The notes beneath the pieces are model-generated. The model was not told the DNA's origin, searched no databases, and saw only the letters and a program-made list of their open reading frames with translations. Position numbers and translations under genes: made by a program. Positions 1 to 37,675 of a stretch of 37,675 nt of DNA are shown here, piece by piece; positions within the stretch are counted from its first letter, which is position 1; each line of letters begins with the position of its first letter. This stretch comes from Muribaculaceae bacterium (GTDB taxonomy: Bacteria > Bacteroidota > Bacteroidia > Bacteroidales > Muribaculaceae). Location of the stretch: the NCBI GenBank assembly GCA_017940245.1, contig JAGAYZ010000035.1, forward strand, positions 1 through 37,675, in the 5' to 3' direction.

Positions 1-255
1 ATGACGAATAAGCGAGCGAAACGCAAAAGAAAAGACTTGTTTTTTCTTTTGCATTTCCGAGCGGGAGTAATTTGGGCCGCAGGCCAACATGACGAATAAG
101 CGAGCGAAACGCAAAAGAAAAGACTTGTTTTTTCTTTTGCATTTCCGAGCGGGAGTAATTTGGGCCGCAGGCCAACATGACGAATAAGCGAGCGAAACGC
201 AAAAGAAAAGACTTGTTTTTTCTTTTGCGTTTCCGAGAGAGGGAGTAATTTGGGC
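1..255. repeat. Tandem 88-bp hairpin repeat, 2.9 copies
   Basis: Copies begin at 1, 89 and 177, an exact 88-base period. The first may start before the window. Each copy carries an inverted repeat, GCAAAAGAAAA / TTTTCTTTTGC, at 23-33 and 42-52 in copy one, with an 8-base loop. In copies one and two the flanking AAA/TTT could extend the stem past one mismatch. In copy three an A-to-G change makes a perfect 15-bp stem, and two extra bases follow. No protein role is supported, since 88 is not a multiple of 3. It resembles a REP-like intergenic palindromic element. Confidence 0.85.
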
Positions 256-323
256 GTGATTAGAGGCAGACAATATGGTGTCAAATACAAATTGTAGGAG
301 TTTTGAAATCTGTTTCAATCTAT

Positions 324-1925
324 TTATTCATTGAAGAAAGAGAGACCCAGAATCAAGTTGATTACACCATTTACATCTTCTACATCCACCTTGCCATCGC
401 TGTTGACATCGACTTTCCCGATATATTCTTCGGGTGATGCAGCCTTGAGAATGACGTTGATAATCGCGTTCACGTCCTCCACATCCACCTTGTTGTCGCC
501 TGTGGCATCGCCCACGATAAATCCTTCCTCAATGATTTCACCAAATTGGTTCCACACACTGGTGGCATAGGCATTTTTGCATCCTACCGGAACATAGAGT
601 TTCGCTTCGCTCAGGTTTACGCCCAAAAACACGGCCCAGCCCCCATAGAGGTTATACTGGCTGGCGGTGTAGCGAGGAGCTTTCATCTTGCAGTGCACCT
701 CCTTTAGGTTTGAACAGTTGCTGAAACTCCATCCACCCAGGTCAAACATGGTGAAAGGCAGGGTCACCTTTTCGAGCGACTTCTGGTTGTAGAAAGCATA
801 TTGTGCAATGCCCACAATGCTGTCGCGCAACTGCAAGTGATAGGCATCGGGCATAGTGCCCTTGAAAGCATAGGCCACATATCCCGCGTAGGCCACTCCA
901 TCGGGCTGGTCGTTAAGCCACTTAGTGCCGAGGAAAGCATTGTGGCGCACGTCACTACACGAGATGGGCAAGTCGGCACTAGCAAGCAATGTGCAACCGT
1001 TGAATGCGTTGCTGCCAATGGCTCGCAGTCCCTGTGGATAGTTGATGCTGGTCAAGTTCTTGCATTGTGAGAATGCTGTGGAGCCAATGATTTCCACCTT
1101 CGGGCCGAGTGTGACTGTGGCGAGTTGGGTACAGCCCCTGAATGCGTTACGTGTAATGGTGCGCACTTGTGGAGGGCAATCGAAACTTGTGAGACTGGTG
1201 CAACTGGCAAAAATCGATGGCCCCAGTGTGTCGACCGATGCCGGCAGGCTGATGCTTTCCAACTTGGAGCACAACTGGAAGGCCGAAGAGTCGATGGTGA
1301 CAACGTTGCCCACAATGTCGGCATGAGTGAGGCCGGTGCACTGGCGGAACGCTTCACTCTCGATAGCGGGCACATCGGCCTCGATGGTTAGGCTGGTAAT
1401 GCTTTTGCAGCGAATGAAAGCAAAACGGTTGATTTTGTTGATACCCTTGGGAATGACCAAGTCGGTTACCATTTCACCATTCAAGTAGAGTGGAATCATG
1501 TTGTAAAGCGGATTGGCGCCAGCGTTTTCGAAGTCGATGGCGCACCAGCTAGCCAGATCGCTGATGTGCACCACGGTCTTGCTGGGCATGCTGGTGCCGA
1601 ATGCGTCCTTTTCCATCCGTGTGATGGTGGGCGGGACGGTGATGCTGGTAATGGTCTTGTTGCTATAAAAAGCACTCTCACCGATGGTGGTGACCGTGTA
1701 GAGTTTACCGTCGGCGGGGTTGGTGACTTGACTGGGGATGACCACCGTAGTGAGGTCGCTGTAGTTGGCCGCATTGCGTCGTTCTAGATATGTAACTGTA
1801 GCGGTCATGCCATCATCATTAACGAGGTAGGCAAGTCCATCGGCCATGAAGTCGTAGGCTGTGGCGATGATACTCATGCAAGCAAAGGCCATGAGCAGAA
1901 ATGGTTTCAAGCAATTTGTGTTCAT
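324..1925 (-). CDS. BspA-like leucine-rich repeat surface protein with dockerin-type C-terminus
   Basis: A 533-residue secreted protein. Residues 1-23 form a signal peptide with a hydrophobic core ending near ATA-YDF. Residues about 75-430 hold LRR_5 (BspA/TpLRR) repeats, recognisable by recurring phrases such as 'I...AF..C..L..I..P..V..I'. Residues 470-533 hold two EF-hand-like Ca-binding repeats (GDATGDNKVDVEDVN and VDVNSDGKVDVEDVN), as in a type I dockerin. BspA-family proteins are cell-surface adhesins in Bacteroidales, often binding host or bacterial proteins. The ATG start is supported by a promoter with TAATTTTG at 1976-1983 and TTG at 2004-2006. No cohesin partner is visible here. The specific ligand is unknown. 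Confidence 0.85.
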   Translation of the reverse strand: MNTNCLKPFLLMAFACMSIIATAYDFMADGLAYLVNDDGMTATVTYLERRNAANYSDLTTVVIPSQVTNPADGKLYTVTTIGESAFYSNKTITSITVPPTITRMEKDAFGTSMPSKTVVHISDLASWCAIDFENAGANPLYNMIPLYLNGEMVTDLVIPKGINKINRFAFIRCKSITSLTIEADVPAIESEAFRQCTGLTHADIVGNVVTIDSSAFQLCSKLESISLPASVDTLGPSIFASCTSLTSFDCPPQVRTITRNAFRGCTQLATVTLGPKVEIIGSTAFSQCKNLTSINYPQGLRAIGSNAFNGCTLLASADLPISCSDVRHNAFLGTKWLNDQPDGVAYAGYVAYAFKGTMPDAYHLQLRDSIVGIAQYAFYNQKSLEKVTLPFTMFDLGGWSFSNCSNLKEVHCKMKAPRYTASQYNLYGGWAVFLGVNLSEAKLYVPVGCKNAYATSVWNQFGEIIEEGFIVGDATGDNKVDVEDVNAIINVILKAASPEEYIGKVDVNSDGKVDVEDVNGVINLILGLSFFNE

Positions 1926-1975
1926 AGTTTTAATGTAATGTAAAAGTGGAAATAATATTTGTTTACGCTAAATGC

Positions 1976-2006
1976 CAAAATTATAAAATTTGATTTAAAT
2001 GTGCAA
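1976..2006 (-). promoter_or_regulatory. Bacteroidota-type promoter of the BspA-like gene
   Basis: On the minus strand there is a TTG element (2004-2006), a 20-base spacer and TAATTTTG (1976-1983). This matches the TTG / TAnnTTTG consensus of the Bacteroidota primary sigma factor. The start codon lies about 50 bases downstream. Confidence 0.6.
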
Positions 2007-2131
2007 TTAATATAGATAAAACTACTGTATTCCGCTGCCTGAAAAGGTTGTTGAAAACATTATGCATTGGATGTTTTTTCTCGGTAAAAACGAAAACTGG
2101 CGCGAAAATGCCGCAGGTCAGAAAAAAATTG

Positions 2132-2139
2132 TAAATTTG
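2132..2139 (+). promoter_or_regulatory. -7 promoter element for the DUF3667 gene
   Basis: TAAATTTG matches the TAnnTTTG element and lies 25 bases before ATG 2164. It sits inside the longest possible reading frame (ATG 2062), which argues for the downstream start. No clear -33 TTG is seen. Confidence 0.45.
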
Positions 2140-2163
2140 CATTCCTTTAGATTTAGATTGCAG

Positions 2164-3123
2164 ATGAAGTGGTTTAATAGAGATACTTGGCTCGAGTACA
2201 GAGAACGTTACCGCAGGTGGCAGAAAGTGGCTCTGACCTACGAGTTCAAGTCGCCCGGGACTAACCATTGCGCTAATTGCGACCATGATTATCAAGGCAA
2301 CTATTGTCCTTATTGCTCGCAGAAACAGGGTCTGGGCCGCATAGGTTGGGCTACTGTGCGCAGTGGTCTGATGGAAGTGTGGGGCCTGCACTCGCGCTCC
2401 ATGCCCTATAGTGTGCTGCAACTCATGTTTCGTCCGGGTTATTTTATCAGTGATTACATCAACGGAAAGCGACAAATCAGTTTCCCGCCTGTGAAAATGC
2501 TGGTTATCTTGGGTGTTGCCAGTGTCTTAATAGACAAGCTCACGCACCGAAATCACATAAAGGATCGGGTGGCTGAGCGGATCAGTAATGGCCGTTTCGA
2601 CTTTATGGCTTCGTTTTTGGCATGGTTTCAGGCTAATCCGGGGTGGGGATGGTTGCTGGTGAATATGTTCTTATTGATTCCAGTGTGGCTTTTGTTCCGC
2701 CATGCTCCACGCAACAGCAAGCACACCTTGCCACAAGGCTTTTTTATTCTGGTGTTTTTGAGTCTGATTGTGCTCATTTATGACAACATAGCCGATTGTA
2801 CTTTCAGCATTTTCTATTTTCTCATTCCGTTTTACTACATATTTGCTTTTAAGCAATTATTTGGATTCAATGTGTGGAGCACCATTTGGCGGACGACAAT
2901 CATGTTTGCCAGCGGTTTCCTGATGCTTATGGCGGCAGGGATGACCTATGAAGTTCATGTGCACCCTTCAATGGTTGGACATACCATCTGGGAAATACTT
3001 TTACTTGTTGCGGCCAGCTTTGGAGTGGTGGGGATAGGTGTTGGCCTAGATAGACTTGGTGATTATCTGTCTAAAAAGAAGAAAACCGATACAGCGAAGA
3101 CTGGCGGTAGCACCGCAGAATAG
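2164..3123 (+). CDS. DUF3667-type zinc-ribbon membrane protein
   Basis: 319 residues from ATG 2164. An in-frame ATG exists at 2062, but a promoter-like element at 2132-2139 lies between the two and the extra 34 residues look unrelated to the family. A zinc ribbon with C36-x2-C39 and C48-x2-C51 precedes about five hydrophobic segments, at roughly residues 100-115, 155-180, 190-215, 225-240 and 255-305. The sequence around the ribbon (NYCPYCSQKQ) and the following 'RPGYFISDYINGKRQISFPPVKML' type of block are characteristic of DUF3667, a family common in Bacteroidota with no established function. It is likely an inner-membrane protein. Nothing in the neighbourhood specifies its role. Confidence 0.7.
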   Translation: MKWFNRDTWLEYRERYRRWQKVALTYEFKSPGTNHCANCDHDYQGNYCPYCSQKQGLGRIGWATVRSGLMEVWGLHSRSMPYSVLQLMFRPGYFISDYINGKRQISFPPVKMLVILGVASVLIDKLTHRNHIKDRVAERISNGRFDFMASFLAWFQANPGWGWLLVNMFLLIPVWLLFRHAPRNSKHTLPQGFFILVFLSLIVLIYDNIADCTFSIFYFLIPFYYIFAFKQLFGFNVWSTIWRTTIMFASGFLMLMAAGMTYEVHVHPSMVGHTIWEILLLVAASFGVVGIGVGLDRLGDYLSKKKKTDTAKTGGSTAE

Positions 3124-3131
3124 CCCGATGG

Positions 3132-3158
3132 CACTGCGTTCATCACGCAAACGCAGTG
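3132..3158 (+). terminator. Inverted repeat after the DUF3667 gene
   Basis: CACTGCGTT (3132-3140) and AACGCAGTG (3150-3158) form a 9-bp stem with a 9-base loop, 8 bases after the stop codon. There is no long T tract, so termination is plausible but not certain. Confidence 0.45.
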
Positions 3159-3180
3159 ACCTGTTACAAAAGAATCATGA

Positions 3181-3228
3181 AATTGCAAGGGGAAAGCGTC
3201 GTTATTATGAACGAGTCCCCTTGCAATT
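3181..3228. terminator. Second convergent-gene hairpin (possible bidirectional terminator)
   Basis: A perfect 13-bp stem, AATTGCAAGGGGA (3181-3193) with TCCCCTTGCAATT (3216-3228), encloses a 22-base loop. It lies between the convergent DUF3667 (+) and amidophosphoribosyltransferase (-) genes and could act in either direction. The flanking T tracts are weak. Confidence 0.5.
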
Positions 3229-3251
3229 ATTCTTGTGTGAGTTAATCACCT

Positions 3252-5123
3252 CTAGCGTTTGAGTGTGTTGCCCTCATACCAGTTGATGAAAGCTTGGTTC
3301 ACCATGCGGTTACCGCCAGGAGTGGGATAGTCGCCGCTGAAGTACCAGTCGCCCGGCGTTTCGGGGCATGACTGATGCAGACCATCGATGGTCTGGTAGA
3401 TGAGTTGCACCTCGGCGTTGATGTCTTTGTCGGTGATCATGGCTGCAATCTGGCGCGAGATGTCGTCGTCGGTGAAAGGCGCATAGATTTCGGTCACATA
3501 ATTTGTGATTTCTTCTTTGGGCTTGCCTTCTTGTGCTTTACATTTGCGATACACCTCATCGATGATGCTCTGGCGCCCTGAGTTCTTCAGCAATTCTATG
3601 GCAGCCTTGAAAGCGCAGAACTCGGCCATGCGGCTCATGTCGATTCCGTAATAGTCGGGATAGCGCACTTGTGGCGATGACGAGACGATGACGATGCGGC
3701 GCGGGTGCAAGCGGTCGAGGATGCGCAGAATGCTCTGGCGCAAGGTGGTGCCGCGCACGATGCTGTCGTCGATGACCACCAGGTTGTCGATGCCGTTTTG
3801 CACTTGTCCGTAGGTCACGTCATAGACGTGTGCCGCCAGGTCGTTGCGCTGGTTGCCCTCGGCAATGAATGTGCGCAGCTTGATGTCCTTGATGGCGATT
3901 TTTTCAATGCGCAGGCGTTGCGACAGAATTTGTTGCAGCCGGTTGTCATAGTCGGGCTTCGACGGGTCAAGAGCCTTGATGGCATCGGCCTTCTGATGTT
4001 GTAGATAGGTATCTATGCCTTCAATCATGCCCAGGTAGGCCACCTCGGCGGTGTTGGGGATAAACGATAGAATGGTGTGCTGCAGGTCACCATCCACGGC
4101 CTTGACGATTTGTGGGGCCAGATTGCGTCCCAGGGCCTTGCGCTCGTTGTAGATGTCGCGGTCGCTGCCACGCGAGAAATAGATGCGCTCAAACGAACAC
4201 CGACGATTGTCGAGCTGAGGCAAGATTTGCTCGATGTTCACCGTTGAGTCTTTCTTGACGATAATGGCTGCACCGGGGGTGAGTTCTTTGACCTCTTCCA
4301 CGGGCACGTTCATGGCTGTCTGAATCACGGGACGCTCGCTGGCGGCTACAAAGATTTCGTCGTCGCAATAGTAAAACGCCGGTCGAATGCCGTGCGGGTC
4401 GCGCATCACGAACATGTCGCCGCTGCCTGTGATGCCACACATGGCGTAGCCGCCGTCCCATGTGGTGGCAGGCCGGTGCAAGATGCGCTTGAAGTCGAGG
4501 TTGCCTTCCATGAGATTGGTGAGCGGTTCACCGGTGTAGCCCTCGGCACGATACTGACGGTGCAGCCGCTGGTTTTCGTCGTCGAGAGCTTCGCCCAGTT
4601 GCTCCAGGATGATGATGGTGTCGCTCATCACGCGCGGGTGCTGGCCGCGGCTGACGATATCGTTGAATATCTCATCCACGTTGGTCATGTTGAAGTTACC
4701 GCAAAGCATCAGGTTGCGCGACTTCCAGTTGTTGCGTCGCAAGAAGGGATGCACATAGCTGATGCCGCTTTTTCCGGTTGTGCTGTAGCGCAGGTGGCCC
4801 ATGTAGAGTTCGCCTGCAAACGGTGTGCGTGGCTCGCCATTGACGAGGGCCTCATGAATCTGGCTGCGGATTTTTCCGAAGATTTCGTCGATGGCTCCCG
4901 AGCCTAATGCTCGCTCGCGATAGACATATTCCTCGCCCGGCTTCGCGTCCATGAACACGCATCCCACGCCGGCACCTTCCTGGCCGCGATTGTGCTGTTT
5001 CTCCATGAGCAGGTACAGCTTGTTCAGACCATAGAGGTAGGAGCCATACTTCTCTTTATAATAACTGAGGGGCTTGCGCAGCCTGATCATGGCGATGCCA
5101 CATTCGTGCTTGAGAATTTCCAT
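3252..5123 (-). CDS. purF: Amidophosphoribosyltransferase (long form)
   Basis: 623 residues. It is a class II glutamine amidotransferase fused to a phosphoribosyltransferase, the architecture of the first step of de novo purine synthesis (PRPP + glutamine to phosphoribosylamine). Cys8 after the short MEILKHE leader is the expected nucleophile, exposed by propeptide removal. Supporting glutaminase motifs are RGQEGAG (46-52), GHLRYSTTG (109-117) and DPHGIRP (242-248). The PRPP-binding motif is IDDSIVRGTT (451-460). The protein is over 100 residues longer than the usual PurF of about 500, with extra sequence around 170-215, 355-410 and at the C-terminus (520-623). It could be a Bacteroidota-specific paralogue rather than the only PurF. 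The leader contains a terminator hairpin, suggesting attenuation. Confidence 0.85.
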   Translation of the reverse strand: MEILKHECGIAMIRLRKPLSYYKEKYGSYLYGLNKLYLLMEKQHNRGQEGAGVGCVFMDAKPGEEYVYRERALGSGAIDEIFGKIRSQIHEALVNGEPRTPFAGELYMGHLRYSTTGKSGISYVHPFLRRNNWKSRNLMLCGNFNMTNVDEIFNDIVSRGQHPRVMSDTIIILEQLGEALDDENQRLHRQYRAEGYTGEPLTNLMEGNLDFKRILHRPATTWDGGYAMCGITGSGDMFVMRDPHGIRPAFYYCDDEIFVAASERPVIQTAMNVPVEEVKELTPGAAIIVKKDSTVNIEQILPQLDNRRCSFERIYFSRGSDRDIYNERKALGRNLAPQIVKAVDGDLQHTILSFIPNTAEVAYLGMIEGIDTYLQHQKADAIKALDPSKPDYDNRLQQILSQRLRIEKIAIKDIKLRTFIAEGNQRNDLAAHVYDVTYGQVQNGIDNLVVIDDSIVRGTTLRQSILRILDRLHPRRIVIVSSSPQVRYPDYYGIDMSRMAEFCAFKAAIELLKNSGRQSIIDEVYRKCKAQEGKPKEEITNYVTEIYAPFTDDDISRQIAAMITDKDINAEVQLIYQTIDGLHQSCPETPGDWYFSGDYPTPGGNRMVNQAFINWYEGNTLKR

Positions 5124-5169
5124 AACCTGATGTTTAAGATGAGTGATTTAGAAGGTTGAAGAATGCTTT

Positions 5170-5199
5170 ATTAAAAAGAAAATCACCCGGTTGGGTGAT
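5170..5199 (-). terminator. Intrinsic terminator inside the purF leader
   Basis: On the minus strand, ATCACCC-AACC-GGGTGAT (5182-5199) is followed by the T-rich tract TTTCTTTTTAAT (5170-5181). It lies between the promoter at 5332-5339 and the purF start at 5123, so it would stop transcription before the gene unless it is prevented. A second small hairpin, GCGCC/GGCGC, is at 5276-5288 upstream. Confidence 0.6.
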
Positions 5200-5331
5200 G
5201 GCGTGCATGAACAATTTAGGGCCGAAAAGATGGCAAGAAACGCAAGTTGCATTCCCGTTGCTGACTGAGTTGAACGCGCCACAGGCGCCTAAAATAGGAT
5301 AATTGTTCACACTAGAATTGCTTTCCGGTTG

Positions 5332-5339
5332 CAAAGATA
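5332..5339 (-). promoter_or_regulatory. -7 promoter element for purF
   Basis: TATCTTTG on the minus strand fits TAnnTTTG. It implies a leader of roughly 200 bases before ATG 5123, which contains two hairpins, one with a T tract. No -33 TTG is obvious. Confidence 0.55.
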
Positions 5340-5419
5340 CGATTTAATTATGAATTATGAATGATGACCGATGAATTTTTTAATTCGGCTTTGTTCTCGG
5401 CATGGGATCGGTAACTCGG

Positions 5420-6088
5420 TTAATGCGGCATGGGGACGGAACTACTCAGAGGCGCACCACCCAGTCGCTGGAGTGTGGCCGGGGTGAGGGTGCCGATGAG
5501 GCGCTGACGCACGATGCGCGACACGGGGTCACTGCCCTGCATGCGCTGCAGGAGCATGCGCTGAAGTGAGTCGGCAAGCAGGCTGTCGCGCTCGGCGGCG
5601 CGGCGTTCGGCACGTAGGGTGAGCGTGGTGTCGAGCGCAGCCCGCCGATAGTCGTTAAATCCCTTTTTGCGGGCATCGACGATGCGCTGGCGCTTGTTGA
5701 GGAATCGTACATACTCGGCATTGCCGCGTCCGCCAGTGATGGACCACCGACCCAACTTGATGTTTATGTTGATGTTACCCGGTTCCAGAACGAAATAGAA
5801 GGGTGGGGTAATAGAGTCGAATGTGACGAATGCGACCTGCGCACAGTGGGTCTGACCCGTAAATGTGGCGGTGCCATCGGTAAAATGCTCGGTGATGTCT
5901 GGCATGAGCTGGCCATAGGTGTCGTCCACGATGTGGAGGGTGGCAAGGCTGTCGTGACGCGTGCTGTCGTCCATGGTGAAAGTCACCGTGTAGCCACAGT
6001 GCGGCACGGCGTGACGGTCATTGCATCCGGTAGCGAGCAGCAATGCTGCCGCCATCACAGAAACGATATGTAATGTAAATTTCAACAT
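5420..6088 (-). CDS. DUF4369-type lipoprotein
   Basis: 222 residues. A GTG one codon upstream also opens the frame, but ATG 6088 is preferred. Residues 1-22 form a lipoprotein signal ending in LLLATGC, so Cys22 would be lipidated. The beta-rich region that follows (about 33-120: 'YTVTFTMDD...ATLHIVDD...FVLEPGNININI') matches the DUF4369 domain. In many Bacteroidota proteins this domain precedes a thioredoxin-like domain. Here the thioredoxin part is missing and is replaced by an Arg/Leu-rich, probably helical C-terminus (125-205). It is likely anchored in the periplasm or outer membrane. The promoter is so close that the mRNA may be nearly leaderless. The role is unknown. Confidence 0.7.
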   Translation of the reverse strand: MLKFTLHIVSVMAAALLLATGCNDRHAVPHCGYTVTFTMDDSTRHDSLATLHIVDDTYGQLMPDITEHFTDGTATFTGQTHCAQVAFVTFDSITPPFYFVLEPGNININIKLGRWSITGGRGNAEYVRFLNKRQRIVDARKKGFNDYRRAALDTTLTLRAERRAAERDSLLADSLQRMLLQRMQGSDPVSRIVRQRLIGTLTPATLQRLGGAPLSSSVPMPH

Positions 6089-6095
6089 CACGATG

Positions 6096-6103
6096 CAAAA
6101 TTA
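6096..6103 (-). promoter_or_regulatory. -7 element directly upstream of the DUF4369 lipoprotein
   Basis: TAATTTTG on the minus strand ends 7 bases before ATG 6088. Transcription would begin within a few bases of the start codon. Confidence 0.5.
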
Positions 6104-6291
6104 CGAAATAATTATGAATTATGAATGGAGAATTAAGGATTATGATTTTTTTGACTCGGAGAATGCTTGTGCAGTATTAAACTCAGAAATGTTTCACTCG
6201 GCCGTTGCGCGGGTGGCGACCGATTGGGAAGTATTTGGCTTTTCTTGCGGTAATAGGTGTTGTCAATGGTGTCTGGATGGAAAATATGATG

Positions 6292-6299
6292 TAACTTTG
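6292..6299 (+). promoter_or_regulatory. -7 element for the EamA transporter
   Basis: TAACTTTG followed by C lies 28 bases before ATG 6328 and matches TAnnTTTG. No convincing -33 TTG is seen at the usual spacing. Confidence 0.5.
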
Positions 6300-6327
6300 C
6301 AGCCGTTTTGTCGAAAAATAATAAGAT

Positions 6328-7254
6328 ATGACCATTCAAAGTGATACGAAATCGGTAAAGCATAAAAGATGGAGTGGCATCATTTATGCCATACTGTCGG
6401 CCGTGTGTTACGGCACCAATCCCCTGGGTGCGTTACCGCTCTATCAGGAAGGAGAAAACACATCTTCGGTGTTGTTTTTCCGTTTTTTGCTGGCCGTAAT
6501 ATTGCTTGGAGGACTGATGGTGGTGCGCCGGGTGAGCTTTGTGGCAAATCGCTCTCAAATGCGTGTGCTGATGGCCTTGGGCGTGCTGTTTGCCGGGTCA
6601 AGCATGACCTATTATCAGAGTTTTCACTTCATGGATGCCGGCATAGCCAGCACCATTCTGTTTGTCTATCCTGTGATGGTGGCGGGCATCATGGCACTAT
6701 GTTTTCACGAGCGCTTGTCACGTATCACCTTGATGTCGGTGGCACTGGCGCTGGTGGGCATAGCACTGCTTTATCGAGGGCCGGCAGGAGTGGCGCTCAG
6801 CGCGTGGGGGGTGGCTTTATGTATAGTGTCGTCGGCTCTTTATGCAGTCTATATCGTAGTCATCAAACAGGCCGATTTGGGACAGTTGTCATCGTTGACA
6901 ATCACATTCTACGCCATGCTCTTCTGCATGGTGTGCTTGCTGCTGTACTCGTTCACGTCTCCACAACTGCACCTCATGTTGCCCCCCTCGCCACGCGCAT
7001 GGTTCTACAGCTGTTGGCTGGGGCTGGTGCCCACGGTATTGTCGCTCGAGTTCATGACATTGGCCGTGCAACGAGTAGGTCCCACGCCTACGGCCATCAT
7101 GGGTGCGCTTGAGCCGCTCACAGCCGTTGCCATCGGAGTGATGGTATTTGGAGAGATGCTTACCCTGCGCGTGTGTGCAGGAATCTTGTTCATTTTGGTG
7201 GGCGTTATGCTCATTGTGTTGCCTCGGCAGTGGATTCCCGGTTGGTTGAGATGA
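6328..7254 (+). CDS. EamA/DMT-family transporter
   Basis: 308 residues with about ten hydrophobic segments arranged as two EamA repeats (residues about 16-145 and 160-295). This is the normal size and layout of drug/metabolite transporters of the 10-TMS DMT superfamily. Repeat one begins 'GIIYAILSAVCYGTNPLGALPLY' in sense, and repeat two ends with the typical 'P.TA.......E.LT.....AG..LI..GV' pattern. These proteins export or import small metabolites such as amino acids. Substrate cannot be read from the sequence. It appears monocistronic, with its own promoter upstream and tmRNA downstream. Confidence 0.85.
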   Translation: MTIQSDTKSVKHKRWSGIIYAILSAVCYGTNPLGALPLYQEGENTSSVLFFRFLLAVILLGGLMVVRRVSFVANRSQMRVLMALGVLFAGSSMTYYQSFHFMDAGIASTILFVYPVMVAGIMALCFHERLSRITLMSVALALVGIALLYRGPAGVALSAWGVALCIVSSALYAVYIVVIKQADLGQLSSLTITFYAMLFCMVCLLLYSFTSPQLHLMLPPSPRAWFYSCWLGLVPTVLSLEFMTLAVQRVGPTPTAIMGALEPLTAVAIGVMVFGEMLTLRVCAGILFILVGVMLIVLPRQWIPGWLR

Positions 7255-7274
7255 TTTTATGCGATGAATGATGC

Positions 7275-7302
7275 TTGATTCAAAAAAAAATCATTAATTT
7301 TG
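7275..7302 (+). promoter_or_regulatory. Promoter of ssrA (tmRNA)
   Basis: TTG at 7275-7277, a 17-base spacer and TAATTTTG at 7295-7302 fit the Bacteroidota consensus. The mature tmRNA 5' end is about 70 bases downstream, which implies a processed precursor. Confidence 0.55.
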
Positions 7303-7375
7303 CAGTCTCATTTAGCTGGAAGGATGTGCTTGGCACACTTTTTGCTAAGTTGAGATAAAGCTTATACTACACTAT

Positions 7376-7774
7376 GGGGCTGACATGGCTTTGACAGCGT
7401 GTAGAGGTGGTAAGCAAGCATGCAGAGCGATGATGGCAATGCTCTCAAATCTCAGTCATTACTAAATTTAACTGGCGAAAACACTTACGCTCTCGCTGCT
7501 TGATCGAAGTATAGTAGATCTGCTTTATCTTAGCCCTAGGATGGTTAAGACGAGACATCACCCGATTGCCCTCGCTCCGAGGCGTTTCGACAAGGTGGTG
7601 CTGGAATATCGGAGATAGGGTGCGGCAAGCCTCGGGCCAAACCCGAAATTTAGAGGATAAGCCACAGGTTGGTAGTCTTGAGCCTGCCTGCGGTCGAAAA
7701 GCAAGTCTAGACTAAGCATGTAGAAACCTTATCGTTTCCGCGTTTGGACGAGGGTTCAACCCCCTCCAGCTCCA
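7376..7774 (+). tRNA. ssrA: tmRNA (SsrA), tag peptide GENTYALAA
   Basis: This is transfer-messenger RNA, which rescues stalled ribosomes. The tRNA-like ends are visible: GGGGCTG (7376-7382) pairs with CAGCTCC (7767-7773), and the discriminator A is at 7774. The T-arm GGGTTCAACCC lies just before the 3' acceptor strand. CCA is not encoded. The tag reading frame is 7474-7503, GGC GAA AAC ACT TAC GCT CTC GCT GCT TGA, giving GENTYALAA, which ends in the ALAA degradation signal. The 399-base length is normal. A strong terminator follows. (Entered as tRNA because no tmRNA type is available.). Confidence 0.95.
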
Positions 7775-7781
7775 CAGAACG

Positions 7782-7819
7782 AAATCGCAAGCGACCTGCC
7801 AAAATGTCGCTTGCGATTT
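7782..7819 (+). terminator. Terminator of ssrA
   Basis: A perfect 14-bp stem, AAATCGCAAGCGAC (7782-7795) and GTCGCTTGCGATTT (7806-7819), with a 10-base loop. The stem ends in a short T run. It starts 8 bases after the tmRNA 3' end. Confidence 0.8.
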
Positions 7820-7864
7820 TATCATGATTCAATGTGTTGGGGACGGAGGGTGGATTCCTGGGAG

Positions 7865-8710
7865 TTAGAAGTCGCTGAATAGGTTGGGGCGGATGAGCAG
7901 GCCTATGCGCAGACGTGAGTGAAACTTGTTGTAGTCGAGCAGGTTCTCGCCGTAACCGTTATAGTAATGCAGCATGAGGAACTGGTTGTGATTCTTGAAA
8001 AGACGGAATCCCAAGTTGATGATTGTGTTGCCATTCAAGTTCCAGCCCTTGCGCTTCACGAAGGTGATGTCGAACACCCATCGCTTGTTGGCGGATATGC
8101 CCTGTATGCCAGCCTGGTAGATGCCGCTGTACCTGAGAATGTCTTTGTTCAGTCCCCCGTCGATGATGGGAATCCAGAACTTGGCATGGACCATGATGTT
8201 GGGGTCGATGAATGCTGCTCCGCTCAGTGAAATTTTGTTCCAGCTGCGTGATGCTTCACCATCGCGCCCGTTGCTCTCGTGCTCAAGGATGAGCGAAGCC
8301 TTGCCTACGAGTCGTCCCTTTACAAAAAAAGGCTTTGTCCAGCCGATACCGGGGTTGAAGTTGAGGTCGTGGAAGGGCAGCGACTCTTCAAACACGTTCC
8401 ACATGGCTTTTTGCGTGTAGAAAAGATACAGGTAAGTGTTCCAGGGCAACACGCTGTTGGTGAGGCGCTGAGCAAAACTGATCTGGAACTTGACGTCGCT
8501 GTTGGTGGCCGTGGGACGGCTACCTATAGACGTGCCTATGGTAAAGTAATTATCCTTGTAAAGTCCAAAAAAAGGACGCTTGTCGAAGTCGCGACGTATG
8601 CTGTCGGTGTTGAAATCTTTCTGGTCGCCAAAGGTGACAATTTGAGCCTGCACAGAGCTCCAAGTGCAGGCGATAAAAACAAAGAAAAGTGTAAGATACT
8701 TGATGATCAT
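7865..8710 (-). CDS. pldA: Outer-membrane phospholipase A (OmpLA/PldA family)
   Basis: 281 residues from ATG 8710. The longer frame begins with TTG at 8734, inside the promoter zone, and is rejected. Residues 1-22 are a signal peptide ending near VQAQ. The remainder is a 12-strand-type barrel. The catalytic motif HESNGRDG contains His144 and Ser146 (compare HxSNGR in E. coli PldA), and Asn158 in SRSWNKI fits the third catalytic residue. YLFYTQKAMWNVF and GYGENLLDYN are further family signatures, the latter near the Ca site. It hydrolyses acyl chains of phospholipids in the outer leaflet, maintaining outer-membrane asymmetry. It faces the lysine operon divergently. Confidence 0.88.
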   Translation of the reverse strand: MIIKYLTLFFVFIACTWSSVQAQIVTFGDQKDFNTDSIRRDFDKRPFFGLYKDNYFTIGTSIGSRPTATNSDVKFQISFAQRLTNSVLPWNTYLYLFYTQKAMWNVFEESLPFHDLNFNPGIGWTKPFFVKGRLVGKASLILEHESNGRDGEASRSWNKISLSGAAFIDPNIMVHAKFWIPIIDGGLNKDILRYSGIYQAGIQGISANKRWVFDITFVKRKGWNLNGNTIINLGFRLFKNHNQFLMLHYYNGYGENLLDYNKFHSRLRIGLLIRPNLFSDF

Positions 8711-8738
8711 GTGTTGATATGCGCAGGTAAACAAAGTG

Positions 8739-8746
8739 CAAAATTA
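8739..8746 (-). promoter_or_regulatory. -7 element for pldA
   Basis: TAATTTTG on the minus strand, about 28 bases upstream of ATG 8710, matches TAnnTTTG. It places the transcript start downstream of or at the rejected TTG start codon. Confidence 0.5.
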
Positions 8747-8948
8747 CAAATTATTCTCGATGATACGGCTCATCGTTAACAATAAGACCAAGAAAAACGA
8801 AAGATGAGAAAATTTTTTACTGCATCGGTTGGCGTTTTGCGGCATTGTGGCCGAAGTGTGCTTTGTGCAATAAGGGAGTGCGCTTTATATATACCTTAAT
8901 AAAAAATAAAAAAAGCGGTAGAATAGTCCGAAAATCATTAATTTTGAT

Positions 8949-8956
8949 TATTTTTG
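8949..8956 (+). promoter_or_regulatory. -7 element for the lysine-fermentation operon
   Basis: TATTTTTG followed by CAG lies 45 bases before the atoD start and fits TAnnTTTG. The region 8780-8940 is AT-rich with no gene. No cobalamin-riboswitch-like conserved box was recognised, although the operon encodes a B12 enzyme. Confidence 0.5.
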
Positions 8957-9001
8957 CAGTCGTAAATAAACCGTAATTAACAAATTCCTAAACATAATAT
9001 T

Positions 9002-9652
9002 ATGAATAAGCAAATTACACTGGAACAAGCCGTCGAGAAAGTGCATGACGGCATGACAATTATGTTTGGCGGTTTCCTGGGCGTGGGAAGTGCCACTCAA
9101 ATTATTGACGCCATTGTAGCAAAGGGTGTGAAAGATCTTACCATCATTGCCAACGACACAGCCTACGATGAGGTGGCCCACGGCAAGCTGGTGAGCAACC
9201 ATCAGGTGAAGAAAGCTATCGTGTCGCACACGGGTACCAACAAGCAGACTGCCATTCAGAAGAATGAGGGCACTCTGATTGTGGAATATGTGCCTCAGGG
9301 CACACTGGCCGAGCGCATCCGTGCTTATGGCGCCGGACTGGGTGGCGTGCTGACTCCCACCGGACTGGGCACCATCATGGCCGATGGCAAGCAGATCGTG
9401 AATGTGGATGGCAAGGACTACCTGCTGGAGAAGCCGCTTAAGGCCGATATCGCTTTCCTGCGTGCCAATATCGTTGATGAGTTTGGTAACATGGTGTTCT
9501 TGGGCACGACCAATAATTTCAACCCGCTGATGGCCACTGCTGCCGACTATGTGGTGGTAGAAGCCGAGAAGCTGGTGAAGGTGGGCGAAATCAAGCCCGA
9601 GTGTGTTCACGCATCGGGAATTTATGTAGACGCTATTTATGTGGAAAAATAA
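9002..9652 (+). CDS. atoD: Butyryl-CoA:acetoacetate CoA-transferase, alpha subunit
   Basis: 216 residues, the normal size of the class I CoA-transferase A subunit. The Gly-rich block at residues 22-30 (MFGGFLGVG) and the later GAGLGGVLTPTGLGT segment (111-125) are family signatures of oxyanion-hole and CoA-binding parts. With AtoA (18183-18842) it would move CoA from butyryl-CoA to acetoacetate, giving butyrate and acetoacetyl-CoA. It is the first gene of the operon and is followed 12 bases later by kal. Unusually, its partner subunit lies nine genes downstream. Substrate assignment rests on context. Confidence 0.88.
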   Translation: MNKQITLEQAVEKVHDGMTIMFGGFLGVGSATQIIDAIVAKGVKDLTIIANDTAYDEVAHGKLVSNHQVKKAIVSHTGTNKQTAIQKNEGTLIVEYVPQGTLAERIRAYGAGLGGVLTPTGLGTIMADGKQIVNVDGKDYLLEKPLKADIAFLRANIVDEFGNMVFLGTTNNFNPLMATAADYVVVEAEKLVKVGEIKPECVHASGIYVDAIYVEK

Positions 9653-9664
9653 AATTGAATCACG

Positions 9665-10051
9665 ATGGAATACAGAACGAAGATTAGACTGCGCATGAGC
9701 GCAAAGGATGCCCACTATGGTGGCAACCTGGTAGACGGTGCCCACATGGTGCACCTGTTTGGTGACGTGGCGACCGAACTTTTAATTATGCGTGACGGTG
9801 ACGAAGGTCTGTTCCGTGCCTATGACAACATTGATTTCCTGGCACCTGTCTATGCCGGCGACTTTATCGAGGCCGAAGGCTGGATCGACAAGGAAGGCAA
9901 CACCTCGCGCCACATGCAGTTTGAAGCCCGCAAGGTGGCCATCTCTCGTCCCGACATCTCTCCGTCGGCTGCCGACGAACTGGATGAACCCATCGTGGTG
10001 TGCCGAGCCTCGGGAACATGTGTAACCCCTAAAGATTGCCAACGTAAGTAA
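9665..10051 (+). CDS. kal: 3-aminobutyryl-CoA ammonia-lyase
   Basis: 128 residues, a compact single-hotdog-fold enzyme. The characteristic N-terminal part reads '[30 protein letters not shown]' in sense, with a conserved AHYGG, followed by [15 protein letters not shown]. Kal removes ammonia from L-3-aminobutyryl-CoA to give crotonyl-CoA in lysine fermentation. It lies directly between atoD and kce, and the next start codon comes one base after its stop, so translation is probably coupled. The match of motif, size and order to known lysine clusters makes this secure. Confidence 0.9.
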
Positions 10052-10052
10052 T

Positions 10053-10886
10053 ATGGATAAATTGATCATTACAGCCGCTATATGCGGTGCCGAGGTGACC
10101 AAGGAGCAAAATCCCAACGTTCCCTATACGGTTGAGGAAATCGTTCGTGAGGCAAAGTCGGCAGTCGATGCCGGTGCTGCCATCGTTCACCTGCATGTGC
10201 GCTGGGACGACGGTACTCCCACTCAAGACCGTGGCCGTTTCCAGGAGTGTGAAGAAGCAATCCTCAAGGTGTGTCCCGATGTGATTTTGATTCCTTCTAC
10301 CGGCGGAGCCGTCGGCATGACGCCCGACGAGCGCCTGCAATCTACCGACACCACTCCGCTGCCTGAGATGGCTACGCTCGACTGTGGAACGTGCAACTTT
10401 GGCGATGAAATCTTCGACAACACAATGCCCACGATGCGTGCCTTTGGCAAGCGCATGATGGAGCGCGGCATCAAGCCCGAATATGAGTGCTTCGAAATGG
10501 GGCATCTCGACACCATCCTGAACATGGCTCGCAAGGGGCAAGTGCCCGGCGACCCCATGCAGTTCAACTTTGTGCTGGGCGTGCCTGGTTGCACCCCTGC
10601 CACTGTGGCCAATCTGTGCTGGCTTGTGAATGGCATTCCAGCCGGTTCCACGTGGACAGTGACCGGAGTGGGCCGCCATGCCTTCCCTATGGCCGCAGCA
10701 GCTATTGCCATGGGTGGTAACGTGCGTGTGGGCTTTGAAGACAACCTGTATCTTTCAAAGGGTGTGCTGGCAAAGTCCAATGGCGAACTGGTGGAGAAAG
10801 TGGTGCGCCTGGCCAAAGAACTGGGTCGCCCCATCGCCACCAGCGACGAGGCTCGCGAAATTCTGGGTTTGAAGCCTCGCAAATAA
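10053..10886 (+). CDS. kce: 3-keto-5-aminohexanoate cleavage enzyme
   Basis: 277 residues, a TIM-barrel BKACE (DUF849) enzyme. It condenses 3-keto-5-aminohexanoate with acetyl-CoA and splits the product into acetoacetate and 3-aminobutyryl-CoA. The Zn-binding HLH motif is at His46 and His48 (VHLHVR), with Glu229 in VGFEDN as the likely third ligand. These positions agree almost exactly with the characterised enzyme family. Other signatures are PSTGGAVGMTPDER (81-94), CGTCNFGDEIF (111-121) and TGVGRHAF (204-211). It starts one base after the kal stop. Confidence 0.93.
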   Translation: MDKLIITAAICGAEVTKEQNPNVPYTVEEIVREAKSAVDAGAAIVHLHVRWDDGTPTQDRGRFQECEEAILKVCPDVILIPSTGGAVGMTPDERLQSTDTTPLPEMATLDCGTCNFGDEIFDNTMPTMRAFGKRMMERGIKPEYECFEMGHLDTILNMARKGQVPGDPMQFNFVLGVPGCTPATVANLCWLVNGIPAGSTWTVTGVGRHAFPMAAAAIAMGGNVRVGFEDNLYLSKGVLAKSNGELVEKVVRLAKELGRPIATSDEAREILGLKPRK

Positions 10887-10936
10887 TTGAAAAATCAAAA
10901 CAATAATAGTTTAACAATTAAAACCTTCGAATAACA

Positions 10937-12010
10937 ATGCAGAAACATGGAAATAGATTCGGTACTCACCGAGTGATTGAACCCGTAGGTGTTCTCCCCC
11001 AGCCGGCTAACAAGCTCGACAACAACATGGACGAAATCTATGACAACGAGATCTTGATTGATGTCCAGACGCTGAATATCGATTCCGCATCCTTTACTGA
11101 TATTCACAACTATGCCAAGAGCCAGGCCAAGAATCCTAACGATGAGGCCGAAGTGATGGAAGAAGTGAAAAAAGAAATGTTCTACAATGTGGAACTGCAG
11201 GGCAAGCACCGTAACCGTCGCACCGGTTCGGGCGGCATGCTGCTGGGTACCGTTGAGAAGATTGGCGACGCCCTCAAGGGCAAAATCGACCTGAAAGAAG
11301 GCGACCGCATTGCTACACTGGTGTCGCTGTCGCTCACCCCACTGCGCATCGATGAAATTCTGAACATCAAGGCCGATGTAGATCAGGTTGACATCAAGGG
11401 AAAGGCTATCCTGTTTGAGAGTGGTATCTATGCCAAGATTCCTAACGACATGCCCGAGAAACTCGCGCTGAGCGCTCTGGATGTGGCCGGTGCGCCTGCA
11501 CAGACTGCTAAGTTGTGCCAGTATGGCCAAAACGTAGTGATTCTGGGTGCCGGTGGCAAGAGCGGTATGTTGTGCTGCTATGAGGCCAAGAAACGCGCGG
11601 GCGTTACCGGTAAGGTGATTGGACTGGCCAATAGTCCCAAATCCACTCAGCGCATCAAGGACCTGGGCTTCTGCGACGTGGTAGAAAGCGTGGCAGGAAT
11701 GACTCCCGTGCAAATCAACGAACTGGTGAGCAAACTCACCAACGGCAAGATGGCCGATGTGACAATCAACTGCGTGAACGTACCCGATTGCGAAATGACC
11801 GCCGTGCTTTGCACCAAGGACGATGGTATCGTTTATTTCTTCTCGATGGCCACCAGTTTCACCAAGGCAGCGCTGGGTGCCGAAGGTATCGGTGCCGATG
11901 TGAACATGATTATCGGCAACGGCTATACCAAGGGTCATGCCGAGTTCACACTGCAAGAGTTGCGTGAGAGTCCTGAACTGCGCAAGGTGTTTGAAGAACT
12001 CTATGCTTAA
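10937..12010 (+). CDS. kdd: L-erythro-3,5-diaminohexanoate dehydrogenase
   Basis: 357 residues. This is the NAD(P)-dependent dehydrogenase that oxidatively deaminates 3,5-diaminohexanoate to 3-keto-5-aminohexanoate. The N-terminus HRVIEP.GVLPQ..NKLDN is typical of Kdd. A Rossmann motif VILGAGGKSG occupies residues 201-210. The protein is distantly related to zinc-free medium-chain dehydrogenases. A 50-base gap separates it from kce, and kamA follows closely. Function is supported by neighbours providing substrate (KamDE) and consuming product (Kce). Confidence 0.92.
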   Translation: MQKHGNRFGTHRVIEPVGVLPQPANKLDNNMDEIYDNEILIDVQTLNIDSASFTDIHNYAKSQAKNPNDEAEVMEEVKKEMFYNVELQGKHRNRRTGSGGMLLGTVEKIGDALKGKIDLKEGDRIATLVSLSLTPLRIDEILNIKADVDQVDIKGKAILFESGIYAKIPNDMPEKLALSALDVAGAPAQTAKLCQYGQNVVILGAGGKSGMLCCYEAKKRAGVTGKVIGLANSPKSTQRIKDLGFCDVVESVAGMTPVQINELVSKLTNGKMADVTINCVNVPDCEMTAVLCTKDDGIVYFFSMATSFTKAALGAEGIGADVNMIIGNGYTKGHAEFTLQELRESPELRKVFEELYA

Positions 12011-12030
12011 TTTCTGAAAGGTGAATGATT

Positions 12031-13314
<1,284 letters not shown>

Positions 13315-13325
13315 GGAAAGAATCC

Positions 13326-14402
13326 ATGGAGTGGGGGAGTGTGCCTTCGGGGCGCACTCCCGGCCCCAGGGATGGTGTAAGAGCTTTGCCTTTCATTGGT
13401 GAAATATTGAACTACGGCAGTCTCTCCATTGTGGGACTCGAGAAGAACACGGGCAAGACCGAGTGTCTGAAATACGTGCTCGAGCGGCTTCCACTGACCG
13501 AAAAACGAGTTGCCGTGACTTCGATAGGCATTGATGGCGAGACAGTCGACCAGGTGACCCGCACCCAGAAACCAGAGATTGTGCTGCGCGAGGGCATGTA
13601 CTTCGGGACGTCGGAGATGCACTACAGGCAACGCAGGCTGGTGTCGGAACTCATCGACGTGAGCGATGAGACCACATCACTGGGACGGGTGGTAACCGCC
13701 CGGGCATTGACACAGGGAAAAGTGTTGCTCTCGGGGCCATCGTCGGGCGCGAGCCTGCGCCGGTGGATGGCCGACATGCGTCGCTTCGATATTGACCTGG
13801 TGATTATCGATGGCGCATTGTCGCGATTGAGTTCTGCTTCGCCTGCTGTGAGCCAGTCGATGATACTGGCCACCGGCGCAGCTTACTCGGCCAACTTGAA
13901 CACGTTGGTGCAGAAGACGGCTTTTGTGGTCGAACTCATCAACTTGGAACTCGCCGCCCGCGACAGGCGCGAAATGCTGATGCCGCTGGAAAAAGGTGTG
14001 TGGATGATTGACACCGATGAAGGCCTTCACGACTTGAACACGCTCACGTCGTTGTCGCAAGATATCCATTTCGAGGGGATGGAACGGTGCGCGGCACTCT
14101 ATGTGGCCGGAGCGCTGGTTGATAGTTTCCTCGAGAAAGTGAGAAAAAACAAAGACTTGAAACAGACCGAGATTGTGGTGCGCGATTTTACCAAAATATT
14201 TATATCGCCTCAGCAATTCAGGCTGTTTATTAAAGCAGGTGGGCGCATCAGCGTGCTCCAAAAGAGCAAGCTGATTGCAGTAACGGTCAATCCTACGTCT
14301 CCCAGTGGATATGTGCTTGATTCCGACCTGTTGTGCAACAAACTCAGGGAGGCGATACACCTTCCTGTGTACGACTTGCTAAAAAGTAAACCATGCAACT
14401 GA
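13326..14402 (+). CDS. kamB: KamB, predicted lysine 5,6-aminomutase reactivase subunit
   Basis: 358 residues with a P-loop-like motif GLEKNTGKT (37-45), one residue longer than a classical Walker A. The segment DIDLVIIDGAL may serve as the Walker B-like region. No membrane segments are seen. Proteins of this kind sit between kamA and kamD in lysine-fermenting clostridia and fusobacteria and are proposed, with KamC, to exchange damaged cobalamin on KamDE. This is a family-context annotation; the biochemistry is not evident from the sequence. A good ribosome-binding site, AAGGAAAG, precedes ATG 13326. The last 10 bases overlap kamC, implying coupled, stoichiometric synthesis. Confidence 0.75.
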   Translation: MEWGSVPSGRTPGPRDGVRALPFIGEILNYGSLSIVGLEKNTGKTECLKYVLERLPLTEKRVAVTSIGIDGETVDQVTRTQKPEIVLREGMYFGTSEMHYRQRRLVSELIDVSDETTSLGRVVTARALTQGKVLLSGPSSGASLRRWMADMRRFDIDLVIIDGALSRLSSASPAVSQSMILATGAAYSANLNTLVQKTAFVVELINLELAARDRREMLMPLEKGVWMIDTDEGLHDLNTLTSLSQDIHFEGMERCAALYVAGALVDSFLEKVRKNKDLKQTEIVVRDFTKIFISPQQFRLFIKAGGRISVLQKSKLIAVTVNPTSPSGYVLDSDLLCNKLREAIHLPVYDLLKSKPCN

Positions 14403-15745
14403 AGAATGTCATAGAATCGCCCTGCGGTCTACGCTACATGCTAGATGAGCTGGAATTGCAATCGGGTTATGCACGCCGGTGGCTATTGGATATGCCTATG
14501 CTCACCAGTGCAGCCGCGATTGAAACTGCCTATGGGGTGGTGCGGCGTTTTGTGACGTTTCTTGAGCAGGTGGACACACCTTATATAAATACATTACGCT
14601 TCAAGTTGCAGGGCCTAAAAGATATACGCACCACCATTCAGAATCTTTCCAAGCATGCTGTGCTCGACGACATCGAACTGTTTGAGGTGAAGCATCTGGC
14701 TATTTTGGCTACAGAAGTGGCTGCGTTGCTTGGTAAGCATGGTATGGGTGAAGTGGTGGAAATTCCCGATTTGAGCAAAGTCATTGATATTTTAGATCCC
14801 GATGGCCTGAAGATGGCCACGTTCTACATCTATGACACCTATTGTGCCGAACTGCGTGATGTGCGCATGCAGATGCGTCGGCAACCTGATGATCAAGATG
14901 ACCTTTTGCTGAAGGCTAGTGAACTCGAAGAAGGAGTGCGACGTGATTTAAGCAGTCAGTTATATCCTTATGCTCAAGCCATAGAGCAGGCTCAGGTGGC
15001 TTTGGCTCAAATTGACGTAAATCTGGCAAAAGCGGAACAAATATGTCGGCAGGGCCTATGTTTCCCGCGGCTTTCGTGCTCTGACACTAGCCGCTTTACC
15101 GCACTGTTCCATCCACAGGTGAAGGCGGCATTGGCTGCCGCTGGAAAGGAATTCCAGCCAGTTGATATCGCATATTCCCAGGCTCCCACTCTGATAACGG
15201 GTGCCAACATGGGAGGCAAGACGGTGGTACTCAAAACACTCACCATGTGCCAGTATCTGCTGCAGTTTGGATTTGGCATCCCGGCCCATGAGGCCGAGAT
15301 GACGGTGGTGGATGATGTGTATTTCTGCATCGGCGATGAGCAGTCGGTAGAGAAAGGGCTATCGTCGTTTGCCGCAGAAATGAAGAAAATAGATGCCGTT
15401 ATACGTGCATCACGAAAAGATAGAAAGATATTAGCGTTGATCGATGAACCGGCCCGCACCACTAATCCTACCGAAGGTGCAGCACTGGTGACCGCGCTGC
15501 TCAAGGTGCTTTCGGGCAAGCGCATGAGCCTGGTCATGACCACGCATTACGATATAGAGCCTGGCAAAGCCCGCTGCTTGCGCGTAAAGGGTTTTGAAAA
15601 TGGCCAGATGAACTATCAACTGGTGGAGGTTCACGACGGTGAAGTACCGCATGAGGCCCTGAACATTGCCCAGAGCCTAGGCATAGACGCAGAGTGGATT
15701 TCCGCCGCTCGCGAGATATTAAATTCAGATTTCAGAACGACATAA
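14393..15745 (+). CDS. kamC: KamC, MutS-like ATPase, predicted aminomutase reactivase
   Basis: 450 residues. The C-terminal half is a clear MutS-type ABC ATPase: Walker A GANMGGKT (270-277), signature QSVEKGLSSFAAEM (317-330), Walker B LALIDEP (347-353) and TTHYD (383-387). The N-terminal half is helical and resembles the MutS core/lever region. The mismatch-recognition and connector domains are absent, so it is unlikely to repair DNA. Its position between kamB and kamD, and its 10-base overlap with kamB, match the MutS-like proteins of other lysine clusters that are proposed to reactivate lysine 5,6-aminomutase. Confidence 0.82.
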   Translation: MQLKNVIESPCGLRYMLDELELQSGYARRWLLDMPMLTSAAAIETAYGVVRRFVTFLEQVDTPYINTLRFKLQGLKDIRTTIQNLSKHAVLDDIELFEVKHLAILATEVAALLGKHGMGEVVEIPDLSKVIDILDPDGLKMATFYIYDTYCAELRDVRMQMRRQPDDQDDLLLKASELEEGVRRDLSSQLYPYAQAIEQAQVALAQIDVNLAKAEQICRQGLCFPRLSCSDTSRFTALFHPQVKAALAAAGKEFQPVDIAYSQAPTLITGANMGGKTVVLKTLTMCQYLLQFGFGIPAHEAEMTVVDDVYFCIGDEQSVEKGLSSFAAEMKKIDAVIRASRKDRKILALIDEPARTTNPTEGAALVTALLKVLSGKRMSLVMTTHYDIEPGKARCLRVKGFENGQMNYQLVEVHDGEVPHEALNIAQSLGIDAEWISAAREILNSDFRTT

Positions 15746-15762
15746 TTTTTTTACTATATAAT

Positions 15763-17319
15763 ATGCAGAGAAGTAAGTTAGGACTAGATTTTGAAAAAGT
15801 AGAGTATGCTAGAGGACTGGCTAAAGGCATTGCCGAAGACGTGCAGTCGTTCGTTGAGCAGTACACCACTGTGGCTGTGGAGCGCACATTGTGTCGCTTG
15901 ATGGGCATTGACGGCGTGGACGAAAACCAAGTGCCGCTGCCCAATGTAGTGGTCGAAGCGCTCAAGGACAAGGGCGTGCTAAGTGAGGGCGCATTGTTCT
16001 TCATTGCCAATGCCATGATTCAGACAGGCCTGAAACCGCAGGAAATTGCCGAGAAGGTTGCCGCAGGCGAACTCGACATCACCCAGGTGGTGACCCGCGA
16101 CCAGCGGCAGATTGCCGCAGCCCTGCAGCCTGTCATCGACGAGAGCATGACGCGCATCCGCAATCGTCGTGCCCGTCGTGAGCATTACCTAGACACCATC
16201 GGTGAAGGCCCCAAGCCTTACCTTTACATCATCGTGGCCACGGGCAATATCTATGAAGATGTGGTACAAGCCCAGGCCGGTGCCCGCCAAGGTGCCGATG
16301 TGATTGCAGTGATTCGCACCACGGGTCAGAGTCTGCTCGACTATGTGCCCTATGGCGCCACTACCGAGGGTTTCGGTGGCACGTTCGCCACACAAGAGAA
16401 TTTCCGCATCATGCGCAAGGCCCTAGACGAGGTGGGCGAAGAACAGGGACGCTACATTCGCCTGTGCAACTATTGTTCAGGCTTGTGTATGCCCGAAATC
16501 GCCATTATGGGTGCCTTTGAGGGTCTGGATGTGATGCTCAACGATGCTCTTTATGGTATCTTGTTCCGCGACATCAACATGCAACGCACGCTGGTTGACC
16601 AGTACATGAGCCGTATTATCAATGGTTTTGCCGGTGTGATTATCAACACAGGCGAGGACAATTATCTGACCACCGCCGATGCCGTAGAGGCCGCTCACAC
16701 GGTGCTGGCATCCGACCTCATCAACGAGCAACTGGCTCTCATGGCTGGCTTGCCCGAGGAGCAGATGGGTCTGGGTCACGCCTTTGAGATGGATCCCATG
16801 CTGGAAAATGGTTTCCTGATGGAACTTGCTCAGGCACAGATGACGCGCGAGATCTTCCCCAAGGCCACACTCAAGTATATGCCGCCCACGAAATTCATGA
16901 CCGGCAACATCTTCCGTGGCCACATTCAGGATGCCCTGTTCAATATGATTGGTATTTGGACTCACCAAGGAATCCAGTTGTTGGGTATGCCCACCGAGGC
17001 CATCCACACACCCTTCATGAGCGACCGCTACTTGTCGATTGAAAATGCCAAGTACATTTTCAACAACATGAAGAGCATAGGCGAGGAAATGGAATTTGTG
17101 GAAGGCGGCATCTGTCGTAATCGCGCCAAAGAAGTGCTGGGCAACACCATCAAGTTGCTGGAAGAAATTACCAAGGAAGGCCTGTTCACCGCATTGGAAA
17201 AAGGTATTTTCGGTGATGTGAAACGCCCGAAGAACGGCGGCAAGGGTCTGGAAGGCGTGACAATGAAAGGCGACAACTATTTGAATCCCTTTGTGGAACT
17301 GATGAAAGGTAAACGATAA
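15763..17319 (+). CDS. kamD: beta-Lysine 5,6-aminomutase, alpha (large) subunit
   Basis: 518 residues from ATG 15763; an upstream in-frame ATG at 15694 lies inside kamC and is rejected. It is the TIM-barrel subunit of the adenosylcobalamin- and PLP-dependent enzyme that moves the terminal amino group of beta-lysine to C5, giving 3,5-diaminohexanoate. The length matches the clostridial subunit of about 516 residues. Signatures include the LDFEKVEYAR N-terminus, a PYLYIIVATGNIYEDVVQ block, GADVIAVIRTTGQSLLDYVP, and a C-terminal KRPKNGGKGLEGV tail. KamE follows after 23 bases and forms the complex. Confidence 0.94.
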   Translation: MQRSKLGLDFEKVEYARGLAKGIAEDVQSFVEQYTTVAVERTLCRLMGIDGVDENQVPLPNVVVEALKDKGVLSEGALFFIANAMIQTGLKPQEIAEKVAAGELDITQVVTRDQRQIAAALQPVIDESMTRIRNRRARREHYLDTIGEGPKPYLYIIVATGNIYEDVVQAQAGARQGADVIAVIRTTGQSLLDYVPYGATTEGFGGTFATQENFRIMRKALDEVGEEQGRYIRLCNYCSGLCMPEIAIMGAFEGLDVMLNDALYGILFRDINMQRTLVDQYMSRIINGFAGVIINTGEDNYLTTADAVEAAHTVLASDLINEQLALMAGLPEEQMGLGHAFEMDPMLENGFLMELAQAQMTREIFPKATLKYMPPTKFMTGNIFRGHIQDALFNMIGIWTHQGIQLLGMPTEAIHTPFMSDRYLSIENAKYIFNNMKSIGEEMEFVEGGICRNRAKEVLGNTIKLLEEITKEGLFTALEKGIFGDVKRPKNGGKGLEGVTMKGDNYLNPFVELMKGKR

Positions 17320-17342
17320 CAATTAAAAGGAACAAGATACAC

Positions 17343-18131
17343 ATGAGCGAAGGACTATATTCAATGGAAGCTAAGGATTTTGACAAAACCTTAGATTTCA
17401 CCAAGATAAAGCCGTATGGCGACACCATGAACGATGGTAAGGTGCAACTTAGCTTCACCTTGCCGGTGCCCTGTGGTGCCGAGGCGGTAGAGGCTGCCAA
17501 GCAGTTATTGCGCAAGATGGGCTTCGACAATCCCAGTGTGGTTTACTACAAGGAATTGACCCCAGGGTTCACCTTCTTCAACTGCTATGGCAGTTGCACC
17601 CACACCGTGGATTATTCCACCATCTATGTGCCCAAAGTGGAGTCGAACACGATGGACATGTACGAGACCGACGAGTATATCAAGGAAAACTTGGGCCGCA
17701 AGATTGTGATTGTAGGAGCTTCGACCGGTACCGACGCACACACCGTGGGCATTGATGCCATCATGAACATGAAGGGCTATGCAGGACACTATGGGCTGGA
17801 GCGTTATGAGATGATAGAGGCTTACAACCTGGGCTCGCAAGTTCCCAATGAGGAATTCATTGCCAAGGGCCTGGAACTGCATGCTGATGCACTGATTATC
17901 TCGCAGACGGTTACGCAAAAGGATGTGCATATCCAGAACCTGACCAACTTCATCGAGCTGATGGAGGCCGAAGGTCTGCGCGACAAGATGATATGCTGTT
18001 GTGGCGGAGCCCGCATTACTCACGAACTGGCCAAAGAACTCGGCTTTGATGCCGGTTTCGGCATGAATACCTATGCCGACGATGTGGCCTCGTTTGTGGT
18101 TCAGGAAATGGTAAAACGTGGAATGAAATAA
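17343..18131 (+). CDS. kamE: beta-Lysine 5,6-aminomutase, beta (cobalamin-binding) subunit
   Basis: 262 residues. The cobalamin-binding DxHxxG motif is DAHTVG (131-136), with His133 as the axial cobalt ligand. Lys144, eleven residues later (IMNMKG), is in the position of the lysine that holds PLP. Both residue numbers coincide with those I recall for the clostridial enzyme. The Rossmann-like fold continues with ADALIISQTVTQKDVHIQN and a CCCGGARITHELA segment. It partners KamD. The cell needs adenosylcobalamin, but no transport or synthesis gene lies nearby. Confidence 0.95.
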   Translation: MSEGLYSMEAKDFDKTLDFTKIKPYGDTMNDGKVQLSFTLPVPCGAEAVEAAKQLLRKMGFDNPSVVYYKELTPGFTFFNCYGSCTHTVDYSTIYVPKVESNTMDMYETDEYIKENLGRKIVIVGASTGTDAHTVGIDAIMNMKGYAGHYGLERYEMIEAYNLGSQVPNEEFIAKGLELHADALIISQTVTQKDVHIQNLTNFIELMEAEGLRDKMICCCGGARITHELAKELGFDAGFGMNTYADDVASFVVQEMVKRGMK

Positions 18132-18182
18132 TTTTGAAACTAACCATACAACTAAAAATTAATCTCATAAAATAGTACCATT

Positions 18183-18842
18183 ATGGAAAAAAGTGAAATG
18201 AGAGAAGTCATCGCAAAACGTGCTGCTAAGGAGTTGCACGATGGTGATGTAGTGAACCTGGGTATCGGAATCCCCACCATGATTCCCAACTATCTTCCCG
18301 ATGGCGTATCGGTGACCTTGCAAACCGAGAACGGTGCTATGGGTATGGGTGCCACTCCCGCCGAGGGCGAAGAAGACAAGAACCTGATTAACGCCGGTGG
18401 TGGTTACATAACCCTCACTCCCGGTGCCTGCACATTTGATTCGGCCACTTCGTTTGCTATCATTCGTGGCGGTCATGTGAACGTTTCGTTCCTGGGTGCC
18501 CTGCAGGTTGATGAGAAAGGAAACCTGGCCAACTGGATTATCCCCGGCAAGATGGCTCCCGGCATGGGAGGCGCCATGGATCTGGTAGTGGGCGCAAAGC
18601 GCGTGATTCTCACCATGGAACACACTCAGAAGGGTGCTCCTAAGATCTTGAAAGAGTGCACACTGCCGCTCACCGCAGCCGGACAGGTGAACATGATTAT
18701 TACCGAGATGGGTGTGATGGACATCACTCCCGAGGGCATCGTGTTGCGCGAAATCCATCCCGAATTCACTGTGGAGCAAGTGCAGGCTGCCACCGAGGCC
18801 AAGCTCATCATCGCTCCCGACCTGAAGCCCATGGATATCTAA
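18183..18842 (+). CDS. atoA: Butyryl-CoA:acetoacetate CoA-transferase, beta subunit
   Basis: 219 residues, the B subunit of a class I CoA-transferase. The catalytic glutamate that forms the glutamyl-CoA thioester is Glu49 in QTENGAMG. NLGIGIPT (25-32) and the GGGYITLTPGACTFDS region are family signatures. It works with AtoD at 9002-9652. The 51-base gap before it and the separation from atoD suggest the lysine genes kal through kamE were inserted between, or assembled with, a butyrate module. Crotonase follows after 13 bases. Confidence 0.9.
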   Translation: MEKSEMREVIAKRAAKELHDGDVVNLGIGIPTMIPNYLPDGVSVTLQTENGAMGMGATPAEGEEDKNLINAGGGYITLTPGACTFDSATSFAIIRGGHVNVSFLGALQVDEKGNLANWIIPGKMAPGMGGAMDLVVGAKRVILTMEHTQKGAPKILKECTLPLTAAGQVNMIITEMGVMDITPEGIVLREIHPEFTVEQVQAATEAKLIIAPDLKPMDI

Positions 18843-18855
18843 TTCCACTCATGTC

Positions 18856-19632
18856 ATGGAATACAATTTCTTGAAAATCGAGCGCAAGGGTGCCATTACC
18901 GTGATGATGGTGTCGGCACCCAAGTCGCTGAATGCCTTGAACTCCGCTGTGCTCAAGGAAATGGACGACTTCGTCTCGCATCTGGATGAGAGCACCCGCG
19001 TGCTCATTGTGACTGGCGATGGTGAAAAGTCGTTTGTAGCCGGTGCCGACATCTCGGAAATGGCTCATTTGGGCGAGCAGGAAGGCTTTGAGTTCGGTCG
19101 ACTGGGCGCACAGGTGTTCCGCAAGATTGAGACTTTGCCCATTCCCGTGATTGCTGCCGTCAACGGTTTTGCGCTGGGTGGCGGTTGTGAACTGGCTATG
19201 GCCTGTGATATTCGCATCGCCTCTAGTAATGCCAAGTTTGGCCAGCCTGAGGTGGGCTTGGGCATTATCCCCGGTTTCTCAGGCACCTACCGCTTGCCTA
19301 AACTGGTGGGGCAGGGCTATGCCAAAGAAATGATTTATACCGGCAAGGTGATACGTGCCGACGAGGCATTGCGCATCGGACTGGTCAACGCCGTCTACGA
19401 GCGCGAGGAACTGATGGGCAAGGCGCTGGAGATGGCCGAGCGCATGCTGGCCAATGCTCCGCTGGCCATCAGTGCTGCTAAGCAGAGCATCAACGAGGGT
19501 TATGACCTGGATGCCGATGCCGCCATCGCCCTCGAAAACAAGCTCTTTGGCAAGTGCTTCACCACTCAAGACCAGAAAGACGGCATGGCTGCCTTCCTGA
19601 ACAAGCAAAAGGCCGTGTTCAATGGCAAATAA
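18856..19632 (+). CDS. crt: 3-hydroxybutyryl-CoA dehydratase (crotonase)
   Basis: 258 residues, a typical enoyl-CoA hydratase. The two catalytic glutamates are Glu112 in GGCELAMACD and Glu132 in GQPEVGLGIIPG, the usual 20 residues apart. The oxyanion-hole segment is FVAGADI (60-66). It interconverts 3-hydroxybutyryl-CoA and crotonyl-CoA. Kal already makes crotonyl-CoA directly from lysine, so Crt is needed only for acetoacetyl-CoA or other C4 units. That fits the neighbouring hbd and argues for a second route to butyryl-CoA. Confidence 0.92.
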   Translation: MEYNFLKIERKGAITVMMVSAPKSLNALNSAVLKEMDDFVSHLDESTRVLIVTGDGEKSFVAGADISEMAHLGEQEGFEFGRLGAQVFRKIETLPIPVIAAVNGFALGGGCELAMACDIRIASSNAKFGQPEVGLGIIPGFSGTYRLPKLVGQGYAKEMIYTGKVIRADEALRIGLVNAVYEREELMGKALEMAERMLANAPLAISAAKQSINEGYDLDADAAIALENKLFGKCFTTQDQKDGMAAFLNKQKAVFNGK

Positions 19633-19673
19633 CGAAAAAACTTATCATTAATTTATAAACCGTAATTATAGTC

Positions 19674-20510
19674 ATGAAAATTTGTGTAATTGGAACTGGA
19701 ACAATGGCTAAAGGTATCGTCAAGGCTTTTGCTGCCAAGATGCCCGTGGTCATGAAGAGCCGCACCCAAGCCAGCCTGGACAAGGCTATGGCTTCGATTG
19801 CCAAGGGTTATACCAAGCTGGTCGAAAAAGGTAAAATTGCTCAAGATGCAATGGATGCCATTATGGCCAACATCACCACTACGACCGACTATGCCACGTT
19901 TGCCGATGCCGACCTCGTAATCGAGGCCGCCGTCGAGAACATGCAGTTGAAAAAAGATGTGTTCATGGAGCTGGACAAGATTTGCAAGCCCGAAACTATC
20001 TTTGCCACCAACTCGTCGTCGCTGTCGATTACCGAGATAGCTGCCTGCACTAGCCGCCCGGCTCAGTTCATCGGCTGCCATTTCTTCAATCCTGCCGACC
20101 GCATGGCTCTGGTAGAGGTCATTAAGGGTCAGCTTACCAGCGATGAGACCGCCAAGGCTATCATCGACCTCACCACGGAAATCGGAAAGACTCCGGTGCC
20201 CGTCAACGAGGCTCCGGGTTTTGTGGTGAACCGCATCCTCATTCCCATGATCAATGAGGCCGTTGGAATTTTGGCCGATGGCATTGCCAGCGCCGAAGAT
20301 ATTGACAAGTGCATGATGCTGGGTGCCAATCACCCGATGGGTCCGTTGGCACTGGCCGACCTTATTGGCAACGATGTGAATCTGGCCATCATGGAGGTGC
20401 TCTACAACGAGTTTGGTGATCCCAAGTATCGTCCTCATCCCCTGTTGCGGAAGATGGTGCGCGCCGGACTGCTGGGTCGCAAGACCGGTGAAGGTTTCTA
20501 TAAATATTAA
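19674..20510 (+). CDS. hbd: 3-hydroxybutyryl-CoA dehydrogenase
   Basis: 278 residues, the full length of short-chain 3-hydroxyacyl-CoA dehydrogenases. The Rossmann motif is GTGTMAKG (7-14). His136 in GCHFFNPA and Glu148 form the catalytic pair, and [12 protein letters not shown] and [16 protein letters not shown] are strong family blocks. It reduces acetoacetyl-CoA to 3-hydroxybutyryl-CoA. The acidic residue that normally ends the second strand in NAD-dependent forms is replaced by Ser29-Arg30 (VVMKSRT), suggesting NADP(H) use. A large hairpin follows in the 96-base gap before bcd. Confidence 0.92.
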
Positions 20511-20520
20511 TTTAGTAAAC

Positions 20521-20591
20521 GAGCAACCGGTTTCAAGAGCACCAATAAGTGAATTATGGTGTGTGGCTTGAAACCGACAAGACGGTTGCTC
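20521..20591 (+). other. Long imperfect hairpin between hbd and bcd
   Basis: Outer arms GAGCAAC (20521-20527) and GTTGCTC (20585-20591) enclose CGGTTTCAAG (20528-20537) and CTTGAAACCG (20567-20576). Only an 8-base bulge on the 3' side breaks the 17-bp stem. An inner stem CACCA/TGGTG is at 20540-20544 and 20557-20561. No T tract follows, so it is not a standard terminator. It ends 15 bases before the bcd start and may be an mRNA processing or stability element. Confidence 0.7.
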
Positions 20592-20606
20592 ACAACAATA
20601 CTGAAA

Positions 20607-21746
20607 ATGGATTTTAGCTATTCAAAGACAGAACAACTGTTCCTGCAGATGATTCGCTCGTTTGCTGAGAACGAAGTAAAGCCTTTGGCTGCCGAGGTCG
20701 ATGAGCAAGAGCGTTTCCCCATCGAGACCGTTCAGAAAATGGGCAAACTCGGCATCATGGGCATTCCTGTGCCCAAGCAGTATGGCGGCGCAGGAGGTAC
20801 AGTGCAAATGTATATCATGGCCGTTGAAGAACTCTCACGCGTGTGCGCCACTACAGGTGTGATTGTTTCGGCCCACACCTCGCTGTGCATGGCTCCCATC
20901 ATGGAGCACGGCACCGAGGAGCAGAAGATGAAGTATCTGCCTAAACTGGCTTCGGGCGAGTGGATTGGCGCATTTGGCCTTACCGAGCCTAATGCCGGCA
21001 CCGACGCAGCCATGCAGCAGACCACCGCAGTGGATGCTGGCGACAAGTGGATTCTTAACGGTTCTAAGATTTTCATCACCAATGCCTCTTATGCCAACGT
21101 GTTCATCGTGATGGCCATGACCGACAAGTCAAAAGGCACGAAGGGAATCTCTGCTTTTATCGTGGAGAAGGGCATGCCCGGTTTCTCCATTGGTAAAAAG
21201 GAGCTGAAAATGGGTATTCGTGGCAGCGCCACTTGCGAGCTCATTTTCGAAAATTGCGAGGTGCCCAAAGAGAACCTGCTCGGGCAGTTGGGCAAGGGCT
21301 TCAGCATCGCCATGAAGACCCTCGACGGTGGCCGCATCGGTATCGCTTCACAGGCTCTGGGTATTGCTCAGGGAGCCCTTGACGAGACCGTGAAGTACAC
21401 CAAGGAGCGCAAGCAATTTGGCCGCGCTATTGCCAAATTCCAGAACACGCAGTTCCAAATGGCCGACCTCAAGACAAAGGTTGAGGCCGCCCGTCTGTTG
21501 GTGCGCAGTGCAGCCTGGAAGAAAGACAATGGCATGCCTTATTCGGCCGATGCAGCTATGGCAAAACTCTTTGCCGCCGAGACTGCTATGGAAGTCACCA
21601 CCAAGGCTGTGCAGTTCCATGGAGGCTATGGCTACACGCGTGAGTATCCTGTTGAGCGCATGATGCGTGATGCCAAGATTACCGAGATTTACGAAGGAAC
21701 ATCGGAGGTCCAGCGCATGGTCATTGCCGGTCATTTATTTAAATAA
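20607..21746 (+). CDS. bcd: Butyryl-CoA dehydrogenase (acyl-CoA dehydrogenase family)
   Basis: 379 residues from ATG 20607. The longer frame from 20556 would begin inside the hairpin and adds residues foreign to the family. FAD-binding motifs are AFGLTEPNAGTDA and the KIFITNAS block. The catalytic base is Glu363 in IYEGTSEVQR. It reduces crotonyl-CoA to butyryl-CoA, most likely with EtfAB encoded immediately downstream (15 and 11 base gaps). In anaerobes this complex can couple the reaction to ferredoxin reduction by electron bifurcation. Whether it does so here cannot be told. Confidence 0.92.
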   Translation: MDFSYSKTEQLFLQMIRSFAENEVKPLAAEVDEQERFPIETVQKMGKLGIMGIPVPKQYGGAGGTVQMYIMAVEELSRVCATTGVIVSAHTSLCMAPIMEHGTEEQKMKYLPKLASGEWIGAFGLTEPNAGTDAAMQQTTAVDAGDKWILNGSKIFITNASYANVFIVMAMTDKSKGTKGISAFIVEKGMPGFSIGKKELKMGIRGSATCELIFENCEVPKENLLGQLGKGFSIAMKTLDGGRIGIASQALGIAQGALDETVKYTKERKQFGRAIAKFQNTQFQMADLKTKVEAARLLVRSAAWKKDNGMPYSADAAMAKLFAAETAMEVTTKAVQFHGGYGYTREYPVERMMRDAKITEIYEGTSEVQRMVIAGHLFK

Positions 21747-21761
21747 TAAAAGGAAAGCAAT

Positions 21762-22544
21762 ATGAATATTATAGTTTGTATTAAACAAGTTCCCGACACC
21801 ACCGAAATCAAGATAGATCCCGTGAAGGGTACCTTGATTCGTGAAGGTGTGCCGAGCATTATGAACCCCGATGACAAGGGTGGCCTGGAGCTGGCCCTGC
21901 AGATGAAGGACAAAGTGGGTGCAAATGTGACTGTGATTTCAATGGGTCCCCCCCAAGCCGATGTGATGCTGCGTGAAGCGCTCGCCATGGGTGCCGACCG
22001 TGCCATTCTGCTCAGCGACCGCAAGTTTGCCGGTGCCGATACACTGGCCACATCCTACGCTCTTTCGGGACTGTGCCGCGTGCTGGATTATGACTTGATT
22101 ATCGCTGGCCGTCAGGCTATCGATGGTGATACAGCCCAAGTAGGTCCGGAATTGGCCGAGCATCTGAATTTGCCGCAAATCACCTACGTAACCGACGCCA
22201 AGTTGCTTGACAACGGTAACCTGCTTGTGCACAAGGAGAACGAAGACAGTGTGCAGGTGCTGGAAGTTGAAGGTAAATGCCTGCTCACGGTGCTGGCTTC
22301 GGCATTTGAACCGCGCTACATGAGCGTGAGTGGCATCGTGGAGGCTTACGACCGCGAGGTGGAAGTGTGGAGTGCCGACAAGATTGACGTCGATGAAGGC
22401 AAGCTGGGTCTGGCAGGATCGCCCACTAAGGTGTTCCAGTCATTCCCCAAAGCCATGAAGGCTCCTGGTGAAGTTCACGAAGTGAGCGAGGAAGAAGCCG
22501 TTGAGCTGATTGTGAGTAAACTGAAAGAGAAACACATCATCTAA
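21762..22544 (+). CDS. etfB: Electron transfer flavoprotein, beta subunit
   Basis: 260 residues, the usual size. The N-terminus MNIIVCIKQVPDT and the AIDGDTAQVGP motif (near residue 121) are diagnostic of EtfB. It forms a heterodimer with EtfA that carries FAD and exchanges electrons with Bcd. A strong ribosome-binding stretch, AAAGGAAAG, lies before the ATG. Linkage to bcd, and an anaerobic butyrate pathway, point to the butyryl-CoA-dehydrogenase-associated group of ETFs. Confidence 0.94.
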   Translation: MNIIVCIKQVPDTTEIKIDPVKGTLIREGVPSIMNPDDKGGLELALQMKDKVGANVTVISMGPPQADVMLREALAMGADRAILLSDRKFAGADTLATSYALSGLCRVLDYDLIIAGRQAIDGDTAQVGPELAEHLNLPQITYVTDAKLLDNGNLLVHKENEDSVQVLEVEGKCLLTVLASAFEPRYMSVSGIVEAYDREVEVWSADKIDVDEGKLGLAGSPTKVFQSFPKAMKAPGEVHEVSEEEAVELIVSKLKEKHII

Positions 22545-22555
22545 AAGTCGGATCT

Positions 22556-23572
22556 ATGGAAAAGAAAGATTATAAGAACGTATTCGTTTTTGCAGAACAA
22601 CGCGAAGGTGTTATCCAGTCCGTTGCATTTGAACTTTTAGGTAAGGCTCGTGACCTGGCCGATGACCTGGGCCAGAAAGTGGTGGCTCTGCTGCTGGGCA
22701 GTGGCATCAAGGATCAGGCTCAGACGCTCATTGAGTTTGGTGCCGACGAGGTGATTGTTGTAGATACTCCCGAACTGAAGGATTACCTCAGCGAGCAGTA
22801 TTCGCAAGCCGTGTATCAAATCATAGACGATCGCAAGCCCAACATCGTGCTTTACGGTGCCACGACCATCGGTCGCGACATGGCTCCCCGTCTGGCATCG
22901 CGCCTGAAAGCCGGTCTCACGGCCGACTGTACCAAACTGGAAGTGAAGCCAAACAAGGAAGAAGAACTGGAATTACATTCAACCCGTCCCGCATTTGGTG
23001 GTAACCTGATGGCTACCATTGTGTGCCCCAACACTCGCCCACAGATGTCAACGGTGCGTCCTGGCGTGATGCAGAAAATGCAGCGTCAGCCAGGTCGTCA
23101 AGGAGTGGTAACTGAGTTTACCCCCATATTCGACACCTCGAAGTTTAAGGTGAAACTGGTGGAAACCATCAAGGCCGACAAGCAGATGGCCGACATTTCG
23201 GAAGCAAAGATTCTGGTTTCGGGTGGCCGTGGAGTCCACAATCGGGAAGGTTTCGACAAGCTCCAGGCTCTGGCCGACGTGCTGGGCGGACAAGTGGCTT
23301 CGTCGCGTGCCATGGTGGACAATGGCGTGATGCCTCATGAGTGCCAGGTGGGTCAGACGGGCAAGACCGTGCGTCCCAACCTCTATGTGGCTTGCGGTAT
23401 CAGCGGTGCTATTCAGCACCTAGCCGGAATGGAAGAGTCTGATTTTATCATTGCTATCAACAAAGATAAATTCGCTCCCATTTTCAGCGTGGCCGATCTG
23501 GGTATCGTGGGTGATTTGCACAAAATCGTGCCCATGCTCACCGAGCGTCTGCGCAAAGAAATGGAGCAGTAA
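22556..23572 (+). CDS. etfA: Electron transfer flavoprotein, alpha subunit
   Basis: 338 residues. The C-terminal FAD domain is plain: VSGGRGV (around 222-228), VASSRAMVDNG, QVGQTGKTVRPNLYVACGISGAIQH and IIAINKDKFAPIF. The N-terminal domain carries the FVFAEQREG start and a YGATTIGRDMAPRLASRL segment. It is the last gene of the lysine/butyrate operon and is followed within 30 bases by a strong terminator. Confidence 0.94.
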   Translation: MEKKDYKNVFVFAEQREGVIQSVAFELLGKARDLADDLGQKVVALLLGSGIKDQAQTLIEFGADEVIVVDTPELKDYLSEQYSQAVYQIIDDRKPNIVLYGATTIGRDMAPRLASRLKAGLTADCTKLEVKPNKEEELELHSTRPAFGGNLMATIVCPNTRPQMSTVRPGVMQKMQRQPGRQGVVTEFTPIFDTSKFKVKLVETIKADKQMADISEAKILVSGGRGVHNREGFDKLQALADVLGGQVASSRAMVDNGVMPHECQVGQTGKTVRPNLYVACGISGAIQHLAGMEESDFIIAINKDKFAPIFSVADLGIVGDLHKIVPMLTERLRKEMEQ

Positions 23573-23601
23573 AGCCATTGTATGGCATTGACTGGAAGAG
23601 C

Positions 23602-23640
23602 AACGCCTCCTCATCCGATTAGGGTGGGGAGGCGTTTTCG
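23602..23640 (+). terminator. Terminator of the lysine/butyrate operon
   Basis: AACGCCTCC (23602-23610) pairs with GGAGGCGTT (23628-23636). The stem can continue inward through CATCC/GGGTG to a 5-base loop. TTTCG follows. It begins 29 bases after the etfA stop. Confidence 0.85.
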
Positions 23641-23659
23641 TTAGTTTAGGCTGGTGGCA

Positions 23660-24271
23660 TTACTTGATGGGAATGGGTTCCCAACCGAAGTCTTGATATA
23701 ATGTGACGTTGAGTCCTCGCTGCTTCACATAATCGGCAATGGCTTCTTTTCTCACCATTTCGCGCGTCTTTTCGTCGGAAATGATTTTCATGAAAGCCTC
23801 AAAATTGGGCCCGAAAATTTGTTTGGCGGTAGGCTGGAATCTCGATCCATCGCCCACGGCATCAAAAGCTGTCACTCTCCAGTGACCACCGTCATGGCTC
23901 ACGTGCATCAGTCCGGCGTGGTTACCGCCCGAGACTGTCTTCAGTGTGTCGCCCGAGGTGTTATAGTTCATTACCCAGTAACTGCCCCACACCAGAACTG
24001 AGTCGGGTGCCGACTCATCGGTTGCCACAACTTGAGTGAATGGAATGCACATTTCACCCTGGCTGTAGCCTGGTGCAATGGAATCAACCAGATAGCGGTC
24101 GATGGCCATCTGCCACGTGTCTTCTTGCTGTGTCTGCTGTTCGGCGGTGGATTCAGCGGTTTGTTCTGTACTGGTTGTGCCGGGACGGCATGAGAACAAT
24201 GCTGCGATGCAGCATAGCATGGCCCCCGATTTCATCATCAATGACTGAATTGTTTTCATCTTCTTTTCCAT
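23660..24271 (-). CDS. Putative lipoprotein of unknown function
   Basis: 203 residues, not assigned to a family I recognise. An N-terminal hydrophobic stretch (residues about 11-27) ends in ALFSC, so Cys28 could be lipidated, although Phe at -2 is not ideal. A low-complexity Thr/Glu/Gln linker (31-50) follows. A compact domain (52-203) includes a 'VWGSYWVMNYN..GDTLKTVSGG' beta-rich section and a helical tail. The start could be Met1 or Met5. It has its own promoter and is transcribed separately from the NRPS operon, which ends upstream at a terminator-like hairpin. Confidence 0.6.
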   Translation of the reverse strand: MEKKMKTIQSLMMKSGAMLCCIAALFSCRPGTTSTEQTAESTAEQQTQQEDTWQMAIDRYLVDSIAPGYSQGEMCIPFTQVVATDESAPDSVLVWGSYWVMNYNTSGDTLKTVSGGNHAGLMHVSHDGGHWRVTAFDAVGDGSRFQPTAKQIFGPNFEAFMKIISDEKTREMVRKEAIADYVKQRGLNVTLYQDFGWEPIPIK

Positions 24272-24290
24272 TTAGGGTTAAAGGTCGCCA

Positions 24291-24322
24291 CAAAGATACA
24301 GCCTTTTTCTCGATTTGCGCAA
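24291..24322 (-). promoter_or_regulatory. Promoter of the putative lipoprotein
   Basis: On the minus strand, TTG (24320-24322), a 21-base spacer and TATCTTTG (24291-24298) lie about 20 bases before ATG 24271. Confidence 0.55.
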
Positions 24323-24330
24323 TACTGCCA

Positions 24331-24361
24331 GCGAAAAATATATCGGCGCATTAGTGCCGAT
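24331..24361 (-). terminator. Probable terminator of the NRPS operon
   Basis: On the minus strand, ATCGGC (24356-24361) pairs with GCCGAT (24342-24347) around an 8-base loop, followed by the T-rich ATATTTTTCG. The stem overlaps the stop codon of the phosphopantetheinyl transferase gene. Confidence 0.5.
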
Positions 24362-24956
24362 GATGGCAAGTGGTGACAATGTAGTCGGGGCGGGTGATGG
24401 TGTGGAAACGGTATTGATGCTCGTCGACAAGCACAGAGTGCAGGTCACGGGTGATACCCTCTCCTGTGAGCTTGAGCCGGCTCTCTTTCATGGTCCACAG
24501 CGTGATGAACTCGGCAGCGGGTTCGGGCGACTGCAAGATGCGTTGCTGCTCCTCAAGGCTCATGGTGTAGTCGAGCAGCGAGGGGCTATAGCGGCCAATG
24601 CTCTCGATATCCACTCCCACGGGCTCGTCGTCGACTATACAGGCCACGGCTTCGCGGCAGTGACTCAGATTAAAATGGATGTGAGGGAATCCATCCAGGC
24701 TGGGCTTCCCGTTAGCCCCGTAGGTGAACGATGGCACCTTCCCGATTCCATACTGCTCTTTGAGTGCACGTTGCAACAGCAGGAAAGCGGCCAGGCAGAG
24801 TCGCCGGCCTTGCTCGTGGCGAAACCGGAGCGCATAGCTGCGACGCTCATCGCTCACGGCGGCCAGGGCCGCCGTGAGGTCGAGTTGGTGCACTTTGTCG
24901 TCGATATACAGCAAGTTATTAGTTGTTTGACTATGATTTGAGATTAAACTCCACAT
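24351..24956 (-). CDS. 4'-Phosphopantetheinyl transferase (Sfp-type)
   Basis: 201 residues from ATG 24956, the only ATG upstream of the conserved region. A longer frame from 24995 starts with TTG. It transfers phosphopantetheine from CoA to the serine of carrier domains. Motifs in order are NLSH (96-99), GVDIE (114-118, Mg-binding Asp/Glu) and WTMKESRLKLTGEG (154-167, catalytic Glu and Lys). It overlaps the MATE gene by 26 bases and is last in the operon. Its natural clients are the two carrier domains of the NRPS encoded two genes upstream. It could also serve fatty-acid ACP, but the linkage argues for secondary metabolism. Confidence 0.88.
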   Translation of the reverse strand: MWSLISNHSQTTNNLLYIDDKVHQLDLTAALAAVSDERRSYALRFRHEQGRRLCLAAFLLLQRALKEQYGIGKVPSFTYGANGKPSLDGFPHIHFNLSHCREAVACIVDDEPVGVDIESIGRYSPSLLDYTMSLEEQQRILQSPEPAAEFITLWTMKESRLKLTGEGITRDLHSVLVDEHQYRFHTITRPDYIVTTCHHRH

Positions 24957-26259
24957 GTGTGCTGCGGTGAAGCACAACGATTGCCAGAGCTTCAATCAGA
25001 TAAGCAATCAAGTAACTGTACCATAGCAGCGAGGGCATGGTGCGTGACATGATCCACAGCACCGGAATCACTGTGAGTGAAAGGGCAAACGAAATGAAAA
25101 GTGCCATGTGGTGATGTCCATAGAGCTTATAGACAATCATGAGCACATAGATGTAGCAGAACGGGATGAAACTCAGTGCGAACACGCGCAGGGCATGATT
25201 GCCCTCGGCAATGAGTTCAGGTTCGTTGGCTCCAAACAACTTGACGATGGCTTGTGGGTCGATCCACACAAACAGACAGGTCACTGCCATGGCGATGGTG
25301 ATGAAGCGGAAGGCCTTGCGCAACACGGTGCGCAACCCGTCTTCGTTGCCCTTACCCACTTGGATGGCACCCAGTGACTGCAAGGTCTGGCAGGTGCCCG
25401 ACACAAAGAGGTTGTAGATTTGCAGCAAGTTCATGCACACCGCAAAGGCGAAAATACCCGTGCGTCCCAAAGAGGAAAGCACGATGGTGTTGGCCGAAAG
25501 CAACAACAACGTCAAACAGATGGAGGCTATTGCAAGTGGAGCACCTTGTGAGACGATACGTCGCCACGATACCATCAAATCGCTGGTGGTGAAATCCAGT
25601 GTGAGACGCCTGTTCTCCGGTTTTCGCCAGTGCATGAGCAGAATCGCAATACCCACAAGGTGGCCTACCACAGTGGCCGCCGACGAACCTGTAATTCCCC
25701 ATCCCAGCCACTGGATGAACACAATGTCGAGGCACAGGTTCACCACGTTGTCGATAATCACCGCCAGCGACACCAGTCGCGGACTGCCGTCAACACCCAC
25801 CATGGTTGAAAGTCCCCACATGAGGATAAAGGCAGGATTGCCCAGTAGCAGTACCTGTAGGTAGTCGCGTGCCAGAGGCAATATTTGCTCATTGCTGCAC
25901 AGCAGCTTCGCCATCTGGTTAGGGAACATCATTCCTCCCACGATGGTGAGCAGTAGCCCTAAACTCACACTCAGTGTGAGAGCGCGGGTAAAAAAACGTC
26001 GCGCATCTAGGGTCTTGTTCTGTCCTAGGGCGTAGCCCACCAGCATGCCGGCACCTGCGTTGATGAGTAGGTGCAGTGTGAAGATGAACTGAGTGATGGG
26101 CTTGGACAGGTTGATGGCACTCACACCATCTTCACTGATCAAGTTTCCCACGATGATGCCATCCACCACATTGCCCAGGCATCCCGACAAGGCGACCAGG
26201 ATGTAGGCCCACAGATAACGATAGAATTGAGCGTTGATATTGTCGGTGTTTTGCTGCAT
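24931..26259 (-). CDS. MATE-family efflux transporter
   Basis: 442 residues with about 12 hydrophobic segments arranged as two six-helix halves, typical of MATE exporters driven by H+ or Na+ gradients. Recognisable features are GNVVDGIIVGNLI in the first helix pair and the LINAGAGMLVGYALGQNK loop. It begins 10 bases after the NRPS stop and overlaps the phosphopantetheinyl transferase gene. Context suggests it exports the NRPS product across the inner membrane or protects the producer. The substrate is inferred only from linkage. Confidence 0.88.
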   Translation of the reverse strand: MQQNTDNINAQFYRYLWAYILVALSGCLGNVVDGIIVGNLISEDGVSAINLSKPITQFIFTLHLLINAGAGMLVGYALGQNKTLDARRFFTRALTLSVSLGLLLTIVGGMMFPNQMAKLLCSNEQILPLARDYLQVLLLGNPAFILMWGLSTMVGVDGSPRLVSLAVIIDNVVNLCLDIVFIQWLGWGITGSSAATVVGHLVGIAILLMHWRKPENRRLTLDFTTSDLMVSWRRIVSQGAPLAIASICLTLLLLSANTIVLSSLGRTGIFAFAVCMNLLQIYNLFVSGTCQTLQSLGAIQVGKGNEDGLRTVLRKAFRFITIAMAVTCLFVWIDPQAIVKLFGANEPELIAEGNHALRVFALSFIPFCYIYVLMIVYKLYGHHHMALFISFALSLTVIPVLWIMSRTMPSLLWYSYLIAYLIEALAIVVLHRSTHVEFNLKS

Positions 26260-26269
26260 TTCCTAAGAT

Positions 26270-29200
26270 TTATTCAAAGAAACCAAAGCCACTGATGGCT
26301 GTGAGCATGCGTTCCACGTAGTCCCAAGATGTGGGCGACCAGGCAAATCCTAGACGATAGAGCACCTGTGTGGTGTAGTCGTTGTCGCGGTTCACATCGG
26401 TGGTTTTCTGTCCGTGTGCCATGTCCTGATAGGCGAGCAGCGACGACATCTGCTTTGCCTTCTGCGGATCGTTTTTAGCGAGGTCCATGGCTTGAACGAA
26501 TTCTTCCTGCTCAACAAATCTCACACCATCACTCACGCTGTGAAGACCGGTGAGCACGTCGCCCAGGAACTGGCCGTGGATGTTGTAGGGATGGAACACG
26601 GTACATTCTTTGGGTGTAGAGCTGAGCAGCACAATGGCATGAGCCACCTCGTTGATGGGCGAGAATTCCACTCGCTTGTTGCGCATGCCGTAGGGGCAGC
26701 ATCCCAGCATGTTGTAAACCTTGATGCGGCCCATGAACGAGTTGGTGGAGAAATTGGCTTGGAACTCGCCATCGGTGGATCGTGCAGCCAGATTGCCCAC
26801 GCGCATGATTTTCGCACTCAGTCCGTGCAGTGCCACGGCATCCAGAATGAGCCGCTCGGCCATGAACTTGGAATAGATGTACTTGTTGCCCAGATATTGT
26901 CCCATGTAGAGCTTCTGCTCGGTGAAGGTCTCGTCTTTGGTCTCACCGGCCCACAGGCCACGGGTGCTTGCCGTGGAGATGTGGATGAGCTTGGCTCCGT
27001 TCTTGATGCAGAATTCCACGCAGTGTTGCGCGCCGCCGATGTTCACATCCTCAATCTCGGTGCCCTCGCTGAAGTGTTTCACGATAGCTGCGCAGTTGAA
27101 CACGGTGTTGATGCCGGCATCGGCCAGTGAGTCGAAGTTGCCAGTCACATCGCCCAGCACCACGTGCAGGCGAGTGCCAAACAGAGGCTTGAAGGCATTG
27201 TCGAAATAGTAGAAGAGCAGTGAGCGCAGTCGGCTCTCGGCCTTTTCCTGCGTTTTCCCGCGCACCAGGCAGTAGATGTTGGCAGCGTCTGAGTCAATCA
27301 GTTCGCGCAAGATGTGTATGCCCAGGTAGCCGGTGGCACCTGTGAGCAGCACGTTGCCCAGCTGCTGGCGCTCCCCGCGGCGGAAGTTGTCGAGGGTGTT
27401 GCGCTGTAGCGTGTTGTTGATGGCGGTATAATCAAATCGAGCCACCTCGTCCTGCCCATCGTCGGCAGCCTCTCCTGTGATGAGCCGTGCCAACTGGCGT
27501 GGAGTGGGGTTAGCAAACACATCGCCATAGGCTACGTGCAACCCAACCTTATCGGCCTCGATAATAACACGTGTCACTACCAGCGAGGTGCCGCCGAGTT
27601 CGAAGAAATTGTCGGTTGCTCCCACCTTGTCCATTTGCAGGATGCCGGCAAAGATGTCGCAGAAGGTGCGCTCGGTGTCGTTCACCGGTTCCACAAAGGC
27701 CGATGTGATGGCCAGTTCCGGCTCGGGGAGTGCCTTGACATCGGTCTTGCCATTGGGTGTCATGGGCATCTCGTCGAGTTGCAGGTAGGCCGTGGGTACC
27801 ATGTATTGCGTGAGGCTTTTGGAAATCTCGGCCTTGAGCGCGTCGGGCGCGATGGTGCGTTGGGCTGTATAGTAGGCGCATAGGTGTTCCTTGTCGTTGA
27901 TTTTGCGGATAAGGATTACCACTTTCTTCATGCCGTCTACCTTGAGCATGACGTTTTCAATCTCGCCGAGCTCAATTCGTAGTCCACGCAATTTGATTTG
28001 GTGGTCGGTGCGTCCCAGAATCACCACATCGCCATCGGGCAGCCACTTGGCATAGTCGCCCGACTTGTAGATGCGTTCGCCATGATAATCCACAAATCGC
28101 TCTCGCGTCATCTCATCCAGGTTATTGTAACCGCGTGCCACACCTCGGCCGCCAATGTAAAGTTCGCCCACAACGCCCACCGGCAGCTCGTTTCCGTCTT
28201 GATCCACAATAAATTCTTTCACGTTCAATTGTGGCTTGCCCACGGTGACCAGTTTGGCATGAGTGAGTTCCTTGTTGTTGGAAGCCACAGTGATTTCGGT
28301 GGGACCATAGCAGTTGAAGATGCGAGCCTTAGTCACGTTGCGCAACTGATTAAGCAGTTGGTCGGAGAATTTCTCTCCGCCGGCGCGCACGATGTCGATT
28401 TTGCCAATAGCTTGGCAGAAATCATCACTGGTGAGCCAGGTCTGCCAACGTGAAGGCGTACCTGAGACCATGTTGATGCGTTGTTCGTTGATGAGGTGCG
28501 CCAAGTCGAGCGGGTTGTTGGCCTGCTCTTCTGTGGCCAGAATGAGCGTCTTCCCGTTAAAGTATGCCATGCCGATGTCTTGCAGGGCTGCATCGAACGA
28601 GATGGTGGTAACGCTCAGCATGCGTCGGGCATCGGTGGCTACGGCATGGGCAAAGACGTTGGCAGGATGACCATAGAGGTAATTGCAGATGCCTTCGTGG
28701 CGCAGCATTACTCCCTTAGGACGGCCTGTCGATCCACTCGTGTAGATTAGGTAGGCCAGGTCGTCGGGTGTGATGTCGCACTGCGGAGCCACCGGGGCAC
28801 TGTCGCCATTAAGAAGCTGCTCCACATCGATGGCTTTGTCGGCCGGAACGTCGTTCATTCGGTCGGCTGTGGTGATGATGAAACGAGCCTCGCTGTCTTC
28901 CAGAATCAGTTTGATGCGGTCGGCTGGATACTCTGGGTCGCAGGGGATGTATGCGGCTCCTGCCTTGAGCACACCGAAGAGCGATAAAATGAGTCGGCTC
29001 GTGCGCGGCAACAGCAGAGCCACACGGTCGCGAGGCATTACTCCACGCTCACGTAAACCACAGGCAATGCGGTTACAAGCCTGATTCATCTCGTGATAAG
29101 TGAATTTGCCGTCGATGGCTACCAGGGCCTCATGGTCGGGTTGAGATTGGGCGAAATGGTCAATGCATTCGTGGAAGAAACTGAATGGAGCGTCGCCGGT

Positions 29201-32200
29201 GGCCGTCTGCCGCAGGCTGCCGAGTTCCGCTTCTTGCTCATGGCTGACGATGGACAACTGGCGCACGCGAGTCTCGGGTTGTTCGGTCATGCGCGATGCC
29301 ACAGTCGCGATGCTCTGAGCCAGTGACTGTGCCAATTGAAGACTATAAAGCGAATCGTCGTATTGCACCACCACTCCGCGAGATTCAATCTTGATGTTGA
29401 TTTTGAACTTGGGAACGTTCAGTTCCAGCAGTTCCTGTTCTACGGGTTGGCCATTGATCTGATACTTCGACAGGACTCCCACTTGGTAGGCATAGGCGAT
29501 GGCCGGCAGGAATCCGTAGTCGGTGGCGATGCGGGCAAACGGATAATCTTCGTGTCGCAGCGTCTGGTCGAAGGTTTCGCTAGTCGAGTGTAAGTATTCG
29601 CTTACGGAAGTATCGCCAATGTTCATTCCCAGTGCCAATGTATTGACAAACATACCCACGGTGTCGGCAATGCGCAGGTTAGAACGCCCACTGCTCACAG
29701 TGCACAGATACACCTCGCGGTTGTTGGTGTAGCGGCTCACCACATAGGCCGTGGCGGCAAGGAACAGATGAGCCGGTGTGATTTCCTGTTGCCGGCAGAA
29801 TGCGTTGGCCTTGTCAAAGTCGGCCGGGCACACAGCCTCGCCTATGAATCCTTGTTCGTCGGTCTTAGGCAAGTCGGCCGGAATCTCGCTTGCACCTTCG
29901 CAAGTCTGCAGTTTTTCGGCAAAGAATTGTTGTGAAGCCAAAAATTCGCTACTTTCTTCGGCTGCTTGTTGGTCGGCTACGAAATCGAGGTAGGAGTAGG
30001 TCTCGGCATCAATGTCTTTTCCTTCGAGAACGGCATGAATTTGCTTGAAGAACAAGTCGGCCGATCCACCATCGAAGATCAGGTGGTGCACATCAATGAG
30101 CAAATACACGGCCTGCGGTGTCTGAACCACCTCAAAACGGTAGAGCGGCGGTTTCTGCAAGTTGAAAGGTCGCACAAAGTCATGCTTGTATTGCTTCAAT
30201 TCCTCTTCACTCATGTGATTGACCGGGACATCGACCGGCACACTATCACAGGTTGTCTGCACAATGGTTTCACCCTCGGTGGTGAAATGCACGCCCAGTT
30301 CGGGGTGCGCCTCTACCACACGCTTGACGGCTTGAACCAGTTGCTCAGTTTTGATTCCAGATGGATAAGTGAGCAAATAGGGAATGTTATAAATGGTGGA
30401 AGTGGGATTTTTGAGGCACTCAAAATAAACACCTGTCTGCGCATAAGACAGTGGTGCGCTTACTCGCATTTCGGCTTTTGCAGGCGAGATGGTAGGAGTG
30501 GAGGCATTACCGCCAAGCATAGAAGATAGAATCTCGTTTTCAATGCTCTGCAAGGTGCCCGTCTTTACCAGAGCTCGAGAGTCGAGCGAGACACCATAAC
30601 GTTTATTCACTTGCACTGCCAGTTTGATGGCCGAAATGGAAGTGAGTCCGGCATATCCCAGCACGGTAGTGATACCAAAGTCATGATTACCCACGATGTC
30701 GGCCACGATGTCGTGCAGTTGCTGCTCCAGCACGTTCATTGGGGCATTGACCATTTCCTGCTCGGCCTGTGCCTTCTTTTCGGGCTTGGGCAGGGCACGC
30801 TTGTTCACCTTCTGGTTTTGGTTGAGGGGAATAGCATCAATCTGCATGGTAACTGCGGGAACCATATAGGGCGGTTTCTCATCGAGGATAAACTGGTTGA
30901 GCGCCTCGATGTCGATGGTGGTATCGGCCACAATATAAGCTGCGATGAATTTCCCTCCGCCCTCCTCGTCGAAGGCTTGCACCGTGGCATCTTTGATGCC
31001 TGGGAACTCGCGGATGATACTTTCCACTTCTTTCAGTTCGATGCGGAAGCCACGAATTTTCACTTGTCCGTCGCGACGTCCCACAAATTGGATGTCACCG
31101 CCAGGCAAGTAGCGCACAATGTCGCCCGTGCGATAGACGCGAGCATACTTCTGTTCGGTTGTGAAAGGATTGGGAATATAAACTTCGGCGGTTTTTTCGG
31201 GGCGGTTCAGGTATCCGCGGCTGACCTGCGGCCCAGCCACCCACAGTTCTCCGGCAGCGCCCACAGGCAACCGGTGTCCTTGCTGATCCACGATATAGAG
31301 TCGCATATTGTCGAGCGGCTTGCCGATAGGAATTTCCTTCAACTTGTTTTTCACCTCGTAGGTAGTGGTGAAGATGGTACACTCGGTGGGACCATAAACA
31401 TTGTGGAACCGATAACCCTGGGGAGGTGTGAGAGAAGCCAGTTTCTCGCCGCCGGTGGAGAGATGTATCAGCGATTTGTTGTCGACACTGGTGGCAAACT
31501 GGTATCCCACTTGAGTGGTCATGAACGAATGTGTAATCTGGTTCTGCTCGAAGTAGTCGTTTAGAGCGAGCAGGTCGAGGCGTATTTCTTCGGGGATGAT
31601 GTGTACGGCCGCACCGCAAGTGAGAGCCGGATACAGATCCATCATGCAGGCATCGAATCCATAGCTGGCGTAGGCAGCCACGCGGTGCTGCGACTGCAAG
31701 TTATAGAACCGCTGATACCAGTGGCAGAACGCTACCAGATTGCCGTGAGTGAGTTGGCATCCCTTAGGCACACCAGTAGAGCCAGAAGTGTAGAGCAGAA
31801 TGAACAGTTGTTGCGGCTTGATATCTACTTGAGGGAGATGCTGCTCCGGGAGCGAGTTGATGTCGCGGGTGAGCAACACGTCGCCCTGATATTCGTTAAC
31901 GATGTCGCGCAGGGCCTCATCGGCGATGAGCAGTTTGGCGCCGGCATCCTGCATCATGAAATTCAAGCGTTCCTGCGGATAGGTCGGGTCCAGAGGCTGG
32001 TAGGCGCATCCTGCCTTGAGCACACCTAGCGAGGCGATGGCCATCCACTCGCAGCGTGGAATGAGCGCAGATACCACGTCTTCGATTCCGAGTCCCATGC
32101 CGATGATGTGGGCGGCAATGCGGTCGCTTAGCTCGTTTACTTGCGCATAGGTGAAAGATTTATCTTTATAGACCACGGCCACGTTTTGTGGTGTGGCCTG

Positions 32201-33529
32201 CACCTGACGCGTGAAAAGCGACACGATGGTCTGTGTGGCATCATAGTCCACATCGGTGTGGTTAAAAGTGTCTAGAAGGTCAGTTTGTGACGTGGTGGAG
32301 ATGTTAATCTCATTCAGTAGCGTCTTGTTGAGGAAGCCTTCTACGACGGCTTCGTAGCTTTCCAGGAATTGCTCGATAAGTTCACGTGAATATTCATTGG
32401 AGTTATATTCGGCTTTTACATGGACTTTACCATTGAGAATGAACACCTTCAGGTAGAGCGATGCTTCCAGTGTGCTGTTGCCTAGACGCACGGTGACCAT
32501 GGGAATGCCATTGAATGTCTTATTGTTGAAGATTTCACCATGCCATGCAAACATGGAGTTGCATTGCAACTTTAGGTCGTTGACCACATCACTATATGTG
32601 TAGGCATCGTGCTTGCGGCATCCACTCATCTGTTCTTGTCCTTGTCGGATGTAGTCGAGAATTGAGGTCTCGGCTGTAAACTTGGAATAGACCGGCAACG
32701 TTTTCACCGTCATGCCCACACTGTGATTGAACCGCTTGTCGCTACGGCCGTTATACACGGTGGTGAAGAGCGATTCCATCTCGTTATTAAACTTGGCCAG
32801 CAAGAAAGCGTAGGCCGATGTGAACAAAGAACTCTTGAACACACCGTTCTCGCGACAGAAATCTTCAACGCGAGTCATGTCGGTGTTGAGAATGCGCAAC
32901 AGGTTATCCTCGGTGTGGACGGGATTTTCCAGGTCGGGCGTGAGTTGTGTAAAGGTGTCGCTGCAGTCGAAATTTTGCGCATACCATTGCTTTGCTTCGT
33001 CAAATGCGGGAGACTTTCTCAACTGTTCTTCGGCAAGAGCAACCTGGGCCATGGTGAGAGCTTCGGGTTGCAGCTCTTGGCTTTGATATGCTTTCTCGAT
33101 ATCGGTGAGAAGAATCTTCATTGAAGTGCCGTCGCACACAATGTGGTGAATATCATGGAACATATAGTAGTGTTTCCCATCACAGAACAAGCGGATGCGG
33201 AACAGACGGTCGCCCATGATGTTGAATGGGACCACAAGTTGAGGCTTGATGGTGTCGATGTCATTGATGTGCTCAATGGTAATCGTGAACTGCTCGTTAT
33301 CCATGTCCACGCTTTGGACGGGTTCTCCGTCATCGTCGAGCGAGATGCGGGTGAACAGGGTGGGGTGAGCCTTCACAGCCGACTCAATGGCCCGGCACAG
33401 ACGCTGGCCATCAAGACTGATGTCAAGAATATAAATGTAAGGGAGATTGTAGCATGGCTCGCCGGCATGGCTGAGACATTCCACATAGAGTCCGTATTGT
33501 GCTCGGTTGAGAGGTGCTGATGTTTTCAT
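26270..33529 (-). CDS. Dimodular non-ribosomal peptide synthetase ending in a thioester reductase
   Basis: 2419 residues, C-A-T-C-A-T-R. C1 about 5-410 has HHIVCDG (128-134). A1 about 430-915 has YTSGSTGVPKG (580-590), YGPTE (712-716) and YRTGD. T1 has pantetheine Ser964 in GLTSIS. C2 about 1020-1430 has HHLIFDG (1148-1154). A2 about 1450-1935 has YTSGSTGRPKG (1596-1606) and YGPTE (1741-1745). T2 has Ser1982 in LGGTSL. The reductase (2055-2419) has GATGYLG (2064-2070), Ser2185 and Tyr2217-x3-Lys2221. The enzyme should activate two amino acids, join them and release the chain as an aldehyde. By-eye pocket residues are DAMFSGVIFK for A1 and DAQSRGCVAK for A2. No epimerase, methyltransferase or thioesterase domain is present. 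A condensation domain at the very N-terminus suggests capping by an acyl donor. Confidence 0.93.
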   Translation of the reverse strand: MKTSAPLNRAQYGLYVECLSHAGEPCYNLPYIYILDISLDGQRLCRAIESAVKAHPTLFTRISLDDDGEPVQSVDMDNEQFTITIEHINDIDTIKPQLVVPFNIMGDRLFRIRLFCDGKHYYMFHDIHHIVCDGTSMKILLTDIEKAYQSQELQPEALTMAQVALAEEQLRKSPAFDEAKQWYAQNFDCSDTFTQLTPDLENPVHTEDNLLRILNTDMTRVEDFCRENGVFKSSLFTSAYAFLLAKFNNEMESLFTTVYNGRSDKRFNHSVGMTVKTLPVYSKFTAETSILDYIRQGQEQMSGCRKHDAYTYSDVVNDLKLQCNSMFAWHGEIFNNKTFNGIPMVTVRLGNSTLEASLYLKVFILNGKVHVKAEYNSNEYSRELIEQFLESYEAVVEGFLNKTLLNEINISTTSQTDLLDTFNHTDVDYDATQTIVSLFTRQVQATPQNVAVVYKDKSFTYAQVNELSDRIAAHIIGMGLGIEDVVSALIPRCEWMAIASLGVLKAGCAYQPLDPTYPQERLNFMMQDAGAKLLIADEALRDIVNEYQGDVLLTRDINSLPEQHLPQVDIKPQQLFILLYTSGSTGVPKGCQLTHGNLVAFCHWYQRFYNLQSQHRVAAYASYGFDACMMDLYPALTCGAAVHIIPEEIRLDLLALNDYFEQNQITHSFMTTQVGYQFATSVDNKSLIHLSTGGEKLASLTPPQGYRFHNVYGPTECTIFTTTYEVKNKLKEIPIGKPLDNMRLYIVDQQGHRLPVGAAGELWVAGPQVSRGYLNRPEKTAEVYIPNPFTTEQKYARVYRTGDIVRYLPGGDIQFVGRRDGQVKIRGFRIELKEVESIIREFPGIKDATVQAFDEEGGGKFIAAYIVADTTIDIEALNQFILDEKPPYMVPAVTMQIDAIPLNQNQKVNKRALPKPEKKAQAEQEMVNAPMNVLEQQLHDIVADIVGNHDFGITTVLGYAGLTSISAIKLAVQVNKRYGVSLDSRALVKTGTLQSIENEILSSMLGGNASTPTISPAKAEMRVSAPLSYAQTGVYFECLKNPTSTIYNIPYLLTYPSGIKTEQLVQAVKRVVEAHPELGVHFTTEGETIVQTTCDSVPVDVPVNHMSEEELKQYKHDFVRPFNLQKPPLYRFEVVQTPQAVYLLIDVHHLIFDGGSADLFFKQIHAVLEGKDIDAETYSYLDFVADQQAAEESSEFLASQQFFAEKLQTCEGASEIPADLPKTDEQGFIGEAVCPADFDKANAFCRQQEITPAHLFLAATAYVVSRYTNNREVYLCTVSSGRSNLRIADTVGMFVNTLALGMNIGDTSVSEYLHSTSETFDQTLRHEDYPFARIATDYGFLPAIAYAYQVGVLSKYQINGQPVEQELLELNVPKFKINIKIESRGVVVQYDDSLYSLQLAQSLAQSIATVASRMTEQPETRVRQLSIVSHEQEAELGSLRQTATGDAPFSFFHECIDHFAQSQPDHEALVAIDGKFTYHEMNQACNRIACGLRERGVMPRDRVALLLPRTSRLILSLFGVLKAGAAYIPCDPEYPADRIKLILEDSEARFIITTADRMNDVPADKAIDVEQLLNGDSAPVAPQCDITPDDLAYLIYTSGSTGRPKGVMLRHEGICNYLYGHPANVFAHAVATDARRMLSVTTISFDAALQDIGMAYFNGKTLILATEEQANNPLDLAHLINEQRINMVSGTPSRWQTWLTSDDFCQAIGKIDIVRAGGEKFSDQLLNQLRNVTKARIFNCYGPTEITVASNNKELTHAKLVTVGKPQLNVKEFIVDQDGNELPVGVVGELYIGGRGVARGYNNLDEMTRERFVDYHGERIYKSGDYAKWLPDGDVVILGRTDHQIKLRGLRIELGEIENVMLKVDGMKKVVILIRKINDKEHLCAYYTAQRTIAPDALKAEISKSLTQYMVPTAYLQLDEMPMTPNGKTDVKALPEPELAITSAFVEPVNDTERTFCDIFAGILQMDKVGATDNFFELGGTSLVVTRVIIEADKVGLHVAYGDVFANPTPRQLARLITGEAADDGQDEVARFDYTAINNTLQRNTLDNFRRGERQQLGNVLLTGATGYLGIHILRELIDSDAANIYCLVRGKTQEKAESRLRSLLFYYFDNAFKPLFGTRLHVVLGDVTGNFDSLADAGINTVFNCAAIVKHFSEGTEIEDVNIGGAQHCVEFCIKNGAKLIHISTASTRGLWAGETKDETFTEQKLYMGQYLGNKYIYSKFMAERLILDAVALHGLSAKIMRVGNLAARSTDGEFQANFSTNSFMGRIKVYNMLGCCPYGMRNKRVEFSPINEVAHAIVLLSSTPKECTVFHPYNIHGQFLGDVLTGLHSVSDGVRFVEQEEFVQAMDLAKNDPQKAKQMSSLLAYQDMAHGQKTTDVNRDNDYTTQVLYRLGFAWSPTSWDYVERMLTAISGFGFFE

Positions 33530-33553
33530 AGAGTTTGTCGTACAATTAATAAA

Positions 33554-34885
33554 TTACCATTTGATGGAGAAAATTCTAGGGTTGATAGAGAGCATGATCC
33601 ACGCCCAATGCAGGCGGCAATTGCCCTCATATCGCTGCAAACGTTTCAGGGTGTTTGTTCCGTTCATATAGGTGTAGCCGGCGCTCAGTTTCACATTCTT
33701 CATGATGGAGTAGGAAGCCAAAAATTCAAACTCATTGCCCAAACTGCGATCGGCTTCAGAAACTTTACTGGCCACCGCCAGATAGTGATAATAAGCCTCT
33801 AGAGAGAGCTGGTGAATGGGCGCATAGCGGGCACCGAAGTAAAAATTCTGCAATCCCGGCGTGTATCCGCCATAAAAGCCACTGAGATAGAAGAAGTCCA
33901 TGGCACCGTAAAACTTGTGGTGGGAACCATAAACGGTGTTGAAACCTTTCACCTTGGTGTGTAGTGCCATGCCCAGGGATCCAGGCTTGGGCACTACCGG
34001 GTTGTCGTCGCCGCTCAGATAGTCATATCCGGCTGTGAGACCCCATTTCTCGTGCGGGGTGTAATCGGCTTTCAAAGCGGCCATCCAAGCCGAGATGGGA
34101 GTCTTGAACTCATCCTTGCCCATCTGCCGGTAATAGGAGACCTCCACCGACCAGCGGCGGGGCTTGAATGTAACATATCCACCCAGCAGTTGCTGGTATT
34201 GGGTCTCGGGTTTGACTTCGGGGTCGGTGATATCAGGACTTTGCAAGCCCACATTCATGAATGTAACCGAAACCCCCAGTGGCCAGCGAGGAAAGTCGTA
34301 ATGGTACCAGGCTGTGAGCAGCGTTTTGTGAGGATAAGCACCACTTTTTGTGTCGTAGATGGTGCCGCCATTGGTGCTTTCCGACTTCTGGTTGTAAGAG
34401 CCAATGACGTGAATCTTGTGGCCATGTCCTTCATATCCCAGCCTGATCGCATCGTGTGTGTTGGCCGCCATGGCCCAGTCATTACTGCCCAAAATGCGCT
34501 CATCATCGTAGGCTAGTGTTTGGCGTCCCAGTTGGGCAAACAGGCCATTGTTGGCTCGTAATTTGGCCCAAGTTTCGGAAAGATTGAACGAACCTTTGCC
34601 TTTTTCTCCCCACACACCCGAGTGTTGCGCAGTGATTTTTAATTCCAGCCATTTTCTCGCGAAGCCAATGCCCAGGCGAGTGCGTTCCAGGATAAAGCGG
34701 GCATCATCGTTCTTGATGCCATTTTCGTCGCGCAATCCCCCGTCGCGTAACTCGCCGCGCGTCATGATTGAGGCATCTACGGTGAACGTGTTGGGGTGTT
34801 CATCATCTGTAGCCTGTCCCCATGCGGGCACTGACAGCAACGCCACCATACCTGCCATGCCGGCAAGTTTAGTCAGTAGGTTCAT
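33554..34885 (-). CDS. Alginate-export-like outer-membrane beta-barrel protein
   Basis: 443 residues. A signal peptide (1-23, ending VPAWGQA) is followed by amphipathic beta strands throughout and a C-terminus ending in aromatic residues (IFSIKW), as expected for an outer-membrane barrel. The block GRQTLAYDDERILGSNDWAM (123-142) and the preceding 'ETWAKLRANNGLFAQL' region are typical of the alginate-export (AlgE-like) porin domain found in many Bacteroidota. Alginate as substrate is not implied. It lies 11 bases after the STAS gene and 24 bases before the NRPS gene, so it may let the product cross the outer membrane, or take up a precursor. Confidence 0.78.
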   Translation of the reverse strand: MNLLTKLAGMAGMVALLSVPAWGQATDDEHPNTFTVDASIMTRGELRDGGLRDENGIKNDDARFILERTRLGIGFARKWLELKITAQHSGVWGEKGKGSFNLSETWAKLRANNGLFAQLGRQTLAYDDERILGSNDWAMAANTHDAIRLGYEGHGHKIHVIGSYNQKSESTNGGTIYDTKSGAYPHKTLLTAWYHYDFPRWPLGVSVTFMNVGLQSPDITDPEVKPETQYQQLLGGYVTFKPRRWSVEVSYYRQMGKDEFKTPISAWMAALKADYTPHEKWGLTAGYDYLSGDDNPVVPKPGSLGMALHTKVKGFNTVYGSHHKFYGAMDFFYLSGFYGGYTPGLQNFYFGARYAPIHQLSLEAYYHYLAVASKVSEADRSLGNEFEFLASYSIMKNVKLSAGYTYMNGTNTLKRLQRYEGNCRLHWAWIMLSINPRIFSIKW

Positions 34886-34896
34886 GGTGCGAAATG

Positions 34897-35202
34897 TTAT
34901 TCCACATTAAAAAGATTGATGAGTCCAGTCATGTTGAACACGTTCTTGATGTCGTCGTTCATGCTGCGCAGTGTCACCGTGCTACCACAAGCCTTGGCTC
35001 CTTTTAGAATGGCCAGCAGGATGCGCAGTCCACTGGATGCGATATATTCCAGTTTTTCGCAGTCAATAACCACTTCGCGTCCGTCGCTGTGATACAGGGG
35101 TTGCAACGCTTGTTCCACCTCGATGGCGGCTGCAGTGTCGAGTTCACCTTCCAGAGTGGCAATCAACTTGCCGTTGATTTCTTCAATGCTTGTTTTCATC
35201 AT
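34897..35202 (-). CDS. STAS-domain anti-sigma factor antagonist-like protein
   Basis: 101 residues, a single STAS domain. The phosphorylatable serine is expected at Ser57 in IASSGLRILL (54-63). In SpoIIAA-type proteins an Asp precedes the serine pair, and here it is Ala55. Its ATG (35202) overlaps the TGA stop of the upstream phosphatase/kinase gene as ATGA, so the two are translationally coupled. Partner-switching logic predicts the HATPase domain phosphorylates this protein and the SpoIIE domain dephosphorylates it. The downstream target of the unphosphorylated form is not encoded here. Confidence 0.88.
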   Translation of the reverse strand: MMKTSIEEINGKLIATLEGELDTAAAIEVEQALQPLYHSDGREVVIDCEKLEYIASSGLRILLAILKGAKACGSTVTLRSMNDDIKNVFNMTGLINLFNVE

Positions 35203-37418
35203 ATTTTATGTATTTTATTGTTTAATTTTTTTCTTAACGTAAGAATGTTTTTCCCGTCGATGCGCTCATAGTTGATGGAGTCCATCATTTCGCGCACTAG
35301 GAATATTCCCAGTCCACCTATGGGTCGTTCTTCTACCGACAGTGTGGTGTCGGCTTTCTGGGCTTCGGTGGGGTCGAAAGGCTTACCGGAGTCGGTGATG
35401 ATGAACTTGAGAGTGATGCCATTAGTTTTTGCGTCGACAATTACGTCGCCCGTGGTGCCGGCCGGGTAGGCATATAGCATGACATTGACCACGGCTTCTT
35501 CCACGGCCAGTTTCATTTGTTGTGACAATGAGGCCTCAAAGTTCAGTTGCGTGGTGACATGCTCAACGAAAGCATTAAGCAATGGGATTTGCTTGATATC
35601 ATTTTGGAGCACGATTTGCTCGTTGAGCAGTTCGTGATAGACCTTGGGCGCATAGTGAATGGCTAGCATGGTGAGGTCGTCGCTCTGTTCGGCACCATCG
35701 GTGAACTGATTCACGGCTGTGGTCATCTCATCCAATAATTCCCGGGTGGTCAAATTCCTGTCAATACCCACCTTGAGTGTCTGCAGCAGGCGTTGCCGGC
35801 CGAACTGCTGGTGTTGCCTATCCATGGCCTCGGTAAGTCCATCGGTATAAAGAAATAGAGTGGAGCCCGGAACGAACTTATATTCTTGTACTTCATATTT
35901 GAAGTCGTGAATAATACCGGCAGGCAGATTAGGCTTGACCTGTAGCAGCTGTGCCTTATCGGTGAGTAACATCGGGGTATCGTGACCAGCGTTGCAGTAT
36001 CGTAATCGTCCCGTGGGGATATCCAGGATGCCAATGAAGAAGGTGACGAACATGTTGCGCTCGTTGTTGCGGCAGATGGTGCGATTGATGGTCTGCATGA
36101 TGCTGTTGGGGTTGCTGGCGTGTTGCGACCCGGCGTGGAACAGAGCCTGTACCACAGCCATCACCAGTGCCGATGGAACCCCTTTCCCGCTCACATCGCC
36201 GATGCAGAAGTACAGTTTCTCGTCTCGTACGATGAAATCGTAGAGGTCTCCGCCCACCTCTCTGGCCGGAGCCAGTAATCCACTCACGTCCAGATCCTCG
36301 TGAAGTGTAGCGGCAGACTGAGAGCGGGGGAGCATGGCTTGCTGTATTTCGTTGGCAATGTGCAGCTCGCTACTGATGCGCTCCTGGGCTACCTGAGTCC
36401 GATGCAGTTTGCGCTCATTATTGAAGAATCTCATAATGATGAATCCTAGCAGCAATAGAGCACCCACCAGTGCCAGCAGGATGAAGTGCGTCAGTCTGTC
36501 GAGTTTTCCGTACACCTCATCGTCGTAGCACACCACTGCAATCTTCCAGTGTGGTATGCCCCTCATGTTGGCGTAATAGATGCAGCCTCTCGACTGATCG
36601 GCATTGCTTTTAAATACGAGATAGACACTGCGTCGGGTGCTGCTGGAGTCGCGCGACACAGTGCTGTCGTTGATGAGTTTGAGCACTTGTTCCACATCGT
36701 GAGCCTTGGAGTCGGAGGGTGAAGGCTTGGAAATGAGTTTTCCGTCTTCGGTGAGCAGCAAGTTGAACGATGACGGGTAGATGTGGTGGGCATCCAGTGT
36801 GTCGCTAAGCCATTCGAGCGACATGTCGATGCAAAAGATGCCGGCGATTTCTTTTTTCTTGTTGAGCACGGGGCGTGAATAGGAGCAGATGAGTTGGTGC
36901 CTGGACACACTGTCTATGTAGGGATCCGACCAATAGGGTTCGCCCGTCTGCATGGGTATGCGGTAGAAATCCATTTTGGTGTAGTCGTGCTGCTCGCCGG
37001 CAATTTGACGGGTGATGATTTCATCGTCTATTTCTTGAGCATAAGGCTCAAAGAGCACTCCTTTCTCAGGGTAATAATTGGGGACGAACCCCATGCCTAC
37101 ACCTTCCAGGTATTTATTTTTAGCTAGCAGCCATTTGGCGGCTTTGAACACCGTATCCGGATTGTCAAGGCTGGTGCGGATGTCCCACATGTGGTCGGTA
37201 ACCGTTTTTTCGGCACTTTTGAGTACTCCCTTGACCAGAATGGATTTCATGATCAGCTCGGTCTCGGCACGATTGTCCAGCTCGTCGGTGAGTAATTCTC
37301 GTGTAAAGAGATATTGCACAACAAAGATAATTAGCAGTAATAAAGCCGCCAAGATGATGATTACCAGGTTCTTGATAATCCTAGGCGAGTGGATTATTTT
37401 GCTGAAATAACTCTTCAT
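35199..37418 (-). CDS. Membrane sensor / SpoIIE phosphatase / HATPase fusion (partner-switch regulator)
   Basis: 739 residues. TM helices at 17-39 and 310-331 flank an extracytoplasmic sensor (about 45-300) that looks like a double-Cache ligand-binding domain (for example GVGMGFVPNYYPEKG and a FCIDMSLEWL strand). A cytoplasmic PP2C/SpoIIE phosphatase follows, with metal-binding motifs GGDLYD (389-394), GDVSGKG (407-413), YTDGLTE (524-530) and DDLT (580-583). The C-terminus (605-735) is an RsbW-like HATPase with N-box EEAVVNV (640-646), TDSGKPFDP and GGLGIFL (701-707). Phosphatase and serine-kinase activities are thus in one chain. As first gene of the operon it is positioned to link an external signal to the STAS protein. 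Confidence 0.9.
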   Translation of the reverse strand: MKSYFSKIIHSPRIIKNLVIIILAALLLLIIFVVQYLFTRELLTDELDNRAETELIMKSILVKGVLKSAEKTVTDHMWDIRTSLDNPDTVFKAAKWLLAKNKYLEGVGMGFVPNYYPEKGVLFEPYAQEIDDEIITRQIAGEQHDYTKMDFYRIPMQTGEPYWSDPYIDSVSRHQLICSYSRPVLNKKKEIAGIFCIDMSLEWLSDTLDAHHIYPSSFNLLLTEDGKLISKPSPSDSKAHDVEQVLKLINDSTVSRDSSSTRRSVYLVFKSNADQSRGCIYYANMRGIPHWKIAVVCYDDEVYGKLDRLTHFILLALVGALLLLGFIIMRFFNNERKLHRTQVAQERISSELHIANEIQQAMLPRSQSAATLHEDLDVSGLLAPAREVGGDLYDFIVRDEKLYFCIGDVSGKGVPSALVMAVVQALFHAGSQHASNPNSIMQTINRTICRNNERNMFVTFFIGILDIPTGRLRYCNAGHDTPMLLTDKAQLLQVKPNLPAGIIHDFKYEVQEYKFVPGSTLFLYTDGLTEAMDRQHQQFGRQRLLQTLKVGIDRNLTTRELLDEMTTAVNQFTDGAEQSDDLTMLAIHYAPKVYHELLNEQIVLQNDIKQIPLLNAFVEHVTTQLNFEASLSQQMKLAVEEAVVNVMLYAYPAGTTGDVIVDAKTNGITLKFIITDSGKPFDPTEAQKADTTLSVEERPIGGLGIFLVREMMDSINYERIDGKNILTLRKKLNNKIHKI

Positions 37419-37465
37419 TGTTATAGAAAAAAAGGCTGAAATCGTGCAAATCTTTTACGAACTTA

Positions 37466-37496
37466 CAAAGTTATAGCTTTTTGTTTACATTACCAA
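37466..37496 (-). promoter_or_regulatory. Promoter of the six-gene NRPS operon
   Basis: On the minus strand, TTGG (37493-37496), a 19-base spacer and TAACTTTG (37466-37473) fit the Bacteroidota consensus. ATG 37418 lies about 50 bases downstream. No other clear promoter is seen in the short gaps of the following genes. Confidence 0.6.
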
Positions 37497-37554
37497 CCAA
37501 AATGTATTTTTTGACGTTTGTTTCTTTGTTCTTTGGCAATATTGTCCTAAATAA

Positions 37555-37675
37555 TTATTTGCAGAATTGCGTCATCTTTGATAAAAAGACGCATATAACC
37601 TGATGCGTTGAGAAGGCTGAACAGCCTATACCCCAACCGTTGAGATTTCCTGATCTGGAGGTGGAGAAAATGGTG
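37555..37675. other. Window end: small inverted repeats, no supported gene
   Basis: GCGTC/GACGC (37570-37593 region) and AGGCTG/CAGCCT (around 37613-37626) are short inverted repeats. A purine-rich stretch, GGAGGTGG, precedes ATG 37670 and could begin a + strand gene, but only two codons remain in the window. Confidence 0.25.

Follow-up and report, generated by a model that had tools for sequence, protein, structure and literature searches.

The window analysed here is a stretch of 37,675 nucleotides, contig JAGAYZ010000035.1 of a Muribaculaceae bacterium (assembly GCA_017940245.1). It contains six co-directional genes on the minus strand, from 24351 to 37418. The host is a Bacteroidales bacterium related to ones known from ruminant guts; many named members of its Bacteroidales group come from that habitat. 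According to the ORF list, the genes are separated by gaps of at most 24 bp, with two overlaps. The SpoIIE-type gene comes first and is overlapped by 4 bp by the STAS gene. The porin gene follows after 11 bp, the gene of the nonribosomal peptide synthetase (NRPS) after a further 24 bp and the MATE gene 10 bp beyond that. The phosphopantetheinyl transferase (PPTase) gene overlaps the MATE gene with either start codon. The features are collected in Table 1.

Table 1 Features of the six-gene block and its flanks, in positions of the window.
Feature	Position	Strand	Basis
Membrane sensor-phosphatase-kinase, 739 aa: PDC/dCache sensor, SpoIIE PP2C phosphatase, HATPase_c_2 (RsbW/SpoIIAB-type) kinase	35199..37418	-	Pfam and residue conservation
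STAS anti-sigma-antagonist-type protein, 101 aa, phospho-acceptor-type Ser56	34897..35202	-	Pfam, NCBIfam TIGR00377
Outer-membrane porin, Alginate_exp group, 443 aa	33554..34885	-	Pfam; alignment of 24
NRPS C1-A1-T1-C2-A2-T2-R, 2419 aa	26270..33529	-	Pfam, NCBIfam
NRPS C1, HHIVCDG, putative N-acylating (starter-role) condensation domain	32270..33529	-	Motifs and homologues; profile comparison against
NRPS A1, code DAMFLTVIFK, aliphatic residue predicted	30782..32236	-	Core motifs; best solved relative LgrA
NRPS T1	30530..30727	-	Pfam
NRPS C2, HHLIFDG, peptide-bond-forming condensation domain	29222..30457	-	Pfam, motifs
NRPS A2, code DAQSVACVAK, aromatic residue weakly predicted	27722..29182	-	Core motifs
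NRPS T2	27479..27667	-	Pfam
NRPS thioester reductase domain (R)	26273..27358	-	Pfam, motifs
Exporter of the MATE family, 442 aa; this copy lacks a kinase domain	24931..26259	-	Pfam, NCBIfam
Sfp-type PPTase	24351..24995 from TTG; likelier in-frame ATG 24956	-	Pfam, NCBIfam
Candidate promoter element TAACTTTG	37466..37473	-	Bacteroidales-type consensus
Terminator-like stem, then T-rich tail	24342..24361	-	Terminator scan

A first-pass annotation of this DNA had described six same-strand genes with this spacing and these domains, and ORFs and Pfam place all of them where it put them. Pfam scores are 167 bits for SpoIIE, 85 for HATPase_c_2, 67 for MCP-like_PDC_1, 54 for STAS, 33.5 for Alginate_exp (cut-off 25.2), 115 for MatE and 49 for ACPS. 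The NRPS has two Condensation, two AMP-binding and two PP-binding matches and one NAD_binding_4 match (thioester reductase). The same annotation called the operon self-contained. That overstates the case: the block has no recognised acyl-activating enzyme and, among the matches listed, no sigma factor near it.

The promoter candidate precedes the first gene by 48 nt, with TTGG 19 nt before the TAACTTTG element. Judged by the consensus, it is of a Bacteroidales type. The terminator-like stem overlaps the end of the PPTase gene, and a separate TATCTTTG element belongs to the downstream lipoprotein gene. As for separate promoters within the block, the strict form of the consensus finds none, which is weak evidence because this form fails to pick up the candidate in front of the operon as well. 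Scans for sigma-70-type promoters (12 sites, versus 11.0 in shuffled sequence) and for terminators (17 versus 13.1) stay near the shuffled level.

A SpoIIE phosphatase, a HATPase_c_2 kinase and a STAS protein with a phosphorylatable serine are encoded together, which is the make-up of a partner switch of the Rsb/SpoII type. The PP2C-type residues Asp391, 408, 526, 580 and 581 and the kinase residues Glu641 and Asn645 are at least 97% conserved in 82 sequences, as are Ser56 and Gly58 of the STAS protein in 62. The STAS protein scores above the cut-off of TIGR00377. For the phosphatase protein, the best NCBIfam match is SiaA (NF038263), at 62 bits far below its cut-off of 700. No output gene was recognised in the operon from the ORF list and Pfam.

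The switch genes accompany this NRPS family in several genera and in differing gene arrangements. Among 58 well-flanked named relatives, 41 keep the order SpoIIE-STAS-porin-NRPS-MATE, so the synteny is conserved. Where at least 6 kb upstream is available (65 loci), the 6 kb next to the NRPS contain SpoIIE in 57 cases, STAS in 61 and the porin in 53. Of 67 loci with at least 3 kb downstream, 55 have the MATE gene within 3 kb.

Co-occurrence was counted in 397 genomes of the family, where a strong SpoIIE match is one of at least 76 bits; these genomes are related, so the counts are not independent. All 82 NRPS-positive genomes have a strong SpoIIE, versus 16 of the 315 NRPS-negative ones. Outside the genus this is 14 of 14 with the NRPS versus 8 of 299 without. 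NRPS and SpoIIE lie within 6 kb of each other in 71 of 74 same-contig pairs, and 92 of the 98 SpoIIE genomes have exactly one strong SpoIIE. The two-module NRPS itself occurs in 68 of 84 sampled genomes of the genus. The partner switch had initially been called unusual; given the 82 of 82, it is a companion of the NRPS family and not an oddity of this genome.

There are exceptions. Two loci (L109, L067) have the NRPS, and neither SpoIIE nor STAS was found within the stretch. In L068 STAS is 5 kb away, and in genome G154 SpoIIE is 53 kb from the NRPS. Eight genus genomes have a strong SpoIIE without a two-module NRPS, and SpoIIE-STAS also occurs in other gene settings (L163-L166). The single-module C-A-T-R NRPSs of congeners (L134-L139) have no SpoIIE or STAS match in the fetched stretches, so not all reductase NRPSs come with the switch.

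Some relatives have the kinase domain joined to the exporter in one protein. These divergent clusters encode a MATE protein with a C-terminal RsbW-type kinase domain, 12 ORFs by HMM. HATPase_c_2 is above the Pfam cut-off in all five tested, and the ATP-site residues do not vary among the 11 that were aligned. The 397 genomes contain 13 exporter-sized kinase frames, each of them within 3.5 kb of the NRPS; G350 and G223 have one more kinase frame of similar length each, which is their SpoIIE protein. Locus L133 has a SpoIIE without kinase, and there it is the neighbouring MATE that carries the kinase. Two genomes with a kinase-less SpoIIE have another kinase in addition to the MATE fusion: in G337 this is a frame of 165 aa, in G373 a full SpoIIE-kinase. 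The MATE of the window itself lacks a kinase domain. It exceeds the MatE cut-off in two stretches and falls below that of subfamily TIGR00797 (127.8 of 147.4).

The NRPS has two complete modules and ends in an NAD(P)H thioester reductase domain, the architecture of peptide-aldehyde synthetases. The glycine motif of the R domain and Tyr2217/Lys2221 are invariant in 81 of 81 sequences. A dipeptide aldehyde, as proposed in the first annotation, is still the predicted release product. The gene is not a chance reading frame: full or near full-length open frames occur in 58 of 100 other genus genomes searched, at 72-81% identity, and the gene order recurs. In L041 a single-module C-A-T-R gene lies directly behind the two-module NRPS. 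The A-domain codes were read by aligning the core motifs to GrsA positions, and "aliphatic" and "aromatic" stand for general code patterns and not for exact substrates. The nearest solved A domain is LgrA for A1. For A2 it is tyrocidine synthase 1 (314.9 bits) when the comparison is limited to chains with one matched stretch; both agree only loosely with the predicted substrates.

The probable role of the gene set is to make a small aldehyde of two amino acids with an acyl group and to export it. Our main reading, at a probability of roughly 60%, is that the operon makes an N-acyl dipeptide aldehyde under the control of a dedicated partner switch. The PPTase would prime T1 and T2. C1 would join an acyl group to an aliphatic amino acid on T1; this NRPS has no loading unit, so the acyl group would come from CoA or ACP. 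C2 would then add a second, probably aromatic, residue on T2, and the R domain would release the aldehyde reductively. Such release is established chemistry for this domain order. The MATE protein would carry the aldehyde across the inner membrane. Acylation of its amine would bar the product from the aureusimine route to a pyrazinone, so that it would stay an electrophile. Gut bacterial peptide aldehydes inhibit proteases, and this one would most likely act on serine or cysteine proteases of neighbours, ciliates or the host.

On the regulatory side, the PDC sensor would read an outside cue and tip the balance of SpoIIE phosphatase versus HATPase kinase on Ser56 of the STAS protein. The phosphorylation of STAS would set production or export of the aldehyde. 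None of the Sigma70_r2 matches listed for 18 genomes comes closer to the NRPS than 9 kb; G026 has the nearest, and weak ones could be missed. This makes it more likely that STAS acts at the exporter or the assembly line than via a nearby-encoded sigma factor. Tentatively, the control could be post-translational: the cue changes the phospho-state of STAS, STAS binds the RsbW-type kinase domain, and export or activity of the aldehyde is opened or closed. The electrophile would then be released only on demand, with the kinase domain on the sensor here and on the MATE in relatives. Such control is not known for NRPS systems, and it would make a signalling-kinase domain an integral part of a peptide exporter.

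A transcriptional output is doubtful. Here the HATPase domain would hold an unlinked sigma factor that STAS releases, and the NRPS operon would be one of several targets. HATPase_c_2 and STAS are indeed relatives of RsbW and SpoIIAA, each of the 18 genomes has 5 to 21 listed Sigma70_r2 matches elsewhere, and the switch module is also found without the NRPS and in other settings. However, the switch stays physically linked to the NRPS through many gene orders, the kinase domain can be part of the exporter, and the listed sigma-factor matches lie away from the NRPS.

The chemistry of the product depends on C1. This domain has an intact motif and no aminoacyl module upstream, as in the N-acyl dipeptide aldehyde subgroup. 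Its second His and its Asp are present in 81 of 81 sequences, the first His in 79 of 81 and in the window. The only two Condensation matches in the genome, which is 80% complete, are those of this NRPS. Extended homologues (5 of 5) have an extra N-terminal acid-loading AMP-binding-T unit before C1, in which the Asp that binds the alpha-amino group is replaced by Ile or Val, again in 5 of 5. With that Asp replaced and the catalytic residues of C1 kept, the N-terminus should be acylated. These sequence features point to an acyl group without an amine as the substrate of C1, which the profile comparison of C1 with solved structures does not support; they make an N-acyl dipeptide aldehyde of the octanoyl-Met-Phe-H or ruminopeptin type likelier than a pyrazinone. 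Of the 80 named loci, 8 have a CoA-ligase-like, adenylate-forming gene beside the NRPS, and so do L130, L153, L155 and L156.

It is unlikely that the enzyme is instead an aureusimine-type synthetase, with C1 inactive or unused and a free-amine dipeptide aldehyde that cyclises to a dihydropyrazinone or pyrazinone. The best NCBIfam matches do point that way, to AusA for the NRPS (NF047350, 1513 bits) and AusB for the PPTase, but both are below cut-off (for AusA a curated 2500). By its alignment offset, the AusA profile also appears to have some 400 residues before the first A domain, and yet PMC12153313 describes AusA as A-T-C-A-T-R, making pyrazinones. Of all the domains, C1 shows the lowest conservation (mean pairwise identity 0.594 versus 0.702 for C2). 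Profiles searched against PDB sequences put C1 no nearer than C2 to starter-type solved C domains, which counts against a starter role: for RzmA (7c1h/7c1k) C1 scores 28.6/28.4 bits versus 46.1/48.1 for C2, and for CDA C1 (4jn3) 23.9 versus 27.3. Against the aureusimine reading stand the invariant catalytic residues, the acid-loading homologues and the CoA-ligase-like neighbours. The free-amine cyclisation suggested at first is therefore disfavoured.

The adjacent, convergent lysine-to-butyrate genes were considered as acyl donor, but the idea of a conserved link was rejected: of 112 loci (L001-L112), many of them on stretches too short to show these genes, 1 has acyl-CoA dehydrogenase and 2 have EtfA. 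In this one genome such a role is possible. L115 also carries lysine-to-butyrate genes.

The porin follows the switch and not the NRPS, so its inclusion in the NRPS set by the first-pass annotation does not generalise. That the switch mainly serves the porin and its neighbours in an envelope or nutrient response, with the NRPS cassette inserted behind a convenient promoter, is very unlikely: the porin does remain beside SpoIIE-STAS at loci that lack a nearby NRPS (L114, L115, L116, L118), and L117, L119, L140 and L141 lack the NRPS and keep SpoIIE, STAS, porin and PPTase (the STAS of L117 by tblastn), but outside the genus strong SpoIIE accompanies the NRPS in 14 of 14 genomes while the porin is at 1 of 14 fetched loci (L152; several cut by stretch or contig ends), and the MATE-kinase fusions speak against the porin as main target. 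The same counts do not support the porin as a general exporter of the product. The PPTase was rejected as an obligatory part, being within 3 kb downstream in just 29 of 67 loci. In the 80%-complete genome it is the only PF01648 match found; in many congeners there is a second such match elsewhere, or the sole match lies away from the NRPS.

Returning to the N-acyl aldehyde under switch control, the natural MATE-kinase fusions point at the exporter as the controlled step. They also offer a genomic signature for finding more such systems: a MATE-HATPase_c_2 fusion, or SpoIIE-STAS beside a reductase NRPS. In the rumen, nitrogen use is affected by the breakdown of protein and by predation by protozoa, and a regulated protease inhibitor would have practical interest there.

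The product class is known; a dedicated partner switch tied to an exporter is apparently undescribed. Our searches found no papers joining a partner switch and STAS with nonribosomal peptides, SpoIIE and STAS with Bacteroid NRPSs, or peptide aldehydes with rumen Prevotella; most subscription literature was outside the search, so this absence is weak. The gut clusters for BGC0001686 (N-octanoyl-Met-Phe-H) and for ruminopeptin of Ruminococcus bromii presumably have two modules and reductive release, as here. Their products are N-acylated dipeptide aldehydes, the class predicted here (PMC8518294, PMC12327764). They come from Clostridium and Ruminococcus, and the accessible parts of these papers do not mention a partner switch, porin or exporter-kinase fusion.

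AusAB (aureusimine, phevalin, tyrvalin) supplies the closest NCBIfam models for NRPS and PPTase. AusA takes valine first and an aromatic residue second, according to PMC12153313, which resembles the aliphatic-aromatic prediction here; the same source has free-amine products that cyclise. Anderson and Fernando 2021 (PMC8241843) report 934 NRPS clusters in rumen Bacteroidaceae, and the present family is probably among them. That is a bulk listing, in whose accessible part the architecture, regulator and exporter fusion are not described.

RsbU/RsbV/RsbW, SpoIIE/SpoIIAA/SpoIIAB and SiaABCD are partner switches; to our knowledge, the AusAB locus has no genes for one. The system described here shares with these switches the PP2C phosphatase, the anti-sigma-type kinase and the STAS-type antagonist, with conserved residues. 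It differs in that no sigma factor is near the NRPS among the matches listed, and in that phosphatase and kinase are on one sensor protein. Unlike these three, it is linked to an NRPS, and its kinase domain can sit on a MATE exporter.

The six genes that the first-pass annotation had read as one block, from a sensor-phosphatase-kinase to a phosphopantetheinyl transferase (PPTase), are all present as stated among the open reading frames of the window (table). Two neighbouring pairs overlap, and the other junctions leave 10, 11 or 24 bp. A match to what we take to be a Bacteroidales promoter element lies just 5' of the first gene, and a terminator-like stem stands at the 3' end. The lipoprotein gene that comes next has an element of its own. 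From this layout, the six genes likely form one operon. The contig ends at 37675 and the window therefore spans all of it; the genome is 80% complete.

Features of the window and of two related loci, with Pfam matches for the operon genes
Feature	Coordinates	Strand	Content
Six-gene operon, window	37418 down to 24351	minus	
Sensor-phosphatase-kinase gene		minus	PDC sensor-SpoIIE-HATPase_c_2
STAS gene		minus	STAS domain
Porin gene		minus	weak Alginate_exp match
NRPS gene		minus	2 Condensation, 2 AMP-binding, 2 PP-binding, 1 NAD_binding_4
Exporter gene		minus	MatE
PPTase gene		minus	ACPS
Gene set convergent with operon, window	15694-23572	plus	D-lysine 5,6-aminomutase subunits, CoA transferase, enoyl-CoA hydratase family, 3-hydroxyacyl-CoA dehydrogenase, acyl-CoA dehydrogenase, EtfBA
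tmRNA gene, window	7376-7775	plus	tag GENTYALAA
Three-module NRPS variant, locus L121	7542-16574		
Single-module NRPS, locus L041	17363-21712		C-A-T-R, directly behind two-module NRPS

The convergent gene set looks like lysine-to-butyrate fermentation. The same genes, with an acyl-CoA dehydrogenase 96% identical, are found in L115 (L-numbers are fetched loci of relatives) beside porin-SpoIIE-STAS without an NRPS.

Distribution was studied in 397 genomes of the family (G-numbers). The whole NRPS is matched at E <= 1e-50 in 130 of these, short single-A-domain matches included. The NRPS family was counted from long multi-domain members only, hand-picked from the list of NRPS matches, which leaves out a contig-edge fragment in G164 and single-module genes of 1434-1460 aa. 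It occurs in 82/397 genomes: 68/84 within the genus and 14/313 outside. An overlapping set of 80 named loci, the 80 best among 580 confirmed candidates, is thus biased toward close kin. These loci come from genomes that are uncultured or were assembled from metagenomes, under labels such as Bacteroidales, Prevotellaceae, Bacteroidaceae and Muribaculaceae; for many of them the record title gives the sample as rumen or another ruminant gut site.

Synteny is conserved in relatives. Where the NRPS of a named locus has 6 kb or more upstream and 3 kb or more downstream (58 loci), the order is SpoIIE-STAS-porin-NRPS-MATE in 41, and in 25 the PPTase follows the MATE as well. Within 6 kb upstream, the 65 named loci with that much sequence have SpoIIE (57), STAS (61) and porin (53). 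SpoIIE and STAS are not both there in eight: L039, L058, L059, L067, L074, L106, L109 and L110. STAS remains 10-92 bp before the NRPS in L039, L058, L059 and L106; SpoIIE is 7.5 kb (L039) and 8.7 kb (L106) away, and the stretches fetched around the NRPS of L058 and L059 showed none. Both genes are downstream on the opposite strand in L074, and L110 has a STAS fragment at the cut end of the locus, before the porin. A counter-example is L068, where SpoIIE adjoins the NRPS and STAS is 5 kb away. Other orders are porin-SpoIIE-STAS-NRPS (L040, L121), MATE-NRPS-ligase-SpoIIE-STAS-PPTase (L130), SpoIIE-STAS-NRPS-MATE-PPTase (L132, L147), MATE-NRPS-SpoIIE-STAS (L150) and PPTase-NRPS-SpoIIE (L122). That the linkage persists through such wide shuffling argues for a functional tie.

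L041 and L110 have two NRPS genes in tandem. Several congeners have a single-module C-A-T-R enzyme (1434-1453 aa) as a second NRPS, without switch genes in the stretches fetched (L134-L139).

In alignments the switch residues are kept: STAS Ser56 and Gly58, the PP2C-type aspartates of SpoIIE, and the Glu/Asn pair of the kinase. Strong SpoIIE phosphatases (at least 76 bits) occur in 98/397 genomes, including all 82 with the NRPS family. Without that family they are found in eight genomes of the genus (G156, G164, G272, G280, G319, G347, G369, G391) and in 8/299 outside it. Fisher p is 3e-7 in the genus and 4e-19 outside, although kinship makes both merely indicative. On a shared contig, 71/74 SpoIIE-NRPS pairs are at most 6 kb apart; in G154 the distance is 53 kb, and eight NRPS genomes have the two on separate contigs. 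Sigma70_r2 matches are present in 18/18 genomes searched, and none among the matches listed is less than 9 kb from the NRPS.

The porin-SpoIIE-STAS trio also occurs with no NRPS nearby (L114, L115, L116, L118). L117, L119, L140 and L141 keep SpoIIE, STAS, porin and PPTase and miss the NRPS; the MATE is a 233-aa fragment in L117 and was not found in the other three fetched loci. These four are apparent losses of the synthetase. Given such loci, the switch has, or once had, an additional role.

In genomes without this NRPS, SpoIIE-STAS stands beside genes resembling an ABC transporter by eye (L163, L164), or heads a co-directional gene row with a distant adenylate-forming match (L166).

The kinase is not always on the phosphatase. 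When the MATE ORFs of these loci are searched with an HMM made from the kinase domain of the SpoIIE proteins themselves, 12 show a C-terminal kinase domain and 74, the window's included, do not. All five tested exceed the Pfam HATPase_c_2 cut-off, and ATP-site residues are kept in 11/11 aligned. Among the HATPase_c_2 matches of the 397 genomes (E <= 1e-6), 15 are on frames 575-670 aa long. G350 and G223 account for two of these, which are their SpoIIE proteins. Every one of the remaining 13 is 0.05-3.4 kb away from a family NRPS, and 11 of them correspond to fetched loci with the MATE confirmed (the exceptions being G101 and G320). L133 has its kinase on the MATE and a SpoIIE without one. Kinase-less SpoIIE is also found in L160 and L162. 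In both genomes a different NRPS cluster (L142, L161) has a MATE with the kinase, and there is a further kinase as well, a 165-aa frame in G337 and a full SpoIIE-kinase in G373. Seven more SpoIIE ORFs lack the kinase: in L036, L074, L143 and L144 the frame is cut, split or masked, and L108, L167 and L169 are other contexts. A kinase found now on the phosphatase, now on the exporter, points to the latter as the controlled device.

The NRPS alignment comprises 81 sequences: the window, 76 named and 4 distant. In both condensation (C) motifs the second His and the Asp are invariant, as are the carrier (T) domain Ser and the reductase glycines and Tyr/Lys; the first His of the C motif is kept in 79/81 for C1 and 80/81 for C2. 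The adenylation code of A1 starts DAMFLT in 64/77 close NRPSs, and that of A2 is DAQS[CVA]ACVAK in 60/77. C1 is plainly maintained, despite being the least conserved domain (mean pairwise identity 0.594).

What C1 accepts is hinted at by L086, L130, L131, L150 and L153, which have an extra AMP-binding and carrier domain ahead of it. There the alpha-amino-binding Asp is replaced by Ile (4/5) or Val (1/5). The four loading domains scored reach 206-216 bits with the amino-acid adenylation model and 182-199 with a long-chain fatty acid CoA ligase model. On these two models the window's A1 reaches 389 and 177, and the first A domain of L121, where this Asp is retained, 393 and 191. The C1 of those enzymes should therefore take a non-amino acyl group. 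As the homologous C1 stands first in the window's enzyme, its likely donor is an acyl-CoA or acyl-ACP. Several loci have a separate adenylate-forming, CoA-ligase-like gene after the NRPS, with F390-synthetase-related and PaaK matches all below cut-off. A starter-type assignment of C1 is not borne out by PDB profile scores, which do not single it out.

The L121 enzyme is A-T-C-A-T-C-A-T-R, without C1, and is possibly a free-amine variant that might make a free-amine tripeptide aldehyde. By match coordinates G367 and G383 perhaps have this form too; the domain map is of L121 only.

No description of an NRPS coupled to a partner switch was found in the literature searched, of which coverage is incomplete. 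For the product, the acid-loading units before C1 in homologues and the CoA-ligase-like neighbours lead us to predict, despite the PDB profile scores, an N-acyl dipeptide aldehyde, of the form N-acyl-(aliphatic)-(aromatic)-aldehyde. This class is already known: N-octanoyl-Met-Phe-H and ruminopeptin belong to it (PMC8518294, PMC12327764), and according to a review aldehydes of this kind may be made more stable by an N-acyl tail (PMC8210680).
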